Shown piece after piece: positions 1 through 64,000 of a stretch of 64,000 nucleotides of DNA. Below the pieces are notes generated by a model. The model was not told where the DNA came from, did no database searches, and saw only the letters and a program-made list of their open reading frames with translations. The translations under genes were made by a program, and so were the position numbers. Position 1 is the first letter of the stretch. Each line of letters begins with the position of its first letter. The stretch covers positions 124,001 to 188,000 of the forward strand of contig NZ_CP107930.1 of assembly GCF_036021035.1 (NCBI RefSeq), in the 5' to 3' direction. The stretch comes from Kineococcus sp. NBC_00420. GTDB lineage: Bacteria > Actinomycetota > Actinomycetes > Actinomycetales > Kineococcaceae.

Positions 1-127
1 GGCGGTCCAGGCGGGGCAGGAAGATCCCGGCCACCAGGCCGAGCACCACGCAGGCCACCGGCACTGGCCACAGCGAGGTCCTCGCAGCCGTCACTGCCGC
101 CCGCACCCGCATCGCGCGGCCCTTCAC
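1..127 (-). CDS. DUF2254-like membrane protein, N-terminal fragment
   Basis: The minus strand reads from a GTG at 127 (or an in-frame ATG at 112) off the left edge of the window. The visible residues include RTSLWPVPVACVVLGLVAG followed by IFLPRLD. That is a short basic start, a Trp-Pro step and a membrane segment ending in LPRLD, as at the start of DUF2254 family membrane proteins. Only about 40 residues are present, so the family call rests on this one motif. The gene heads away from the repeat-flanked ORF to its right. Confidence 0.4.
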   Translation of the reverse strand, partial: MKGRAMRVRAAVTAARTSLWPVPVACVVLGLVAGIFLPRLDR

Positions 128-320
128 CCCCGCCCCCCGATGACGACCGAAGCTACCGAGACCACGGCAGCCCCAGGCCTGCCGGAAACCACCACACCAC
201 CATCGACCAGCACAGATCCACCTTGTCCACTGCGAACCCCCCGGGGTGGGGACTCGGTGAACAGTGACACCGCACCACCGGCACCGCTCGATGACATCCG
301 GATCAGGGCGCCGTCACGGC

Positions 321-460
321 TTAGAGCGACCGGCAATAGGCGGAGGACGGCAGTGACGCTGGGGCGCTCCGTACGGCGAGGAGCCCACTGCGACAGCGTC
401 GTCAAGTAGTCCATCGCAGTGCAGGCAGGCGGGCCCGCCGCCTACTGCCGGTCGCTTTAA
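321..460 (+). repeat. MITE-like repeat, left copy
   Basis: This 140-bp repeat has its own terminal inverted repeats. Positions 321-343 match the reverse complement of 438-460 with about two mismatches in 23. Its interior closely matches the reverse complement of 880-1021, notably a long block around GTGACGCTGGGGCGCTCC. No credible reading frame lies inside it. Confidence 0.7.
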
Positions 461-464
461 GCCG

Positions 465-878
465 ATGGCCTCGATTGACCAAGACAGCGGTGTCGCCGAC
501 CCTCTGCTTGAGCCATCCGGCGTGATCAGCGAGCGTCGACGCTGGCGGTGCCGGATAGTCCCCTCCATGTCCGCCCCAGCCCCTGAACGTGGATCCGCTG
601 CCATCACCCCCGGTGCTGCCGCGGCACCGACCAACCTCGCCACGGCCGAGCAGGACTGGATGGCGCTACAGACCTGGTGGGCTGAACTGACCATGGGTCG
701 CCGGCAGCAGCTGTTGACCTTGACCCCAGCCCAGCCCCTACCGCAGCCCGTCGTTGCTGACCTGGGCCGCCGGGGGATCCACTGCCCGCTAATCTTGGTC
801 AGTGAAGGCACCCGCGTGGTCCGGCGGGCCGTGCCCTCCCCGGCACTGCTGGACTTCCTCGCCGCGCACGTTGGCTGA
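465..878 (+). CDS. Hypothetical protein between two inverted MITE-like repeats
   Basis: The frame is open from 465. An ATG at 567, giving about 103 residues and starting MSAPAPERG, is the more likely start because the first 34 codons overlap the edge of the left repeat and are arginine-rich. The C-terminal part (AEQDWMALQTWWAELTMGRR, then a strand-rich tail VVRRAVPSPALLDFLAAHVG) looks like a small soluble protein. I recognise no family. The stop codon ends one base before the right repeat, so the gene almost exactly fills the space between the repeats, as expected for a mobile passenger. Confidence 0.5.
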   Translation: MASIDQDSGVADPLLEPSGVISERRRWRCRIVPSMSAPAPERGSAAITPGAAAAPTNLATAEQDWMALQTWWAELTMGRRQQLLTLTPAQPLPQPVVADLGRRGIHCPLILVSEGTRVVRRAVPSPALLDFLAAHVG

Positions 879-879
879 C

Positions 880-1021
880 TTAGAGCGACCGGCAGTAGGT
901 AGCGGGACCCACCTGCTTGTGCCCTGCGGTGACTACTCGACGGCGCTGCCCTAGTGGGCTCCTCGCCGTGCGGAGCGCCCCAGCGTCACCGCCGTTCTCC
1001 GCCTATTGCCGGTCGCTCTTA
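880..1021 (-). repeat. MITE-like repeat, right copy
   Basis: This is the inverted partner of 321-460. It begins TTAGAGCGACCGGCAGTAGG and ends with the inverse, CCTATTGCCGGTCGCTC then TTA. The two copies differ by scattered substitutions concentrated in the middle, so the duplication is not very recent. Confidence 0.7.
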
Positions 1022-1056
1022 CTGCATCATCGAGGAACTGCGGTGCAGTCGGTTGG

Positions 1057-1482
1057 TCACTCGGTCGCGACGCCTACGCCCACGTCGATGGCGAAAAGGT
1101 TGTTAAGGCCGCTGACGTTGAGTAGGTAGGCAACCTGTGGGGCGGGGTTGAGGAGCCGCACCGGTTGGGGGGTGCTGCCGCGGATGAGCTGGGCGAGGAA
1201 GGCGAGACCGGTGGAGTCCATGAAGGAGACGGCGCTGATGTCGATGGTGACGTGGTGGCCGGCGGCTGTTGCCTCCTCCCGCAAGGTGTCCAGGCGCCCG
1301 CCGATGGCGGCGTCGACCTCTCCGTGCAGGGTGATGGTGGTCCGCTTTGCGGTGTGGTCGATGAGGATCTGACCACCGCCGACGGCGTCACCCCTGGCGT
1401 AGGTCTGGCTCGTCGCCTGCTCGGTGTCTAGGCCGGTGTCCGCGCTGGTGGTCGCTTCGAAGGCCGTGTCGGTCTCGTTCAT
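1057..1482 (-). CDS. STAS-domain anti-sigma factor antagonist
   Basis: A 141-residue protein of the SpoIIAA/RsbV type. After a variable N-terminus of about 35 residues, one STAS domain covers roughly 38-138. It contains the signature FMDSTGLAFLA, with Ser90 as the expected phosphorylation site. Such proteins bind and sequester anti-sigma kinases when unphosphorylated and release when phosphorylated, controlling a sigma factor in the cytoplasm. The next gene on the same strand, starting at 2266, encodes a HATPase of the matching kinase type. The two are likely partners, although 208 bp separate them and no sigma gene is adjacent. Confidence 0.88.
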   Translation of the reverse strand: MNETDTAFEATTSADTGLDTEQATSQTYARGDAVGGGQILIDHTAKRTTITLHGEVDAAIGGRLDTLREEATAAGHHVTIDISAVSFMDSTGLAFLAQLIRGSTPQPVRLLNPAPQVAYLLNVSGLNNLFAIDVGVGVATE

Positions 1483-1690
1483 ACCCCACCCCCTCTGCCT
1501 GTGTCCGCTATTCCCGAAGCTCCGTCAGCTCCGTCAGCTTCGTCTCGGCTTCTGTCCACGGGGTCGTGTCCAGGCCGGGGTCGAGCGTAGAACACGTGTA
1601 CGAGGAGGTGGATGGAAGGGAGTGTCGGGGGTCAGACGGCGGTATGGCGATGGCGGTACGGGGTGTAGGCGACGTAGGGGTGATGGGGCT

Positions 1691-2266
1691 CTAGGAGATC
1701 CCAGCCGGGACGAGGCGACACCACACGGTCTTGCCGGTACTGACGCCAGCGGATGCGTCGGTCGCGCCGTGCTGGTGGTGATGCTGGCCACCTGCCAGGT
1801 GGTGGGGGTGTTGGATTCCCCACTCGGCGCTGAGGTGGTCGATGAGGTGGATCCCGCGTCCTCCGAAGGCGTGGGGGTCAACTACTCGAGGGGCGGGAGG
1901 GTCTTCATCACTGCCGTCGCTAACAGAGAGGAGAACTCCTTCGGGGCCGATGCACTCGACTTCGACGGTGATGGGCGGCCCGCCGTAGCGGACGGCGTTG
2001 GAGACCAGCTCGGTGATGAGCAGGCGGGCTTGATCGAGGTCGGCGCTGCAGTGGGGGGTGCACCAGTGCTCGTTGAGGAAGCGTCGCGCGAGTCGCCCGG
2101 AGGTCAGCGTGGCGGGCAGGCTCGCTCGCGAGGATCGAGTTGTGGTGCACATGCGCTTAATGGTCGGGGTGTGGTGGGTGTTCTGCTCGCTGATCTTCAG
2201 GCCGGGGATTGTCTGACATTGACCGGGACACGACGCGGTCGACGCCCCGTCTCGGTGGGTCTTCAC
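1691..2266 (-). CDS. HATPase_c anti-sigma-type serine kinase
   Basis: A 191-residue single-domain GHKL ATPase like RsbW/SpoIIAB. The N-box is ELVSNAVRYG (Glu86, Asn90), the G1 motif is VSDGS (Asp117) and the G2 loop is GGRGIHLID (135-143). The first 35-40 residues are unlike the family, so translation may start at the internal Met39 (MCTTTRSS). Proteins of this class phosphorylate a STAS partner and hold a sigma factor. The STAS gene lies just downstream on the same strand. The tail carries a His-rich stretch (HPHHLAGGQHHHQH) that is not typical of the family. Confidence 0.85.
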   Translation of the reverse strand: MKTHRDGASTASCPGQCQTIPGLKISEQNTHHTPTIKRMCTTTRSSRASLPATLTSGRLARRFLNEHWCTPHCSADLDQARLLITELVSNAVRYGGPPITVEVECIGPEGVLLSVSDGSDEDPPAPRVVDPHAFGGRGIHLIDHLSAEWGIQHPHHLAGGQHHHQHGATDASAGVSTGKTVWCRLVPAGIS

Positions 2267-2331
2267 CTCCGGTACCCGCCGCTGGTACCCGCCGCAGCAT
2301 TCGTCAACGTCGTCAGCTACTGGGGACGTCG

Positions 2332-4908
2332 TCAGAGGCTGGTCACGGGGAGGTAGGTCCGGGAAGGTGATGGTGTCGTGTCGGGCGCTGTCGGGGGGGT
2401 AGCGATCGGTGCGGTGACAGCGGCAGCCTCGAGGGCGAGGTGAGCGGTGAAAGCCTCCCCGTTCATGGGACGGGCATGCAGGAACCCTTGCGTCTCATCG
2501 CAACCCAGCTCGTGTAAAGCGACGAGCATGGTGGTGTCCTCGACACCTTCGGCAACTACCCGCAGACCGAGGCGGTGGGCCAGTGCGACGGTGCCGGCGA
2601 CGATGTCCGCCGTCCGCGCTGTGGTGGTGACCTGCTGGGTGAGGGAGCGGTCGAGTTTCAGTTCGCTGGCGGGCAGGTTGTTGAGGTAGGCGAGGGAGGA
2701 GTAGCCGCTGCCGTAGTCGTCGATGCTGATGGCGATCCCACGCCCGGCCAGGTCGTGGAGGCGGGCGATGGACTCTTCCGGATCCACCATGATGGACGTC
2801 TCGGTGATTTCCAGGACCAGAGCAGCCGGCGTCAAGGCGGACTCGGCCAGGAGGCGGTCGATCAGGCCCAGCAGGTCGGGGTGAGTCAAGGAGGTGGCCG
2901 AGAGGTTCACTGAGATCCGCAGCCCCTGTCCGGCGTCGTGTCCGGCGTCGTGTCCGGCGTCATGCCCGGCGTCATGCCCGGCGTCATGCCCGGCGTCATG
3001 CCCGGCGTCATGCCCGGCGTCATGCCCGGCGTCATGCCCGGCGTCATGCCCAAGGTCCTGATCAAGACGTGGACACATCGACTGCCAGTGCGCGGCGTGG
3101 TGGATCGCCTGCTGCATGACTTCGGTGGTGAGGGCGTGCATGAGGCCGTAGTCCTCGACGTGGTCGAGGAAAGCGTCCGGTGTGAGCACGCCCAGGCGGG
3201 GATGGTCCCACCGCACCAGCGCTTCAGCCCCGACGACGCGGCCGGTGCGGCAGAGCTGCGGTTGGTAGTAGACGAGCAGGCGGCCGGTCTCGACGTCGTC
3301 TCGGGCATCGCGTGCGCCGAGGAGGGCTTTCAACTCTTCCACCAGTTGCGCTTGCTGTGCTGCGTGGTGCGCTGCGACTTCGTCGTGGATTTCGTAGCGG
3401 TCGCCGCCGGCGGTCTTGGCTCGATACATCGCCGCGTCGGCGTGGCGGAGGACCTGTTCGGGGGTGTCGCCGGGGTCGGTGACGGCGATGCCGACGCTGC
3501 CGTGAATGAGCAGGCGGCGCCCGTCGATCTGGACGGGTTCTCGGGTCGCGTGGGCCAGGGCAACGAAGACATCCTGCGCGGCCAGCAGGGAGTGACCGGG
3601 GAAGACGACGGCGAATTCGTCCCCGCCCAGGCGGGCGGCGAGGGCGGGTGCGTGGACCACGGTGTTCAGCAGGCGGCCCGTTCGTCGCAGGACTTCGTCA
3701 CCGACGGCGTGGCCGAACCGGTCGTTGATCTGCTTGAACCCGTCCAGGTCGATGATCACCAAAGTGAAAGGACGAGCAGCGGTGGTGTCTTCGATGAGTC
3801 GACGGTCCAGGGCTCGACGGTTGGCCAGTCCGGTGAGGTCGTCGGTGAGGGCTTCGTGGCGGCTGATGAGCAGGTGGGCGAGGAGGTGGATGGAGTGCAG
3901 ACCGCGCAGCGAGACCGCGGCCGCTGCTGTCCCGGCCCACAGCGTCGCCCACCAGACGGTGGAGCCGGGGGTGTGGGTGTAGATGAGCAGGCCGGTGCCG
4001 ACCAGGACGCTGATGCTGACCAGCAGGATGATGAAGGATCCGGCGGTGGGGGCCTCGGAGGTGCTGGGGCGCGGTAGCGGCGCGGGCGCGGGCAGGAGCG
4101 CGCAGATGACCAGGACCACGATCACAGTTGCGTAACCCAGGTCGGAGTAGGAGGCGGTCCCGGATGCTGCCGCCGGGTCGCCGATGTGGGCGGCGTCCAG
4201 TCCGGCGGCCACGGTCACGGCGAGGGTGAAGGCCCAGACGCGGACGTCGCGGAGCAGCCCGCCGATGATGAGGATGGTGGCAGCGGTACCGACAACCAAG
4301 ATCTCTGCCGCGATCCGGACCAGCCACAGCTGCAGTTGCCAGCCCGGCCAGGACGAGAGTGGGGAGTGCAGCCAGAGCATGGTGAGGTTGCCCAGGGCGG
4401 CCAAGGCGAACACTGCGCCGATGCCGTTGAGCCAGTCACCGGGTTCGGCGGTCAGGGTGCCGTAGCGGTTCCAGTGGATCAGGGCTTGGTAGAGCAGTGG
4501 GCACGCGGCGAGGACCCCGAGGTTGAAGATCGCTGAACCCACCGCCACCGACGTCAGCGTGGTGATCGGAGCGCCGTGCGCTGCGGTAATGTCCACGCCT
4601 GCGGCCAGGATGGACGCGCCCGCGGCGAGGACCGCGGCACGGGCCAGCCAACGCCACACCGCAGTCTCGGACCCCGCCTGCCGTGCACGCCAGCGCATCA
4701 CCGTCGCGGCCGCGACAAACATCACGATCCGAGCGACCGCGGCGATGATCACCCACGAAACCCTTGAGCCGGGGTCCACCAGCCCGTTACTACTACCCAC
4801 CCACTGTTTTACGTGGGTCGTGAGAACGTTGAGGCCAACGAGCACAACCGCGGATACGACGCTGAGCACGACGCTGACGACGACAGGCAGCGACGGTGCA
4901 CTGGTCAT
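2332..4908 (-). CDS. Membrane GGDEF-EAL c-di-GMP turnover protein with GHDA repeat
   Basis: The frame is open from 5121, but the first membrane segment begins right after the Met at 4908 (MTSAPSLPVV), which is the start chosen here. An in-frame GTG at 4935 is an alternative. About eight to ten membrane segments come first. Next is a GGDEF domain with DLTGLANRRAL, IDLDGFKQINDRFGH and the intact active site LGGDEFAVVF, then an EAL domain with GAEALVRWDHP, ISVNLSATSL, LEITETSIM and IDDYGSGYSSLAYL. Both active sites look intact, so it may make and degrade c-di-GMP at the membrane. Ten copies of Gly-His-Asp-Ala sit inside the EAL domain just before the SVNLS strand. A second membrane GGDEF-EAL gene lies at 12882. 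Confidence 0.9.
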   Translation of the reverse strand: MTSAPSLPVVVSVVLSVVSAVVLVGLNVLTTHVKQWVGSSNGLVDPGSRVSWVIIAAVARIVMFVAAATVMRWRARQAGSETAVWRWLARAAVLAAGASILAAGVDITAAHGAPITTLTSVAVGSAIFNLGVLAACPLLYQALIHWNRYGTLTAEPGDWLNGIGAVFALAALGNLTMLWLHSPLSSWPGWQLQLWLVRIAAEILVVGTAATILIIGGLLRDVRVWAFTLAVTVAAGLDAAHIGDPAAASGTASYSDLGYATVIVVLVICALLPAPAPLPRPSTSEAPTAGSFIILLVSISVLVGTGLLIYTHTPGSTVWWATLWAGTAAAAVSLRGLHSIHLLAHLLISRHEALTDDLTGLANRRALDRRLIEDTTAARPFTLVIIDLDGFKQINDRFGHAVGDEVLRRTGRLLNTVVHAPALAARLGGDEFAVVFPGHSLLAAQDVFVALAHATREPVQIDGRRLLIHGSVGIAVTDPGDTPEQVLRHADAAMYRAKTAGGDRYEIHDEVAAHHAAQQAQLVEELKALLGARDARDDVETGRLLVYYQPQLCRTGRVVGAEALVRWDHPRLGVLTPDAFLDHVEDYGLMHALTTEVMQQAIHHAAHWQSMCPRLDQDLGHDAGHDAGHDAGHDAGHDAGHDAGHDAGHDAGHDAGHDAGQGLRISVNLSATSLTHPDLLGLIDRLLAESALTPAALVLEITETSIMVDPEESIARLHDLAGRGIAISIDDYGSGYSSLAYLNNLPASELKLDRSLTQQVTTTARTADIVAGTVALAHRLGLRVVAEGVEDTTMLVALHELGCDETQGFLHARPMNGEAFTAHLALEAAAVTAPIATPPTAPDTTPSPSRTYLPVTSL
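2929..3050 (-). repeat. 12-bp tandem repeat coding for (GHDA)10
   Basis: About ten copies of a 12-bp unit (GGCGTCATGCCC on the plus strand, with early copies carrying GTGT in place of ATGC) run head to tail inside the EAL domain of the GGDEF-EAL gene. They keep the frame and encode Gly-His-Asp-Ala ten times. The near identity of the units suggests recent slippage expansion. Confidence 0.95.
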
Positions 4909-5393
4909 CCGGCGGCGTAGCGGGAGGGTCCTCACCGGCTGAGTATCGGCACCTTGTGCTGCACTTCGGATCGGCTGGATGGTTGACTTCTCCAGCTCTA
5001 TCTCACCGAGGACACACGCATACTTTCGGGCCCAGCACATGTCCTCGGAGACCGGTCCCCCATCTGCAGGTCCAGAGGCGCCAACACCACCAAGAAACTT
5101 GCTCCATCGCCGCCACTGCACTCGGCGCAGCGATCAAGTTGATCGCCGGACGGCCCGATGCGGTCAAATGATCTGATGCCAAGCAGTGCGAGTCGAGCAC
5201 AAGGACGTAGTGACCTCGCGGTCATCCGAGATGCGAGCTCCGTCACTACCGGCCGCGACTCACAATCATGCCGCAGTAGGTGCAGGCGCAGGGTTGGTCA
5301 CGGTTACGTCGAGCGGGTCGGGTCGGGGCGGGGCGGGGCGGGGCGTGAAGAGGCCACCCCGATGCGGTCACGGCGATCGTTGGCGCGAAGACC

Positions 5394-5843
5394 TCACTGG
5401 TTGAGCTGCGCCTGAGCAAGTGGCCTCGGCAGGGTACGGTCACGCGCCGGGGTGGGTTCGGCGTCAAGATCCGCGCCCCGCCGTCGGCAATGGTGACACA
5501 CCCCGCGCCAGGCGAGTCGGGGCCCACGAACCCTCTTACCGCATAACGTCCACGGGCTGGAACTGTTCGCTGAACGCTCCCGCACCAGGTGGGCACTGTG
5601 GCCGCCGGCTCCTCGCCACACCCACCTGCCGCTGACATCGAACGTCTTGACGACCTCGATCCCGATGGCGCTGAAGCCACTGACATCACCGTCAGCGGGC
5701 TGACCCGGTCGATGGCCCCTCAAGACCACGTGGCCCCCAGGATCCGCCCCGGACCCGGCCTCAGACACAGCATCAGGAACGGCATCAGAGACAACCTCAG
5801 ACACGACTGCACCCGCTTTCACGTGACCCGGCGCCAGTCCCAC
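5394..5843 (-). CDS. Small putative zinc-binding protein, uncertain
   Basis: A 149-residue frame. The middle part looks coding: AHLVRERSANSSSPWTLCGK followed by GVCHHCRRRG. The His/Cys spacing (LCG, then CHHC about 17 residues later) is like many short actinobacterial zinc-ribbon proteins of unknown role. The N-terminal 35 residues (VVSEVVSDAVPDAVSEAGSG) are repetitive and may lie upstream of the true start, for which a GTG near VVKTFDVSG is possible. The rest of 5122-5958 shows no other convincing gene. Confidence 0.35.
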   Translation of the reverse strand: MGLAPGHVKAGAVVSEVVSDAVPDAVSEAGSGADPGGHVVLRGHRPGQPADGDVSGFSAIGIEVVKTFDVSGRWVWRGAGGHSAHLVRERSANSSSPWTLCGKRVRGPRLAWRGVCHHCRRRGADLDAEPTPARDRTLPRPLAQAQLNQ

Positions 5844-5894
5844 CGGGGATGGTCGACAACGTCTTGAACAGGAGAATCAGGGACACGGTCAAGC

Positions 5895-5934
5895 GATCGA
5901 GAGATCGAGAGATCGAGAGATCGAGAGATCGAGA
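5895..5934. repeat. Five tandem copies of GATCGAGA
   Basis: Five perfect 8-bp units run from 5895 to 5934, followed by a partial unit. The array sits 25 bp beyond the stop codon of the chemotaxis receptor gene that ends at 5959. It is a simple-sequence tract likely to vary in copy number. Confidence 0.95.
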
Positions 5935-5958
5935 GACCCAAAGATCCGCGATCTGACC

Positions 5959-7557
5959 TCACACTCCGCTTCGAGCCAGGGTGAACTGACTGACGAGCTC
6001 GTTCAGCTCCGTAGCGGTACGCGAGACCTCACCCGCGGTGGTGGCGGTGTGGCTGGCCCCAGAAGTGGTCTGATCCGCCGCAGCGGCGATCCCGGAGATG
6101 TTCAGCGCGATCTCCTGACTCCCCGAGGACACCTCGGTGACGTTGCGCACCATCTCCGACGTCGTCGCCGACTGCTCCTCCACCGCCGCAGCGATGGTGG
6201 CCTGCAGGGCGTCGATGCGGGCGATGACCTCACTGATCCCCCCGATCGCGAACGCGGCCTCAGAGGCGTCGTTCTGGGTGGCCGCGACCCGGGTCGTGAT
6301 GGACTCCGTGGCCCGCGCGGTCTGCTGGGCCAGTTCCTTCACCTCCCCGGCGACGACGGCGAAACCCTTGCCCATCTCCCCCGCCCGGGCAGCCTCGATG
6401 GTGGCGTTCAGCGCCAGGAGGTTGGTCTGCTCCGCGATGGAGGTGATGAGCTTGACGACGTCGCCGATCTCGCGGGAGGAGGCGGAAAGACGCTCCAGGG
6501 TCTCCGAGGCCTGCGACGCGCTGGAGACGGCGTCCGCCGAGACCGAAGAAGCCTCAGCAGTGGAGGTCGCGATCTCGCGGATGGCCGCGGTCATCTCCTC
6601 CCCGGCAGCGGCGACGGTGCCGATGTTGGCGGAGATCTCCTCAGTCGCGGCGGAGACGACCTGGGTCTGGGCAGCGGACTCCTCCGCGCCGGAGGAGAGC
6701 TGGGTGGCGACGGTGGTCAGTTCCTCGCTGGAGGCGGCCAGGGTGGTGGCGTTCTCCGCGATGCGGCGCATGGTGGTGTTCAACCGTTCCATGGTCACGT
6801 CGACGGCAGCGCCGAGGCGACCGACCTCGTCCCGGGTCTCGATGCCCACGCGCTGGTCCAGGCGGCCTTCGGCCAGACCCTGCACGACGGTGAGGGTGCG
6901 GGCCAGCGGTACGGCGACGGAGCGGGAGATGACGACGGCGACGACCGCGGCGATGGCCAGGGCGACCGCGCCGATGACCAGCAACACGATCACGGCGGAG
7001 TGGTAGTCGGAGGAGCCCTGCGCGGCCATCACCTTCGCGGCGTCCTGCTCGGTGGTGGCGATGGCGTCCAGCTGCGCCAGCAGCTGCTTGGCAAGGGGGG
7101 CCAGCGACGCGTCGCGGGCGGCGATGAACCCGTCCACGTCGTTGGCCTTGGCCAGCGCGATCAGCGGCTCGCGGGCGGTGCGGTACTGGGCGATGAGGTC
7201 TTGGGCCTTGGCGCGGTCGGCGTCGGTGGCTGCCGGGGAGGTCTTCAGGTAGGCCTGCCACGCCGTGTCGTAGGCGCCGTCGTCATCGCTCATCGCCGAC
7301 AGCGCGGCGGTGGTGGCGGCCTCACCGGGGGCCAGGGCGGCGTTGAGGATGTCGATACGGGTGGTGAGGAAGTTGCTCTTGACGGTGGCGATGCCCTGCA
7401 CGGAGGCGATGCCGCTATTCGACATCAGCGACAGGTTCGCCTGGGAGGAGCCGAGCCGGGAGATGCCCAGGGCGACCACTGCGGCCAGCAGGAGGCAGAC
7501 GACGCCGAAGCCGACGAAGAGTTTGGGAGCGACGTTCAGATCGCGCAGTGCCTTCAT
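5959..7557 (-). CDS. Methyl-accepting chemotaxis protein
   Basis: A 532-residue receptor. Membrane segment 1 is at about 10-32, followed by a helical periplasmic-side sensor of about 150 residues (4HB_MCP-like). Membrane segment 2 is near 187-210, a HAMP domain follows, and then the cytoplasmic signalling domain. The conserved hairpin tip reads [19 protein letters not shown] followed by [18 protein letters not shown]. It should control CheA through a CheW coupling protein, but no che or flagellar genes lie in the window. A second receptor with the same layout is at 8469-10079, so the two are probably old duplicates. Confidence 0.95.
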
Positions 7558-7746
7558 GGGTGGGGCCTTCCTGGGGGTTCTCGCACGGCGCAGGGTGCGG
7601 AGCAGGAGCGTGGTGGAGGCGCAGGGCGATGCGGGCGGGTCGAGGTCCTCGTCTCTATCGGCAGCCTGATGGCGAAGCTTGCGTCAAGCGCGGCCGACTC
7701 TTCGCGTGTCCTGCTGTTCACCCGAGCCGGTGCTGATCACGCTCGT

Positions 7747-7773
7747 GACGTCGCGGTCATCCCGCGGTGTGCG
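7747..7773 (+). repeat. Dispersed repeat, box A copy
   Basis: This reads GACGTCGCGGTCATCCCGCG then GTGTGCG. It is the leftmost clear copy of the family that is dense after 36.8 kb. It lies in the 313-bp gap between the chemotaxis receptor start (7557) and the RidA gene. I see nothing else in that gap. Confidence 0.85.
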
Positions 7774-7870
7774 TGCTCGCTAGCAGCCGACGAACGCGCC
7801 CATGAAGGAGAGCCCTCTGCCACTCAAACCAGGTGCTCTCCGCCCCGACCCCCCATCCAGGGGGCTCATC

Positions 7871-8299
7871 GTGACCGACGAAGTCATCACCTTCATCTGC
7901 CCAGCCGCACTCACCGATCAGGCTCCCTGCCCCTACGCTTACGCCGCAACCACCAGCGCGGAGCAGACCGGCGACACCGCCGGAGCCTGCCCCTTAGACG
8001 CCGACGGGCAGACCGTCGCCGTCGGTGAATACGTCGGCCAGGCACAGCAGGTCATGGCCAACCTGGTGACCACCTTGCGTGAGGCCGGTGCGGAGCTGAG
8101 CGACGTCGTCAAGAGCACCGTCTACGTCGCCACGAGCCAGCGCGAGGATCTTAACGCCGTCTGGGACGTCGTTCACGCCACCTTCGCTCATCACGACGCC
8201 CCCAGGACACTCCTCGGCGTCAGCGTCTTGGGCTGGCCAGACCAACTGGTGGAAGTGGAGGCAGTCGCAGTCGTTGCTGCACCCACCTCCACGCACTAG
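7871..8299 (+). CDS. RidA family (YjgF/UK114) protein
   Basis: About 142 residues from a GTG at 7871, which has the purine run AGGGGG about 8 bp upstream. The frame is also open to an ATG at 7802, but those extra residues are unlike the family. The RidA fold is recognisable from VGQAQQVMANLVTTLREAGA, DVVKSTVYVATSQREDLNAV, the Arg-containing PRTLLGVSVLGWPDQLVEVE and a final hydrophobic strand. RidA enzymes hydrolyse reactive enamine/imine intermediates of amino-acid metabolism in the cytosol, and the Arg used for substrate carboxylate binding is present. It stands alone between two divergently placed receptor genes. Confidence 0.85.
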   Translation: MTDEVITFICPAALTDQAPCPYAYAATTSAEQTGDTAGACPLDADGQTVAVGEYVGQAQQVMANLVTTLREAGAELSDVVKSTVYVATSQREDLNAVWDVVHATFAHHDAPRTLLGVSVLGWPDQLVEVEAVAVVAAPTSTH

Positions 8300-8468
8300 C
8301 CAAAGACCTCCGGCGGGTGTCGACCTGACCGGTCATCACGCGATACGGGCGGGGTTCCTGCCGCAAGCAACGCTGCTTTCGTGTCGAGGAGCGGAACGCT
8401 CGGTCATGCCACTGCCCGCCTGGCCAGCTGCCCGCCTGCCCGCCTAGCCGCCGGGTCGCATCGTGAGA

Positions 8469-10079
8469 TCAGAATCGGAAACGGTCGACCAGGACCTTCA
8501 ACTCTCCAGACATCCGAGCGAGTTCTCCCGCGTTGCGTTGCGACTGCGTCACCGCGTCCGTCGTCACACGAACCGACGCCGCGACACCACTGATGTTCGT
8601 CGCGATCTCCCCCACACCCCCAGCCGCCTCACTCACCGAACGGGACATCTCATTCGTGGTCGCGGTCTGCTCCTCCACCGCCGAGGCGATGGTCGTCTGG
8701 AAATCACTGATCCGGGCGATGGTCTCGGAGATGCTCCCGATCGCCGCCACCGCCCCGGCCGTGTCAGCCTGGATCGCCTCCACCCGCCGAGCGATGTCGT
8801 CCGTGGCCCGAGCGGTCTCCTGCGCCAACTCCTTGACCTCTCCGGCCACCACCGCGAAGCCCTTACCGGACTCCCCCGCCCGGGCGGCTTCGATGGTGGC
8901 GTTCAACGCCAGCAGGTTCGTCTGCTCGGCGATGGAGGTGATTGCCTTGACCACATCACTGATCTCGCGGCTGGATGCCCCCAGCTTGGTCATCGTCACG
9001 GTGGTCGACTCCGCCTCGGCGACAGCCTGCGCCGCGACGGCGGCGGCCTCAGCGGCGTTGGAGGCGATCTCCCGGATGCTGATCTCCATCTCACCGCCAC
9101 CGGCCGCAGCGGTCTGGACACTGGTGGCCACATCGTTGGCCGATCTCGTCACCACCGCGGCCTGAGCTGCGGACTCATCGGCGGAACGGGAGATGGCCAC
9201 CGACGTCGAGGACAACTCCGTCGCAGCCTGAGACAGTTGATCAGAGCTGAGTCCCACACCCTGCAACGTCTGGCGCAGCGAGACCAGGGCGTCGTGCAGC
9301 GCGGACGCCATCTGTCCCACCTCATCGCGACTGCTCACCGCCGGGTCCTGGGTCAGATCCCCCTCGCGCAGAGCGCCCAGGACACGCCCGACTTCGCGGA
9401 CGGGCCGGGTGATGCCACGGGCCACCAGTACCCCCACCCCCAGGGATCCCAGGGCACCGGCGAGTGCGATCAGCAGTACCAGCAGACGGCCCTGGGCATA
9501 GGCGTCCTGGGTCGCAGCCAAGGCGGCGTCGGCGGCGGTAGCGTTGGTCTCCTGCAGGGCGCCCAGACTCTTCTGCATTGCCTCCCACGCCGGGACCACG
9601 TCGGAGACGTAGTAGGCCCCTGCCCCCGCGGTGTCACCGCTGGTTGCCCGCTGCACGAGCTGGTCCTGAGCGTTCTTCCACGTCGTCCACTGCTGGCTCA
9701 AGGTCGCCAATGCCGCCTGCTGAGCCTTCGGGGCTTGTGCCTGAACAGCGTTCAGCAGGGCATCGACAGCGGCGGCGTCATCGCGGTAGGCCTTGGTGAA
9801 CGTCGGATCCTGGCTCAGACCCGGCACCCAAGCGATCAGGGTGGCATCAAAGCGGGCCTGAGAGGTCAACTGCTGGAACTTCCCCGCGCTCTGCAGCGCG
9901 ACACCCACCTGGTGCAGGGCCACAGCATGGTCACGCTCGGAGTCCAGCTCTCGCAACGCGATGCCCGCAACGGCGCCAGTGGCGACCAGTCCTACCAGTA
10001 CGGAGGAAGCGATCCGGACTGCTACCGGTCGATCAGCGAAACGGCGCCGGCCAGTAGGGCGGGGGGCAGGATTGCTCAT
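8469..10079 (-). CDS. Methyl-accepting chemotaxis protein
   Basis: A 536-residue receptor built like the one at 5959-7557. Membrane segment 1 is near residues 20-45 ([20 protein letters not shown]), then a helical sensor of about 150 residues. Membrane segment 2 ([20 protein letters not shown]) follows, then HAMP and a signalling domain with the tip [20 protein letters not shown] and the [20 protein letters not shown] run. The sensor regions of the two receptors differ, so they probably detect different signals. The ligand is unknown. Confidence 0.95.
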
Positions 10080-10223
10080 TGCTGCTCCATCGGCGCCTCA
10101 CCCGCGCTCCTTGAGCATGAAGCATCCGTGGCCCGTAGCGAGTAGGTCGCGGACACGACAGGACCAGGACCAGGCCTCTGTTTTCTTGATTGCGACCTAC
10201 ACATCAGTGAGGAGAGCTTCTAG

Positions 10224-11599
10224 TACTGCAACGGCACTTGTGGTAGAAGATGGTGTCGTGGTGGTGGATACGGCGCTGACCGAGTTGGACCGGCTGCACG
10301 AGCGGATCGCATCGCGCTTCGCGCGGGCGGAGCCGCGGGCGCGGGTGCGCGCCTACGTCGCCGGGTTGGCGGCCGGGCTGGAGCGCAAGAACGGGTGGAC
10401 GCTGGCCGAGCAGGCGGGCGAGGTGTCACCCGACGGAATGCAGCGACTGCTGCGCAAGGCCGACTGGGACGTCGACGGGGTCCGGGACGATGTTCGCGAC
10501 TACATCGTCGAGCACCTCGGCGCCGCTGACGGGGTGCTCATCGTCGACGAGACCGGCTTCCTCAAGAAGGGGCTGCGTTCGGCGGGGGTGCAGCGGCAGT
10601 ACTCCGGGACCGCGGGGCGGATCGAGAACTCCCAGATCGGCACCTTCCTGGCCTACGCCTCCTCGCGCGGGCACGCGTTGATCGACCGGGAGCTTTACCT
10701 GCCGAAATCGTGGACCGAAGACCGTGACCGTTGCCGCGCCGCCGGTATCCCCGACGACGTCGACTTTGCTACCAAGACGGTGCAGGCGCGGGCGATGATC
10801 GCCCGCGCTGTGGCCGCCGATGTTCCGTTCGCCTGGGTCACCGCCGATGAGGTGTACGGGCAGGACACTGATCTGCGTCTGTGGCTGGAAGCCCAGGACG
10901 TTGCGCACGTGTTGTCCTGCAAGAGCACGCAGACGGTCATCACCGCTGAGGCGACGTGGCGTCGGGTAGCGGAACTCGTCGATGAACTGCCGGCGCGGTC
11001 ATGGCGCAGCTACAGCACCGGCTCCGGCGCGCACGGGGAACGCATTAGTGAGTGGGCTCGGATTCCGATCCGTGTCGCCTGGCGAGGCGGACGCGGGCAT
11101 TGGCTACTGGCCAGGCGCTCGATCGCCTCCGGGGAGCTGGCCTACTACATCTGCTTCGGTCCCCGCACTACGAGCTTGGCGGACCTGGCCCGGGTCGCCG
11201 GCTCACGCTGGCGGATCGAGGAGTGTTTTCAGCAGGCCAAGAACGAGGCCGGTTTGGATCACTATCAGGTGCGTGACTACCGGGCCTGGTACGCGCACAT
11301 CACCCTGTCGATGCTGACTCTGGCCTGGTTGTCGGCGACACGATCCAGCTTGGTCAGTACTCCTGAAAAGGGGGGCCTCGAGCCGGTTGGCGGCGCCTGA
11401 ACTGCAGTTTCGCAGCTGGACTGATCGACTACACGGTGCCCGAGATTCGCCGCCTGCTGGCTAAACTCGTGTTCACCGTTGAGCACAGCGCCGAGCACGT
11501 CTGGCGGTGGTCGACCTGGCGGCGCCGGCGCCAGCACCAAGCACGCACCTGCCACTATCGACGCCACGGACACATCCTACCGTAAGTGCCGTTGCAGTA
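10224..11599 (+). mobile_element. IS701-family insertion sequence
   Basis: The ends are inverted repeats: TACTGCAACGGCACTT at 10224 and its reverse complement ending at 11599. Flanking tetranucleotides are CTAG (10220-10223) and CTAA (11600-11603). Both fit the YTAR target of IS701 members, although they are not identical. The 1376-bp element holds a single transposase reading frame that is broken near its 3' end. Confidence 0.85.
10258..11585 (+). pseudogene. IS701-family transposase with frameshift near the 3' end
   Basis: The main frame (GTG starts at 10240, 10258, 10261 or 10264) runs to 11400. It carries the DDE core: IVDETGFLKKG, TADEVYGQD and SRWRIEECFQQAKNEAGLDH. After AWLSATRSSLVSTPEKGG it loses family likeness and stops. 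The expected C-terminus (LIDYTVPEIRRLLAKLVF, ending HGHILP and a stop at 11583) continues one frame back. The switch falls at or just after a run of AAAAGGGGGG near 11367-11376. Either a one-base indel has inactivated the gene, or -1 slippage at the G-run makes the full protein. IS701 members normally have one ORF, so mutation is the simpler reading. Confidence 0.8.
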
Positions 11600-11628
11600 C
11601 TAAGCGGTGCGTGTCCGTTGAGCTGTGC

Positions 11629-11934
11629 TCAGGCTGCACAGTCACCGCAGATCAGCGGGCCGCTACTGGTGGTGTGCAGCTGACTGCGGTGCACGACCAG
11701 GAAACAGCTGGTGCAGGTGAACTCATCCAGCTGAGCCGGCAACACCCGCACCGTCAGCTCTTCCTCGGACAGGTCCGCGCCGGGCAACTCAAACGACTCC
11801 GCCGTTTCGTTCTCGTCCTCGTCGACACGCCAGGATCCGGTGGAGGTCGCGCGGTGCTGCTGCAGCTCCTCCAAGGACTCGTTGCCCTCCTCGTCGTCGT
11901 TGTTCTTGCGGGGTGCGTCGTAGTCGGTCGCCAT
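11629..11934 (-). CDS. DUF4193 family protein
   Basis: A 101-residue protein starting at the Met of MATDYDAPRKNNDDEEGNES. The upstream extension of the frame is arginine-rich and unlike the family. The acidic middle and the C-terminal strand ELPGADLSEEELTVRVLPAQ lead to a zinc-ribbon-like CTSC...CGDC pair. This layout is typical of DUF4193, a small actinobacterial family of unknown role usually coded on the chromosome. The gene starts 306 bp beyond the right end of the IS701 element and reads toward it. Confidence 0.9.
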   Translation of the reverse strand: MATDYDAPRKNNDDEEGNESLEELQQHRATSTGSWRVDEDENETAESFELPGADLSEEELTVRVLPAQLDEFTCTSCFLVVHRSQLHTTSSGPLICGDCAA

Positions 11935-12881
11935 CTCGCTACCTCTTCCGTGCTCTGTCCATCGTTTGCTCTGTCCGTCGTTCGGTGCTCGCGCATCATG
12001 GCGCCTGCGAGGCAACGAACTCGACCTGAACGCGTCGAACGCCGCGCTGCGGCGATCCCCCTGCCTAATGGGACCGCCAGGGTGGGCTGAGGCCAGCCTG
12101 GGCACTGACCGCTCAACCGCTCCTCACTCCCACCACGAAAAGCAGGGAAGCGATGTAACAGAAGTGACGGCTGAGGCGATAGACGGTCGAGACGCTGCCT
12201 CCACCGCAACCGGGGGGATGCCGGAGATAGCGACTCGACCCGATGCCTGGCCCTGTTTGTCGTGGGCCAGTGCAGGGATCATCTCGTGCAGGTCAGCGGA
12301 TCGGCCCCGTTCGGGGATGCATCCGACCGCCCGAGCTGGTTGCCTCGATGCATCGGGGGTTGATGGCCGGGCGCGAGGGGATGCGCCCGGCCATCGGCAT
12401 CTGCACCGTCCTCATCTGCACCGTCCTTATCTGCAGCGCCGTCTTCCCCACGTCCCACGCTTCATCCGAAGCTTGCGTCAGCGACTTCAGCGACTTCAGC
12501 GTGCCCAAGGCCTCGGGATGGGATCGACTAGCTGCTACCTGCGCTGTCCCCCCGGAGCGGGTGAGGGCTGGTCGTGTCCCCCTATAGCGCACGACCAGCC
12601 CCCGGGCGCACCCCTCTCTGTCAATGTGGAGTGAGACGGCAGCCAGCGATGGTCAGTGCGCGCGCAGCACTCGATCATCCCGCGGTACGGGCGAGGCGGC
12701 CGTCGACGACTCCACGCTCTTGTTGAGGGAGCGCAAGCTCGATCAAGTCGAATATTTCGAGATGCTTCACAGCTTTGCCCCAAGGGCAGGCTCGCTGGGA
12801 TCACTACGGCTGGACCTGTCTGATCCGTCCGACAGCACCGATCGCCGCTCGTAGCCCCTGGGTTCGTGTTAAGACACCCGA
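11935..12881. other. Intergenic region, no supported gene
   Basis: This 947-bp gap separates the DUF4193 gene from the second GGDEF-EAL gene. Open frames exist on both strands but none shows family motifs, a clear ribosome site or plausible composition. It holds a tandem ATCTGCACCGTCCT duplication near 12400-12430, a strong hairpin at 12565-12601, and a weak repeat-like CGATCATCCCGCGGTACGG near 12670. Confidence 0.6.
12565..12601. terminator. Perfect 12-bp stem-loop, possible terminator or RNA structure
   Basis: GGGCTGGTCGTG at 12565-12576 pairs perfectly with CACGACCAGCCC at 12590-12601 around a 13-nt loop that contains CCCCCTATAG. No T-run follows on either strand. It stands alone in the gap, about 280 bp upstream of the GGDEF-EAL gene, so it may be a terminator, a regulatory RNA structure or a protein site. 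Confidence 0.45.
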
Positions 12882-15395
12882 ATGACCGAAAGGGTGAACC
12901 TTCGACGGATCACTCACTGCCGCCCCGCAGTACGCCGAGGCAACAACGTGTTCTCCTTACACCGAGCCGGTGCCCCCACGTCGTCACAGCAGTGGCGTCC
13001 ACGGCGGCCGACGCTGCCACGGACCGCCATCCTCCTGCTACTGATCTCAGTAATTGGTCTGCTGCTCGTCACGTTCCACGGTAGCTACAACGGTGACGGA
13101 GCCAATCCGTGGCCGGCGCTCACGTTCGGGTTCTCCTGCACCGCCGTAGCCGCTACCTGGTGGATCCTGACCTGGCGGGCGCGGCGATCCACCGCCGAAC
13201 GCATCGTCTGGCGCATGTTCAGCCTTGCATGCCTGCTCTACGGCGTCGGCGCGGTCACCACCGTCGCCTTCATGCTCATCCCCGCGACCACAGCACTGGT
13301 CGATGTGCCCGCAGCCGCCTGCGCCGCGATTACCTTCCCGCTGGCCTACCGGGCCCTGGTGCGTTGGAGCCGCCACGGCGCCGGGGTAGACGCCGACGAC
13401 CTGCTCAACGGCACCAGCTCGGTCCTCGTGGTGATCGCCGTCCTGGGCAGTGTCCTGGTCTGGACGCAGCAGCCCTTCGCCGGGTCTCCGGTCATCGAAG
13501 GCCTGGCGGGCGGTTCACCAGCAGGTCCCGCGGGGCGACTGCTGCTGACTTCACTGAACTGGCACGTACAGCTACTCATCGTCCAAGACGCCGCCGTCCT
13601 CGTCCTCGTCACGGCAGCCCTGACCGCCGCCTTCTCCGGGCGCCTGTATCGCGACCCGCGACTATGGCTGGTCACTGCCGCCTACGCCCTGGCCGGCGCC
13701 GGTGGTGCAGCCGCACTGCTCGATGGTGGAACACGACCAATGTGGACGATCCAGGTATGGGCCCTCGGCCTGCTGGCCTTCTCGAGTGCGGCTCTGCTGC
13801 CGGTGCGCTTCGTGCCTACCCAGTCCTCAGACCCGGTGAAGTCCACCGTCGGGTCCTTCGTCATCGTCCTCGCCGGCCTCGGCATCGCCGTGGCCGTCGT
13901 GGCCACCGGCGCACCAGGAATACTCGCCGTGTGCGGACTCGCCGGCGTCCTCGGCTCCAGTATCCGCCTGCTGGTGAACTTGACGGAGCTGGCCCAGCTG
14001 GCTATTAGCCGCAGGGAAGCCCTGACCGACGACATGACTGGCATCGCCAACCGTCGTGCCATCCTGCGTCACCTGGATCGCCTCCTGCATCAGCGCAGCA
14101 GGGCTGTACTCGCGGGTGAGCGCAAGACTGCGGGCCGGGGAGTGCAGGTGGTGGTCTTCGACCTCGACCACTTCAAGGACGTCAACGACAGCCTTGGTCA
14201 CAGCGCTGGAGACGACCTCCTCTGCATGGTCACCCAACGCATCCAACCGGCCCTACCGGCATCAGCGGTTTTTGGCCGCCTCGGCGGTGACGAGTTCGCC
14301 ATCATCAGCGACGACGGGCCCCACGGCGAGAAAGTCCTCAGTACGCTCGAGCACGCCTTACGCGAACCGTTTCCCCTCACTGGGATGAGCGTGCACGTCG
14401 ACCTCAGCATCGGCCGCGCCACCTGGTCTGTACCCAATATCGGCAGTACACCGATCGCCACCTCACAGAACGCCCCGACCGAGAACCTCGACGCCGCAGC
14501 ATTGCTGCGCCGAGCCGACATCGCTATGTACGACGCAAAACGCAACGACCTACGTACGGTGACCTTCGACCCCATCCGACACGGCCAGCCACAAGATCTG
14601 CTCTCCATGGTCGCCGAACTGCGCCGCGCCATCACCGCCGGGCAACTGCGCGTGCACTACCAACCCCAACTGCACACCAGCACCGGCGAGCTCGCCGGAG
14701 TCGAAGCCCTTGTCCGATGGCAGCACCCAGTCCTGGGCCTGCTCATGCCCGCACAATTCCTACCCCTCGCCGAGTCTCACGCCCTTATGGACGCCATTAC
14801 CCGCGAAGTCTTACATCAGGCCGTCGCCCAGCAGGCCGCTTGGCGCCGCTCCGGGCTGACCGTGCGTGTCTCAGTGAACCTTGCCGCCGGGACGCTACTG
14901 GACGCCTCCCTGCCCACAACCGTCCACGCCCTGCTCAGCGAACACGACCTGCCGGCCACGTCACTGGTGCTGGAAGTCACCGAAACCGCACTGCTGCGTG
15001 AACCCGATCGCAGCCTTGCCGTCGTCGAAGCTCTGCGTGCCCTCGGCGCGCAGGTCAGCATCGACGACTTCGGCACCGGCTACTCCTCCCTCACTCAACT
15101 GCGCCAACTACCCGTCAGTGAGCTAAAGCTGGACCGTTCCTTCACCCTCGACCTGCTCGCCGACCCCCGGGCCGCCGCAATCGTGGCCAACACCATCACT
15201 CTGGCCCACGACCTGGGCTTGCGCGTCGTGGCCGAAGGCGTCGAAGACGAAGCCACGTTGACTGCCCTGACGAAATTGGCCTGCGACGAAACCCAGGGCT
15301 ACCTCCACGCCAAACCATTGCCTGCCGACGACTTTGACCGCTGGCTGAGCCGACAGTCACCCCGCCTCCCCCGCCAGGTGCGTACAGACGCCTGA
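12882..15395 (+). CDS. Membrane GGDEF-EAL c-di-GMP turnover protein
   Basis: 837 residues. About eight membrane segments fill the first 330 residues (for example TAILLLLISVIGLLLVTFHG). The GGDEF domain follows, with TDDMTGIANRRAI, FDLDHFKDVNDSLGHSAGDD and LGGDEFAIIS, then an EAL domain with GVEALVRWQHP, VSVNLAAGTL, LEVTETALL, IDDFGTGYSSLTQLRQLPVS and CDETQGYLHAKPL. Both catalytic motifs look intact. The layout matches the gene at 2332-4908, but the GHDA insertion is absent, which shows that insertion is not needed for the fold. It reads convergently with the glycoside operon. Confidence 0.92.
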   Translation: MTERVNLRRITHCRPAVRRGNNVFSLHRAGAPTSSQQWRPRRPTLPRTAILLLLISVIGLLLVTFHGSYNGDGANPWPALTFGFSCTAVAATWWILTWRARRSTAERIVWRMFSLACLLYGVGAVTTVAFMLIPATTALVDVPAAACAAITFPLAYRALVRWSRHGAGVDADDLLNGTSSVLVVIAVLGSVLVWTQQPFAGSPVIEGLAGGSPAGPAGRLLLTSLNWHVQLLIVQDAAVLVLVTAALTAAFSGRLYRDPRLWLVTAAYALAGAGGAAALLDGGTRPMWTIQVWALGLLAFSSAALLPVRFVPTQSSDPVKSTVGSFVIVLAGLGIAVAVVATGAPGILAVCGLAGVLGSSIRLLVNLTELAQLAISRREALTDDMTGIANRRAILRHLDRLLHQRSRAVLAGERKTAGRGVQVVVFDLDHFKDVNDSLGHSAGDDLLCMVTQRIQPALPASAVFGRLGGDEFAIISDDGPHGEKVLSTLEHALREPFPLTGMSVHVDLSIGRATWSVPNIGSTPIATSQNAPTENLDAAALLRRADIAMYDAKRNDLRTVTFDPIRHGQPQDLLSMVAELRRAITAGQLRVHYQPQLHTSTGELAGVEALVRWQHPVLGLLMPAQFLPLAESHALMDAITREVLHQAVAQQAAWRRSGLTVRVSVNLAAGTLLDASLPTTVHALLSEHDLPATSLVLEVTETALLREPDRSLAVVEALRALGAQVSIDDFGTGYSSLTQLRQLPVSELKLDRSFTLDLLADPRAAAIVANTITLAHDLGLRVVAEGVEDEATLTALTKLACDETQGYLHAKPLPADDFDRWLSRQSPRLPRQVRTDA

Positions 15396-15575
15396 ACCGG
15401 GCCCGCTGCTCATCTGGACGTCTCCAGGACCACGCGCGAACACGGCGAAGGCCGCACGGTCACGGCGCTTACCAAGACGGGGTCACTCAAGGACAGGCTC
15501 GGCTGGAGCTGGCTGTGGACGCCGCCAGGGATGAGCTGGAACTAGTAGCCGAAGCGCCCGCGCACTGGGCTGACG

Positions 15576-15600
15576 ACTTCACGGTCATCCCGCGGTGCGG
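15576..15600 (+). repeat. Dispersed repeat, box A copy
   Basis: GACTTCACGGTCATCCCGCG then GTGCG lies between the convergent ends of the GGDEF-EAL gene and the GH2 gene. It is the last clear copy before a gap of more than 20 kb. Confidence 0.85.
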
Positions 15601-15635
15601 AACATGGGACACACCACATGGCCATCATGGTCAAA

Positions 15636-18041
15636 TCACCCGACAGTCAGCTCGATCACCACGTCGTCCTCCCCTGGTGACGAAACCTGAACGGTTAGCA
15701 CTCCAATACCGCAGGGACGCACGACTGCTAGTGCCCTGCCGTCGAAGGTGCGCCACGTGGCATCGGCGAAGTGCTCGATGGTCTTCGGTCGTGCGCTGCA
15801 CACGCCTGCGAGGACGCCTGCACCTGCCACCGTAACGGTTACCTCGCGATCGTCGTTCATCACTAAGTTCCCAGATTCATCGCGTAGTTCGATGCTGACG
15901 AAACTCAGGTCCGCGTCGTCGGGAAGCAAGTCGGTGCGGTCGGCTACCGCGGTCAGCCGCGCCGCTCCCGCCGTCATCAGCGACGTCCGGCCGACGACGA
16001 CACCCCGACGGAGCGCAACCGCTTCAAGCCGTCCCGGCCCGTACGGAACGGTCACCTCGGCCAGCATAGGCCGCCTGGTACCGACCTCGGCACTCCCCAT
16101 CTCTCGCCCGTCGAGGAACAACCGCACCGTGTCGGCGTTCGCGTAGACCTCCACCGTCACGTCCACCTCCTCGAAACCCGACCACGTCCAGGACGAAACA
16201 GAATTACTCCAAGCCCACGGCGACTGCATGGAGATCTTGTCCCCGGTGTGCTCCGGTCGCTGCACCGCCAGGTAGGGCTCAAGGCGCAGTCCGTAGACGA
16301 TCTCCCGGTAGTAGGAGACAGGCCGCCGAAACCCGGTGATATCCAGGTCCCCGCACCAGGCAGTCAGGTAGGGGAACTCGCGTTCGAGACTAGCCACCGC
16401 GTCCGTCTGGGAGACGTAGGCCGTGGCCCCGATCCCGACCTCGCCCAAGTAGTCCCAGCCCGTCCACGTAAAGTCACCTATAACGTTCGGGTTGTCCAGC
16501 ACCATCGGCCACAACCGGCCGATCAACGACGGGAACGACTCCGAGCCGACGATGACCCGGTCGGGGTAGTCGACGGCGTCCTGCGCGTAGCGCGACTCTC
16601 CGTAGTTGATCCCCACCACGTCGAGGGCGGCGCTAGATTCTTCGATGCGCGCTGTCGCTGTCGCACTGGAGCTGACCGCGGCGAAGACGTTCCCATCAGC
16701 CATGGCCTCGTTGAGGCCACCGAGTTCTGCGGTAATGGCGGGTACTTCGTCGATGACGGCCAGCAGCGCGTTGACACCGTTGGTCACCGGGCGCGTCGGG
16801 TCGAGCGAGCGGACGTGGTCAGCCAAGCGACGAGCCCAGCGCGCGCCGTGCGGGGTACCGACCTCAACAATCTCGTTGCCGATCGAATACATGATCACGC
16901 TGGGGTGGTTCCGGTCCTTGGCCACCATCGAAGCCAGGTCCTCGGCCCACCACTGCGGAAACTCGGCCGCGTAGTCGTAGGGCGTCTTGAACCGGGTCCA
17001 CATGTCGAACGCCTCGTCCATCACCAGCATCCCCACACGGTCACAGGCGTCGAGCATGGCCCGGGACAACGGGTTGTGGGCGGCCCGGATCGCGTTGAAC
17101 CCGGCGGCCTTCAAAAGTTCGACGCGTCGCTCCTCGGCGCGGCCGGGTGCGGCCGCCCCGAGAGGTCCGTTGTCGTGGTGGACGCACGCGCCACGCAGCA
17201 GGACAGGCTCCCCGTTGACGCGAAGACCCTTGCGCGGGTCGACCGAGATCGTGCGGACACCGAAGGCGACGAGCCGTTCCGACTCGGCGCCGTCGAGGGA
17301 GACCCGCGCCCGGTACAGGTGCGGCTCATCGACCGACCACGGACGCGGCGCAGCCAGGTACAGGCGTTGCCGGACGGTGCCCGTCTCGCCCCCGGCCAAG
17401 GTCAGCGGTGTCAAGGTCGCCGCGGGCGATGCCCCGTCGGCGTCGCGAACCTCGACGGCGACCCGAACGGTCCGTGTCGCCACCTCAAGGTTCTGCACGG
17501 TGGTGCGCACCTCGACGACAGCCTGGTCCGGTTCGAGGTCGAGGGTCTCGATCACCACACCGTCGGCCACGATGCTAACGGGGTCCTCGATGTGGAGGGT
17601 CACCGGCCGGTGCAGTCCGCTCCCGGAATACCAGCGCGAATCTTCTCCGCTGCGGACCTCGATGCGCACCTCGTTATCCTGGCCGTAGCGCAGGTACGGA
17701 GTGAGGTCGACGAAGAAGCGCGCGTACCCGTCCGCATGGTTACCGGCGAATTCGTCGTTGAGGAACACCTGGGCGCGGCGGAAGGCCCCCTCCACCTCGA
17801 GGTGGGCGACCTTCCCGCGCCACTGCGACGGCACCACAAACCGTTTGGTGTAGCTGTAGGCACCTCTCGGGTGGTAAGCCGTCGCTCCGCCGCCCGGGGC
17901 CTGCGCGCTGCGTTCGGCATCGCGAAGAGCGTCGTGTGGCAGGTGCACTGGGATTCCGCTGTCGGTCCCGCCGGAGACGGCACTGAACGGCCCGGACGGT
18001 GTGCGACAAGTCCAGCCGGTGTTGAAGGCGGTTGCGGGCAT
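15636..18041 (-). CDS. Glycoside hydrolase family 2 (beta-galactosidase-like)
   Basis: 801 residues with the GH2 order: a sugar-binding jelly roll (about 1-155, containing GLHRPVTLHI), an Ig-like domain, a TIM barrel from about 270, then C-terminal Ig-like domains (WTWSGFEEVDVTVEVYANAD). The acid/base Glu390 sits in SIGNEI and the likely nucleophile Glu501 in VGSESF. No signal peptide is visible, so it should work in the cytoplasm on imported sugar. It is the last gene of the operon, 40 bp after the nucleoside-hydrolase-like gene. GH2 includes beta-galactosidases, glucuronidases and mannosidases. The exact sugar cannot be read from the sequence. Confidence 0.92.
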   Translation of the reverse strand: MPATAFNTGWTCRTPSGPFSAVSGGTDSGIPVHLPHDALRDAERSAQAPGGGATAYHPRGAYSYTKRFVVPSQWRGKVAHLEVEGAFRRAQVFLNDEFAGNHADGYARFFVDLTPYLRYGQDNEVRIEVRSGEDSRWYSGSGLHRPVTLHIEDPVSIVADGVVIETLDLEPDQAVVEVRTTVQNLEVATRTVRVAVEVRDADGASPAATLTPLTLAGGETGTVRQRLYLAAPRPWSVDEPHLYRARVSLDGAESERLVAFGVRTISVDPRKGLRVNGEPVLLRGACVHHDNGPLGAAAPGRAEERRVELLKAAGFNAIRAAHNPLSRAMLDACDRVGMLVMDEAFDMWTRFKTPYDYAAEFPQWWAEDLASMVAKDRNHPSVIMYSIGNEIVEVGTPHGARWARRLADHVRSLDPTRPVTNGVNALLAVIDEVPAITAELGGLNEAMADGNVFAAVSSSATATARIEESSAALDVVGINYGESRYAQDAVDYPDRVIVGSESFPSLIGRLWPMVLDNPNVIGDFTWTGWDYLGEVGIGATAYVSQTDAVASLEREFPYLTAWCGDLDITGFRRPVSYYREIVYGLRLEPYLAVQRPEHTGDKISMQSPWAWSNSVSSWTWSGFEEVDVTVEVYANADTVRLFLDGREMGSAEVGTRRPMLAEVTVPYGPGRLEAVALRRGVVVGRTSLMTAGAARLTAVADRTDLLPDDADLSFVSIELRDESGNLVMNDDREVTVTVAGAGVLAGVCSARPKTIEHFADATWRTFDGRALAVVRPCGIGVLTVQVSSPGEDDVVIELTVG

Positions 18042-18081
18042 GGGTAGTGCTTCTCCTAGCGGTGTGCGACGCGCCTGCGGG

Positions 18082-19017
18082 TCAGAACCGGGCTAGTTTG
18101 GCGTAGAGGTCCTCGACCGCGAGGCGGGTGTCGAGGTGGTCGTAGACCCGGATCGGGCGACCGGCCGAACCCGGGACGTACTCGCCCTCGTCGTCGATCC
18201 GCGGGCAGCCCACCGTGCGGTAGCTGCAGCTCGAGGGATCGGCCTCGAAGGAACTCTGCAACGCCGTGAGCAGTACCAGCGGGGTGTCGCCCAGGACGTA
18301 AGTCTCACCAATCGACATCCCGAAGGTCCCGCACATGTCCGCGATCCCGTCGAGGGTCGCGAAGAGGTGCTTGCCGAGTTCCCCCTGGTCGCCCATGCGC
18401 TGCTGGAGCTCAGTCATGCTCGCGAGCACCTGACGGTAGGCGTCGCGCGGGACCTGCCAGAGCGGGATGTCGGAGTCGTCGAACACGACCTGCGCAGCGG
18501 TGACGTCGATGCGCAGGTTGTACTCGGAGGGCCCGATGCCGGGGGGTTTCGGAACTCCCGGGTGCTCCGGTCCCCCGATCCAGACGGCCGTGAGCCGCTG
18601 CGAGATGCGGGGTTCCAGCAACCACGCGCTGGCGAGTTCCGTCAGCCCGGCCCCGAGCACCACGAACAGCGGCAGGTCGGTGTCCTCCCGCATCGCCTCG
18701 GCGACCATCGCCTCGGCGCCCGCCGAACGGATCGGCGTCGAGCGGTCCGACAACTGCTGCTCGGTCCCCGCGACGACGCGGACGTCACCGCGGCCGGAGA
18801 GTTCCAGGACGCGACGCGCCGCCGACGCACCGTGCTCCGCGGAGAGCCCGGAGTCGTCGAACGGGTCCCCCGGACGCAGGTGCGAGGAGATCACCGTGAC
18901 GAGGTCGACCGACGGCGACAACGCGTGGTGCGCCAACTGCACGAGCCCGTCCGGGTCTCCGGCGTAGTCGTTGTCGCTGAGGACCCGCATCCGGGCAGGA
19001 TGTTGCGACCAGGTCAT
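18082..19017 (-). CDS. Inosine/uridine-type nucleoside hydrolase-fold protein
   Basis: 311 residues starting at the ATG at 19017, whose ATGA overlaps the stop of the GH43 gene and suggests translational coupling. The upstream extension of this frame is only the shadow of the GH43 gene. The N-terminal motif RVLSDNDYAGDPDGLVQLAH gives the Asp cluster (Asp15, Asp17, Asp21, Asp23) that binds calcium in nucleoside hydrolases. The central LFVVLGAGLTELASAW and AVWIGGPEHPG strands fit the same Rossmann-like fold. Enzymes of this fold cleave N-ribosides. Placement between two glycoside hydrolases suggests a related glycosidic bond, perhaps of a furanoside, but this is inference. Confidence 0.75.
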   Translation of the reverse strand: MTWSQHPARMRVLSDNDYAGDPDGLVQLAHHALSPSVDLVTVISSHLRPGDPFDDSGLSAEHGASAARRVLELSGRGDVRVVAGTEQQLSDRSTPIRSAGAEAMVAEAMREDTDLPLFVVLGAGLTELASAWLLEPRISQRLTAVWIGGPEHPGVPKPPGIGPSEYNLRIDVTAAQVVFDDSDIPLWQVPRDAYRQVLASMTELQQRMGDQGELGKHLFATLDGIADMCGTFGMSIGETYVLGDTPLVLLTALQSSFEADPSSCSYRTVGCPRIDDEGEYVPGSAGRPIRVYDHLDTRLAVEDLYAKLARF

Positions 19018-20540
19018 CGTCCGCCGTCCCGACCGGTGTAGGAGACGCGGTCGAAGGCGACGGTGCCGGCGCCGGCGAACGCACCGACCACGCGGCCTGT
19101 GAACGACCCAGCGCCCTCGGCGGACAACGTCCGGCCGTCGACCTCGCCGAGTTCCACGGTCCCCTCGGGGCCGTCGAAGGAGAGGGTGACGATGTCGCTG
19201 GTCACGGCGCGCAGGCTGAACCCGGACTCCGGCTGCGTGGTGGTCAGGCGAACGGTCACCGGACCGGCCGGGGCCGGCGCCTCCCAGGTCTGCACGAGAC
19301 GGGCGACGACGCCGCGGGCACGCACGACGGGGCCACCCTCGGCCAGGCCGTCCACCTCGACGTCGACGTGGTTGTCCTGGTCGATGCGCAGGCTCAACCC
19401 GCCCACCCCCTGGGACGCGTCCACGACGGCGGTGACCTCGGTGATCTCGTGCTGCTGACGACGGCCGACCCAGGCGGGGCGGTCGTCGTCCATCGTCGCG
19501 CCGTCGCCGGTGAGCACGAGCCAGCCGGCACGTTCGGTGAGCGAGGAGAACTCCGCCGCCGGGCGACGGATCGTCAACCAGGGCAGGCCGAGCGCGGGCT
19601 CGTCGAACTCCTCGTCGAGGGTGACCCCGGGGCCGGGTGCGTCCAGTTCGACCGGGTCGATCTGCAGCCAGCCGTCGTCGCCGAAGCGCGCCGTCGTCAT
19701 GAACGTCTCGCGACCCATGGCCGAGAACGAACGCACCATGCCGCGCGGACGGACGCCCAGGCAGACCACGGCCCACTCGCCGGCGGGGGTGAGGAACAGG
19801 TCGCCGTGACCGGTGTTCTGGACGGGACGGTCGGTGCCGCGCGCCGTGACGAGCGGGTTCCCCGGGCAGCCCTCGAACGGGCCGACCGGCGAGGGCGCAC
19901 GGGCGATGCTGATGGCGTGACCGCGTTCAGTCCCACCCTCGGCGACCATGAGGTACCAGGTCCCGTCGATCTCGTAGAGGTGCGGCGCCTCGGGGAAGAT
20001 CCCACCGGTGCCGGACCAGAGCGAACGCGGTTCCTCCAGCGCCGCACCGGTCTCGGTGTCCAGGCGGACCTGCTGGATCCCGAGGTGGCGCGGACCGTCA
20101 CCCGCGGTCAGCAGCAGCCCGGAGTAGGTCAGGTAGCAGGTGCCCTCGGCGTCCCAGGCGAGGTCCGGGTCGATCCCGTCGACACCAGTGGTCGGGGTTC
20201 CCTCGGACCACTTGCCGGCCGGGTCGGTCGTGGTGAACAGGAGGTTCCCGCGGCCCATCGCGTCGGTCACGACGACGTGGAACACGCCGTCGTGGAACCG
20301 GATCGTCGGCGCCCACGCACCGCCGTTGGTCGGGATCTCCCGCGAGGCGAGCTGTTCCGGATGGGTCACGACGTGGCCGATCGGTTCCCACGTCGCGAGG
20401 TCGGTGCTGGTGAACAACGGCAGACCGGGCAGGTACTCGAAGCTCGAGCAGGCCAGGTAGTACGTGCCGTCGACCTCGCAGATGCTGGGGTCCGGGTGAA
20501 AACCGGGCACGACGGGGTTGGTCCAGGGGTTGTGCGTCAC
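19014..20540 (-). CDS. Glycoside hydrolase family 43 (beta-xylosidase/arabinofuranosidase type)
   Basis: 508 residues. The five-bladed propeller starts at once with NPVVPGFHPDPSICEVDGTY, giving Asp17 as the general base. GIDPDLAWD (Asp124) is the pKa-setting Asp and IFPEAPHLYE (Glu184) the general acid. After about residue 310 comes a beta-sandwich (LTIRRPAAEFSSLTERAGWL...) of the GH43 C2 type found in two-domain xylosidases. No signal peptide is seen. The gene starts 11 bp after the ABC ATPase stop and overlaps the next gene by 4 bp. Substrates in this family are xylo- or arabino-oligosaccharides, so the operon probably handles hemicellulose-type material. Confidence 0.92.
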   Translation of the reverse strand: MTHNPWTNPVVPGFHPDPSICEVDGTYYLACSSFEYLPGLPLFTSTDLATWEPIGHVVTHPEQLASREIPTNGGAWAPTIRFHDGVFHVVVTDAMGRGNLLFTTTDPAGKWSEGTPTTGVDGIDPDLAWDAEGTCYLTYSGLLLTAGDGPRHLGIQQVRLDTETGAALEEPRSLWSGTGGIFPEAPHLYEIDGTWYLMVAEGGTERGHAISIARAPSPVGPFEGCPGNPLVTARGTDRPVQNTGHGDLFLTPAGEWAVVCLGVRPRGMVRSFSAMGRETFMTTARFGDDGWLQIDPVELDAPGPGVTLDEEFDEPALGLPWLTIRRPAAEFSSLTERAGWLVLTGDGATMDDDRPAWVGRRQQHEITEVTAVVDASQGVGGLSLRIDQDNHVDVEVDGLAEGGPVVRARGVVARLVQTWEAPAPAGPVTVRLTTTQPESGFSLRAVTSDIVTLSFDGPEGTVELGEVDGRTLSAEGAGSFTGRVVGAFAGAGTVAFDRVSYTGRDGGR

Positions 20541-20551
20541 GTTCTGCTCTC

Positions 20552-21454
20552 TCAGCTCTGACCTGCGATAGAGGATCCGACACCGGCGCCGGCCTGCGCG
20601 TCCATGTCGGCCTGGGCCGCGATGAGACGGTATCGGTCGGCGCGACGCTGGGCCTGTCGCGTCGGGTCGGCGACGGGAGCGGCCAGAAGCAGACGCTGGG
20701 TGTAGGGGTGCTCCGGTTCCGAGGTGACCGTGCCTGCCGGCCCGGTCTCCACGATCTCTCCCGCCCGCATGACGGCGACCCGGTGGCTGATGTGGCGCAC
20801 GACGGAGAGGTCATGGGTCACGAAGAGGTAGGCGACACCGGTGCGTTCCTGGATCTCGATGAAGAGGTCCAGCACGCGCGACTGGTTCGACAGGTCCAGC
20901 GCGCTGACCGGTTCGTCGCAGACGATGAGCCGCGGGTCGCGCGAGAGCGCCCGGGCGATCGCGACGCGCTGGCGCTGGCCGCCGGAGAACTCCCGGGGCA
21001 ACCGTCGGCCGGCGTCGGAGGGCAACCGGACCTCGTCCAGCAGGTCCTGCACACGTCCGGTCGCCGCGGCTCGTGAGGTCCCCGCCACGAGCAGCGGCTC
21101 GGTGAGGATGTCCTCGATGGTCAGCGCCGGGTTCAACGAGGTGTAGGGATCCTGGAACACGACCTGGATGTCGTTCGACAACGCCCGGCGGGTGGCCTTC
21201 GACGTGTTCGAAATGACCTTCCCGTCGAAACGCACCTCGCCAGCGGTGACCGGCGCCAGCCCCAGGACCGCGCGGCCCAGCGTCGTCTTACCCGACCCGG
21301 ACTCCCCGACCAGGCCGACGGTCTCACCGGCCGCGATCTCCAACGACACCCCGTGCAGCGCACGGAAAGGCCTCTTGCGCAGCCCCTTCAACGCGTACTC
21401 GACGACGACGTCCTCGATCTCCAGCAGGGGCTTCGGGGTGTTCACGGAACTCAC
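20552..21454 (-). CDS. Opp/Dpp-family ABC transporter ATP-binding protein (OppF-like)
   Basis: 300 residues: Walker [22 protein letters not shown]-loop region QVVFQDPYTSLNPALTIED, signature EFSGGQRQRVAIARAL, Walker B LIVCDEPVSALD and switch His in LFVTHDLSVV. The C-terminus has the EHPYTQRLL motif of the peptide/nickel uptake subfamily. Its ATG overlaps the stop of the permease-ATPase fusion by 4 bp. It should pair with the ATPase half of that fusion to power one importer. Confidence 0.93.
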   Translation of the reverse strand: MSSVNTPKPLLEIEDVVVEYALKGLRKRPFRALHGVSLEIAAGETVGLVGESGSGKTTLGRAVLGLAPVTAGEVRFDGKVISNTSKATRRALSNDIQVVFQDPYTSLNPALTIEDILTEPLLVAGTSRAAATGRVQDLLDEVRLPSDAGRRLPREFSGGQRQRVAIARALSRDPRLIVCDEPVSALDLSNQSRVLDLFIEIQERTGVAYLFVTHDLSVVRHISHRVAVMRAGEIVETGPAGTVTSEPEHPYTQRLLLAAPVADPTRQAQRRADRYRLIAAQADMDAQAGAGVGSSIAGQS

Positions 21455-23211
21455 GACCGCACCTCCAGCGCGGGACGGGGGGCGGTGTCCTCCAGCGTGG
21501 AGTCCAGCAGCATCCGGGTGTACTCGTGACGCGGGTTCGCGAACAGTTCGTGCACCTCGGCCTGTTCGACGATCCGGCCGGTCTGCATGACCGCGACGCG
21601 GTCGCAGATGTCGGCGACGACACCGAAGTTGTGCGTGACGAGCAGGACACCCATGTTCCGTTCCAGCTGCAGCGAACGGATGAGTTCCAGCACCTCGGCC
21701 TGGACGGTGACGTCGAGGGCGGTGGTGGGCTCGTCGGCGATCAGCAGGTCGGGTTCGCAGGAGACAGCGCCGGCGATGAGGACGCGCTGCGCCATGCCGC
21801 CGGAGACCTCGTGCGGGTAGGACCCGAAGACGCGGGCCGGGTCGGCGATACCGACGCGGGCCAGCAGCCCGAGCGCCTTCTCCTTCGCCGCGGCCTTGGA
21901 GAGCCCCTGGTGCTGACGGATGGGTTCCACCAGCTGCGACCCGATCGTGAAGGACGGGTCGAGGTTGCTCATGGGTTCCTGCGGGATGTAGCCGATGCGC
22001 TTGCCACGCAGCTCGTTGCGCTGGGAGGCCGACATCTTCTGCAGTTCCCGGCTGTCGAACTCGGCGCGTTCGGCGTGCACCGAGGCCGAGGGCGGCAGCA
22101 GGCCGAGGACGCTGAACGCGGTCTGGCTCTTGCCGGAACCCGACTCGCCGACGAGGCCGAGGACCTCGCCGCGCCGGACCGTCAGCGAGACGCCGTCGAC
22201 GACGACGGAGGTGCTGCCGTCGGGGCGGGGGTAGGTGACCTGCAGGCGGTCGAGGACCACGAGCTCGTCGCCGACGACCTCGGGCAGCGGCACCGAGGCC
22301 GCGCGGTCGTCGGCGGTGACCGGGGCGGGTTTCCGCGACGCCTTGGCCTTGCGCGGGACCTCAACGTTCTCGATCGCGTCGCGCAGGACGTTACCGAGCA
22401 GGGCGAACGCGGTGACCGCGATGGCCAGCGCCGCACCGGGCCAGACGAGCAGCATCGGGGCGACGTAGATGTTCTGGAAAGCGTCCGACAGCATCGAACC
22501 CCAGCTAGGTTCGGCCGAGGACCCGAGGCCCAGGAACTCCAGACCCGACTGGATCATGATCCCGACGCCCAGCATCTGCGCGCCCTGGATGATCGAGGGG
22601 GCGGCGACGACGGGGAGGATGTGACGACGGACGATGCGGGCGTCGGACAGCCCCGCGACCCGCGCCGCGTCGACGTACAACTCCTCGCGGACCGCCGTCA
22701 CCGAGGCCCGGATCAGCCGGTAGACGCCGGGGGCCATCAGGACCCCGAACACCGCCATCGCGAGGTAGGTGGACTGACCGATGACGGACAGCACGACCAG
22801 CAGCAGGATGATCGCCGGCACGGCCATCAGCAGGTTCGCGACCCAGGAGCCGATCGCGTCGAACCACCCGCGGAAGTACCCCGCGACCAGACCAGCCGGC
22901 ACCCCGATGACCAGCGCGACACCGGTCGCGATGAGGGTTCCGACGAGGCTGGTGCGCGTCCCGTAGAGCAACCGGGCGAGGACGTCGCGGCCGACGCCGT
23001 CGGTGCCGAGGGGGTGGTCACCCCCGAGCGGGGCGAGGGCGTCGACGACCGAGGACTGGGCCGGGTCCTCGTCGGTCAGCCAGGGCGCGAAGACCGCGAT
23101 CAGCACGAGCAGGGCGATGACGATCAGGCAGACGATCGCCAGCGGGCTGCGGAGCAGTTTGCATCCCAGGGTGTTCCGCGACGTGACGGCGGGTTTGGCG
23201 GAGCCGGCCAT
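21451..23211 (-). CDS. Opp-type ABC permease fused to ATP-binding domain (OppC-OppD)
   Basis: 586 residues joining two normally separate subunits. Residues 1-290 are a DppC/OppC permease with about six membrane segments, starting [20 protein letters not shown] and carrying the EAA-type loop [20 protein letters not shown]. After a linker of about 30 polar residues comes a full ATPase: [72 protein letters not shown]. It starts within a TGATG junction with the OppB gene. The other ATPase is separate (20552-21454), so the complex should be one permease, one fusion and one free ATPase. Confidence 0.93.
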
Positions 23212-24149
23212 CAGACACGCACCTTCGGGTTGAGCCAGCCGTTGGCCAGGTCCATGAGGACGTTGACGACGGCGATGAGGACGACGGTCACCAGGACGAT
23301 CCCGAGCACGACGGGCTGGTCACCCTGCGACGCGGTCGAGAGCGCCGCGGACCCGACACCGGCGAGGCCGAAGACCTTCTCGACGACGACGGCGCCACCG
23401 ATCAGGCCGATGAACTGCAGTGACAGGACGGTCAGCGCGGGCGGCGCCGCGTTCCGCAGCGCGTGCTTGTAGAGGACGCTGGAGGTTTTCAGACCGCGGG
23501 CACGCAGCGTGCGGACGTAGTCGCGCCGCAGCACGTCGAGCATCGAGCCGCGCACCTGCTGCGCCGTGGCCGCGATGGCCCCGATCGCCAGCGACAACGC
23601 GGGCAGGACGATCGACTTCGCCCACGCCGACGGGCCGTCGGCGAAGGTCGTGTAGCCGGTGGCGGGCAGCAGTCCCCACTTCACGGCGACGAACAGAGCC
23701 AGGACAAGGGCGACGAGGAAACTGGGCACCGCGAAACCCACGACCGAGACGATCTGCAGCAACCGGTCCAGCCAGCCACCGCGGACGGCGGCAGCCACCC
23801 CGAGGAGGACCGACACGACGGCCGACAGCAGCAGCCCGGCCAGGACGATGGACATCGTGACGGGGAGGGCGTTGCCGATCGTGGAACTCACCGGCTGGCC
23901 GGTGAACCAGGAGGAACCGAGGTCCCCGCGCACCAGGTGACCGAGCCAGGTGGCGTACTGGGAGAAGAGGGACCGGTCGAGGCCGAGTTCGGCCGCCTTC
24001 TGCGCCTCCTGTTCAGCCGTCGCCGCCTGTCCCACGATGTTCCGCGCCGGGTTCCCACCGGTGAAGTGCAGCAGCAGGAACGTGAGGCTGGAGATCACGA
24101 ACACGAGGACGACGGCCGCACCGACACGGCGCGCGAGGAACCCGACCAT
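23211..24149 (-). CDS. Opp-type ABC transporter permease (OppB/DppB-like)
   Basis: 312 residues from the ATG at 24149, whose A is shared with the stop of the solute-binding-protein gene (TGATG). The longer open frame upstream is a shadow of that gene. It shows the family start MVGFLARRVGAAVVLVFVIS and a loop of about 60 residues after the first membrane segment. The EAA region RRDYVRTLRARGLKTSSVLY follows, and the C-terminus has GGAVVVEKVFGLAGVG and ends NGWLNPKVRV. It forms the membrane channel together with the permease half of the fusion protein. Confidence 0.93.
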   Translation of the reverse strand: MVGFLARRVGAAVVLVFVISSLTFLLLHFTGGNPARNIVGQAATAEQEAQKAAELGLDRSLFSQYATWLGHLVRGDLGSSWFTGQPVSSTIGNALPVTMSIVLAGLLLSAVVSVLLGVAAAVRGGWLDRLLQIVSVVGFAVPSFLVALVLALFVAVKWGLLPATGYTTFADGPSAWAKSIVLPALSLAIGAIAATAQQVRGSMLDVLRRDYVRTLRARGLKTSSVLYKHALRNAAPPALTVLSLQFIGLIGGAVVVEKVFGLAGVGSAALSTASQGDQPVVLGIVLVTVVLIAVVNVLMDLANGWLNPKVRV

Positions 24150-25681
24150 CAGCTGGCGGGGGTGAAGTCGTAGATCCAGGGCGCCGGCGCGAAAGAACGC
24201 ATCTCGACCGTGACCTTCTTGGAGGTCACGTAGTTCGCCTTGACGACGTCCCACGGGGCGTTCCACGCCTGGTCCACCATGTAGTCGTTCAGTTCTTTGA
24301 ACGCGGCGGCCTGAGCGGTCTCGTCGAGCGTGTTCTGCGCCGTGGCGATGAGTTCCTCGACCTTGGGGTCGGTGTACTTGAAGAGGTTCCACAGGGCGGT
24401 CGGGCTGACCTGGATCAGCACGGTGTCCCAGGAGCGGAACGACGCCAGGGTGAAGTAGCTCATGGGCCACTTCGCACCGAGGAGGTCGTTGATGAGCTGG
24501 TCGGCGGGAACCGTTTCGTACTTCGGAGTGACGCCGATTGCTTGCAGCGCCTCGGTGATGACGGCCTGCGGAGCGGGGAAAAACGAGGAGAAGTCAGGCA
24601 TTGAGACCTCGAACCCGTTCGGGTAGCCGGCTTCGGCGAGCAGCGCCTTGGCCCCGGCGACGTCGTAGGAGTACGTGTCGTTCAGGGTCTGGTCGTAGGC
24701 GGTGCTGTCGGGGTTGAACACCTGTTCGGTGGTCGAACCCAGGCCACCCAGGGCCGAGGTCAGGATCGAGTCGCGGTCGAAGGCCATGTTGAGGGCCTTG
24801 CGGACGCGGACGTCGCCAAGCGCCGGGACCATCGAACCGCCGCGGTCCCAGATGTAGAGGCCACCGACGTCACCGGTCACGTACTCGACGACGTCCAGGC
24901 CGGCGCTTTTGAGCGGAGCGGCCTGCTTGTAGTCGGAGATCTGACCGCCGTCGACCTGGCCGGAACGCAGGGCGTTCACCAGGGCCGTCGGGTCGGAGAG
25001 GTACTTGAACACGATCGTGTCAAAGGGGAACTTCGCCGCGTTCCAGTAGTTCGCGTTGCGGGTGAACGTGTACTGCGAACCCGCCGTGGTGCCCGAGGTC
25101 GCGAGGACGTAGGGGCCGCTGCCGACCGGGGCCGTCTGCAGGGCCGGGGTCCCGATCGCCTTCGGGCTGGCCATCATCCCGGACACGTTGCCGAGGTTCA
25201 CCAGGAGCGAGGGATCCGGGGCGGAGAGGGTGATCTTTACGGTACTCACGTCGACGGCGTCGACGGTCGCGATCGAGGCGATGTTCGTGGCGGCCTCGTT
25301 GGCACCGGTCTTGGTGTTCTCGAGGTTCGCCTTCACAGCGGTCGCATCGAACGCGGTGCCGTCGCTGAACTTCACGTCGGTACGCAGCGTCAGCGTGAGG
25401 ACCGTCGCCGTGTCGTCGTAGTCCCACTGGGTGGCGAGGTTCTCCTCGACCTCCCCGGCGGCGTTGAGATGCAGCAACGGGTCGTAGACCGGCTGGTAGT
25501 AGATCGCGTTGTTTCCGAGGCCGGCGTCCTTCAGGTCCCACGGGAGGGGCGCTGCGACGGTGGCCAGGGTGAGGGTGGTGCTGGCGGATCCAGAGGATCC
25601 GTCGTCATCGCCGCCGCAGGCCGCGAGACCGGCCACTGCGCCGGTGGCGCCGGTGGCTGCAAGGAAGGTACGCCGCTTCAT
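24149..25681 (-). CDS. Extracellular solute-binding protein family 5 (lipoprotein)
   Basis: 510 residues, first gene of the operon. The N-terminus MKRRTFLAATGATGAVAGLA ends in a lipobox Cys (Cys22, LAAC). It also has an RR-type motif, so export may be by the Tat route followed by lipidation. Family 5 features include YDPLLHLNAAGEVEENLATQ, LRTDVKFSDGTAFDATAVKA, GSGPYVL and VRKALNMAFDRDSI. The family binds peptides, nickel or, in several operons with glycosidases, oligosaccharides. The neighbours argue for the last. The ribosome site TGGAGAG lies just before the ATG. Confidence 0.93.
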   Translation of the reverse strand: MKRRTFLAATGATGAVAGLAACGGDDDGSSGSASTTLTLATVAAPLPWDLKDAGLGNNAIYYQPVYDPLLHLNAAGEVEENLATQWDYDDTATVLTLTLRTDVKFSDGTAFDATAVKANLENTKTGANEAATNIASIATVDAVDVSTVKITLSAPDPSLLVNLGNVSGMMASPKAIGTPALQTAPVGSGPYVLATSGTTAGSQYTFTRNANYWNAAKFPFDTIVFKYLSDPTALVNALRSGQVDGGQISDYKQAAPLKSAGLDVVEYVTGDVGGLYIWDRGGSMVPALGDVRVRKALNMAFDRDSILTSALGGLGSTTEQVFNPDSTAYDQTLNDTYSYDVAGAKALLAEAGYPNGFEVSMPDFSSFFPAPQAVITEALQAIGVTPKYETVPADQLINDLLGAKWPMSYFTLASFRSWDTVLIQVSPTALWNLFKYTDPKVEELIATAQNTLDETAQAAAFKELNDYMVDQAWNAPWDVVKANYVTSKKVTVEMRSFAPAPWIYDFTPAS

Positions 25682-25720
25682 GTTCTCTCCAGTGAGACTC
25701 GGGGGCTTGCGGAGTTATAC

Positions 25721-25745
25721 TGACACGAGTCACTGACTCGTGTCA
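25721..25745. promoter_or_regulatory. Perfect 25-bp LacI-type operator over the operon promoter
   Basis: TGACACGAGTC at 25721-25731, ACT, then GACTCGTGTCA at 25735-25745: an 11-bp perfect inverted repeat with a 3-bp centre. On the minus strand it directly precedes AGTATAACT, a good -10 candidate about 30 bp before the start of the binding-protein gene, so bound repressor would cover the -35 region. It lies between the operon and the divergent LacI gene and is the obvious operator for that regulator. Confidence 0.85.
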
Positions 25746-25827
25746 CCAGGACGTCGCGAAATGTGTGCCGAACGACTGAGGACGGCTATCGTTTCGGAAG
25801 TCCCCGGGAGCACTCAGGAGGGTGAGA

Positions 25828-26859
25828 ATGCGCAACCATCGACGCGCTACGAGCGCCGACGTCGCCCAGGAGGCCGGCGTCTCTCGCGCCACCGTGAGCT
25901 ACGTCCTGAACGACACCCCGAACCAGAAGATCCCGGAGCAGACGCGCGAGCGGGTCCTCGCCGCCGCGCAGCGACTGGCCTACTCCCCCTCGACGGCGGC
26001 GCGGGCGCTGCGGCGCGGGCGCAGCGACGTCGTGCTGGGCGTCATGGCGACGACGCCGATCGGCGTCGTGCTCGGGTACATGCTCAACAGCCTCACCGAG
26101 ACGCTGTCCGCCGAGGGCCTGACGTTCGTCCTGCACCTGCACGGCCAGGGGGCACAGCCCATCTCCGAGGTGCACCAGGCGCTGTCCTCGGCGGGGGTCG
26201 TCGTCATCGGCGATCTGCCCGCGGAGGACCTCGAGGACCTGCACCGGTCCTCGACCGGGATCGTGCGAATGGCGGGGACCGAGGAGGGACGGCACTCCGC
26301 CTCCCCCGTCGACATGCTGCCGGTCCGGGCCACACTGGACACCATGGGGCGCTGGGCGGGCGCTGAACAGGCGGAGTTCCTGGTCAAGGCCGGGCACAGC
26401 GTCCTCGCGTTCGCGAACTACGACGACCCGGCCGTCCAGCTGACCCACCTCGCCCGACTCCGCGAGGCGGGGGTCCACGACGTGTGCGCGAAGTACGGGC
26501 TCCCGACCCCGCTGCACGGTGTGGTCGGCTCGGACCTGGAAGCCTCCACGGCCGTGGTCCGCGCGTGGGCCGACGCGGGGGTGACGGCCGTCTGCGCCTA
26601 CAACGACGAGGCCGCGCTGGCGGTCCTGTCCGCCGCGAACGACGGCGGCCTCAAGGTCCCAGACGACCTGGCTGTCATCGGGATGGACGACATCCCCTCG
26701 GCCCGTTCGGCGCGCCCGCCGCTCACGACGGTCGCGCTGGACACGGCCACGCTGGCGACGCACGTGACGGCGCTGCTGCTGGCGGGAATGGGCACCGGCC
26801 CTTGCCCCGAGGTGGAAGACTACAGCTTTACCCGGATCATCGTGCGTGCCAGTGCTTAA
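25828..26859 (+). CDS. LacI-family transcriptional regulator
   Basis: About 343 residues. The ATG at 25828 is chosen because AGGAGG at 25816-25821 ends 6 bp before it. The GTG at 25822 touches that site and is too close. The HTH (TSADVAQEAGVSRATVSYVL, about residues 8-27) and hinge (YSPSTAARALRRGRSDVVLG) are typical. A periplasmic-binding-protein-like sensor domain follows, with the family run AVIGMDDIPSARSARPPLTT. It diverges from the glycoside uptake operon and probably represses it until a sugar binds. The 3' end overlaps the tail of a broken antisense gene. Confidence 0.93.
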   Translation: MRNHRRATSADVAQEAGVSRATVSYVLNDTPNQKIPEQTRERVLAAAQRLAYSPSTAARALRRGRSDVVLGVMATTPIGVVLGYMLNSLTETLSAEGLTFVLHLHGQGAQPISEVHQALSSAGVVVIGDLPAEDLEDLHRSSTGIVRMAGTEEGRHSASPVDMLPVRATLDTMGRWAGAEQAEFLVKAGHSVLAFANYDDPAVQLTHLARLREAGVHDVCAKYGLPTPLHGVVGSDLEASTAVVRAWADAGVTAVCAYNDEAALAVLSAANDGGLKVPDDLAVIGMDDIPSARSARPPLTTVALDTATLATHVTALLLAGMGTGPCPEVEDYSFTRIIVRASA

Positions 26860-27749
26860 GTTTTTGGCGACGACTAAACTGAGCAGCATTACGCAACAAC
26901 GGGTGAAGGCATCCATTAATGTCGCCGAAGGCGTCGGCGGGCGTAGCGGCAGCTGCCGCGTAGAGACCCGCCACAGCCCGGCCTTGTTCACGCGGGCCCC
27001 AGGGACACCGGGATACGGCCCTGAGGCAGGGTGACGGCAAGGTCGGCCGCGGGGGCTCTGACCTGCGGGTTTACTACGATGGGACCGGCGTGGCGGATGG
27101 GACGGGTGTGATCACCAAAGCTTGGATGGAGGTTCTGACGCCAGACCAGCCAAGCAAGGACCACACCCGTCGATGCCATCCTGTCCGACCGCACGCCCCA
27201 ACACCAGCACCCCCATCGACCATGAGGCCGACAGCCAGACCACTGAGCACCCGCAGCGACCTGACCTCCTGGCCCTGCTCGCCGGCATCGACGACTTTCG
27301 CGACCCCCGCGGACGACGTCACCCTCTCGCTAGCGTCCTCGCCCTGGGCCTGGCCGCCGTCATCGCTGGTTCTCGCTCCTACGTCGCCATCGCCGAATGG
27401 GCCGCCGCACAAGACACCAGCACTCTCGTTGCTCTGGGCGCCGCCGAAACCCACGGCGTCCCCGAAACCTCAACGTTTCGGCGAGTGCTCTCCGGCGTCC
27501 ACGCCGACCGTCTCGACGCCGCCCTCGGCGCCCACCTATGGACCCGAACCTATCGCGACAGCACCGGCCGCAAGATCATCGCCCTGGACGGTAAGACCGT
27601 CCGCGGCGCCAGAACCCCAGACCGGTCTGCACCACACCTGCTCGCCGCGTGCGACCACCACAGCGGAACCGTCCTGGGCCAACTTGCCGTGGATGCCAAG
27701 ACGAATGAGATCCCGGCCGCCCGAACACTTCTCGCCAGCTTTGACCTAA

Positions 27750-29374
27750 CCTCGATCTTTCACGACGATCTCAGCTCGGGTAGTCGACACGAGCCGTAGA
27801 TGCAGCGAAGTGCCTGCTCTGCAGTCGATCATGGTGCTTGTCGAGAGCCCATGGCCATCACGCAGAGAGGCACTTCGTGAGTGAAGACTAAACCCAGCCC
27901 CCACCGACTGACCATGACCGGAGACGGCGAGTCGCTACTGTCCTCCGCGGGCGCGTCGTTGCTGGTCGACACCGCAAGGTTCAGCGGCTTGGACCCCGCC
28001 CTGAGCCGGGAGCTCGCACCGTGGCGCAGCCCGTGGGCGATCCACGATCCCGGCAAGATCATCCTCGACCTGGCCACTGCCGTGGCCCTAGGCGGTGACT
28101 GCCTGGCCGACCTCGGCGTCGTCCGCGCCCAACCCGAACTCTTCGGCCTCGTCGCCTCCGACCCGACCGTTTCGCGACTGATCACCAGACTCGCCCAGGA
28201 CGCACCGACCGCCCTGACGGCACTGCGTCGAGCCCGGGCCGCCGCACGGGAGAAGGTCTGGTCCACCGCTTCCCCGGTCCCGCAGCAGGGGCACATCATC
28301 ATCGACCTGGACGCCACCATCGTCGCGTCGCACTCCGAGAAAGAAGGCGCCACCGCAACGTGGAAACGGACGTTCGGGTTCCACCCGCTGCTGGCGTTCG
28401 TCGACCACGGCCCCGGCGGAACCGGGGAGTACGTCGGCGGACAACTACGCATTGGCAAGGCAACCGCCAACGACGCCGCAGCCCACATCGCTGTCCTGAC
28501 CGAAGCACTGCAGCAACTGCCCGAGCACGAACGCCCCCGAGTGCTGGTCCGTGGCGACGCCGGCGCCGGAGTCCAAGCGTTCGTCCGTCACCTGCACGAC
28601 ACCGGACTGGCGTATTCAGTTGGGCTGTACGTGCATCACCCGATCCTGGACGCCTTGCCGCAGATCCCCAAGCGGGCCTGGCGGGCCGCCATCGAACCAG
28701 ACGGCTCCGCTCGTGATGGCGCCCAGGTCGCCGAACTGACCCGCTACGTCCGCCCGTCGAAGAGTCCCTGGCCACCGGGCATGCGGATCATCGCCCGCCG
28801 GGAACGGCCGCACCCGGGAGCCCAGCTGCGCATCACCGACGCGGACGGCTGGCGCATCACCGTCTTCGCCACCAACGTCCCCGGCGGGCGAGTCGCCGAC
28901 CACGAATTGACCCACCGGCTACGGGCGCGGGCCGAGGACCGGATCCGCTGCGTCAAGGACACCGGCTTGCGCAACCTGCCCCTGCAAGGGTTCGCCGCTA
29001 ACGAGATCTGGCTTGAGATCGTCGCGTTGGCCAACGACCTGCTCGCCTGGACCCAGCACCTGGCTCTCACAGGCACCGCGGCCCGGGTCTGGGAACCTAA
29101 ACGGCTGCGTCTAAGACTACTCACCGTCGCGGGGCGCATCGTCCGCACCGGACGGCGGACCCTGCTGCGGCTTCCGCGGTCTTGGCCCTGGGCTCGGCTG
29201 ATCCTCACCGCCCACCGACAACTCGCCGACCTCAGCCCCTGACCGTCATCAACGTCCCGACAACCGGAGCTTCGGAAACCGCGACAAGACGCGGGGCTTC
29301 TCCACGCCCACGCACGAAACCCCAGGTCAGCGCCTCAATACGCCGCAGCACAACCCTACGGTGAAAGATCGAGG
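27750..29374 (+). mobile_element. IS1380-family insertion sequence, intact
   Basis: It has perfect 14-bp inverted ends, CCTCGATCTTTCAC at 27750-27763 and GTGAAAGATCGAGG at 29361-29374. A 4-bp duplication, CTAA, flanks it at 27746-27749 and 29375-29378. One full transposase gene fills the 1625-bp element. Clean ends and duplication suggest a recent move. Confidence 0.93.
27881..29242 (+). CDS. IS1380-family transposase
   Basis: 453 residues from a GTG at 27881 with AGAGAGG about 10 bp upstream. The N-terminus has KIILDLATAVALGGDCLADL and DPTVSRLITRL, the core IIIDLDATIVASHSEKEGA followed by TWKRTFGFHPLLAFVDH, and RVLVRGDAGAGVQAFVRHL. The C-terminal half has a conserved DRIRCVKDTGLRNLPLQGFA and NEIWLEIVALANDLLAWTQ. 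Together these give the DDE catalytic scaffold of the family. It appears complete and potentially active. Confidence 0.95.
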   Translation: MKTKPSPHRLTMTGDGESLLSSAGASLLVDTARFSGLDPALSRELAPWRSPWAIHDPGKIILDLATAVALGGDCLADLGVVRAQPELFGLVASDPTVSRLITRLAQDAPTALTALRRARAAAREKVWSTASPVPQQGHIIIDLDATIVASHSEKEGATATWKRTFGFHPLLAFVDHGPGGTGEYVGGQLRIGKATANDAAAHIAVLTEALQQLPEHERPRVLVRGDAGAGVQAFVRHLHDTGLAYSVGLYVHHPILDALPQIPKRAWRAAIEPDGSARDGAQVAELTRYVRPSKSPWPPGMRIIARRERPHPGAQLRITDADGWRITVFATNVPGGRVADHELTHRLRARAEDRIRCVKDTGLRNLPLQGFAANEIWLEIVALANDLLAWTQHLALTGTAARVWEPKRLRLRLLTVAGRIVRTGRRTLLRLPRSWPWARLILTAHRQLADLSP

Positions 29375-30301
29375 CTAACTGGGGTTGTGGTCACCGTCGA
29401 CGCTTTGCACACCCAGACCGACACCGCAAAACTCATCGTCGAAGCCGGCGGAGACTACGTCTTCACCATCAAGAAGAACCAACCGAACCTCTACCGGGAC
29501 TGTACGAGACTACCCTGGTCGAAGATCCCTGCCCACCACTGCACCGACACCTCCCACGGTCGGCGCGCCACCCGAGGAATCAAGGTCACGACCGTCCCGA
29601 CCTGGATCGACTTCACCGGCGCGACCCAGATCGCTCAGATCCGCCGCACCGTGACCCGCAAGAAGAACGGAGTGAAGAAGAAGACCGTAGAAGTTGTCTA
29701 CGTCCTGACCTCCGCCGACTACGTGGCCGCGACCCCGGCCACCCTGGCCGGGTGGGTCACCGCGCACTGGACGATCGAGAACCGCGTGCACTGGGTGCGC
29801 GATGTGACCTTCGATGAGGACCGCTCCCAGGTCCGGACCGGAAGTGGCCCCCAGGTCATGGCGACCTTGCGCAACACCGCTATCAGCCTGCTGCGACTGG
29901 ATGGTTGGTCGAACATCGCTGCTGGGTTACGCCACCACGCTCGTAGTCCGGGAGCCCTGCTTGTACTGCTCCTGACCTGCGCAAACGCGACCTTGCCGTG
30001 ACCCTGGGCCCTGAGGTGCCAGGTCCACCGCTGTACCACTGCGTGGACCCGCGGCCGTCGGGGAACGCTCTCCTGCAACGCCAGGCGGGTGATCGCGTCA
30101 CGCAAACGCGGAAGGGACTCCAGCACCTCCTCAGCGATCTCCAGCTGGATCGGGCGGGTGGGACGGGTGTGATCACTGAGCCTGATTCCGCCAGTGGTCG
30201 TCGGTGACCACACGGTGACATGAGGCGGCGGGTGCCTACGGACCTGCAACGATGGGACTTCTCTACGGTTCCACGTCGTCTGTCAGGAAGGCACCCGCCA
30301 C

Positions 30302-30909
30302 ATGCAAGTCTCCCACGTCCTACCCGCCTCCAACATGGGCTCCTCGATCATCTTCGACGAGCCGAACCTCCTCGCCCACGCCGGCCTCATCCCGGCGTTA
30401 AGCCTGGCTAAGCAAGCCAAGATGTTCGACCTTCTCCGCCAGCACCTGACCCTGACCGGTGCCGGGTCGGCCTACCCGGGCGAGAAGATCGCCATTCTGG
30501 TCGCCGGGATGCTCGCCGGCGCCGACAGCATCGACGACATGGACCTCCTGCGTCACGGCGGGACCAAGAAGCTGCTGCTGGAACTGCGGGCCCCGTCGAC
30601 GTTGGGGGCGTTCCTGCGCAGGTTCAGCCATGTCCATGTCCATGTCCATGTCCATGTCCGTCAGCTCGACGCCGTGAACTCTCGACTCCTCGTAAACCTG
30701 CAGTCGGCGACCACCAGTGCTGGGGCGCCGGTGCTGCCTGATGCCGGCGAACTGGTCTCCGTCGACATCGACGACACCATCCGGCAGACCTACGGCTACA
30801 CGAAACAAGGCGCCGGGTACGGGTACTCCAAGGTCAAGGGCCTGACGCGATGATCCTTACCGCGACCACCCCGACCAGCGCCTCGGTCATCCTCGGAGCC
30901 CGACTGCGC
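30302..30909 (+). pseudogene. IS1380-family transposase remnant (different subgroup)
   Basis: The N-terminal third of another IS1380-type transposase: MQVSHVLPASNMGSSIIFDE, IAILVAGMLAGADSIDDMDL, LRHGGTKKLLLELRAPSTLG, VSVDIDDTIRQTYGYTKQGA. At 30841 the frame ends (KVKGLTR) but the expected sequence continues in another frame (TPTSASVILGARLRKG) to about 30909. There it stops abruptly against an unrelated antisense gene. The element is thus frameshifted and 3'-truncated. It is not a copy of the nested IS at 27750. A His-Val microsatellite interrupts the usual FLRxF...HVRQLDAV segment. Confidence 0.88.
30629..30658. repeat. 6-bp tandem repeat (CATGTC)5
   Basis: Five copies of CATGTC encode the stretch SHVHVHVHVHV inside the IS1380-type remnant. 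Relatives I recall have a single HV before RQLDAV here, so this is a slippage expansion in frame. Confidence 0.9.
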
Positions 30910-31463
30910 AAAGGGTGAGCAGCGACGTAGCGGTCATTGTGCTGAGCCCGCCGGGTCAGCTCCCGAGAAGCAAGGTCCCGCTCAGCGGCCCGGTCCTGAC
31001 CACGGCGGGTCAACGCCGTCGTGCGGTGATTGACCAGCACCCCCGCACCAGCGGTCATCACCGCCAGCAACGCGGCAGCCACGATGCCCAACGGAGCACG
31101 TACCGCGGTCTTCGCCGCCGTCAGCTCCGGAACGTCGACGACCGCACGCCCAGCGGCGGTGGTGGTGTACCCGGCCGGATCCACCAGCAGCAGCGGCACC
31201 AGCCACCACGCCAGCCCGACCACCACGACGGTCAACAGCGGGAGACCGACCAGCACCAGCACCCATGACCCTGTCGACGTCCCCGTTTCGCTACCACCAA
31301 GTCCCGGGCGGGCCACCGCAGCGGAGGCGGCGAGCGCCGATACCTCCTGAGACGCGTCGTGGACACCATCATGTGCTGGACGACCAGGACTCCACGGGCG
31401 CCGCTCAACGGCGTAACGGGGAGCCTCGTGACCGCTCGACGGCTCAGGATGCTTCGTCGTCAC
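30834..31463 (-). pseudogene. Two-TM membrane protein, 3' end lost at an IS junction
   Basis: From a GTG at 31463 the frame gives a polar N-terminus, then VLVLVGLPLLTVVVVGLAWW and a second membrane segment LGIVAAALLAVMTAGAGVLV. NHRTTALTRRGQDRAAERDL follows. In actinobacteria this two-segment start followed by a 'TALTRRGQ...RY' helix often precedes pentapeptide repeats. Here, after RAQHNDRYVAAHP near 30915, the sequence passes into the IS1380 remnant, so the body of the protein is missing. Confidence 0.6.
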
Positions 31464-31802
31464 CGAGTCAGCATGCGGCCTGCATCCGACATAGGTGTTG
31501 AGACGGGGCCGATCGGTTAGCAAGCTGCTAGCACTGGGGAAGCTGCACCTCCGGCATTGATGCACAAGGCCAGCGGACCGATCGACGGCCACTGCGCGGG
31601 CGGTCCCAGCGTCGAGGTCGACGTTAGGACGACCTGCTCCTGCACCCCTACGGGCCGACCCTCCGTGCCGACCCTCCGTGCCAACTGGCCATGTACCTGG
31701 CGATTGGCTGCGCGGACTACCCCTGTAAGCGTGTCGGTGCATATGTCTGGGGGTGGCGCTTGAATACAACTTGTGATCTTTGGCCCGAGTACGAGCGCGA
31801 CC

Positions 31803-32411
31803 ATGACGGCGTCAGCGACGGCGGTAGGTGCTGGCCCGGCGGCGCTACCTACCTGGCTGACACCAGTCCTGGCTCTGGTCGGAGTCATCGCGACCGGTGT
31901 CGTCACGATCACCGTCGCCCGGATGGTGAACCCGTGGGACAAACGGGCACGCCAAAGCATCCTGCATGAACGAGACCTCATCGAAAAGATGCATCAGGGC
32001 CCACACCGAGACCTCGTCATCGCCAACGCCGAACGGAAGCTGGTCAGCTACGTCGCTCGAATCTCCCTACCACCTGACTTGCGCAGCCGGTTCGAGCTGT
32101 GGGTGCTGCTGACCTGCTACGGCCTCCTGCTACTGCTGGGGCTGCTGGTCAACCTCGTCTTCTTCCCGACCATCGTCACCGTACTCCCAGCGCTCGTCTT
32201 CGTCGGCGTTCCGCTGTCCCTCATCGGCTGGTTCAAGATTTCCCGCCTTGAGAAGAAGATGCGACAGTTCCGCGAAGACAACGACCTCCTCACAGCACAG
32301 GACGTAGCAGACGACCAGCAGAAGTCGACCCGGTGGTGGCGACGACGCCGCACTCGGCAGCCCGCACCGCCACCACTGTCGCCTACGCCGCGCGATCCCG
32401 AAACCGATTAA
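31803..32411 (+). CDS. Hypothetical three-TM membrane protein
   Basis: About 202 residues from the ATG at 31803 (the frame is open from 31773). One membrane segment near the start (WLTPVLALVGVIATGVVTIT) is followed by a charged cytoplasmic stretch, HERDLIEKMHQGPHRDLVIA. Two close segments follow (LLTCYGLLLLLGLLVNLVFF and PALVFVGVPLSLIGWFKI), then a basic and proline-rich tail. I recognise no family. The composition and frame use are gene-like. Confidence 0.65.
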   Translation: MTASATAVGAGPAALPTWLTPVLALVGVIATGVVTITVARMVNPWDKRARQSILHERDLIEKMHQGPHRDLVIANAERKLVSYVARISLPPDLRSRFELWVLLTCYGLLLLLGLLVNLVFFPTIVTVLPALVFVGVPLSLIGWFKISRLEKKMRQFREDNDLLTAQDVADDQQKSTRWWRRRRTRQPAPPPLSPTPRDPETD

Positions 32412-32475
32412 TACTTTGTCGCTGACTCGCAAGCTATGGAAGTTTGCGCCTGTAGCCTACGGCAGAAGTCTGGGA

Positions 32476-33552
32476 TCAGTCGAGTAGGCGCCCTGACCTC
32501 ATCCGCACGGTGGTCTTCGGGTGGGTCACAAGTTCCAAGTTTTTATCCAGCTGTAGCGGCTTGGGCCGGTACCCCGGGAACCTCAGAACCTGGCGCACAT
32601 CCGCCCACTGCTCCGGCGGCTGGACCACGAGGCCGGGGGCCGCTCGACGATCGTTCCACACCGCCTTCAGGACGAGGAGGCAGCCAACGGTTGCCGCGTT
32701 CAAGGACTCAGCGACACCCTGCATAGTCGTTCGTGCATCCTCCAGCAGCCATGCCCCGCCGACGTCGGTTGCCTCTCTCATCGCGTAGGTGTCGAGGTAG
32801 CGCGGCTGACGGGGGCTCAACTCGGCAGCGTACGGCAACTCGTTTTTCCCCGTCTTGGGCATCAACCGGGCATTCAGCCTCTTTGACTGGTGAGCCCGGA
32901 CGTTGCGCATGTCGTCCACCCACTGCCACCAGTCGCTCGGGCCAGCCTGCTCAACCGACCTGCGGATCGCGCGCAACGCGCCCTCCTGCAGGGCAGCTCC
33001 GGACTCGTTCTCCAGCATCAGGGCTTTGCGGAGCTTCCGGTTCACCTCGCCGGTAGCGCGGGGGTAGTCCGGTGACGTTTCGGTCAGGCGCAGCAGCGCT
33101 GCGTCGGCTCCCTGCAGCGACGTTCGTAGTCCCAGCACGCCGACGGTCACCGCGGCCAGGTTGTCCATCAGGGAGCAGGCGGCGACGTAGAACCCCGTCA
33201 TGCTCGTCCGCAGCCGGACGTCCCGGTTTTTCTCGACCTCATTCATACGTGCCAGGTCCGGGACCCCATCTCGGGTGGCGCGAAGCCGGGTGCGGAACCA
33301 GTGATCGAAGCTAGCGGAGGCTTCCTGGTAGTCCTTCATGTTCCAGGCCAACTCTTCGAGGACCCCGGCGATGGAACCGGTGACGCCTACCAGGTAGTCC
33401 GACAGGTCAGCGCGAACGTCATCGCCCAGCGGGTAGCCACTCCACCAGGTGAAGCCGCCCACCCCCGATTCGTCCAGGTCACTCCACATCGCCGTCTCAA
33501 GCTCGCGCGCAGCCCTCTGCGCCACGTGGACGACATCGGTCCATCTACTCAA
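32476..33552 (-). CDS. Hypothetical protein with HEPN-like RNxxxH motif
   Basis: 358 residues, mostly helical, without membrane segments. Two helices in the middle (FYVAACSLMDNLAAVTVGVL and WWQWVDDMRNVRAHQSKRLN) are of interest. RNVRAH matches the R-N-x3-H pattern of HEPN RNases and follows a polar helix, as in that fold. HEPN proteins act as RNases in toxin-antitoxin and defence systems. It ends 64 bp before the HicB-like gene on the same strand, which would fit a defence or toxin context. The motif alone is not proof. Confidence 0.55.
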   Translation of the reverse strand: MSRWTDVVHVAQRAARELETAMWSDLDESGVGGFTWWSGYPLGDDVRADLSDYLVGVTGSIAGVLEELAWNMKDYQEASASFDHWFRTRLRATRDGVPDLARMNEVEKNRDVRLRTSMTGFYVAACSLMDNLAAVTVGVLGLRTSLQGADAALLRLTETSPDYPRATGEVNRKLRKALMLENESGAALQEGALRAIRRSVEQAGPSDWWQWVDDMRNVRAHQSKRLNARLMPKTGKNELPYAAELSPRQPRYLDTYAMREATDVGGAWLLEDARTTMQGVAESLNAATVGCLLVLKAVWNDRRAAPGLVVQPPEQWADVRQVLRFPGYRPKPLQLDKNLELVTHPKTTVRMRSGRLLD

Positions 33553-33616
33553 CGCGACCCCCTGTGCCTCACCCAGCCACTCGACACCAGCCGCTCGACA
33601 TCTCCCTCGCCCGACG

Positions 33617-33994
33617 TCACCCTCTGAGCAGCTGCGAGACGCGCTGTTTCTTGATCCCCATCACTACCCCCACCTCCGAACCCGTCAGACCAGCCGCCAC
33701 AAGGTCGCGGGCCACCGATCGCGAAGCCGCCGCCGCTTCGAGCTGCAAGGCCGCAGCGCGAGCCGCTTTTTCCTTCACGTCGTTGACGCGAGGAGTGATG
33801 CCCTGAATCTCGGCCACGACCCGGATCGTCGCCGTCTCCGCGCCCTCGACGTCGTCCAGGCGCAGGTAGTCGCGCACCATCTCCTCAGCCTCGGTCAGGC
33901 GTCGAACCTGGGTCACGCCGTGGTCGGCGATGTGCAACTCCCACCCCCCGTCCCAGCGGCGGGCGGTGACTTCGATCGTCTTCACTTCAACCAT
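33617..33994 (-). CDS. hicB: HicB-like antitoxin with C-terminal HTH
   Basis: 125 residues. The N-terminal strands KTIEVTARRWDGGWELHIAD and the following helix LTEAEEMVRDYLRL fit the degraded RNase-H-like HicB fold. The C-terminus AAGLTGSEVGVVMGIKKQRV, then SQLL, is a compact helix-turn-helix for DNA binding. It overlaps the 3' end of the HicA-like gene by 13 bp, so the two should be made together in the order toxin then antitoxin. It probably neutralises HicA and represses the palindromic promoter upstream. Confidence 0.72.
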   Translation of the reverse strand: MVEVKTIEVTARRWDGGWELHIADHGVTQVRRLTEAEEMVRDYLRLDDVEGAETATIRVVAEIQGITPRVNDVKEKAARAAALQLEAAAASRSVARDLVAAGLTGSEVGVVMGIKKQRVSQLLRG

Positions 33995-34194
33995 CCTTCC
34001 GGCAGGCAGGCCAGCCGTTTCACGATGTCGTCAACGACGCCGGGTGAGATGTCGCGGTGTCGAGGGACGTTGGCGGTGTGCTGACCGCAGGGGCAGTCCC
34101 ACTTGTCGTGGGGCCCCTTGGCCCCGGCGCGGGGCGTACACCCGTTCTTCAGCATCCCCGACTCGACGTCGCGACGTTTCTGCGGCTTGGTCAC
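33982..34194 (-). CDS. hicA: HicA-like mRNA interferase toxin
   Basis: 70 residues from the GTG at 34194. The family pattern is clear: TKPQKRRDVESGMLKNGCTP, GAKGPHDKWDCPCG with the likely catalytic His29, then ANVPRHRDISPGVVDDIVKR. HicA proteins are small double-stranded-RNA-binding-domain-like enzymes that cut mRNA. The start is set by a strong -10 (TAGACT) whose expected first transcribed base falls within a few bases of the GTG, so the mRNA is probably leaderless. A Cys pair (CPCG) in the middle is unusual for HicA. Confidence 0.75.
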   Translation of the reverse strand: MTKPQKRRDVESGMLKNGCTPRAGAKGPHDKWDCPCGQHTANVPRHRDISPGVVDDIVKRLACLPEGWLK

Positions 34195-34200
34195 AAGGGT

Positions 34201-34245
34201 AAGTCTAGCCCCCCTTGACCGCAACCGTCAAGGGGGGCTAGACTT
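34201..34245. promoter_or_regulatory. 45-bp perfect palindrome forming two divergent promoters
   Basis: AAGTCTAGCCCCCCTTGAC at 34201-34219 is repeated exactly as its reverse complement at 34227-34245 around CGCAACC. On each strand it supplies TTGACC or TTGACG, an 18-bp spacer and TAGACT, close to a sigma-70 consensus. The minus-strand promoter serves hicA, the plus-strand one the HTH gene at 34275. A HicB or HTH dimer bound to the symmetric site would shut both. Confidence 0.85.
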
Positions 34246-34274
34246 GCAGAGCAGTTTTCGCGGCGAGATGACAT

Positions 34275-34906
34275 ATGCCCCACGTCAGGCACCTCGACGA
34301 GGTCCAGGCTCTCACCGGGGTCAGCCTGGTCGAGACCGGCAGGCACGGCGCCGCCCTAGCCCCCGACACCCTGCCCCCCGACACCCTGCCCCCCACACCT
34401 GCACGCCGAAGTCCCCGCCGCCCGCCGCGAGAACGACACCCTCACCACCACCCTCAACCAAGCCCGCCGACGCTGGCGCCACCTCGCCGCCACCCTGCGC
34501 AGCGAAGGACTCACCGCCACCCAGACCGCCAAAGCCCTCGGCATCTCCCGCGCCGCCGTCGACAAGCTCGTCACCCGCGCCGCCGTCGACACCCCAGACC
34601 CCCACACCAGCACCCCAACCCCCAACCCCCAACCCCACGGCGCTCGCAGACGGCGGACACCCCCACCCAGACCCGCGGGACGTCGCCGCGCGGGTCGAGG
34701 AGGTGCGGCGTGAGGTCGAGCAGGCCACCGCTCACCAAGAGGAGTTCTCGGCCCGTTGGCGGCGCCTGGCCGTGGCCTTGCAGGACGCCGGCCTCACCAA
34801 CCGCGACGTCGCGCACCTGCTGGGGGTCACTGAGCCGCGGGTGACCCAGCTCGCACGCCGCGATGGACGACGCACCGTACCCAGCCCGGTTCCTCCGACG
34901 TCCTGA
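34275..34906 (+). pseudogene. HTH regulator gene, spread over three reading frames
   Basis: An ATG at 34275 (MPHVRHLDEVQALTGVSLVE) opens a frame that degenerates at a duplicated GACACCCTGCCCCCC near 34364-34395. Family-like sequence resumes in the next frame (ENDTLTTTLNQARRRWRHLA, then EGLTATQTAKALGISRAAVD) up to a stop at 34711. The third frame then carries a parallel unit (RREVEQATAHQEEFSARWRR, DAGLTNRDVAHLLGVTEPRV) to 34906. The two units are paralogous helix-HTH modules. They could be two overlapping genes or one gene broken by indels. The HTHs resemble the C-terminus of the HicB-like protein across the palindrome. Confidence 0.55.
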
Positions 34907-34917
34907 CTATCTATCTG

Positions 34918-35214
34918 CTAGCAGACAGCTAGCTGACTGGCAGCCGTCGCGGACATTCGGTCGATGCGCTGGACGTCCGCCGACGGGCCGTATCGCCACT
35001 CCCCTACGCGCGACCACCCGTCGCGGGCCAGGGCCTCGTCGAGCTCATCGTGGCTCCAGAGCAGCCGGATCGGCATGGTGCCCTCGCTGATGCGCTCCAG
35101 CGCCTCGGCCGGGTCCATCGTGTCGTCGCCCGGAATGCGACTGTGCACGGCCCCGTCGCGCATCGTCAGGACCAGGTCGTCACCGTCGAGCCGGGCCAGC
35201 GCGCGCGCGATCAC
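34918..35214 (-). CDS. Small hypothetical protein
   Basis: 98 residues with even composition: MIARALARLDGDDLVLTMRD, DPAEALERISEGTMPIRLLW, DELDEALARDGWSRVGEWRY. No membrane segment and no known motif. The reading frame is convergent with the HTH pseudogene and ends 12 bp after it. Confidence 0.5.
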   Translation of the reverse strand: MIARALARLDGDDLVLTMRDGAVHSRIPGDDTMDPAEALERISEGTMPIRLLWSHDELDEALARDGWSRVGEWRYGPSADVQRIDRMSATAASQLAVC

Positions 35215-35358
35215 CGTTGCGTCCCGCGGGGCTCGACCGGGCGCATGAGGGGCAGGGCGGGCACCAGCTCAGGCTACGACCGGGCGCACGGACGGACGTC
35301 AGCCATTCCCGTCCTTTTCGAACAAGTGTTCTCATGGGGAGGTGGCGGGAGGACAGCT

Positions 35359-35640
35359 TCACGGACGCAACGCGCGCGCATCGACTCGGACTGGAAGCAG
35401 GATCGCGCCCAGGCTCAGGAGAGCGCGCGCCAGCTCGCCCACGCCCAGGCCGCGGCCCGCCCCGGTGCTGACGAGCGGCCGGCCGCGGCCCTGTGCTGGG
35501 TCTTGGGCGATGACGACAGCAACCCCGGGCCCTACCCGGGCGTGGTTGTGCGAAGACACCGGAGTTCCCAACCCCTCAAAACGGTCGCGAACGTTTCTGA
35601 GCTGCACCGAAAGCCAGTTGATCGCTTCGGTAGCAGTCAT
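35359..35640 (-). CDS. Possible small hypothetical protein, weak
   Basis: The N-terminal half (MTATEAINWLSVQLRNVRDR, FEGLGTPVSSHNHARVGPGV) looks coding, but the C-terminal half is Gly/Arg/Leu-rich and ends ARALRP. It could be a truncated gene. The rest of 35215-35844 shows no supported feature apart from a weak repeat-like GACCTCGCGATCATGGCGAT near 35750. Confidence 0.3.
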   Translation of the reverse strand: MTATEAINWLSVQLRNVRDRFEGLGTPVSSHNHARVGPGVAVVIAQDPAQGRGRPLVSTGAGRGLGVGELARALLSLGAILLPVRVDARALRP

Positions 35641-35844
35641 GAGTAACTGTCGGACTACCTGAGACTTCCTCAGTCATCGTGAAAGATGTTCGCCCCCGAC
35701 GAACCCGCCTGGTCGCCCTGTGCACGTACGGATCAGCAGGCTCCTGCCGCGACCTCGCGATCATGGCGATGGCCGCGCTGTCCGGTGGTTCTCGTGGACT
35801 GCTCTGGCGCCGACACAGCTGCCTCTCCTGCCAAGATCGCAGCC

Positions 35845-36879
35845 ATGTCCTCCCAGCAGCACGGAACGCTGAGGTTCAACCCCAACAACGCCACCACCGG
35901 CACCGTCGAACGCGTCCACGCCTCCGACGGCAGCACCCAGGTCCACAAGCAGCTACGACAGGCCGGAACCGTTCCCACCGCACCCGCGCACTGGACCGCC
36001 TCCACCACACCCAGCGACTGGAACTACTGGGCCCGCGAGGCTGAGGTCTACACCGACCCACGACTGCGAGCATCCTTGACCGGCACCGGCCTGGACCTAC
36101 CCACCGCCGAGGTCCAGCCCAACCAGCAAAGCACCGACCTGTGGCTGGAAGACGTGCGCGGCACCGCCGGCGCCGACTTCACCCTCGCCGACCACATGGC
36201 CACCGCCGCCGGCCTGGGCCGTTGGCAGGCCCGTCCCTTACAGCCCGCACCGGCGTGGGCCTCACGTGGATTCCTGCGGGCCTACTCATCCAGCCGCCCC
36301 GGCGACCTCGCCCTGGTCGACGACGACGCGGCGTGGGCCCAGCCCCTCATCGCCGATACCTGGCCTTCTGACCTGCGGGCCGGGTGGGCGCGATTGCTGA
36401 CCCACCGCGAGGACCTGCTCGGCGTGATGGAGGCCCTACCCCGTACCCTCTGCCACCTCGATGCCTGGGTCTCCAACGTCATCCGACGACCCAGCGGCGA
36501 GGTCGTCCTGCTGGACTGGGCCTTCGCCGGCGACGGTGCCGTCGGAGAGGACCTGGGCAACTACCTGCCCGACGCGGTCTTCGACCTCTTCTGGCCTGCC
36601 GAGCGCCTCGCGGAGCTGGAAGCAGCGTGCTGGCCCACCTACCTTGACGGGCTACACGCCGGCGGCTGGGACGGCACCGAACGCGAGGCCCGGCTCGGAG
36701 TGGTGGCCTCCTGCGTGAAGTACACGTGGCTGCTGCCCCTGCTGTTGCAGAAGGCCACCGACACCGAGCACGACGCCTACCACCAGCGCGTCGACGCCGA
36801 GCACCTCTACCGCCAGCGTGGGGTCGCACTGTCGCACCTGGTCGGCTGGTGCGAGGAGGCACTCGACCTGGCCGGCTAA
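35845..36879 (+). CDS. Phosphotransferase-family (APH-like) kinase
   Basis: 344 residues from the ATG at 35845. The open frame extends upstream to 35686, but that part is poor in coding character. The catalytic loop is TLCHLDAWVSNVIRR (H-x-D-x4-N), followed by the metal-binding VVLLDWAFAG. The N-lobe is short and the phosphate loop is not obvious. Such kinases phosphorylate small molecules such as aminoglycosides, choline or homoserine. The substrate is unknown here. Two more members lie at 53533 and 63263. Confidence 0.8.
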   Translation: MSSQQHGTLRFNPNNATTGTVERVHASDGSTQVHKQLRQAGTVPTAPAHWTASTTPSDWNYWAREAEVYTDPRLRASLTGTGLDLPTAEVQPNQQSTDLWLEDVRGTAGADFTLADHMATAAGLGRWQARPLQPAPAWASRGFLRAYSSSRPGDLALVDDDAAWAQPLIADTWPSDLRAGWARLLTHREDLLGVMEALPRTLCHLDAWVSNVIRRPSGEVVLLDWAFAGDGAVGEDLGNYLPDAVFDLFWPAERLAELEAACWPTYLDGLHAGGWDGTEREARLGVVASCVKYTWLLPLLLQKATDTEHDAYHQRVDAEHLYRQRGVALSHLVGWCEEALDLAG

Positions 36880-36881
36880 AC

Positions 36882-36910
36882 GACCGCACGGTCATCCCGC
36901 GGTGCGCGTG
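36882..36910 (+). repeat. Dispersed repeat, box A copy
   Basis: GACCGCACGGTCATCCCGCG then GTGCGCG begins 3 bp after the stop of the kinase gene. It opens the dense stretch of copies. Confidence 0.85.
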
Positions 36911-36947
36911 ATGCGGCCTACCTCGCACAGGCCGCGGCCCGAGCCGG

Positions 36948-37469
36948 TCAGTCAGCCTGGAACAGGCCTGTGTCTCGGTACCGGAGGTAGAGCCTGACCG
37001 CTTCGGCGGTCACCGCGAACGCCGGCACGGCGAGCTGGTCCAGGGGCGACCAGGTGAAGTCGGTCCCCTCACCATCGCCGCCGAGAGGAGTGTGGTTGCC
37101 GGCTCGGGCCCAGAAGCACAAGGCGAAGGCGTGCACGACGTCGCCGTTGGGGTAGCGGATGGTGTGGACCTTGGCAGTGGAGATGCTCGCGAAGGGAACC
37201 AGCTCGTCGGGGTTGAGGTGCAGGCCGGTCTCTTCGGCCAGTTCGCGGGCGGCGCTGGTGCGGAAGGAGTCGCCGGGTTCGCAGGCCCCGGCAGGTAGGG
37301 CCCACTCGCCGGTGTCGCTGCGACGCAGGAGCAGGACGTGGTCGTGCTCGTCGAGTACCAGCACCTGGGCGCCGGGGCTGACGAGCAGGTCGTGTCCGAC
37401 ATGACGGCGTAGGCGGCCGAGGTGGCTGTCCTGGAAGGTCACCGGTGCAGGATGCCGGTGACGGCACAC
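36948..37469 (-). CDS. NUDIX hydrolase
   Basis: 173 residues. The Nudix box runs from Gly61 to Leu83 (GACEPGDSFRTSAARELAEE then TGL) with R75, E76, E79 and E80 in place. The first conserved Glu of the box is Asp67, a conservative change. Flanking strands LLVSPGAQVLVLDEHDHVLL and FTWSPLDQLAVPAF fit the fold. Members hydrolyse nucleoside diphosphates linked to other groups, such as oxidised nucleotides, ADP-ribose or sugar nucleotides. The exact substrate cannot be told. Confidence 0.88.
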   Translation of the reverse strand: MCRHRHPAPVTFQDSHLGRLRRHVGHDLLVSPGAQVLVLDEHDHVLLLRRSDTGEWALPAGACEPGDSFRTSAARELAEETGLHLNPDELVPFASISTAKVHTIRYPNGDVVHAFALCFWARAGNHTPLGGDGEGTDFTWSPLDQLAVPAFAVTAEAVRLYLRYRDTGLFQAD

Positions 37470-37477
37470 GGCTGCAC

Positions 37478-37565
37478 GACCTCACGGTCATTCTGCGGGC
37501 GCGTAGAGCGCACGGTTATCCCGCTGGCCGGGACGTCGACGACCTCGCGATCGTGCCGATGACCA
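37478..37565 (+). repeat. Dispersed repeat, two A boxes and a B box
   Basis: GACCTCACGGTCATTCTGCG at 37478 is followed by CGCACGGTTATCCCGCTGG at 37510. A degenerate second box, GACGACCTCGCGATCGTGCC then GATGACC, follows near 37537. It lies between divergent NUDIX and GNAT genes. Confidence 0.75.
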
Positions 37566-37610
37566 CGCGGTCCAGCAGCGTCCAGGACCCGACTTTGGAA
37601 GCAACTGAGG

Positions 37611-38243
37611 ATGGTCCAGGACTGCGATCATGCAGTGGTGGGACAGCCCGGCACCGATCGACACGACGTCGACCAACCCTTCGACGACACCGCGACGACC
37701 AGGCTGTCGCTACGCCGACCGACCGAAGCCGACGTCGCTGAACTCTTCACGATGTACTCCGACCCCCAGGTCTGGCGCGATGACCCGCTGCTGCGCCACA
37801 CCTCCGCCGCACAGACCCGCGACCGGGTCCAGCGCTGGGCCGAGAGCTAGGACGAGCACGGCATCGGCCCCTGGGTACTGCGAGCCCGGACCGGGCCTGG
37901 AGCCGGTGAGCTGGTCGGCTCCGGTGGCTGCAGCCTGTACACGTCGGGCACGACCACCGTGTGGAACACGGCCTTCGTGCTGCGGCCCCAGGCGTGGGGG
38001 CAGGGGTACGCCCAGGAGGTCACCGCAGCAGGACGCCGGTGCGCGCACGCGCTGCACCCTGACCTTCCCGTCATCGCTGTGGTCGCGGCCGGCAACCCCC
38101 GATCGCGACGAGCCGTAGAGCGCACCGGACTGCGCACGGTCTGTCGAGGTCCGGATGCCAAAGACCCCGACCCGACGGCGGAACTGCTGCTCTACGCCGA
38201 CCGCGGACTGAGCGAAGACCAGGTACGTGCACTCACCGCCTGA
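37611..38243 (+). pseudogene. GNAT acetyltransferase with in-frame amber stop
   Basis: One frame from 37611 to 38243 encodes a full GNAT domain: TTRLSLRRPTEADVAELFTM at the start, then the acetyl-CoA region WNTAFVLRPQAWGQGYAQEV, then VAAGNPRSRRAVERTGLRTV. A single TAG at 37848-37850 (after QRWAES, before DEHGIGPWVLRA) interrupts it without a frame change. It is either a recent nonsense mutation or a sequencing error. Alternatively a shorter protein could start after the stop, but it would lack the first strand. Confidence 0.85.
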
Positions 38244-38306
38244 CAGTCACGACCTCACGGTCCAGAACCTCGTCGCGCCCTGGCAACTCGCCTCTACGCT
38301 GCCCCG

Positions 38307-39035
38307 GTGATGAACCAGCCGGTGAACGACGCTGCCGTGACGATGCTCATCGCGGTTGCTCGCGCCGCCATCCGCGAGCACGGTGACAGCAACGTTCACA
38401 CCGTCGCCGCGGCCGTCCTGGACGAGGATGCCCGCGTCCACCTCGGGTTGAACCTGTACCACTTCACCGGTGGGCCCTGCGCCGAGCTCGTCGCTTTGGC
38501 CAACGCCCGTGCCGCCGGCGCTCGAGCTCCCCGCCTCATCGTCGCCGTCGGCGACGACAACCGCGGTGTGCTCGCCCCCTGCGGACGAGACCGGCAGGTC
38601 CTGGTGGACTACTACCAAGCCATTTCCGTCGTCCTTCCCGGCCCCGATGGTCCGCGCGTGGTGACGGGCGACGACCTGCTGCCCCACACCTACCGCTGGC
38701 AGGCGCAGCAGACCCAGCGTCTGCGCTTCCGCGCCTCTCACCTGCCGGCGGTCCGCAACGGCAGCAAGCGCGTCACCCTGCGTTTCAACGACCCGGCGCA
38801 GGTCGGCCCAGCGCTACTGGTCTTCGAGTCCGGCGACGTCGACGACGAGGTCACCCTGGCGGGCCGGATCACTTCCACTGTCGCCAAGACCGTCCAGGAC
38901 ATCAGCGACGCGGAGGCCCAAAAGGACGGCTTCGCTGACGCGGCCAGCGTGCTTCCCGGCCTGCGTGACTACTACCCCGACCTGTCCAGCGACGACTACG
39001 TCGTCTTCGTCCACTTCGAGGTCGACGCGACCTGA
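38307..39035 (+). CDS. Cytidine deaminase-like domain fused to ASCH domain
   Basis: 242 residues. Residues 1-110 look like a blasticidin-S/cytidine deaminase fold: VHTVAAAVLDEDARVHLGLN, then TGGPCAELVALANA with Cys58-Ala-Glu60, then LAPCGRDRQVLVDYY. In cytidine deaminases the second motif is PCGxCRQ. Here Cys92 is kept but the other ligand is Asp95. Residues 140-240 form an ASCH domain: HLPAVRNGSKRVTLRFNDPA, VAKTVQDISDAEAQKDGFAD, LRDYYPDLSSDDYVVFVHFE. ASCH domains bind RNA or modified nucleosides, so the fusion could act on cytidine in RNA or on a nucleoside antibiotic. The start may be the ATG at 38310. Confidence 0.8.
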   Translation: MMNQPVNDAAVTMLIAVARAAIREHGDSNVHTVAAAVLDEDARVHLGLNLYHFTGGPCAELVALANARAAGARAPRLIVAVGDDNRGVLAPCGRDRQVLVDYYQAISVVLPGPDGPRVVTGDDLLPHTYRWQAQQTQRLRFRASHLPAVRNGSKRVTLRFNDPAQVGPALLVFESGDVDDEVTLAGRITSTVAKTVQDISDAEAQKDGFADAASVLPGLRDYYPDLSSDDYVVFVHFEVDAT

Positions 39036-39085
39036 CCGCAGCTGCGGCATTGCGCGGTCATGTCGCGGGCCGCGCGGTTGCTGTG

Positions 39086-39961
39086 TCAGAGCCGGATCAG
39101 GTCGGCGACCTCCTCGGGCAGCCCCGGGGAGGTCATGACGTGGCCCATGCCCGGCACGACCTGCAGTACCGCCCCGGGGATGGCCGCGGCCAACGCCTCA
39201 CCGTGACCGAGCGGGTAGATCGGGTCCTGGTCCCCGTGGACGATCGAGGTCACCGCAGTGATCGACGACAGCGGGGCGAGCAAGCTGGGGTCATCCAGCC
39301 ACACGGCCCGGTGGTGGTGGGCAGCCGCCGCAGGATCGGTGGCCCGCGACATCGCCAGCTCCAGCATCGAACGGGCGGCCTTCTCGTCGAACGGGCGTAC
39401 CGGGCCGTTGAAGACTCGAAACAGCGCCACATCAGACTCGATACCCGCTGGCAGCTCCGCAGCCAGGTGCGTGAGGTAGGCCGGCGACGGGGGCGGCAGG
39501 TCATCAGGGTCGACCGGCTCCCCAACCTGTGCCCGCGCCCACACCGCGCTCGGGTCGTGACCCATCAGCGAGCTGGACATCACCGTCAGGGAACGGACCC
39601 GGTGCGGGGCGTGCACCGCCAACCACTGCGCGATCATGCCGCCCAGGGAGGTCCCGGCCACGTGGGCGGTATCCACGCCGTGACCGTCCAGCACGGCGAG
39701 ACAGTCCCGGGCCATGTCCCCGATCGTGTAGGGGTGGGCGTCGAAGTCGACGACGCTGGAGTGGCCGGTGTCTCGGTGGTCGAACCGGATGACCTGGACC
39801 CCACGCTGGACCAGCCGGTCGACCAGGGCGTCGGGCCAGCTGATCCCTTGAGCAGCCGATCCGGCGACCATCAGGACGGCGGGAAGCTCGGGATCACCGA
39901 CCGCTTCGCTCCAGATGCGTAGCGGCCCGGCCGCTACGAACCGTTCGCGTACACCCACCAT
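39086..39961 (-). CDS. Alpha/beta hydrolase
   Basis: 291 residues from the ATG at 39961 (MVGVRERFVAAGPLRIWSEA). The frame is open to 39988. The nucleophile elbow is AGTSLGGMIAQW, the acid lies in SIVHGDQDPIYP and the His in VPGMGHVMTSPG. The strand PAVLMVAGSAAQGISWP before the elbow provides the oxyanion-hole region. Close relatives are annotated as general hydrolases or esterases. There is no membrane segment or signal peptide. Confidence 0.9.
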   Translation of the reverse strand: MVGVRERFVAAGPLRIWSEAVGDPELPAVLMVAGSAAQGISWPDALVDRLVQRGVQVIRFDHRDTGHSSVVDFDAHPYTIGDMARDCLAVLDGHGVDTAHVAGTSLGGMIAQWLAVHAPHRVRSLTVMSSSLMGHDPSAVWARAQVGEPVDPDDLPPPSPAYLTHLAAELPAGIESDVALFRVFNGPVRPFDEKAARSMLELAMSRATDPAAAAHHHRAVWLDDPSLLAPLSSITAVTSIVHGDQDPIYPLGHGEALAAAIPGAVLQVVPGMGHVMTSPGLPEEVADLIRL

Positions 39962-39995
39962 GCAGGCACCGTAACGGCCACCTACCACCGAGCCG

Positions 39996-40062
39996 CGACC
40001 TCACGGTCATCCCGCGGTGCGCGTACTCTCCCCGGCGGCCGAGATGTCGCGGCCCTAACGAC
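39996..40062 (+). repeat. Dispersed repeat, A and B boxes
   Basis: GACCTCACGGTCATCCCGCG at 39998 is followed by GTGCGCGTACTC and the second block CGGCGGCCGAGATGTCGCGG about 45 bp later. It lies between two minus-strand genes. Confidence 0.85.
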
Positions 40063-40096
40063 GAGCGCGCGTCGGTGCGCGGCATCCACGCCACGA

Positions 40097-40378
40097 TCAA
40101 TCGCGGCCGCGCCAAGACCTGACCCTCTGCCCCCAGCGGGCCGCGTAAGGCGACAGAAAATTCAACACGGTTATCAGAGGAGCAAGAGCGATGGCGGTGC
40201 CACCGTCCACCCAGCCGAGCCACCAGCCCGCGACGGCGACCACAGCAGCACCCACGGCAGTCGCCGCCCCCGACCGGGCGACTTCACGACGTGACGGAGC
40301 CTGCAAAGAGGCGTCGGCGGGACGCGCGAGGCCCAGGTAGATCAAGGTGCGGGCCAAACGCCCAGCAGGCTGCGACAC
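40097..40378 (-). CDS. Small hypothetical membrane protein
   Basis: 93 residues. A polar N-terminus (MSQPAGRLARTLIYLGLARP) is followed by two membrane segments, SGAATAVGAAVVAVAGWWLG and GTAIALAPLITVLNFLSPYA, and a basic C-terminus. I recognise no family. Confidence 0.6.
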   Translation of the reverse strand: MSQPAGRLARTLIYLGLARPADASLQAPSRREVARSGAATAVGAAVVAVAGWWLGWVDGGTAIALAPLITVLNFLSPYAARWGQRVRSWRGRD

Positions 40379-40468
40379 GTCAGCACTCTAGGAGTCGGCC
40401 AGTGATCAGCAGGGTCGATCCCGCTTAGCCCACCCAAACGCGCACTCAGGACGCCGGCCGCGACGCAC

Positions 40469-40494
40469 GACGTCACGGTCATCCCGCTGGTCGC
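40469..40494 (+). repeat. Dispersed repeat, box A copy
   Basis: GACGTCACGGTCATCCCGCT then GGTCGCG. The CCGCGG core is changed to CCGCTGG here, as also at 37521 and 62560. Confidence 0.8.
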
Positions 40495-40570
40495 GCCCGT
40501 ACGCCGCGGTGGCTGGGGCTGCTTTCGTTGGTCACGATCACGGATCAGTGGTTCAGGAGTCCATCCCTTA

Positions 40571-41308
40571 CTACCGGGACGGCGGGTGGAAGTCACTCGA
40601 TGGGTCGGTCCCGGCTGCCACCTGGACGTAGCGCACCTGCAGGGCCGACGCCAGCGCCCCGTCTGAGGTGGCTGAGTCCCCGATGACCGCGACTGGCTGC
40701 ACCCCGAGTCGAGCCGACCGTGAAGCGACCTCGTCATGGAAGCGGAGCTCTGACTTCTCCGCGCCGACTTCACCTGAGATCACCACATCGCGGAAGGTCG
40801 GCCCGAGTCCAGCCAGCTGGAGCTTGCGCCGCTGCAACCACGACGAGCCGTTCGTGACGCACCAGAGGTCGTGCGTCCTCGCCCAACTGCTCAAGGCGGC
40901 CGGCGCCCAGTCGAAGGTGCGGACCAGCTGCTCGCGGGTACCGCGGAAGCTCGCGCCGACTACCGCCGAGTCCTCCTCGGGAAGGATGCGGTTCCAGACC
41001 CTGGCCTGGTAGTCATCACCAGCGAGCTGCGTCGTCAGGTCGGGTACTGCAGCTCGGAAGTCGGTCCACAGGGCTTCCCAGGAGCTGACGCCGACCAAGG
41101 CCGGGGTGCTCCTCAGCCCGCTGGCCTGCCATTCACCGCGGACAACGCGCCACACGTCAGGCAAGCGCGTCGTCGCCGCGAAGGCCGCGAGTGTGGAGCT
41201 CATGGCCTGATCACGGGCGGCTGCGTCCGGGATGAGCGTGTCGTCGAGGTCGATCAGGAGCACGTCCACGGAGAGAACGGTAGGACAGCGCTTCGGTGGG
41301 TGCTGCAC
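40571..41308 (-). CDS. HAD-superfamily hydrolase
   Basis: 245 residues. Motif I is LLIDLDDTLIPD (Asp20, Asp22), motif II LWCVTNGSSWLQR, motif III the Lys in GEVGAEKSELRFH, motif IV VIGDSATSDGALA. A helical cap of about 90 residues follows motif I, as in subclass C1 phosphatases. These act on small phosphorylated metabolites in the cytosol. The substrate is unknown. The frame begins at 41308, but a GTG at VDVLLIDLDDTL is also possible. Confidence 0.87.
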   Translation of the reverse strand: MQHPPKRCPTVLSVDVLLIDLDDTLIPDAAARDQAMSSTLAAFAATTRLPDVWRVVRGEWQASGLRSTPALVGVSSWEALWTDFRAAVPDLTTQLAGDDYQARVWNRILPEEDSAVVGASFRGTREQLVRTFDWAPAALSSWARTHDLWCVTNGSSWLQRRKLQLAGLGPTFRDVVISGEVGAEKSELRFHDEVASRSARLGVQPVAVIGDSATSDGALASALQVRYVQVAAGTDPSSDFHPPSR

Positions 41309-41353
41309 GGCCGGTTCGTCTTCGAGCCGGTGGCTGGACAGCCATGTTCTGAC

Positions 41354-41407
41354 GACTTCACGGTCATCCCGCGGTGCTCGGGCGCACGGTCATCCCGCGG
41401 TGTGCGT
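41354..41407 (+). repeat. Dispersed repeat, two A boxes; B box interrupted downstream
   Basis: GACTTCACGGTCATCCCGCG at 41354 and GCGCACGGTCATCCCGCG near 41382 are 29-30 bp apart. The expected B box starts about 41420 (GACGCCGACCGGATCTG) but is cut by the left recombinase element. Its apparent remainder, GTCGATGTCCG, lies beyond the element at about 43900. Confidence 0.8.
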
Positions 41408-41515
41408 GGTCGGCCCGGGTCGACGCCGACCGGATCTGCTTGATATGTGGGTGATCGGAGGCCACTCTCCGGTCTGAGCCCAGATGGGCTCGAGTCCTCA
41501 GCATGGAGGCACCCC

Positions 41516-42625
41516 ATGACCGTCCCTGATCTTCAACTGACCCAGACCCCGATGCCCTCCGGACTGCCCGCCGTGCGCCTCGGTGAGCCCTGGCTGGACG
41601 CCTACCTCGACTTCCTCACCGCACGCTGCCGACCCAACAGCGTCCTCGCCGCCGGCTACGACCTGAAGATCTTCTTCACCCTCATCGCCAAGACCCCGGC
41701 GGAGGTCACCGCCGCCGACGTACTGGCATTCATCACCGCCCAACGCACCGGTTCCGACCAATCCAGCAACCTCGTGGTCGCCGTCGTCGACGACGCGCCC
41801 GCAGCGGTCAGCGCCCGAACCGTGCGCCGACGCCTCTCCAGCATCTACGGCCTCTACGCCTTCCTCCTCGCCCGCGGCGACGTCAACGCCAACCCCGTTC
41901 CGCGTGGTCTGCCAACACGGCGCGAACGCGACCACCCCCACAGCAGCCGCGGGTCGGGAACCCCACTGATCCGTTCCCCACGGACGCTGCCGACCATCCT
42001 GAACCCCGACGAAGCCGCCGCCCTCACCACGGCGCTACGCACCCACCGAGACCGGGCCATGGTCGCCGCGATGCTGCTCGGAGGCTTGCGCCGTTGCGAA
42101 GTCCTGCGCCTGCGGATGGAAGACCTCCACGTTAGCCAACGGCGGGTGTTCATCGCCGAGGGCAAAGGAGGACACCAACGCCAGGTCCCGATCTCGAAAC
42201 GTTTCTTCACCCTGCTGGGCGACTACCTCAGCCTGGAGCGACCGGAGGAAGCCGACCGGCTCGGGCACGGTCACGTCTTCTGCGTCCTGAAGGGCCCCCG
42301 ACGCGGGCAGCCGCTGTCGGCCTCCGGACTTGATGAGGTCCTCGACGGAGCCCGGCGGCGCGCCGGACTGCAGCACGCCACCTGCCACCAACTGCGTCAC
42401 ACCTGCCTGACCCGACTGCGCGAAGCCGGCATGGCTCTGGAGGCCATCCAGGCCCAGGCCGGGCACGCCTCCATCGAATCCACCCGCATCTACCTCCACC
42501 TCGGTGATGACTGGCTGGCCGGTCAGTATCGCCGCGCTGCTGAAGCCATCGACGCTCAAGCCTTCGGCAACCACCCCGCGCCGGTGCCCGTCCGTTCGAT
42601 CACTTCAGCATTGCGGAGTCGGTGA
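41516..42625 (+). CDS. Tyrosine recombinase A of the left element
   Basis: 369 residues from the ATG at 41516. An N-terminal SAM-like core-binding domain (WLDAYLDFLTARCRPNSVLA) precedes a catalytic domain with Arg in GGLRRCEVLRLR, Lys in AEGKGGHQRQVPIS, HQLRHTCLTRLREAG (H-x-x-R), GHASIESTRIYLHL (His and nucleophile Tyr). All catalytic residues are present. Its stop overlaps the next start as TGATG, so the two recombinases are co-translated. It is the counterpart of 46773-47912. Confidence 0.93.
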   Translation: MTVPDLQLTQTPMPSGLPAVRLGEPWLDAYLDFLTARCRPNSVLAAGYDLKIFFTLIAKTPAEVTAADVLAFITAQRTGSDQSSNLVVAVVDDAPAAVSARTVRRRLSSIYGLYAFLLARGDVNANPVPRGLPTRRERDHPHSSRGSGTPLIRSPRTLPTILNPDEAAALTTALRTHRDRAMVAAMLLGGLRRCEVLRLRMEDLHVSQRRVFIAEGKGGHQRQVPISKRFFTLLGDYLSLERPEEADRLGHGHVFCVLKGPRRGQPLSASGLDEVLDGARRRAGLQHATCHQLRHTCLTRLREAGMALEAIQAQAGHASIESTRIYLHLGDDWLAGQYRRAAEAIDAQAFGNHPAPVPVRSITSALRSR

Positions 42626-43871
42626 TGAGCACTCAAGACCTGATTCTCACTTGGGGTGAGATTGACACCGCTGCAGTACAACTGGCCCCACCGATGCGTT
42701 CCTACCTGGTTCAGGTTGCCACCACGCTGCGTCCCGGTAGTGTCGTCAACGCCGACCGCGCCCTGCGCTGCTTCGCCCAGTTCCTCATCCAGCAGCACCC
42801 CGAGATCAGCACCCTCACCGACGTGCGACGAACTCACATCGAGGATTACAAGCCCTGGCTCGCATCGGCCAGCGAGGCCGGCCCGTCAGCGTCAACACCC
42901 GAGCCCACCGCCTGGGCAACCTACGCACCTTTTTCATCCGCATCCACGACTGGGGCTGGCCCGAGGCCCCACCCACCGTCCCCATCCTCTTCGGCGACCT
43001 GCCCCGCCAGGAGCAACCCCTCCCCAAGGCCCTCGATGACGCCAACGCCGCGAAGTTCCTGCGCGCCGCTCAAGGATTGAAACGGCAGCTGGGTCGAGTG
43101 GTCTGCGAGGTCCTCCTCCGCACCGGCCTGCGCGTCGGGGAGTTCACCAGACTGCGCCGCGACGCCGTCCGCCAGATCGGCGCCGGGCACTGGTTGCACG
43201 TTCCCGTCGGCAAACTCCTCGACGACCGCTACATTCCCCTGCACCCGCAACTCGTCGACCTCATCGCCGATTACCGCGACCGTTTCGTCGACCCGACCAA
43301 CCCGCTGCTGCTACCGCGGGAGAACGGCAAACCGATGGATCGCCACGGCGTCACCCGCTGCCTGAACAACGCCGCCACCGCGGCGGGCATCGGCCACGTC
43401 CACCCCCACCAGATGCGCCACACCCTCGCCACCCAGGCCATTAACCGCGGCATGAGCCTCGAAGCCATCGCCGCGATGCTGGGGCACCACTCGATGGACA
43501 TGACCCTGCGCTACGCGAAGATCGCCAACCGGACCGTCGCCGATGAGTACTTCGCCGTCACCGAGAAAGTCGAAGCCCTTTACACCAGCGACCCCGACGC
43601 CGCTCTGCCCTCGAGCGCCGCTGGTCCGGAGATGGCCCGCCTGCACCGCGAGATGCACCAGCGGATGCTCGGCAACGGGTTCTGCACTCGACCTCCGGCC
43701 TTGGACTGCACCTTCGAATCGGTCTGCGAAACCTGCACCTTCTTCCAGACCTCGATCGCCTTCCGCCCGACCTTGCAGGCTCAGCACGACCACGCCGCCG
43801 AGCATGATCAACCGGCCCGTCAGGAGCTCTTCGCGGGTCTCCTCGGCGACCTCGACCAGTCCGCGTCCTGA
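42625..43871 (+). pseudogene. Tyrosine recombinase B of the left element, frameshifted
   Basis: The first frame (42625 on) matches the intact partner at 45490-46776 through HIEDYKPWLA. It then leaves it near 42885, where the partner has GKPVTAATRAHRLGNLR and this copy has the same text one frame back (RPVSVNTRAHRLGNLRTFFI). From there to 43871 the frame is open and complete, with TGLRVGEFTRLRRDAV, HPHQMRHTLATQAINRG, LGHHSMDMTLRYAKI and the Cys-rich tail ALDCTFESVCETCTFFQTSI. A net one-base change therefore inactivates this copy, unless it is a read error. Confidence 0.88.
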
Positions 43872-44059
43872 GTCCCTTGACACCGATCACCCACATAATG
43901 TCGATGTCCGAGTGGTCACGGAGTCGTTGTGGGCTCCTGCGGGTGGTGGTCCTGTGGAGAAGTTGATCAACGAATCGGGCTGAGCTCGGCACCCGCCGAT
44001 GCTGAAAGTACCTCGACAGTTCGAGCCTCCGCACCCCTCTCACCGCCCAGGAGCAGCAC

Positions 44060-44434
44060 GTGCCCGACGGCTCGACCCTGATCTGCCGCCTGATCGGCGG
44101 GTTCATGATCCTCACCGCCCCCTTAGCGCTGCCGTTGCTGTTCTTTCAGGCCGACCTCTTCGGCATCGAGAGCGACTTCTGCATCTACAAGGGCGTCAGC
44201 CCGCGTGTCCCCCTTGAACAGCGTGTCCTCGAGCGCGGCGTCGACGTCCGCCAGCACTGGGAGTGGTTCCCCATGGGGGTGCGCTGCGACTGGTTCCTGC
44301 GTGATGGCAGCTTCGTCACCACCACGGCCGCCACCTGGGACCACGACGCCCTCGCTGGCGGCGCAATCGGCTATGGACTGCTGGGCCTGACGCTGGTGGT
44401 GGCACCCCGAATCAAGATCGGCGCGGACGCCTAG
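44060..44434 (+). CDS. Small membrane protein between the inverted elements
   Basis: 124 residues from a GTG at 44060 with AGGAG about 8 bp upstream. One membrane segment lies at the N-terminus (GGFMILTAPLALPLLFFQAD) and one at the C-terminus (GGAIGYGLLGLTLVVAPRIK). The Cys- and Trp-containing loop between them (SDFCIYKG, HWEWFPMGVRCDWFLRDGSF) is probably extracytoplasmic. Family unknown. Its 3' end overlaps that of the next, convergent gene by 4 bp. Confidence 0.6.
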   Translation: MPDGSTLICRLIGGFMILTAPLALPLLFFQADLFGIESDFCIYKGVSPRVPLEQRVLERGVDVRQHWEWFPMGVRCDWFLRDGSFVTTTAATWDHDALAGGAIGYGLLGLTLVVAPRIKIGADA

Positions 44435-44748
44435 CTGACCGACCTGCCACCGCTACGCCTCACCACAGCGGTGACCACCTGGTACGGCACGACCGCGACC
44501 ACCAAGATGATCGCCAGCCGAGCCCAGAAGGGCAGCGTCGAATCAGCCGATGCGACGCCGGCCATCGTGATGAAGGCCAGAGCCGCGACGTCGAAGACTC
44601 TGGGCCAGCCGTGCTGACGTGGGTCCCTTTCCCACGAGGCTCGCTCTGGAGCAGGCCGAGCGTGCATCCAGGCGGAGAGGGCCGAGAAGAGAGCCGCCGG
44701 CACCAGCCACAGCATCCAGATCACACCGTCATGATCCTGGACTCCCAC
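44431..44748 (-). CDS. Small three-TM membrane protein
   Basis: 105 residues with segments VIWMLWLVPAALFSALSAWM, VFDVAALAFITMAGVASA and WARLAIILVVAVVPYQVVTA. The start is a GTG at 44748, with an internal ATG at 44715 possible. I recognise no family. Confidence 0.55.
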   Translation of the reverse strand: MGVQDHDGVIWMLWLVPAALFSALSAWMHARPAPERASWERDPRQHGWPRVFDVAALAFITMAGVASADSTLPFWARLAIILVVAVVPYQVVTAVVRRSGGRSVS

Positions 44749-44788
44749 GCGAATGCCAGCGCCATCTAACGACGATGAGCCGACCGGG

Positions 44789-44814
44789 CGACCTCACGGT
44801 CATCCCGCGCTGGT
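44789..44814 (+). repeat. Dispersed repeat, box A copy
   Basis: GACCTCACGGTCATCCCGCG then CTGGTCGCG, between two minus-strand membrane-protein genes inside the region bracketed by the recombinase elements. Confidence 0.8.
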
Positions 44815-44835
44815 CGCGCTTCGTCAGCGTCAGCG

Positions 44836-45402
44836 TCAGGCGTCCAGCGCGGCCAACACGGGCCCTAATGATGCAGGCAAGACCACAGCCAAGCGCACCC
44901 GCGCCCCACTGGTCGTGACGAGGTCGACGATGCGTGCGTCTGTACCCACCCGCAACGACTCCCGGAATGTGGGATCACGTGGACGCGTATGGCTGGACAC
45001 CATGAAAGAGATGGTCCTGTCTTGTCTCCGCTGAGAGGCGAACCGACTTCGATCGAGGTCGACGTGACCGCTCGTCAAGGTCACGTGACCCATCGTCCAG
45101 CGAGCTCCCACACCGGGGACGATGCCCTCCACGACGCTTACACCACACAAGATCTTGCCTCGAGACGTTTCCCGTCCCGACTGTCGGCGACGAATCCACG
45201 GGGTGACCGCCGCGATGAAGGTGGCTGACACCGCCACCCCACCAGCGCGACTCCAGCGATCCGAAGTCGGCACTCCGAACACTGCGGCGACGACCCAGCC
45301 CAACCCGAAGGTCACGACCGCTGTCACAGCGAGTGAGACCACCGCCGTACCCCACCCAGCGTGGTCCTCTTGCTTGTTCACCTGCACATGCTGGCCTGTC
45401 AC
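44836..45402 (-). CDS. Hypothetical membrane-anchored protein
   Basis: 188 residues. Two membrane segments lie near the start (WGTAVVSLAVTAVVTFGLGW and AGGVAVSATFIAAVTPWI), then a soluble domain rich in strands (KILCGVSVVEGIVPGVGARW, TMGHVTLTSGHVDLDR, ARIVDLVTTSGARVRLAVVL). The soluble part faintly resembles the DUF2550 layout, but I do not claim it. Third gene of the cargo between the inverted elements. Confidence 0.55.
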   Translation of the reverse strand: MTGQHVQVNKQEDHAGWGTAVVSLAVTAVVTFGLGWVVAAVFGVPTSDRWSRAGGVAVSATFIAAVTPWIRRRQSGRETSRGKILCGVSVVEGIVPGVGARWTMGHVTLTSGHVDLDRSRFASQRRQDRTISFMVSSHTRPRDPTFRESLRVGTDARIVDLVTTSGARVRLAVVLPASLGPVLAALDA

Positions 45403-45442
45403 CAGGGAAGAGGTGCATCGATCACCCAGATGGACGCACCTT

Positions 45443-45463
45443 CGACTTCACGGTCATCCCGCT
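45443..45463 (+). repeat. Dispersed repeat, left half of a copy split by the right element
   Basis: GACTTCACGGTCATCCCGC runs directly into the TATGTGGG end of the right recombinase element. The matching second half, GCGGTGCGCGC, resumes at 47991 on the other side. The element therefore interrupted this copy. Confidence 0.8.
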
Positions 45464-45489
45464 TATGTGGGTGATCGGTGTCAAGGGGG

Positions 45490-46776
45490 TCAGGACGCGG
45501 GCTGGTCGAGGCCTCTGAGGAGGCCCGCGAAGAGCTGCTGACGCCCTTGTTGATCATGTTCGGCGGCGTGGTCGTACTGGGCCTGCAACGTCGGTCGGAA
45601 GGCGATCGAGGTCTGGAAGAACGTGCAGGTCTCGCAGACCGACTCGAAGGTGCAGTCCAGCGCCGGAGGTCGTGTGCAGAAGCCATTGCCCAGCATCCGC
45701 TGATGCATCTCGCGGTGCAGGCGGGCCATCTCCGGGCCGGCCGCGGAGGCCGGCAACGCAGTGTTCTCGCCGTCGAGGTTGTCGGGGTCGTGGGCGGCGT
45801 AGAGCGCTTCGACCTTCTCGGTGACGGCGAAGTACTCATCAGCGACGGTCCGATTCGCGATCTTGGCGTAGCGAAGGGTCATGTCCATCGAGTGATGCCC
45901 CAGCAGGGCAGCGATGGCTTCCAAACTCATGCCGCGGTTGATGGCCTGAGTGGCCAGGGTGTGGCGCATCTGATGGGGGTGGACGTGGCCGATGCCGGCG
46001 GCGGTGGCGACGTTGTTCAGGCAGCGGGTGACGCTGTAACGGTCCATGGGTATGCCGTTCTCCCGCGGCAACAGCAGCGGGTGGGCAGGGTCGACGAAGC
46101 GGTCACGGTAATCGGCGATGAGCTCGACCAGTTGGGGGTGCAGCGGGATGTAGCGATCGTCGAGGAGTTTGCCGACAGGAACGTGCAGCCAGTGCCCAGC
46201 ACCGATCTGGCGGACCGCGTCGCGGCGCAGACCGGTGAACTCCCCGACGCGCAGTCCGGTGCGGATCAGGACCTCGCAGATGACCCGCTCGAGCAGACGC
46301 GGTCGGGTCTGCGCGGCGCGCAGGAACTTCGCGGCGGCGGCATCGTCCAGGGCCTTCGGCAGGGGTTTCTCCTGCCGCGGCAGGTCACCGAAGAGAATGG
46401 GAACCGTGGGTGGGGCCTGCGGCCAGTCCCAGTCGCGGATGCGGATGAAGAAGGTGCGTAGGTTGCCCAGGCGGTGGGCGCGGGTGGCGGCGGTGACGGG
46501 TTTCCCGCGCTGGTTGGTGCGGGCGGCCAGCCAGGGCTTGTAGTCCTCGATGTGGACGCGACGAACGTCAGCCAAGCGGGTGATCTGAGGGTGTTCCTGG
46601 AACATGAACTGGGTGAAGCAGCGCAGCGCTATGTCGGAGTTACGGACACTGCCGGAGCGCAAGGTGGTGGCGATCTGCCTCAGGTAGGCGTGCATGGGAA
46701 CGGTCAGCTCTGTTGCGTCACCCATTGCCTCAGAGTCGATCTCGGCCCAGCTAAGGAAGCGGTCGGGTTGCTTCAT
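45490..46776 (-). CDS. Tyrosine recombinase B of the right element
   Basis: 428 residues, intact. N-terminal core-binding domain (VPMHAYLRQIATTLRSGSVR and HIEDYKPWLAARTNQRGKPV). The catalytic domain has Arg in TGLRVGEFTGLRRDAV, HPHQMRHTLATQAINRG, then LGHHSMDMTLRYAKIANRTV with the nucleophile Tyr. A C-terminal extension of about 75 residues carries a Cys cluster (GFCTRP, DCTFESVCETCTFF), probably zinc-binding, seen in some transposon-type recombinases. It is coupled to recombinase A by a 4-bp overlap. Confidence 0.93.
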   Translation of the reverse strand: MKQPDRFLSWAEIDSEAMGDATELTVPMHAYLRQIATTLRSGSVRNSDIALRCFTQFMFQEHPQITRLADVRRVHIEDYKPWLAARTNQRGKPVTAATRAHRLGNLRTFFIRIRDWDWPQAPPTVPILFGDLPRQEKPLPKALDDAAAAKFLRAAQTRPRLLERVICEVLIRTGLRVGEFTGLRRDAVRQIGAGHWLHVPVGKLLDDRYIPLHPQLVELIADYRDRFVDPAHPLLLPRENGIPMDRYSVTRCLNNVATAAGIGHVHPHQMRHTLATQAINRGMSLEAIAALLGHHSMDMTLRYAKIANRTVADEYFAVTEKVEALYAAHDPDNLDGENTALPASAAGPEMARLHREMHQRMLGNGFCTRPPALDCTFESVCETCTFFQTSIAFRPTLQAQYDHAAEHDQQGRQQLFAGLLRGLDQPAS

Positions 46777-47912
46777 CGCCGACCTCGCAGTCCCATGACC
46801 GTTGACGTGATCGGTGAGATGACCTCGGGAGTGGGTGGAGCAGTGCGGTGGCCAGCGAACGCTTGAGCATCGATGGCTTCGGCGGCGCGGCGATACTGCC
46901 CCGCCAGCCAGTCATCGCCGAGGTGGAGGTAGATGCGGGTGGATTCGATGGACGCGTGACCGGCCTGGGCCTGGATCGCTTCCAGGGCCATGCCCGCTTC
47001 GCGCAGCCGGGTCAGGCAGGTGTGACGCAACTGATGGCAGGTGACGTGCGCCAGGCCGGCGCGACGCCGTGCTCCGTCGAGGACCTCGTCGAGTCCCGAG
47101 GCCGACAGTGGGTGCCCGCGGCGGGGACCCTTGAGAACGCAGAAGACGTGTCCGTGCCCCAACTGGTCGGCTTCGGCTGGGCGTTCGAGGCTGAGGTAGT
47201 CGCCGAGATGGGTGAAGAACCGCCTGGAGATCGGGATCTGGCGTTGGTGTCCGCCTTTGCCTTCGGCGATGAATACCCGCCGTGCCCCGACGTTCAGGTC
47301 CTCCAGGCGCAGGCGCAGGACCTCGCAGCGACGCAAACCCCCGAGCAGCATCGCGGCGACCATGGCGTGGTCGCGGTGGGTGCGCAGGGCAGAGGTGAGA
47401 GCGTCGGCTTCGTCGGGGTTCAGGATGACCGGCAGGGTCCGCGGGGAGCGGACCAGCGGGGTTCTCGATCCGCGACTGCTACGGGGCTGGTCGTGTTCGC
47501 GCCGTGTCGGCAGGCCGAGGGGGACGGGGTTGGCGGTGATGTCGCCGCGGGCGAGGAGGAAGGTGTAGAAACCGTTGATGCTGGACAACCGGCGTCGAAC
47601 GGTGCGGGCACTGACCCCTCCAGCAGCGTCGGCGTCGGCGACGACGGCGATCACCGGGCCGAGCACTTCCGCTGATCCTGTTCGCTGGGCGGTGATGAAA
47701 CCCAGCACGTCGGCGGCGGTGACCTCCGCCGGGGTCTTGGCGATGAGGGTGAAGAAGACCTTCAGGTCGTAGCCGGCGGCCAGGACGCTGTTGGGTCGAC
47801 AGCGGGCGGTGAGGAAGTCGAGGTAGGCGTCCAGCCAGGGCTCACCCAGGCGCACGGCGGGCAGTCCGGAGGGCGTCAGTCCTTGGGTCAGTCGAAGATC
47901 CAGAACGGTCAT
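46773..47912 (-). CDS. Tyrosine recombinase A of the right element
   Basis: 379 residues starting MTVLDLRLTQGLTPSGLPAV. It is nearly the same as the protein of 41516-42625, with catalytic GGLRRCEVLRLRLEDL, EGKGGHQRQIPIS, HQLRHTCLTRLREAG and GHASIESTRIYLHLGDDW. Differences cluster in the linker around residues 95-150 and in the tail. The leader between the element end (47985) and the start is about 70 bp and matches that of the left copy. Confidence 0.93.
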   Translation of the reverse strand: MTVLDLRLTQGLTPSGLPAVRLGEPWLDAYLDFLTARCRPNSVLAAGYDLKVFFTLIAKTPAEVTAADVLGFITAQRTGSAEVLGPVIAVVADADAAGGVSARTVRRRLSSINGFYTFLLARGDITANPVPLGLPTRREHDQPRSSRGSRTPLVRSPRTLPVILNPDEADALTSALRTHRDHAMVAAMLLGGLRRCEVLRLRLEDLNVGARRVFIAEGKGGHQRQIPISRRFFTHLGDYLSLERPAEADQLGHGHVFCVLKGPRRGHPLSASGLDEVLDGARRRAGLAHVTCHQLRHTCLTRLREAGMALEAIQAQAGHASIESTRIYLHLGDDWLAGQYRRAAEAIDAQAFAGHRTAPPTPEVISPITSTVMGLRGRR

Positions 47913-48026
47913 GAGGGTGCCTCCACGCTGAGGACGTCGAGCCGGTGAGGCTCAGACCGGAGGTTAGCCCCCGATCACCCACATATCATCGCGGTGCGCG
48001 CAAGGTCAGCCGCTACGGTTACGCCG

Positions 48027-48578
48027 GTGCGAATCCCCACCTCATCTTCAGCGGCCCTGCTGATCACCGGCACCGTCGGGTCAGGCAAGACGACCACCGC
48101 CGGATGTGTCGGCGCACTGCTGCGTGAAGGGGCGACCCCTTATGCCGTCGTCGACCTCGACGCGCTCCGCGATGCATGGCCCAGCCCCCGATCTGACCCC
48201 TTCTATGAGCAGTTGATGCTGGCGAACCTGCGCGACGTGGCCCGCAACCACCTCGCCGCCGGTGCGCGCCGCCTCGTCCTGGCCGGGGTACTCGAGGACC
48301 CCGCGAAACGTCCCCTGTACGAGCAGGCTGTTGGAGTGCCGCTGACGGTATGTCGTCTGCGCGTGGACCTGTCCGACGTCACGGCGCGCTTGCGTCAGCG
48401 ACACCGCGACGACCGCGACGCCTTGGACTGGTACCTGCACCGCAGCGGAGAACTAGACGCGATCCTCGACGCGGCGGGCATCGGTGATGTCGAGGTGGAG
48501 GTGGCGGCTGGGCAGGTCCCATCCCAGGTGGCACGGGCAGTGGCCGTTGCCGTCGGATGGGACGCCGACGCCGACTGA
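48027..48578 (+). CDS. P-loop kinase-like ATP-binding protein
   Basis: 183 residues from a GTG at 48027. An open frame reaches back to 47994, but that part is the dispersed repeat. Walker A is ALLITGTVGSGKTTTAGCVG. YAVVDLDALRDAWPSPRSDP and RRLVLAGVLEDPAKRPLYEQ fit a small-molecule or nucleotide kinase such as those in the chloramphenicol phosphotransferase/AAA_33 group. The lid-like TARLRQRHRDDRDALDWYLH follows. Substrate unknown. Confidence 0.75.
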   Translation: MRIPTSSSAALLITGTVGSGKTTTAGCVGALLREGATPYAVVDLDALRDAWPSPRSDPFYEQLMLANLRDVARNHLAAGARRLVLAGVLEDPAKRPLYEQAVGVPLTVCRLRVDLSDVTARLRQRHRDDRDALDWYLHRSGELDAILDAAGIGDVEVEVAAGQVPSQVARAVAVAVGWDADAD

Positions 48579-48596
48579 CAATCGCTGACCGCCGCC

Positions 48597-48672
48597 ACCT
48601 CACGGTCATCCCGCGTTGTGCGCACTGTCGCTGGCGGCCAACGACGTCACGGTCCAGACGATGACCGAGGCG
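48597..48672 (+). repeat. Dispersed repeat, full A+B unit
   Basis: ACCTCACGGTCATCCCGCGT at 48597, then TGTGCGCACTGTCGCTGGCG, then GCCAACGACGTCACGGTCCA ending GACGATGACCG. This is one of the best complete copies. The A and B boxes start about 46 bp apart. Confidence 0.88.
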
Positions 48673-48697
48673 TCGTCTGCTCGGGAACACTGAAGCG

Positions 48698-49225
48698 GTG
48701 GACCCGCTCTACCGCGCCCGAGCCCGAGCACACGTCGGCGATCTGCCGCCTGAGCTGATAACCCAGTGGGCAGCCCTAGCCCTGACCCGCGGCTACGACT
48801 CACCGACCCTGCGCGAACTCGCCGGCGCCCCAGACGATCCACCCACCTTGCGCGACCTGCTCACCACCGCCCTTGACGAGCTCGGCGCCCCGCGCCTGAA
48901 CGACCACCAAGCGCTGTGGGTCATGGCCCACACCCACGCCCGCGCCGTTGTCGACGGCCTCATCAGCCCTGAAGAGGGCGCCGAGCTGCTGTGGCACATC
49001 GCCCGCGACCTGGGCTACCCCGACCAACTGGCCTTCTTCGTCAACGAGGCCACCGACTGGGAGTACGCCTGGGAGCTGGACCACGATGAGAGCAGGCGAG
49101 ACATCGTCGAAGAGGCTGGCACTCTGCTGGCGACCATCACCGCCGAGACGCTCGATCAGGAGCCTGACCCGGCTCGCCTGCCCGTCTACTGGCACGAGGT
49201 GGACGAGCTACCTACGACTGAGTGA
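48698..49225 (+). CDS. Hypothetical protein
   Basis: 175 acidic, mostly helical residues from a GTG at 48698 (MDPLYRARARAHVGDLPPEL). Phrases such as ALWVMAHTHARAVVDGLISP, EEGAELLWHIARDLGYPDQL and ATDWEYAWELDHDESRRDIV recall small actinobacterial proteins of unknown role. There is no membrane segment and no catalytic motif I can name. Confidence 0.65.
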   Translation: MDPLYRARARAHVGDLPPELITQWAALALTRGYDSPTLRELAGAPDDPPTLRDLLTTALDELGAPRLNDHQALWVMAHTHARAVVDGLISPEEGAELLWHIARDLGYPDQLAFFVNEATDWEYAWELDHDESRRDIVEEAGTLLATITAETLDQEPDPARLPVYWHEVDELPTTE

Positions 49226-49265
49226 GCCCCAGCGCACCTGTTTCGCGGCGCTATCGCCCTGCAAG

Positions 49266-49400
49266 CGACGTCACGGTCATCCCGCGGTGCGCGCGAAGCG
49301 CACGGTCATCCCGCGGTGCGCGCGAAGCGCACGGTCATCCCGCGTTGTGAGCGCTGCCCCGGCGGCCAGCGACTTCACGGACATGACGATCTGCGGAAGG
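49266..49400 (+). repeat. Dispersed repeat, three tandem A boxes plus B box
   Basis: CACGGTCATCCCGCG starts at 49272, 49301 and 49330, a strict 29-bp period with GCGCGAAGCG between units. The B box (GGCGGCCAGCGACTTCACGG then ACATGACGAT) follows. It lies between two plus-strand genes. Confidence 0.9.
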
Positions 49401-49511
49401 TCGGCCAAGGCCACCCGCAGGACCGACGACCATGGCCAAGGCGCTGGTCCGTAACCCGGGCCCTGCGACGTCCACACCCACGAAAGAGTCGCCTTCAGCT
49501 AGCGTTCGTCC

Positions 49512-49871
49512 ATGGTTGAGCGCACTGCTGACCGCGTCGTCGTACCCGACGTCGTCGGACTGCCGTTCCACATAGGCGAAGACCTGGCTCGAGACGCCGG
49601 CGTGACCCTGGCCAACCCCGACCCTGACGGACCACCAATCGGTGCCCTCGCCTGGCCAGGCCTCTTCTACATCACCGCCCAGCACCCCGCTCCGGGGACC
49701 GAGCTGTACCGCTGGGACTCAGTCGCTGTGGACATCACGGCACACGGGGATGCTGAGTCCACCGCCCCACTCTTGCCGCCCAGCACTCCGCCCAGCGATC
49801 GAGTCCACGCCAACCCCAGCGCGGAACCTCACCAGCTGTATGGCCGCATGTCACACCAGCACGGGGCTTGA
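49512..49871 (+). CDS. PASTA-domain protein
   Basis: 119 residues. One PASTA-like domain spans about 9-75: VVVPDVVGLPFHIGEDLARD, AGVTLANPDPDGPPIGALAW, then AQHPAPGTELYRWDSVAVDI. PASTA domains bind peptidoglycan fragments in penicillin-binding proteins and Ser/Thr kinases, but here the domain stands alone without a membrane anchor or signal peptide. A Pro-rich tail follows. Confidence 0.7.
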   Translation: MVERTADRVVVPDVVGLPFHIGEDLARDAGVTLANPDPDGPPIGALAWPGLFYITAQHPAPGTELYRWDSVAVDITAHGDAESTAPLLPPSTPPSDRVHANPSAEPHQLYGRMSHQHGA

Positions 49872-49909
49872 GGACAGAGCAGTACCCCGCGGCCGTCACG
49901 CTCCACGAG

Positions 49910-49962
49910 CGACGTCACGGTCATCCCGCGATGCGCGCGCAGCGCACGGTCATCCCGCGACC
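49910..49962 (+). repeat. Dispersed repeat, two A boxes
   Basis: GACGTCACGGTCATCCCGCG at 49911 and CACGGTCATCCCGCG near 49944, joined by ATGCGCGCGCAGCG. They lie between convergent genes. Confidence 0.85.
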
Positions 49963-50033
49963 AGGACGTTCCGAGTGGCATCCCGTTCAGGCAAATCTGA
50001 ACGAGGTCAGGACGGCCCCGAGAGTGCCAAGCG

Positions 50034-50612
50034 CTACAACGGGACCTCCACCTCGATCGAATCCCCCGCGAGACCGAGACGAAGGCGCAACCACTTCGCC
50101 TCCACCGGCGGCAACGGGGCGAAGAAGCGCTGCCCCAGCCAGTCAGTGCCTGAACCTCCCGCGTTAGCTCCCTCGGTCGAGTAGACGGTCCCCACGTCAT
50201 CAGTGACCTCGACAACCACCTCGAACAGTCGAGTACCGGGCTGCTCCGGCGCAGCCTCACCCCGTTCCCGTCCGACCTCAGCCCACTCGGCGAACGCCTG
50301 CTCGTACTCAGCAAGCACGGCATCGCGTCGCGGGGAAGGCTCCACGTCCAGACCCACCACGACATGGGTGTCCACCCGCACGCCGATCAGGCGCACGGAG
50401 AGACCTGCGACCACCCCGACGGTCACGGGGGCCGTTGGCCCAAGTCGACGCACCGGGACTGCGTCGACCTTCACGACGAACACCTGCTCCTCCTGGCCAT
50501 AGTCGAGACGAAACGCGCCCGGACCCAAGCGTCGTCCTGCACGGTTCGGGACGTCCTCACCGTTGCGGGCGTGGGTGAGCAGCTGGCTCAGGACAGACTC
50601 GGCGTCAATCAC
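50034..50612 (-). CDS. Hypothetical protein
   Basis: 192 residues, strand-rich: EEQVFVVKVDAVPVRRLGPT, APVTVGVVAGLSVRLIGVRV, GTRLFEVVVEVTDDVGTVYS. It has a helical insert QAFAEWAEVGRERGEAAPEQ and a C-terminal VEAKWLRLRLGLAGDSIEVE. No signal peptide. Family unknown. Confidence 0.6.
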   Translation of the reverse strand: MIDAESVLSQLLTHARNGEDVPNRAGRRLGPGAFRLDYGQEEQVFVVKVDAVPVRRLGPTAPVTVGVVAGLSVRLIGVRVDTHVVVGLDVEPSPRRDAVLAEYEQAFAEWAEVGRERGEAAPEQPGTRLFEVVVEVTDDVGTVYSTEGANAGGSGTDWLGQRFFAPLPPVEAKWLRLRLGLAGDSIEVEVPL

Positions 50613-50781
50613 TCGAGGAACGCTAGCCAGTCCCCGGATCTCACCGTCGGGGGTTCAGACACCTTGCAGCTACGCAGCAGTCGAAAGTCAGCAGGTCCGT
50701 GCCAGCGATGCTCTTGCGGTCTTGCAGCAACCGGGACGAAACCACCGCCGCCGCACCCCCCGGACTGTCATCCTCTCGATC

Positions 50782-51207
50782 ATGGCTCCCAGGACACGCA
50801 GTCTGCTGGCTCTTGGCACGGCATCACTCGCCCTCACCGTCCTGACCAGCTGTGGCACCTCCACACCTGACGCCGACGCCGTCATCGCCGGCTCGCATGA
50901 CCTCCTGGCTTCCTCCCAACAACAACTACTGCTGGGTCCCGTTCCAGGAACCGGATCAGAATCGCTACCCGACTTCACCGTCGATGGCGCCTACGAGGTC
51001 AAGGTCCGCTGCATCGGAGACGGCGCAGCCTCCATCACCATCGACGGCCAAAACCACGACCCCGGAAACTGCAGCGACGGCATGACCGGCCTCAGCAGCG
51101 AGGCAACAGGACAGTCGGTCCACGTCAGCGTCGACGGCTCAGAGGACCTCTACTGGGTCGCTGCCGTCTTCAGGTGCACCCAGACAGAGTCCACCCTCTC
51201 CTGCTGA
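50782..51207 (+). CDS. Small secreted lipoprotein
   Basis: 141 residues from the ATG at 50782. The upstream extension of the frame to 50563 lacks coding character. The signal peptide MAPRTRSLLALGTASLALTV ends in a lipobox LTSC, so it should be anchored on the cell surface. The mature part has a pair of Cys in VKVRCIGDG and DPGNCSDG and another at VFRCTQTESTLSC, perhaps two disulphides. Function unknown. Confidence 0.75.
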   Translation: MAPRTRSLLALGTASLALTVLTSCGTSTPDADAVIAGSHDLLASSQQQLLLGPVPGTGSESLPDFTVDGAYEVKVRCIGDGAASITIDGQNHDPGNCSDGMTGLSSEATGQSVHVSVDGSEDLYWVAAVFRCTQTESTLSC

Positions 51208-51329
51208 ACCACATCACCTCGAGGAACGGAACGCTCGCTCATGTCGATGTCCGCACGATGGACGCTCGAGTCGATGAGCCCCACTTGCTCGTGCTTCACC
51301 CAGCTGCATCGCGTGGGTAGCGTCACCAC

Positions 51330-52034
51330 ATGAACCACCGCAGACTCGTCGACGGTTGGGCCGCGTGGTTGCTCATCCTTGCGGCCGCGTTGCCGACAGT
51401 CGTGACCATCGGCCTCGGCTGGTTGGCGTTCAGCGGCTACTGGGACAGCGGGCCCGCTCTATCCCGAGCTACGACGGGGAGGGAGCTGCTCGCGTACCGC
51501 TGGTCCAGCTTCTGGTTCAGCAGCCCCGCCATCACCACCTTGCTCCTGACGGGTCTGCTCCCACTGCTCGTCCTCGCCATCACTGCGGTCATGAACCGTC
51601 CACGTGCCCTCCTCCTCACAGGCGCCGGTCGTAATGCTGCAACGGCTGTCGGTGGCGTCACCATCGTGCTGGGCCTAATCGAGGTCGCTGGTTTCGTGGC
51701 TCAGCTCACGCGTTGGCTACCCATGCACGCCTGGGCTGGCATCTCACTATCTGAGCTGATCACCTTCACGCCTTTCGCCGTGTTCGCTCTCAGCAACACG
51801 GTCCTGAGTGTCGTCGTCACGGCTCTCTTGCGGCGTGTGAAGGGGCCTACCGAGCAGCTGGCCATCGACGAAGCTTCCGGGGTGGCCGTTGTCGGGGTGG
51901 CCGAGGAGGAAGAAGCAGCTCAGCCGAGCCTCGCGTCCGAGGTTGCCGATGCCAAAGCGGGAACGTTCCAACTGAAGAAGCCGCCGGCCATGCCCACCCC
52001 ATCAGCCGCCGACCTCGACCTGTACCGACGCTGA
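51330..52034 (+). CDS. Hypothetical four-TM membrane protein
   Basis: 234 residues. Segments: AAWLLILAAALPTVVTIGLG, ITTLLLTGLLPLLVLAITAV, AVGGVTIVLGLIEVAGFVAQ and ITFTPFAVFALSNTVLSVVV. A polar tail of about 65 residues (AEEEEAAQPSLASEVADAKA) should be cytoplasmic. I recognise no family. Gene-like start at the ATG at 51330. Confidence 0.65.
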   Translation: MNHRRLVDGWAAWLLILAAALPTVVTIGLGWLAFSGYWDSGPALSRATTGRELLAYRWSSFWFSSPAITTLLLTGLLPLLVLAITAVMNRPRALLLTGAGRNAATAVGGVTIVLGLIEVAGFVAQLTRWLPMHAWAGISLSELITFTPFAVFALSNTVLSVVVTALLRRVKGPTEQLAIDEASGVAVVGVAEEEEAAQPSLASEVADAKAGTFQLKKPPAMPTPSAADLDLYRR

Positions 52035-52213
52035 CGTTCACCGACGACGTTTAACCGGTGGAGTCACGTCTGCAGGCAGCAGTCAGACCGCAATGCGCGC
52101 TGGCGCGCGGTCATACTGCGATGAGCGCGGACGTCAGCTGCTGGCGACGTCGCATCGTGCCGATGAGCGAACGGTGAGTCCATCCCGCGGAGAACGACCG
52201 GGTGGACATCACT

Positions 52214-52612
52214 TCAGTGCCGCTCGTGCCCCTGGTTGACCTCACGAGCGGCACCGTTCGCCCTCCACGCAGCCGCCAGCAAGAGCAGCACGACAAGACC
52301 AAAGAGGACCTGCGCCCCGACCGCGACTACCCCCGACGCCGACGCAGGAGCCAGGTGCGGCAGCACGATCGTCACAGCTAACAGCAGGACCGCCGCAGCA
52401 ACAGCTGTCCGGACCACCCACAGCAGCAGCGGCACGGCAGCACGGTGACCAACACGCCAAGCCTCCTCTGACGCCCTGGTCTGCGGGGTCCGGATGCCGA
52501 TGACGCCGTTGTTGACCAGGGTGCCCTGACGGATCTGAGACACGATCACGCCTGCGATGACTGCGAGGAGCAGCAGACCAGCCGTAGCGATGATGCCGAT
52601 GGAGTACGTCAT
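52214..52612 (-). CDS. SdpI-family membrane protein
   Basis: 132 residues from the ATG at 52612 (the frame is open to 52630). Three membrane segments: IIATAGLLLLAVIAGVIVSQ, VVRTAVAAAVLLLAVTIVLP, VGAQVLFGLVVLLLLAAAWR. Between the first two lies the SdpI signature IGIRTPQTRASEEAWRVGHR. SdpI of Bacillus gives immunity to a killing peptide. Many actinobacterial members are of unknown role. Confidence 0.85.
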   Translation of the reverse strand: MTYSIGIIATAGLLLLAVIAGVIVSQIRQGTLVNNGVIGIRTPQTRASEEAWRVGHRAAVPLLLWVVRTAVAAAVLLLAVTIVLPHLAPASASGVVAVGAQVLFGLVVLLLLAAAWRANGAAREVNQGHERH

Positions 52613-52683
52613 TCTCGCTCCTCCGGTCACTCACTCCTCCCGAGCTCAGGTCGAGCGATCTCAGGATGGCACTTCGACGATCG

Positions 52684-52765
52684 GGACCTCACGGTCATCC
52701 CGCGTTGTGTGCGCTGCCGCTGGTGGTCGGCGACGTCGCGGTCTTGTCGATGTCCGGACGCAAGC
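52684..52765 (+). repeat. Dispersed repeat, full A+B unit
   Basis: GACCTCACGGTCATCCCGCG at 52686, TTGTGTGCGCTGCCGCTGGT, then GGTCGGCGACGTCGCGGTCT and TGTCGATGTCCG. Complete copy with the A and B boxes 45 bp apart. Confidence 0.88.
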
Positions 52766-52872
52766 CCGACCTTGGGGGCCACCCCTCAGCACCTACAGGT
52801 AGGCATGCCGAACCGGTAGGAGCGGCTGCCCCTCAGCTACCGCGAAGCACCACCGCTTGCACCTGCAGCGCC

Positions 52873-53346
52873 TCAGTCCCGCACCTGCTGGCGTGCGACA
52901 CGGTCGTAAATCACCCTGAAGGGCCCGATGGCTGCGACGCCCATAAAGGCAGTACCGCTGATCACGAACAGCACGAAGTCGATCAGTACTGGAGCCATGG
53001 ACGACGCTAGAGACGCCCCGTCGTCAGGGTCTACGAACAAGGACACACCGGTGTGCACCAGGGCGCCGACGAGGGCGCTCAAGAAGGCAGCGACACCCCA
53101 GGACCACTGACCCTGCTCACGAAGGACGCCTCGCCGTGCGCTGCGCGCCCCGTCCACGGCGCCCCACACAACGACGAAAAGGCCCACAGCAACCGCAAGG
53201 ATGAGGAACAAGCCGATGTCAGCGCCACCCACATCTCGTCGTGCGGTGACGTAGCTGTTGATCCGTCCAGCCGCCAGCAGTCCCAGCACCAAGCCGAGGA
53301 CTCGCAGAAGGACGGGTCTTCTTGGGAGTTGCATGATCAGGTTCAC
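52873..53346 (-). CDS. Hypothetical four-TM membrane protein
   Basis: 157 residues. Segments VLLRVLGLVLGLLAAGRIN, IGLFLILAVAVGLFVVVWGA, WSWGVAAFLSALVGALVHTG and VLIDFVLFVISGTAFMGVAA, with short charged loops (GARSARRGVLREQG). No family recognised. Confidence 0.6.
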   Translation of the reverse strand: MNLIMQLPRRPVLLRVLGLVLGLLAAGRINSYVTARRDVGGADIGLFLILAVAVGLFVVVWGAVDGARSARRGVLREQGQWSWGVAAFLSALVGALVHTGVSLFVDPDDGASLASSMAPVLIDFVLFVISGTAFMGVAAIGPFRVIYDRVARQQVRD

Positions 53347-53429
53347 GCGTCGTTGCGCCCCTTCCGGAGTCAGTGATCACGACCTGTCACCCGGCCGACG
53401 TTAGTGGCTACCCATGGTCGTCGCCGCCG

Positions 53430-53503
53430 TCCGCGACGTCACGGTCATCCCGCGTTGTGCGCGGTCCTGAGCCGCCAGCGACGTTGCGGACATGTCGATG
53501 AGC
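53430..53503 (+). repeat. Dispersed repeat, full A+B unit
   Basis: GACGTCACGGTCATCCCGCG at about 53434, TTGTGCGCGGTCCTGAGC, then CGCCAGCGACGTTGCGGACA and TGTCGATGAGC. It lies between two minus-strand genes. Confidence 0.88.
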
Positions 53504-53532
53504 AGGCGGTCAGCGGCCGCTGAATCGGCGGC

Positions 53533-54477
53533 CTACTGCAAGACCGCGGAGCGAACGTCAGAACGTCGTAGCACCGCAGCGCACCACTGGAAGTGGCCGT
53601 CAGCGGTACCGCTGTAGGCGTTGGCCCCGATCAGGGCGTAGACCGCCTTGAACCGCAAGACGTCCGCACGCCGGACGCTGAACGCCTCGACGAACAGGTC
53701 GGTCAGTCGCTGATCCGTGCGCAGGGCGTGAGGGCCGTACATGTCGAAGAAGCCCGACGTCAGCGCCATCTCCAGCACCGGATCGGCCAGCATGGTCAGG
53801 AACCCCCAGTCCAAGACCGCGCTGAGCCGGCAGTCGTCGTCGACCAGCAGGTTCTCCGGGCAGATGTCACCGTGCTGCAACGCGACCGCCACGTCGCGAC
53901 GACTAATCAAAAAGGCGTCGCAGGCGTCCACCAAGTCATCCAGGCGCTCGACGTGCGCCCGCAGCAGACCCCCGAAGCGTCGGGTGCGGTCGTCGAGCAG
54001 CCGCTGCAGGGCCGCCTCCCAGGGCTGTGCGGTGGTCACCGCTGACTCCCCCAGCAGCGGGAGGTCGGGCACGTCGATCGGATGTTGCTGCGGGATGGTG
54101 CGCAGGGCGCTGAGGAGCTCGACCAGTGCCTGCTCGGCGCGGGGATCCAGGTGCCCGGTGGTCAGGTCGTAGAAGTCGCCGATGCTGCGTCCGCGCAGGC
54201 GCGGCTGGCGAAGCAGAGAGCGACCATCGGGCAGGCCCAGGCGGCCCAGCGGGGCAGGGACAGCAAACGGGAGCTGGCACTCGGTCAACTGCTCAAGCAG
54301 TCGCTCCACGGGCTCCGTGGGCGCATCACCGGTCGTTGCTACGTCGCGGGGCAGCCGGGCGACGGTCTGCTCGTCGAGGGCGTAGACGTCAGCCTCCATG
54401 CCGGCGGCCAACCAATGCGCGTCGGGGTAGCCCAGAGCGTGCAGCTGTGCAGGCACCGGATCAGTCTCGTCGATCAC
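53533..54477 (-). CDS. Aminoglycoside phosphotransferase-family kinase
   Basis: 314 residues from the GTG at 54477 (VIDETDPVPAQLHALGYPDA). The N-lobe has GMEADVYALDEQTVARLPRD, the catalytic loop is ALQHGDICPENLLVDDDCRL (HGD-x4-N) and the metal site is SAVLDWGFLTMLADPVLEMA. The C-terminal lobe ends in helices typical of APH. It may confer resistance or phosphorylate a metabolite. The neighbours do not tell. The frame is open to 54519, but those residues are out of character. Confidence 0.85.
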   Translation of the reverse strand: MIDETDPVPAQLHALGYPDAHWLAAGMEADVYALDEQTVARLPRDVATTGDAPTEPVERLLEQLTECQLPFAVPAPLGRLGLPDGRSLLRQPRLRGRSIGDFYDLTTGHLDPRAEQALVELLSALRTIPQQHPIDVPDLPLLGESAVTTAQPWEAALQRLLDDRTRRFGGLLRAHVERLDDLVDACDAFLISRRDVAVALQHGDICPENLLVDDDCRLSAVLDWGFLTMLADPVLEMALTSGFFDMYGPHALRTDQRLTDLFVEAFSVRRADVLRFKAVYALIGANAYSGTADGHFQWCAAVLRRSDVRSAVLQ

Positions 54478-54569
54478 CGACCCAGTCACCCAGACCCGGA
54501 GTGAGCATGTCCACCGCACCGCTGGTCCACGGTGACCTTGGGCTGGCGGTGTGCAGACGCGGAGTCGAC

Positions 54570-54745
54570 CTCACGGTCATGGCGCGCTGCGTGTGTCTCA
54601 CGGTCATGGCGCGCTGCGTGTGTCTCACGGTCATGGCGCGCTGCGTGTGTCTCACGGTCATGGCGCGCTGCGCGTGTCTCACGGTCATGGCGCCGTCCGT
54701 GCGCGATCACGGCGGCTGGCGACCGCGCGGTCTTGTCGATGACCG
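54570..54745 (+). repeat. 27-bp tandem array of the dispersed repeat, five units plus B box
   Basis: CTCACGGTCATGGCGCGCTG then CGTGTGT starts at 54570, 54597, 54624 and 54651, with a diverged fifth unit at 54678-54704. CCGCGG is replaced by GGCGCG in all units. After the array, GCGACCGCGCGGTCTTGTCG then ATGACCG is a B box. The near identity of units implies recent tandem amplification of one copy. Confidence 0.92.
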
Positions 54746-54877
54746 AGACACGTTGAAGGCCTGACCACCCGCATGTTCTTGAGGAGCGGGCCGCGTGGGC
54801 GGCAGCCGTGGTGCCCTGGTCGGCTAGAAAGTCAGACGTAATCGGGAACTCTGCAGCCGCTGCGGGCATATAGGGAT

Positions 54878-55720
54878 GTGAGCACCACGACCGGCACGCC
54901 GCCCCCGCCAGGCGATGAAGGCGGGCACCCGCGCGACGCCCCCACTACCCAGCCCAGTGACGGTGAGCTGTGGAGGCGCGCCACCGCCGGCGACCCCGAC
55001 AGCTTCGCCACGATCTTCGACCGCTACGGCGACACCATCCACGCCTACTGCGCCCGCCGCACCGGCTCCCTGGACACCGCCGACGACCTCGTCTCCATCG
55101 TTTTCCTCGAAGCCTGGCGCCGCCGAGGCGACGTCGAGCTCATCAACGACGAAGTCTTGCCCTGGCTCTACGGCATCGCCGGGCACACCCTGCAACGCCG
55201 CTGGCGCACCACCCGCCGCCACCGCGCCGCCCTGGACCGCCTACCGCGCTTCGAGCACGAGCCCGACCACGCCGACGACGTCGCCGCCCGCCTAGACAAC
55301 CAGCGCCACCTCGATCAACTGCAGGCCGCCTTCGCCCGGCTGCGCCCGGCCGAGCAGGAGGTCCTGACCCTGTGCGTGTGGCAGGGCCTGGACTACGCCT
55401 CCGCCGCCGTCGCCCTGGGCGTGCCGATCGGCACCGTCCGCTCCCGCCTGTCTCGAGCCCGGACCCGGCTGCACACCAGCGCCACCGCAGGCGCCACCGC
55501 AGGCGCCACCGCAGGCGCCACCGCAGCGCTGGACCTGCGCGACGAGGACAGCCGCACAGCGGCTACTGCAGTGAGGCACCGGGACGACCCGAAGGCCGGC
55601 GCTGCGCCGCCTGACCCGGACCGCCCCCGAGCCCGGGCCACCACCCGCAACACCTCCCGCGCCACCTCGTACGGCGCTACCCCCCTGACCACTAGCCCCA
55701 CGGAGACGGACCTGTCATGA
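54878..55720 (+). CDS. ECF-type RNA polymerase sigma factor
   Basis: 280 residues from a GTG at 54878. Region 2: DPDSFATIFDRYGDTIHAYC, then SLDTADDLVSIVFLEAWRRR. Region 4: LRPAEQEVLTLCVWQGLDYA, then VALGVPIGTVRSRLSRARTR. A low-complexity tail of about 80 residues begins with four copies of a 12-bp repeat (55481-55526, Ala-Thr-Ala-Gly). A GGGAACT at 54844 followed 16 bp later by GCATAT may be an autoregulated ECF promoter. The downstream gene overlaps by 4 bp (ATGA) and could encode its membrane regulator. Confidence 0.88.
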   Translation: MSTTTGTPPPPGDEGGHPRDAPTTQPSDGELWRRATAGDPDSFATIFDRYGDTIHAYCARRTGSLDTADDLVSIVFLEAWRRRGDVELINDEVLPWLYGIAGHTLQRRWRTTRRHRAALDRLPRFEHEPDHADDVAARLDNQRHLDQLQAAFARLRPAEQEVLTLCVWQGLDYASAAVALGVPIGTVRSRLSRARTRLHTSATAGATAGATAGATAALDLRDEDSRTAATAVRHRDDPKAGAAPPDPDRPRARATTRNTSRATSYGATPLTTSPTETDLS

Positions 55721-56340
55721 CCTCCACCCTCAACGGCATGAACCGCAATCGGCACGCCGCGGTGCGCGCCCTACTGGTCCAGCAGGCTCAGGCGACCACG
55801 CTGCAGACCGCACCGGCTGCGGGCACCAACTCCGGCAGCCATCCCCAACGCACCGACGAAGCAGCGGTTCGACGCCCGATCTGGCGACGGTCGAAGCTGG
55901 CGCTGACCTCCGCAGGTGGTCTACTCGCGGCCGGACTAGCTGTCGTGACCATCGTGACGGTCTCGCGCCCGCTGCCGGCCTACGCGGTCACCGGCGGAAA
56001 CGGCAAGGAAGTGAAGGTCCAGGTCAACCGCCTCGAAGGCGCCCACGCCCTCGAGGAGGCCCTGGGCAAGAAGGGCATCACCGCCGACATCACCTACCTG
56101 CCACGCGACAAGATGTGCCAGCCCGGGCGGTACGTCGCAGTGCAGGCTCGCGGTCTTCTTCTCAGTGTCACCGAGGACAGGTTCGAGGTGACGATTGCCC
56201 CTGGCATGGTCGACAAAGGGCAGACCTTCGTCATGTCTGCCTCCACACCGACGCCCGTCAAGAACGGCTTCCGCTCCAGCGTTGAGTTCGATGTAGCTGA
56301 AGGCCCCATCGCTCCGTGCATCCCAGTCGACGCATCATGA
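55717..56340 (+). CDS. Single-TM membrane protein coupled to the sigma factor
   Basis: 207 residues. A cytoplasmic N-terminus of about 65 residues with RNRHAAVRALLVQQAQATTL, one membrane segment KLALTSAGGLLAAGLAVVTI, then an outside domain starting RPLPAYAVTGGNGKEVKVQV that contains LEEALGKKGITADITYLPRD. No classical anti-sigma zinc motif is seen. Its coupling to the sigma gene and its one-segment topology suggest an anti-sigma or accessory role. The outside part resembles proteins following other actinobacterial sigma genes of this kind, from memory. Confidence 0.7.
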   Translation: MTSTLNGMNRNRHAAVRALLVQQAQATTLQTAPAAGTNSGSHPQRTDEAAVRRPIWRRSKLALTSAGGLLAAGLAVVTIVTVSRPLPAYAVTGGNGKEVKVQVNRLEGAHALEEALGKKGITADITYLPRDKMCQPGRYVAVQARGLLLSVTEDRFEVTIAPGMVDKGQTFVMSASTPTPVKNGFRSSVEFDVAEGPIAPCIPVDAS

Positions 56341-56492
56341 CCGGCGGTAGGTGCACCCACCCTTGATGCCTGCTGCCCAACGGGTGAGGTGGATGGGCCC
56401 TGCGGCCCTCCTCTACTTCGCCGCAGCAGCGCTCATGTTCGCGGTCGTCCTCTGAGAAGAGGTCTCCGTCAAGCTAGCCGATGGGTAGAAGA

Positions 56493-56540
56493 CTTCATGG
56501 TCATCCCGCCCTCGGGCGACGTCACGGTCACCCCGCCCTA
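56493..56540 (+). repeat. Dispersed repeat, degenerate pair
   Basis: GACTTCATGGTCATCCCGCC at 56493 and GACGTCACGGTCACCCCGCC at 56518, 25 bp apart. Both lack the GCGG core end. Confidence 0.7.
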
Positions 56541-56601
56541 CCGAAGGTGGCGAGCGGAGCCCTTCACGAGCAGACCCCGCGTAGACCCACCTGCGCCGCA
56601 C

Positions 56602-56645
56602 ACGACGCCCCCGGGGCCCACCCACGGCCGGTCCGGGGGCGTCGT
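56602..56645. terminator. 13-bp perfect stem-loop, likely bidirectional terminator
   Basis: ACGACGCCCCCGG at 56602-56614 pairs with CCGGGGGCGTCGT at 56633-56645 around an 18-nt loop. It lies between the convergent ends of the sigma-linked gene (56340) and the GvpU-like gene (56743). There is no T-run, as is common for actinobacterial hairpin terminators. Confidence 0.6.
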
Positions 56646-56742
56646 CACACCCACCCGGAGGGCAGCCCGTGACCCCTTCGACGCCGCTGGCCACAACCCG
56701 GCCCCTGGCCGGCCTGCCCCAGCGCGGGTGAGGTACCGGCGG

Positions 56743-57198
56743 TCAGTCACGCGGGGGCAGCGACATCTTCACGGGTGACCAGCCCGACACGTCCGTCAGC
56801 TGGCCGCGCCACAGCAGCCCCGGCTGACCGCTGACCGGGACCATCTGGCCGCCGCTGATGAAGTGCGCGCCCGTCAGGTGCACGTACCGGATCGTGTCCT
56901 GAGTCTGCGGGGGCAGCTCGCTACGCCGTTCGGCCAAGGTCTTGTTCAGGCCCTCGACGAAGCTGTGGCCCGTCGAGCCCTCCTTAACCATCTGCTCCCA
57001 GGCGTCGAACCACTTGTCGATGCCGGTCAAGATCCCGCTCACCGGACCAGAGGGCGTGAACAGGGTCACGCCCATCTCGAATCCGTCGACGTCGTTGGCG
57101 AGGCTGACGATGAACTGCAAGATCGCGTCCGCCTCGACGGGCGTGGGCATGGGGACCTCGTCGGGGGCGTCGGTCAGTTCGGGCTGATCGGTGCTCAT
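56743..57198 (-). CDS. GvpU-like protein (gas vesicle accessory family?)
   Basis: 151 residues from the ATG at 57198 (MSTDQPELTD). The frame opens at 57222. DAILQFIVSLANDVDGFEMG, VTLFTPSGPVSGILTGIDKW, YVHLTGAHFISGGQMVPVSG and LLWRGQLTDVSGWSPVKMSL follow the order I remember for GvpU: an N-terminal helix, two strands with VSG, a YIHL strand and a final WRGxL..V.G. No other gvp gene lies in the window, so the role need not be in gas vesicles. The call is from memory. Confidence 0.5.
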   Translation of the reverse strand: MSTDQPELTDAPDEVPMPTPVEADAILQFIVSLANDVDGFEMGVTLFTPSGPVSGILTGIDKWFDAWEQMVKEGSTGHSFVEGLNKTLAERRSELPPQTQDTIRYVHLTGAHFISGGQMVPVSGQPGLLWRGQLTDVSGWSPVKMSLPPRD

Positions 57199-57301
57199 GC
57201 CCGGAACATAGACGGCTGTCACGACAGCGTCGCCCCCTCCGCGCGAAAGCTTTGACGACCGGGTCCCACAACGGGCCGTCCTGGTCGGTCACGCTTGAAA
57301 C

Positions 57302-57715
57302 ATGACGACGATGTGCGCAGCTGCCGGGTGTGGTGCCGACGCGGTTGAGGACGTCCCCGACGTCGCGGCTAAGGCCCGGACCCGGGAGGACCCGGAGTAC
57401 GTGACCCTGACCGAGCGGGTGCCGATGTGCGCGGAGCACGCGCTGTTGATGCGTCGGAAGGCGATGGCGCCCTACGTGCTGCGACTCGTAACGAACCAGC
57501 CAGCCGCCGCGGCTGCTCTGGGCCGGTTGCAGCTGGTCGCGGCCGGTGAGGGAGCCCATCAGGACCTGGTGCTGGTGGACCGGTTCGTCGACGACAGCCA
57601 GCAGGTCGCACGGCTGTCGGAGGACTCCCCGGACCCGGAGTGGCAGGCCACAGCTGCCCTGGTGGAGGCGATCACGACGGCCATGGAGACGGAGCTTCGT
57701 CGGCACCTGAGCTGA
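57302..57715 (+). CDS. Hypothetical protein with N-terminal Cys/His cluster
   Basis: 137 residues. CAAAGC at 5-10 and MCAEH at about 42-46 could form one zinc site. The remainder is helical (VLRLVTNQPAAAAALGRLQL, SPDPEWQATAALVEAITTAM). It diverges from the GvpU-like gene. Family unknown. Confidence 0.6.
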   Translation: MTTMCAAAGCGADAVEDVPDVAAKARTREDPEYVTLTERVPMCAEHALLMRRKAMAPYVLRLVTNQPAAAAALGRLQLVAAGEGAHQDLVLVDRFVDDSQQVARLSEDSPDPEWQATAALVEAITTAMETELRRHLS

Positions 57716-57782
57716 CGAGCGCGGGGCCGGCGGAGCAGTCACGGAGGGTCACGTCGGGGTCCAAGGGCGGAACTGCCTGACG

Positions 57783-57810
57783 GGCGACATCACGGTCATC
57801 CCGCGGTGCG
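57783..57810 (+). repeat. Dispersed repeat, box A copy
   Basis: GACATCACGGTCATCCCGCG then GTGCGGTGG, just beyond the 3' end of the minus-strand gene at 57821. Confidence 0.8.
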
Positions 57811-57820
57811 GTGGCTTGGG

Positions 57821-58546
57821 TCAGCCGGGGTAAGCCCGCCGGCACATCTCCGACTCATCCCGCAGCTCGTAGTCCTCCTCGTAAACGCACACCGCGCACG
57901 CCTTCACGTCGCGCTGGCCCGGCCCCGGATGAGCACCCTGCGGATGCCCGCAGTCCATGCAGAGCAGCTCATCACCCTGCTCCTCCTGCCGGCGGGCGTC
58001 TGGCCGCGGTAGCCACCCCAGCCACCGCCGCTTTCGCTGAGCCCAGCGCTCCCATCGTTCCTGCTCACTTCGCGCCCTGGCCTGTGCGTGCAGCCGTTCC
58101 AGCAGCTCCACCGTGGCCACGCCGCCCAGCCGCTCGCGCAGGCGCTCGACCTCGGTGTTGGTCAGCTCCACAGTGATGGACGACGCACTGTCGTGGAAGG
58201 TGACCAGGGCCTCCTGCTCCGCCGCCGGGAGCAGCTCGACGTGGATGGACCAGGCCGTGTAGGTGCGCAGCAGCGCCTCATGGGCGGGGTCGGTGCGGTC
58301 GATGTCGATGCCCATGCCGGTGTCCCGGCCGTCGCGGTGGGCGTGCATCTGCCGCAGCGCGGTCTGGGCGTGCTCGACCTCGGCGGGCAGCTCGTCGCGG
58401 TAGTCGCTCCACGCGTCGACGTAAGCCCACGGCGCCGACTCGGCCATCACGTCCAGGAAGGCCGAGCAGACCAGCTCCGCAGTGGTGCGCGGCAGGTCGG
58501 TCTCGGTCACGGCCCAGGTACGCCGACCGCTGCTGTCCTCGCTCAC
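57821..58546 (-). CDS. Hypothetical protein with C-terminal zinc-ribbon-like Cys
   Basis: 241 residues from the GTG at 58546. The upstream frame to 58666 is dispersed-repeat sequence. Helical N-terminal half (AELVCSAFLDVMAESAPWAY), a central strand-helix part (ALVTFHDSASSITVELTNTE, RLGGVATVELLERLHAQARA) and a C-terminus with CMDCGHPQGAHPG, KACAVC and EMCRRAYPG, likely a zinc site. Family unknown. Confidence 0.6.
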   Translation of the reverse strand: MSEDSSGRRTWAVTETDLPRTTAELVCSAFLDVMAESAPWAYVDAWSDYRDELPAEVEHAQTALRQMHAHRDGRDTGMGIDIDRTDPAHEALLRTYTAWSIHVELLPAAEQEALVTFHDSASSITVELTNTEVERLRERLGGVATVELLERLHAQARARSEQERWERWAQRKRRWLGWLPRPDARRQEEQGDELLCMDCGHPQGAHPGPGQRDVKACAVCVYEEDYELRDESEMCRRAYPG

Positions 58547-58620
58547 TTGCTCATGATCGCGCGACCAGGCGGTGGACCTGGTCCTGAAGCCCAGGTTCAC
58601 ACTCACGGCGTCGCATCCGA

Positions 58621-58648
58621 ACCGCACGGTCATCCCGCGGTGCGCGCG
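58621..58648 (+). repeat. Dispersed repeat, box A copy
   Basis: CGCACGGTCATCCCGCG then GTGCGCGCGG, in the gap between two minus-strand genes. The A box creates the spurious HRGMTVRF reading in antisense frames. Confidence 0.85.
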
Positions 58649-58696
58649 GACATCCGGGACCGGCAACGGGCCTTCTCGGCGATGGCTAGGCGGCAG

Positions 58697-59101
58697 TCAC
58701 CAGGTGCTGAGGTCCGTGGTGATGTCCGTGGAGGCGGGGAACACCGTGATGCTGTCGCCCGCCAGGGGCGCCAGTTCCAGGTAGCTGAGTCGGTCCTCGT
58801 CGATGAAGAGATGCAGCACTGCCCCGGGAGCTTCGGCTTGCAGCACGACGCGACCGTCGACGGTGGCCGGGGTATGGCCCTCGGCGTCGGTGAGCTCGAT
58901 CGAGGGGCAGATGCCGCACTCGCACGAGCGGCCGGCCAGGGTGTGGGGCACCTGACTTAGCCACCGGGCTCGGTCGGCGGTGGTGATGGGAAGCTTCCTG
59001 ATGTTGGTGCCCCGTTCCAGCACGGCGATGATCGCCTCGCGCTCACGCAGGGTCAGTGCCCTGGTCGGGTCCGCGGGGGAGGAAGTCGACACGGGTTCCA
59101 T
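58697..59101 (-). CDS. Hypothetical protein
   Basis: 134 residues with a helical start (LTLREREAIIAVLERGTNIR), a Cys-rich GRSCECGICPSIELTDAEGH and strands VVLQAEAPGAVLHLFIDEDR and LSYLELAPLAGDSITVFPAS. The N-terminal pattern and CGxCPS recall small actinobacterial proteins of unknown role. Confidence 0.55.
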   Translation of the reverse strand: MEPVSTSSPADPTRALTLREREAIIAVLERGTNIRKLPITTADRARWLSQVPHTLAGRSCECGICPSIELTDAEGHTPATVDGRVVLQAEAPGAVLHLFIDEDRLSYLELAPLAGDSITVFPASTDITTDLSTW

Positions 59102-59178
59102 CTTCGCCCGGTAGGTGCTCGTGCAGCCACCACGAGGGTGCGGTCGCCACAGTGTTAGGCCGTCTGCCGCCCCACATC

Positions 59179-59262
59179 GACCGCACGGTCATCCCGCGGT
59201 GCGGCGAAGCGCACGGTCATCCCGCGGTGCGGCGAAGCGCACGGTCATCCCACGCGGCGGTG
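59179..59262 (+). repeat. Dispersed repeat, three tandem A boxes
   Basis: CACGGTCATCC starts at 59184, 59212 and 59240, a 28-bp period with GGTGCGGCGAAGCG between units. The third unit is altered (CCACGCGGCGG). The IS256-family element begins 23 bp after it. Confidence 0.9.
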
Positions 59263-59284
59263 CACGCACTCCGGTCAAGTCCCC

Positions 59285-60698
59285 AGAGGTGGTGTACGAC
59301 TCGCCACGTGATGCTCCGTGCGGTCAGGCCGTCAAGGCCTGCATCGTGAGGTCGGAGTTCACCTCCGCAGTAGTCTCAGTGCGCGCGACCCCGCTGGGCA
59401 GGGTGATCAGGCGGCAACGGCCCAGCAGGTCCAGACCGAGGTAGCGGCGGCCTTCGGTCCACTCATCGTCCTGCTCAGCCAGCACCGCCCCGACGAGACG
59501 GATCAAGGAGTCACGGTCGGGGAAGATCCCGACCACGTCGGTGCGGCGGCGGATCTCCCGGTTCAACCGTTCCTGCGGATTGTTCGACCAGACCTGACGC
59601 CACACCTCCTTGGGGAACGCGGTGAACGCGAGGACGTCGGCGCGGGCGGCGTCCAGGTGGGCGGCGACCTTCGGTAGTTTCTGCTCGACGGCGTCCAGGA
59701 TCCGGTTGAACTGGGCGTGCACGGAGTCGGCGTCAGGCTGGTCGTAGACGCTGTGCAGCAACGTCTTCACCCATGGCCAACTGGTCTTGGGTGTGACGGC
59801 CATGAGGTTCGCGGCGTAGTGCGTTCGACACCGCTGCCACGACGCGCCGGGCAATGTGGCGCCGATCGCGGCGACCAGACCGGCGTGGGCATCGGAGGTG
59901 ACGAGGCGGACGCCGGTCAAGCCTCGGGCGGTGAGGTCGCGAAAGAAGCCCAACCAGCCGGCCCCGTCCTCTGCACTCGAGGTCTGCAGCCCGAGGATCT
60001 CCCGGTGACCGTCGGCGTTGACACCGACGGCGAGCATCGCGTGGACGTTGGCGACCCGGCCGTCTTCGCGGACCTTCATCACGAGGGCGTCGGCGGCGAC
60101 GAACGTGTAGGGGCCGGCGTCGAGACGACGGGTCCGAAACGCTTCGACCTGGACATCGAGGTCCTTCGCCATCTCGCTGACCTGCGACTTCGACAACCTC
60201 GTGATGCCGAGGGACTCCACCAGCTTCTCCATCCGGCGGGTGGAGACGCCGAGCAGGTAGGCGGTGGCGACGACGGTGGTCAGGGCCCGTTCGGCGCGCC
60301 GACGTCGCTCGAGCAGCCAGTCGGGAAAGTAGGTACCGGAGCGCAGCTTCGGGATGGCGGCGTCGATGGTGCCGACGCGGGTGTCGAAGTCGCGGTGTCG
60401 GTAGCCGTTGCGAGAGTTCATCCGGTCCGGACTGGTGGCGCCGTAGCTGGCTCCGCAGACGGCGTCGGCGTCAGCGGACATGAGGGTGTTGATGAACGTG
60501 GACATCAGCTCGCGCAGCAGGTCCGGGCTGGCCTGGGCGAGCTGCTCGTCGACGAAGTGGGCAGGGTCCATCATGGGGTTGGCGGTCATCGCGTGGTCTC
60601 TCTTCGGTCTTGAGCGGGAACTCAGTTCGAAGCATCACGCGGTGGCCGTCCTCTACGAGTCAGGCGCGCCCGTCCCCGGCCTGGTCGTACACCACTCT
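59285..60698 (-). mobile_element. IS256-family insertion sequence
   Basis: The ends are inverted: AGAGGTGGTGTACGAC at 59285-59300 and GTCGTACACCACTCT at 60684-60698. One transposase gene fills it. I could not find a convincing 8-bp duplication next to these ends, so the exact borders are uncertain or one flank has changed. Confidence 0.85.
59324..60589 (-). CDS. IS256-family (Mutator-type) transposase
   Basis: 421 residues, apparently complete. NGYRHRDFDTRVGTIDAAIP and KLRSGTYFPDWLLERRRRAE at the N-terminus, then YLLGVSTRRMEKLVESLGIT, TFVAADALVMKVREDGRVAN (first Asp), LVTSDAHAGLVAAIGATLPG (second Asp), SWQRCRTHYAANLM and NPQERLNREIRRRTDVVGIF with the catalytic Glu. This is the standard mutator-type order. 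Starts at MTANPMM or the following Met. Confidence 0.95.
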   Translation of the reverse strand: MTANPMMDPAHFVDEQLAQASPDLLRELMSTFINTLMSADADAVCGASYGATSPDRMNSRNGYRHRDFDTRVGTIDAAIPKLRSGTYFPDWLLERRRRAERALTTVVATAYLLGVSTRRMEKLVESLGITRLSKSQVSEMAKDLDVQVEAFRTRRLDAGPYTFVAADALVMKVREDGRVANVHAMLAVGVNADGHREILGLQTSSAEDGAGWLGFFRDLTARGLTGVRLVTSDAHAGLVAAIGATLPGASWQRCRTHYAANLMAVTPKTSWPWVKTLLHSVYDQPDADSVHAQFNRILDAVEQKLPKVAAHLDAARADVLAFTAFPKEVWRQVWSNNPQERLNREIRRRTDVVGIFPDRDSLIRLVGAVLAEQDDEWTEGRRYLGLDLLGRCRLITLPSGVARTETTAEVNSDLTMQALTA

Positions 60699-60781
60699 GG
60701 TGGACTCCACTCGCACTCCTCGCACTCCCAGTCCACAACCCGGGCCTGAGAAGCTCACACAAGCAGCAGCGAGGAGGACAC

Positions 60782-62083
60782 ATGCCCCGGTTCCACACCA
60801 TCGACGTCTACCCCTACAGCGGCCACGTCGATCGACCGTGGAGCGAAGACGCCGACGCCGACGCGTTCGCCAAGACCGCCCGACGCGTGTGCGAGGCCTA
60901 CTCCCGGGCCCTGGCAGCGCAAGACCTGCACGGCAAGAACTCCACGCTCCTGCTGCACCTCGACCGCGTGAGCGAGGAGCACACCGCCGATCTCGACCAC
61001 GTGCACGTCGTCGTCGACACCGACCACCGCGAAGGTCCTGAATCCGCCCGCGTGACGCTGCCCGCCGGCGTCGCCGCCCTGAGCGCCCCAGCGCGGGCGC
61101 TCCTCGTCCTGGACGTCGTCCACGGCGCCGCTCTCCGTCTGGCCCAGGCGCGATCGATGGACGTCGCCCGGTTGGATCTGGTGCGCCAGGCCGTGCTGGG
61201 CGACGGGCTGAGGTTCCTCTGGTCCAGCGCGCCCAAGGTCAGCCCCGACCGGCGCCACCGGGCCAGCGTGCTCGTCGAACTGGCCGACGACGGCTTCGGT
61301 CGGTCCCGGATCCTGGTCCACCGCCGCGACGAGGGGGACCTCGTCGCGGTCTCGGACGAGCACCTGGCCTACTCCTCCAGCGAGGGATTCACCCGCGCCG
61401 CCACGACCTTGCGGTGGCTGGACTCGCAGACGGTGCAGCTGACGCCCTACTCGGACTGGCTCGACACCACCCGCGGCGCCGTGACGCTCACCCTCCCCGT
61501 CTCACCCAGCCCGTCGCTTCCGGTGGAACCGCCGCCGGTCGTCGAGGCCGTCACCGCGGACCTGCCCCGGCCTGCTGTGGTGGTCGAAGGACGCGGTTTC
61601 GATGCCCCGGAGGGCAACGAGTTCCCGCAGTGGATTCAGGGCGGTGCGCGGTTCTTCGTCGAAGGCTTCGACCTGTTCGGGTACGCCGAGTGCCTGGACG
61701 CCACGGTCGAGCTGATGGCCGCCGCACCCGATTGGAAACGGTGGTGGGAGTCGGGTGGGCAACCCGGTGTCGACCTCGTGGTCCACGTCCAGGCCCTCGA
61801 CGACGACCATGTCTGGCCCGCCGCGCTGCGCGACCCCCAGGCGGTGACGGCACGCCGTTTCACTGACCGCGTCGAGGTGCACTACCGCACGACGGCCCCG
61901 TCCCCTCAGGGTCCGCTGGAGCACGTGGCCGAGTGGGCTCGTCAGGACCTAGACCGCGCCGTCACCAAGCTCAGGAAGCGGTTCCGTTTGGCCCAGCAGC
62001 CAGACCTGCCGCACCTCAACGAGGCGCTACTTGGCGCGGCCCAGGCTCTCGCGGAGATCAGGGCCCGAAACATGACCGGATAG
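60782..62083 (+). CDS. Hypothetical protein, 433 aa
   Basis: The ATG at 60782 follows AGGAGG by 5 bp. The protein is soluble and looks two-part. Residues 1-230 include FHTIDVYPYSGHVDRPWSED, VLDVVHGAALRLAQARSMDV and GFGRSRILVHRRDEGDLVAV. A Pro-rich linker (SPSPSLPVEPPPVVE) leads to residues 260-433 with PQWIQGGARFFVEGFDLFGY, WKRWWESGGQPGVDLVVHVQ and RRFTDRVEVHYRTTAPSPQG. I recognise no family. The second half may be an immunity- or SMI1-like scaffold, but nothing proves it. Confidence 0.6.
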   Translation: MPRFHTIDVYPYSGHVDRPWSEDADADAFAKTARRVCEAYSRALAAQDLHGKNSTLLLHLDRVSEEHTADLDHVHVVVDTDHREGPESARVTLPAGVAALSAPARALLVLDVVHGAALRLAQARSMDVARLDLVRQAVLGDGLRFLWSSAPKVSPDRRHRASVLVELADDGFGRSRILVHRRDEGDLVAVSDEHLAYSSSEGFTRAATTLRWLDSQTVQLTPYSDWLDTTRGAVTLTLPVSPSPSLPVEPPPVVEAVTADLPRPAVVVEGRGFDAPEGNEFPQWIQGGARFFVEGFDLFGYAECLDATVELMAAAPDWKRWWESGGQPGVDLVVHVQALDDDHVWPAALRDPQAVTARRFTDRVEVHYRTTAPSPQGPLEHVAEWARQDLDRAVTKLRKRFRLAQQPDLPHLNEALLGAAQALAEIRARNMTG

Positions 62084-62111
62084 GCCAACTGCGACAACTG
62101 CGACGTGTCGG

Positions 62112-62140
62112 GACGTCACGGTCATCCCGCGATCCGGTGG
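62112..62140 (+). repeat. Dispersed repeat, box A copy
   Basis: GACGTCACGGTCATCCCGCG then ATCCGGTGG, between convergent gene ends. Confidence 0.8.
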
Positions 62141-62143
62141 ACG

Positions 62144-62512
62144 TCAAGACTGATAGACCTCGATGCCCTGCCTCTCACGAAAGGCACGAGAGTTGTCAGC
62201 CTCCATCCACCGCACCCGCCACTGCTCGCCGACGAAGACGAAGACACCACGATCAAAGTCGTCCAGAGTCGCCACCAGCTCCTGCCCGACCGTAATGAAG
62301 TCGCTGACCAGGTCGTCGTCCTCGAACCAGAGCCCTTCGAGCCGGTAGTGCGGGGCTGACCAGCCCCGCCACCACAGGTGCCCGCCCGTGCAGGTTCACC
62401 CGGTGTCGATGCGGCAGTACAGAACCGCCTGGCGGCCGTCCGCGTGCTGCAGGTGCGCTCCGCGGTCGCGACACGCCTCGACGCGTTCGTCACGCGGAGG
62501 TTTCTCCTGCAT
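62144..62512 (-). pseudogene. Small hypothetical gene with in-frame TGA
   Basis: From the ATG at 62512 the frame reads MQEKPPRDERVEACRDRGAH...AVLYCRIDTG, meets TGA at 62396-62398, then continues open and gene-like: LWWRGWSAPHYRLEGLWFED, DDLVSDFITVGQELVATLDD, FDRGVFVFVGEQWRVRWMEA to a stop at 62144. The second half has no good start of its own in that frame. A nonsense mutation, or an error, is likely. A GCGGGGCTG/CAGCCCCGC hairpin lies within it at 62350-62369. Confidence 0.45.
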
Positions 62513-62558
62513 CGGCGGCTTCCAAAACACCTGCCGATCTTGTCAGGAGACCTACCGG

Positions 62559-62861
62559 TCATCCCGCTGGCCGGGACGTCCGCCCACGCCCCCGACGAGC
62601 CCACAGCACCGCCCCGGTGACCCCCGCGGAAACGACCGCAGCCATCATCCACGGCAGAGCCGGCCACGCCGGAGGGTTGTCGTAGCTGCTGTCCGCGATC
62701 ACCGCGCTCTTCACCGTCCACACCACCAGCAACACCACGCTGAGCAGGTACAGCCCCACCGCCCACACGCTCCAGCAGCGCCATCGAACGGCAGCTAGCA
62801 CCGGCAACCCCAGAACGCCCAGGGCTACCAGCCCCGGACCGACAGTGTTGATCAATCCCAA
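62559..62861 (-). CDS. Small three-TM membrane protein ending in a dispersed repeat
   Basis: 100 residues. Segments INTVGPGLVALGVLGLPVLA, VWAVGLYLLSVVLLVVWTVK and MMAAVVSAGVTGAVLWARRG. The last codons (SRPAG and stop) are coded by a repeat copy reading GGTCATCCCGCTGGCCGGG at about 62557-62575, so the repeat supplies the stop codon. Family unknown. Confidence 0.5.
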   Translation of the reverse strand: MGLINTVGPGLVALGVLGLPVLAAVRWRCWSVWAVGLYLLSVVLLVVWTVKSAVIADSSYDNPPAWPALPWMMAAVVSAGVTGAVLWARRGRGRTSRPAG

Positions 62862-62957
62862 GGGTCAGCCCCTTGCCCCGACACGACCTGCACGTCCTCA
62901 CCATGGCAGGTGCAGCACGCGTCAACCGGCGATCTTGCCCTCCTGCACAGCTCCTTC

Positions 62958-63045
62958 GCTTCGGACACGTCCGGTCATCCCGCGGTGTGAGCGCTGTCGC
63001 CCCGGGGTTGGCGACGACCGGATCTGGCGATGACCGCGTGCACGA
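62958..63045 (+). repeat. Dispersed repeat, full A+B unit
   Basis: CCGGTCATCCCGCG at about 62970, GTGTGAGCGCTGTCGCCCCG, then GGTTGGCGACGACCGGATCT and GGCGATGACCG. This B box (GACCGGATCTGG) is the closest match to the flanks of the left recombinase element. Confidence 0.82.
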
Positions 63046-63053
63046 CGAGCGCG

Positions 63054-63068
63054 CCGATCACCCGCATA
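63054..63068. other. Solo recombinase-element end
   Basis: CCGATCACCCGCATA differs by one base from the CCGATCACCCACATA end of the two recombinase elements. It sits 10 bp beyond a full repeat unit, with no recombinase nearby in the window. It may be a footprint or remnant end. The rest of 63069-63262 shows no feature I can support. Confidence 0.5.
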
Positions 63069-63262
63069 TCCCGCCGTTCGCGATGGTGCTCGGCCAGGCG
63101 TCACACGGACGTGCTGCAGCCGAAGCGGCGGAGGTCCACGGCACAGGGAGCAGTGGCCTGATGTCTCCCTTCCTGCGACAGTCGCGACGTGACCAGCTAC
63201 GACAGACGTTGGTGGGGACGCCTTCGGGAGCCCGTGCTCTCCTCATCGTTGCGCTGTGAGCG

Positions 63263-64000
63263 ATGACGCTGGAGCAGCTGCGGTCTCGGCTGGGCATGTA
63301 CCTGTCCCGGCCTGGCGCGCAACACCTCGGTCACTCACCGGGGCTGCTGCAGGAGGTGAGCGGAGGGTGGGCCAGCAGCCTCTACACCTTCGACCTGCAC
63401 CGGAACGAGGAAAGCACTGCGCCCACGGTGCGCCTGGTGCTCAAGACCTACGCGCCGGACGAGGACGGACGCGCCCACGCCGTGCGGGAGTGGCAAGCCC
63501 TGCAGCGGCTGCGCGCCGTGGACTACCCGGTGCCCCGCGCGGTGCTGCTGGAGCCCGACGCCGACCACCTGGGGCGCCCGTTCGTCGTGATGGAGCACGT
63601 TGCGGGGGTGACCTTGTGGCAGGCTCATGAGGCCGCCGACCCGGGTACGCAGGCCCAGCTGGTGAGCGCGTTCACCGCTGCGCTGAGGGCGCTGCACGCC
63701 CTGGATCCCCGCCTGCTGGAACCGGCCGACACCGATCAGGGCGAGTTCGACTACGTCGAGCGTGAAGTTGCGGAGTTGCACCGCGACAGCGCCGGCGTGG
63801 TGCGGGTCGGGCTGTCCAACGTCCTGGGATGGCTGCGCGAACGCCGGCACCTGGTGCCCTGCCTGCGGCCGGTGATCCTGCACCGCGACTACCACCCGTG
63901 GAACGTGCTTGTGGACAGCTCCGGACGGCCTTGGGTGCTGGACTGGGACTGGCGGATCGGCGATCCCCGCTTCGACCTGGCCTGGACGTGCACGTTGATG
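63263..64000 (+). CDS. Phosphotransferase-family kinase, cut by window end
   Basis: An ATG at 63263 opens a frame that is still open at 64000 (about 246 residues seen). MTLEQLRSRLGMYLSRPGAQ starts it. The N-lobe has SSLYTFDLHRNEESTAPTVR then LVLKTYAP with the ATP-binding Lys, and RPFVVMEHVAGVTLWQ at the hinge. The catalytic loop is VILHRDYHPWNVLVDSSGRP (H-x-D-x4-N) and the metal site WVLDWDWRIGDPRFDLAWT. It is the third APH-like kinase in 28 kb. Substrate unknown. Confidence 0.88.
   Translation, partial: MTLEQLRSRLGMYLSRPGAQHLGHSPGLLQEVSGGWASSLYTFDLHRNEESTAPTVRLVLKTYAPDEDGRAHAVREWQALQRLRAVDYPVPRAVLLEPDADHLGRPFVVMEHVAGVTLWQAHEAADPGTQAQLVSAFTAALRALHALDPRLLEPADTDQGEFDYVEREVAELHRDSAGVVRVGLSNVLGWLRERRHLVPCLRPVILHRDYHPWNVLVDSSGRPWVLDWDWRIGDPRFDLAWTCTLM

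Follow-up and report, generated by a model that had tools for sequence, protein, structure and literature searches.

The window, a 64,000-nucleotide stretch of the Kineococcus sp. NBC_00420 genome, contains two units, each with two tyrosine recombinase genes, A and B, between 15-bp terminal inverted repeats (TIRs). Copy 1 lies at 41444–43897 on the plus strand (2454 bp from TIR to TIR) and copy 2 at 45464–47985 on the minus strand (2522 bp). The TIR sequence TATGTGGGTGATCGG is found exactly at 41444(+), 43883(−), 45464(+) and 47971(−). These are the left (A-end, 41444–41458, +) and right (B-end, 43883–43897, −) TIRs of copy 1 and the B-end (45464–45478, +) and A-end (47971–47985, −) TIRs of copy 2. 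With up to three mismatches it has six matches in the window against a mean of 1.34 after shuffling, and six were reached in 2 of 100 shuffles; with at most one mismatch it occurs at 11 places in the whole genome and the reversed control pattern at none. The copies align in inverted orientation with 81.8% identity across 2,528 columns. The exact TIR matches and this alignment support the two inverted units, with the borders that a sequence-only reading had proposed.

In both copies A precedes B and the open reading frames overlap by 4 nt, as was expected. The claim of two recombinases per unit holds for copy 2, the sole intact copy inside the window, but not for copy 1, which is degenerate. 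Copy 2 encodes the TnpA-like A of 379 aa (46773–47912, −) and B, a short TnpB-like form of 428 aa in an open frame of 473 (45490–46776, −). In copy 1 the frame of A is intact (41516–42625, +; Pfam PF00589, 4.2e-34), whereas B (42622–43871, +) is broken: its N part is in the 42622–43080 frame and its C part in another (ORF 43077–43871), with the frame switch near 42855–42890. The catalytic motif sets of both proteins are complete. The residues assigned by motif are R194/R195, K219, H293, R296, H319 and Y328 in A of copy 2, conserved in all 15 rows (14 for H319), and R176, K203, H268, R271, H294 and Y303 in B. The cysteine cluster noticed in B is real, with C367, C375, C381 and C384 present in all 17 aligned B proteins. 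The AlphaFold model of B (mean pLDDT 68, below 50 in the Cys region) is uninformative on this cluster; in the PDB it comes closest to Xer, integrase and Cre proteins. B is without the N-terminal extension of ~190 residues typical of long TnpB, and full-length short-B relatives have 413–448 aa. TnpC is absent from the unit, which A, B and the TIRs fill completely.

Six copies of the element are present in the genome. Copies 2–6 share 97.5–100% mutual identity, and copy 1 is ~82% identical to copy 2 (81–82% to the other five); copies 5 and 6 have two mismatches in the B-end TIR. Isolated copies of the IS-like two-gene unit that had been postulated thus exist, and the remaining copies have the TIRs as their borders and lack a third gene. 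Comparison among the copies indicates that the element is mobile as a single unit, since copies 3 and 4 are 100% identical across 2,534 bp in different flanks. No near match to the element was found in the plasmid collection. Separately, among the 10 of 36 records listed for 38000–62000 the matches are to IS256-type DNA, and Rfam gave 0 matches in 38000–54000.

The insertion is site-specific and occurs without target duplication. The target is a dispersed repeat, CACGGTCATCCCGC, with 147 exact copies and the 22-bp core GCGCACCGCGGGATGACCGTGA. Five of the six element copies sit at one position and in one orientation, each in a separate repeat copy, and joining their flanks restores an intact repeat; the 22-mer from the joined flanks has 14–16 uninterrupted occurrences within the 379 kb fetched. 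Copy 1 occupies a different part of a repeat of this kind, and its joined site differs at 3 of 26 positions from the uninterrupted site at 72464. For copy 2 the left part of the host repeat (CGACTTCACGGTCATCCCGC) with the outer base T of the element at 45463 lies at 45443–45463 (+). On the other side (47986–48005, −) ATGA on the minus strand (47986–47989), probably element-borne, is followed by the rest of the repeat that copy 2 splits, its right part (CGCGGTGCGCGC on the plus strand). Copy 1 has TGCTTGA in the seven bases outside its A-end TIR (41437–41443, +) and A at 43898 beyond its B end, the one outer base on this side that is conserved (10 of 11 junctions of short-B elements). The attB arms, taken as an inverted repeat around an 8-bp spacer, pair at 3.3 of 6 positions with their own partners against 1.2–2.0 when shifted and 3.0 when cross-paired; because cross-paired arms score 3.0, the own pairing reflects a consensus common to the arms and does not prove pairing in each copy. 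A folded single-strand site like attC was also considered for the repeat and is unsupported (six stretches, z-scores −1.88 to +1.91).

Duplicated blocks have the repeat as their boundary, in the style of integron cassettes, as counted with blocks lying mostly within element copies, shorter than 300 bp or below 80% identity excluded. In the available text of PMC9024848, the phylum Actinobacteria is reported to have no complete integrons, only one integrase without cassettes and a few attC clusters. We tentatively suggest, at somewhat less than even confidence, that the repeats are attachment sites of an unrecognised integron-like cassette system in the genus and that the element is a minimal Tn554-type parasite specialised there. 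Such a system would comprise large arrays running one way, duplication and exchange of cassettes at the repeats, and a candidate single tyrosine recombinase of 319–339 aa. An alternative, in which the two-recombinase element acts as the array recombinase in the way of an integron integrase, is unlikely. The element is located in array repeats, and TIR-like GATCACCCGCATA motifs lie close to several repeat copies. However, all 11 genomes examined from the genus have the repeat, and B, at E≤1e-60 with the top five candidates of each genome scored, was found only in that of the window. The repeat is disrupted by the element, and at least some of the TIR-like motifs are remnants of element ends. 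One end remnant was found in another species, so that the element family has visited it.

The three small genes proposed between the two copies are present as ORFs (44060–44434, +; 44431–44748, −; 44836–45402, −), and these putative membrane-protein genes have no match in Pfam or NCBIfam at E≤0.1. The cassette-like block beside copy 1 (43898–44812, two small ORFs) recurs element-free at genome positions 63318–64232 (97.3%) and in part at 202752–203298 (93.2%). A repeat of the target type lies between the copies (44785–44819, +). For the remainder up to 45463, which includes the 188-aa ORF at 44836–45402, a second copy was not found among the stretches compared. A composite transposon, in which the inverted copies mobilise or invert the intervening 1.6 kb, was the earlier proposal, and the inverted geometry and the proximity of two similar copies speak for it. 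We consider it very unlikely. The copies are only 82% identical and B is broken in one of them; each has its own full pair of left and right junctions, at different repeat positions and with different junction bases; 0.9 kb of the middle occurs elsewhere without the element; and this arrangement is not seen at any of the four remaining copies. The cargo was not seen to move with both copies, and the single assembly gives no sign of an inverted middle. The head-to-head pair most probably arose by two independent insertions, into repeats that lie next to each other in a repeat-rich array.

Most relatives of the element show the same kind of ends. The search found 19 loci, with L076–L080 (fragments or a distant recombinase) excluded from the work on ends and tree, and eight plasmid records were taken, 30 of 688 being listed; the proteins of L087 and L088 are identical, as are those of L084 and L085. 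Of the 23 loci examined, 18 share this type of TIR: 15 have an inverted TATGNNSGTRATC-type pair (in L068 and L071 one outer base off), and three more have it with up to two mismatches. Three more loci have a right end of this type alone, plus L060, where the right end alone was tested; the last two of the 23 (34% identity) have a different inverted pair. In base-shuffled flanks of 14 loci both ends appeared in 0 of 28,000 trials. At 11 of the 23 loci no more than 22 bp separates B from the right TIR, and in a few distant relatives the gap is 200–353 bp.

The comparison of outer bases covered 11 junctions of short-B elements, those of copy 1 and of ten relatives; copies 2–6, with GCGATGA, are not among them. 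Those at the A end are nearly constant, whereas those at the B end vary. Because TGCTTG[AT] is kept at the A end in 10 of the 11, the seven bases outside this TIR are probably carried with the element. The bases are ATGA in copies 2–6 and in three Rhodococcus long-B copies, CTTG[AT] in copy 1 and short-B relatives, and CTCGT in one relative; since ATGA and CTTG[AT] differ, two functional types of the element may exist. In the three Rhodococcus (pREL1-type) copies tested, the joined flanks give a transposase OrfA frame ending LKxAxxFF, with PF01527 detected in 3 of 3, one of them under its cut-off.

Judging from sequence comparison, we consider it highly probable that this is an IS-sized, site-specific, Tn554-related transposon with only a TnpA-like A, a short TnpB-like B and TIRs of 13–15 bp. 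The junctions suggest the following scheme. A and B would bind both TIRs as a heteromeric pair, and form a circle with about 8 bp between CCGATCACCCACATA and TATGTGGGTGATCGG. The spacer is predicted to be A-GCG-ATGA in copies 2–6 and A-TG-CTTGA in copy 1, giving the putative TIR–TIR circle junction CCGATCACCCACATA-AGCGATGA-TATGTGGGTGATCGG. Recombination of this junction with the repeat would take place at two or three bases that both have in common (GCG, TG). The outer bases at the A end would travel with the element and those at the B end would be the target's.

The placement of A and B in a tyrosine recombinase tree, which had been proposed as a check, groups them with TnpA and TnpB of the Tn554-like element of pBD2, the reference used in place of Tn554 itself. 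Support is 93/87 for A with pBD2 TnpA, 100/100 for B with pBD2 TnpB and 95/80 for both pairs together; the tree tool warns of long branches, naming both pBD2 rows. Recombinases of pHG1 and XerC/D-like ones fall outside (83/79), the labels RIT (pHG1) and XerC/D (own genome) being assumed. L061 and L075 entered with A only, L060, L063, L083 and L086 with B only, and L073, L074, L082 and L084 with neither; pNL1 gave no match at 1e-6, so the tree is without a proteobacterial Tn554-like pair. A degenerate RIT (recombinase-in-trio) element, reduced from three genes to two, would likewise have several adjacent tyrosine recombinases between inverted repeats, but is extremely improbable given the separation from the pHG1 recombinases (rows assumed to be RitA/B/C) and the lack of room for a third gene in the 11 loci with the right TIR close behind B.

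With two short tyrosine recombinases and 15-bp ends, the Tn554-related transposon has the smallest Tn554-type machinery met in this work. It lets the division of labour between the two recombinases, and the need for TnpC and the long TnpB arm, be tested directly. Its fixed insertion point singles out a key position within the cassette-boundary-like repeat, and the repeat as a cassette delimiter across the genus may be the larger finding.

Three other assignments were rejected: a DDE-type insertion sequence (the recombinases are PF00589 and there is no target duplication), a bipartite module, BIM (its second protein is not a recombinase), and an SE element (here only two genes lie between the TIRs). 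IS1111-type elements target attC sites of integrons with a DEDD transposase; they too are small and insert at a fixed point within a cassette repeat, and their transposase is unrelated. As far as the available text of PMC10214605 goes, SE elements of Gammaproteobacteria resemble the element in two catalytic tyrosine recombinases, inverted repeats of 13–19 bp, site preference and an IS3 gene, insJ, as one of the targets. Their core is intA-tfp-intB-srap, whereas here there are two genes, with no tfp and no srap. SE elements and Tn554 reportedly place six donor bases at the far junction (available text of PMC10214605), which for the Tn554 family means bases from the left flank of the donor at the new right junction; the junctions here point the opposite way, with the spacer bases apparently staying at the A end. 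RIT elements share adjacent tyrosine recombinases and inverted repeats, but have three genes and repeats of 28 to 34 bp in the available text of PMC3414803, against two genes and 15-bp TIRs here.

A TnpA/TnpB-type pair and site-specific insertion are common to our element, Tn554 and Tn558/Tn559/Tn6188 of Firmicutes (available parts of PMC3788773 and PMC10214605). Unlike Tn554 and its kin, it has no TnpC and no resistance cargo, is IS-sized and has clear TIRs; in the descriptions available to us Tn6188 is without flanking inverted repeats, the Tn554 ends are imperfect ones and the Tn554-type target is radC instead of a dispersed repeat. TnpB of the Tn554 family is long (~600 aa or more, with the N-terminal extension) against 428 aa. 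According to the title of its 1984 paper, Tn554 reportedly transposes without target duplication, likewise our element. Although the first reading had no name for the unit, its closest named kin can be given: Tn554-related actinobacterial elements with two recombinases (Famint36 + Famint41, pREL1) and without TnpC, described in the available text of Van Houdt et al. 2012 (PMC3414803), which gives neither ends nor target for the group. Gene order and the lack of TnpC are shared; the long partners of the group have 611–828 aa in that text against 428 aa for B. The homologous pREL1 pair (L085) is 57% (A) and 50% (B) identical to the window element, and its TIR, located here, is of the same type (TATGTGGGTGATC); the three pREL1-type copies tested lie in a transposase orfA and our element in a dispersed repeat. 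New here are the short B, the presence of nothing but A and B between the ends, the recurring TIR type and the exact borders.

The element, two adjacent tyrosine recombinase genes (A, TnpA-like, and B, TnpB-like) between short terminal inverted repeats (TIRs), is on sequence grounds a real, mobile and minimal relative of the Tn554-related elements. The sequence-only reading had placed four TIRs in the window, and a sequence search finds all four exactly there. They border copy 1 (window 41444-43897, plus strand) and copy 2 (window 45464-47985, minus strand), which are inverted relative to each other, as had been proposed, and 81.8% identical. The claim of two recombinases per unit stands for copy 2 and only partly for copy 1. 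In a profile search Phage_integrase (PF00589) matches the two A proteins (4.1e-32 and 4.2e-34), B (9.2e-25) and the C-terminal part of copy 1's B (4.4e-25), but the reading frame of the latter gene shifts near window 42855-42890. R194/R195, K219, H293, R296 and Y328 of A are present in 15 of 15 alignment rows and H319 in 14 of 15, while R176, K203, H268, R271, H294 and Y303 of B are present in 17 of 17; we take these residues to be catalytic from the familiar motif. The cysteine cluster noticed in B is also found, with all four cysteines in 17/17 aligned rows. With the exception of copy 1's B, both proteins look catalytically complete.

Isolated copies with the same ends, which the earlier reading had proposed to search for, do occur. 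The genome (a single contig of 5,434,400 bases, with the window at 124001-188000) holds six copies of gene A and six of gene B, one of the latter broken and five intact. Beyond the window the copies lie at genome 469442-471975 (c3), 2798815-2801348 (c4), 77604-80125 (c5) and 5353813-5356346 (c6), and TIRs form the borders of all six, with two mismatches each in the B-end TIR of c5 and of c6. Copies 2-6 are 97.5-100% identical to each other (c3 and c4 100% over 2,534 bp), and copy 1 is 81-82% identical to the others. Solo or deleted element ends are seen at genome 39880 and 73070 and near position 7327 of a stretch from another species of the genus (L107), which suggests that the element family was there before. 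Ends of the form TATGCGGGTGATC lie at window 63054-63068 and at genome 70907, 72437 and 206119, each followed by other, loosely shared inside sequence (at 70907, for example, TTGCACCCGGACATCGCC); these may mark the termini of another, related element or belong to a long form of the repeat described below.

Read in the direction of this repeat, copies 2-6 have the arrangement ACGGTCATCCCGC-T, B end, A end, TCAT-CGCGGTGCGCG, with identical insertion position and orientation (5/5). Their flanks, joined without the element and its presumed co-travelling bases, give GCGCACCGCGGGATGACCGTG(A/C), which occurs uninterrupted 14-16 times in the 379 kb of genome compared. Copy 1 interrupts the right half of one such repeat, at ACCGGATCTG/TCGATGTCCG; of the 26 positions of its joined site, 3 differ from the closest site without an insertion (72464). 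Two insertions that occurred independently in a target-rich array are the best reading of the pair in the window.

The oriented repeat, CACGGTCATCCCGC, separates small genes across window 7753-62983, at genome 39-223 kb, 373-432 kb and 462-474 kb, and elsewhere. Its core has 147 exact genome copies (70 forward, 77 reverse), and the reversed pattern has none. It is plausible that the array is an integron-like system. Scored with a 13-mer at up to one mismatch, long runs of repeats share one orientation (minus for 65 at 39-86 kb and 11 at 462-474 kb, plus for 60 at 90-223 kb and 25 at 373-432 kb; the stretch at 2.40 Mb has 4 plus and 1 minus), and a 14-mer of the repeat occurs in 11/11 genomes of the genus, with 2 to 147 copies each. 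Like integron cassette boundaries, the repeat marks the ends of duplicated blocks. Among 38 block pairs (300 bp or longer, 80% identity or more) recurring inside the genome stretches compared, 47 of 152 ends fall 20 bp or less from a repeat, where shifted ends give 5.1 (maximum 18); in 14 block pairs shared with array stretches of three other species of the genus, 21 of 56 ends fall 60 bp or less from one, where shifted ends give 7.0 (maximum 14). A single tyrosine recombinase of 319-339 aa, our candidate for the array's recombinase, is encoded inside the array at genome 65089-66045 (minus strand), with broken copies near 96.5 kb and 205 kb. It is present in 5/11 genomes of the genus, and full or nearly full copies in other species are 90-94% identical. 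Against the integron-like reading, no attC-like folding signal of the repeat was found in six stretches. Moreover, both strands bear genes between the repeats, which is not known of typical integron arrays. For Actinobacteria, PMC9024848 reports no complete integron, one cassette-less integrase and a few attC clusters, and by title no such cassette system of this phylum was found in the literature searched. The window also contains five tandem copies of a repeat variant, CACGGTCATGGCGCGCTGCGTGTGTCT, spaced by 27 bp (window 54573-54693), and IS256-type transposase DNA with 80% identity to a Pseudonocardia plasmid copy (window ~59411-60711).

At E<=1e-60, B is found in 3 of 297 genomes of the order, namely its own and two of other families, and in 0 of 10 genomes of other genus members (top five candidates scored per genome). 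A further scan yielded 19 loci, 17 with titles that place them in Actinomycetota, and plasmids added relatives from Nocardioides and Rhodococcus. A lies upstream of B wherever the sequence reaches far enough; L083, a long-B locus, retains just a fragment of A. An inverted pair of the TATG-NN-SGTRATC type is present in 15/23 loci, about 64-73 bp ahead of the estimated A start, with the right end 8-22 bp past B in 11 of the 15 and 200-353 bp past B in four. In three further loci such a pair appears when up to two mismatches are allowed. The right end alone is present in L063, L074 and L083, and also in L060, which was examined solely in the mismatch-tolerant comparison. No pair arose in 28,000 trials with base-shuffled flanks of 14 loci. 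The two pBD2-type loci (pBD2 and a relative) carry a Tn554-like element with a DUF6262 gene, here taken as TnpC, and a different, perfect 14-bp inverted pair, TTGACCGGCTAATC; Tn6188, in contrast, is described as being without flanking inverted repeats.

A tree of the kind proposed by the sequence-only reading, with pBD2 as the Tn554-like reference, pairs A with pBD2 TnpA (93/87) and B with pBD2 TnpB (100/100). In this 47-row tree A and B each form a single group (100/100 and 100/98), and the two pairs unite at 95/80. Outside, at 83/79, fall the recombinases of pHG1 (RIT-rich according to PMC3414803), two XerC/D-like proteins encoded in the genome and two more. Three more single recombinases, including the array's candidate, join the A/B side on long branches; the tree carries a long-branch warning. 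B is 62-68% identical to full-length short-B relatives, 50-53% to long-B proteins (605-644 aa; L060, L071, L083-L085) and 34% to pBD2 TnpB. In Tn554 tnpB is the second, longer gene, and by this convention we call the second gene TnpB-like; PMC3414803 names the long partner TnpA, and its Table 2 gives pREL1 as Famint36/41 without TnpC. No description of the short-B form or its ends was found in the titles and abstract openings of the literature searched.

The junctions indicate which bases may travel with the element. Among 11 short-B junctions, ten from relatives and one from copy 1 (with copies 2-6 kept apart), ten have TGCTTG[AT] outside the A end and one has TGCTCGT, preceded by a variable base; the single outer base at the B end is A in 10/11, and the bases beyond vary in part. 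Copies 2-6 have GCG-ATGA outside the A end, and ATGA is common to three long-B copies on Rhodococcus plasmids (L084, L085, L086). These three were the long-B loci covered by the flank comparison (the others being L060, L071, L072, L082 and L083), and all three interrupt one shared motif of a transposase orfA. With their flanks joined, an unbroken reading frame returns that runs through ILKRAASFF, ILKAATTFF and FLKKAAAFF, presumably the end of IS3-type OrfA, and PF01527 is found in the joined proteins at 3e-9, 4e-4 (below its cut-off) and 4e-18. The restored frame fixes the net insert length and shows that no target bases were duplicated. The alignments of attL and attR cover the same 8 positions, so the frame does not single out an exchange point within them.

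We suggest that A and B bind one TIR each or together at both and join the two by recombination in a circle. The junction of this circle would be an inverted repeat around ~8 bp, similar to Xer or Cre core sites, and would then recombine with the target. The A-end outer bases would stay with the element and those of the B end would be supplied by the target. This split fits an exchange at one spacer edge. In SE, and in Tn554 as reported, the circle spacer ends up at the far junction (PMC10214605), unlike in the element here, where the outer bases appear to be kept at the A end; the mechanistic details would therefore differ.
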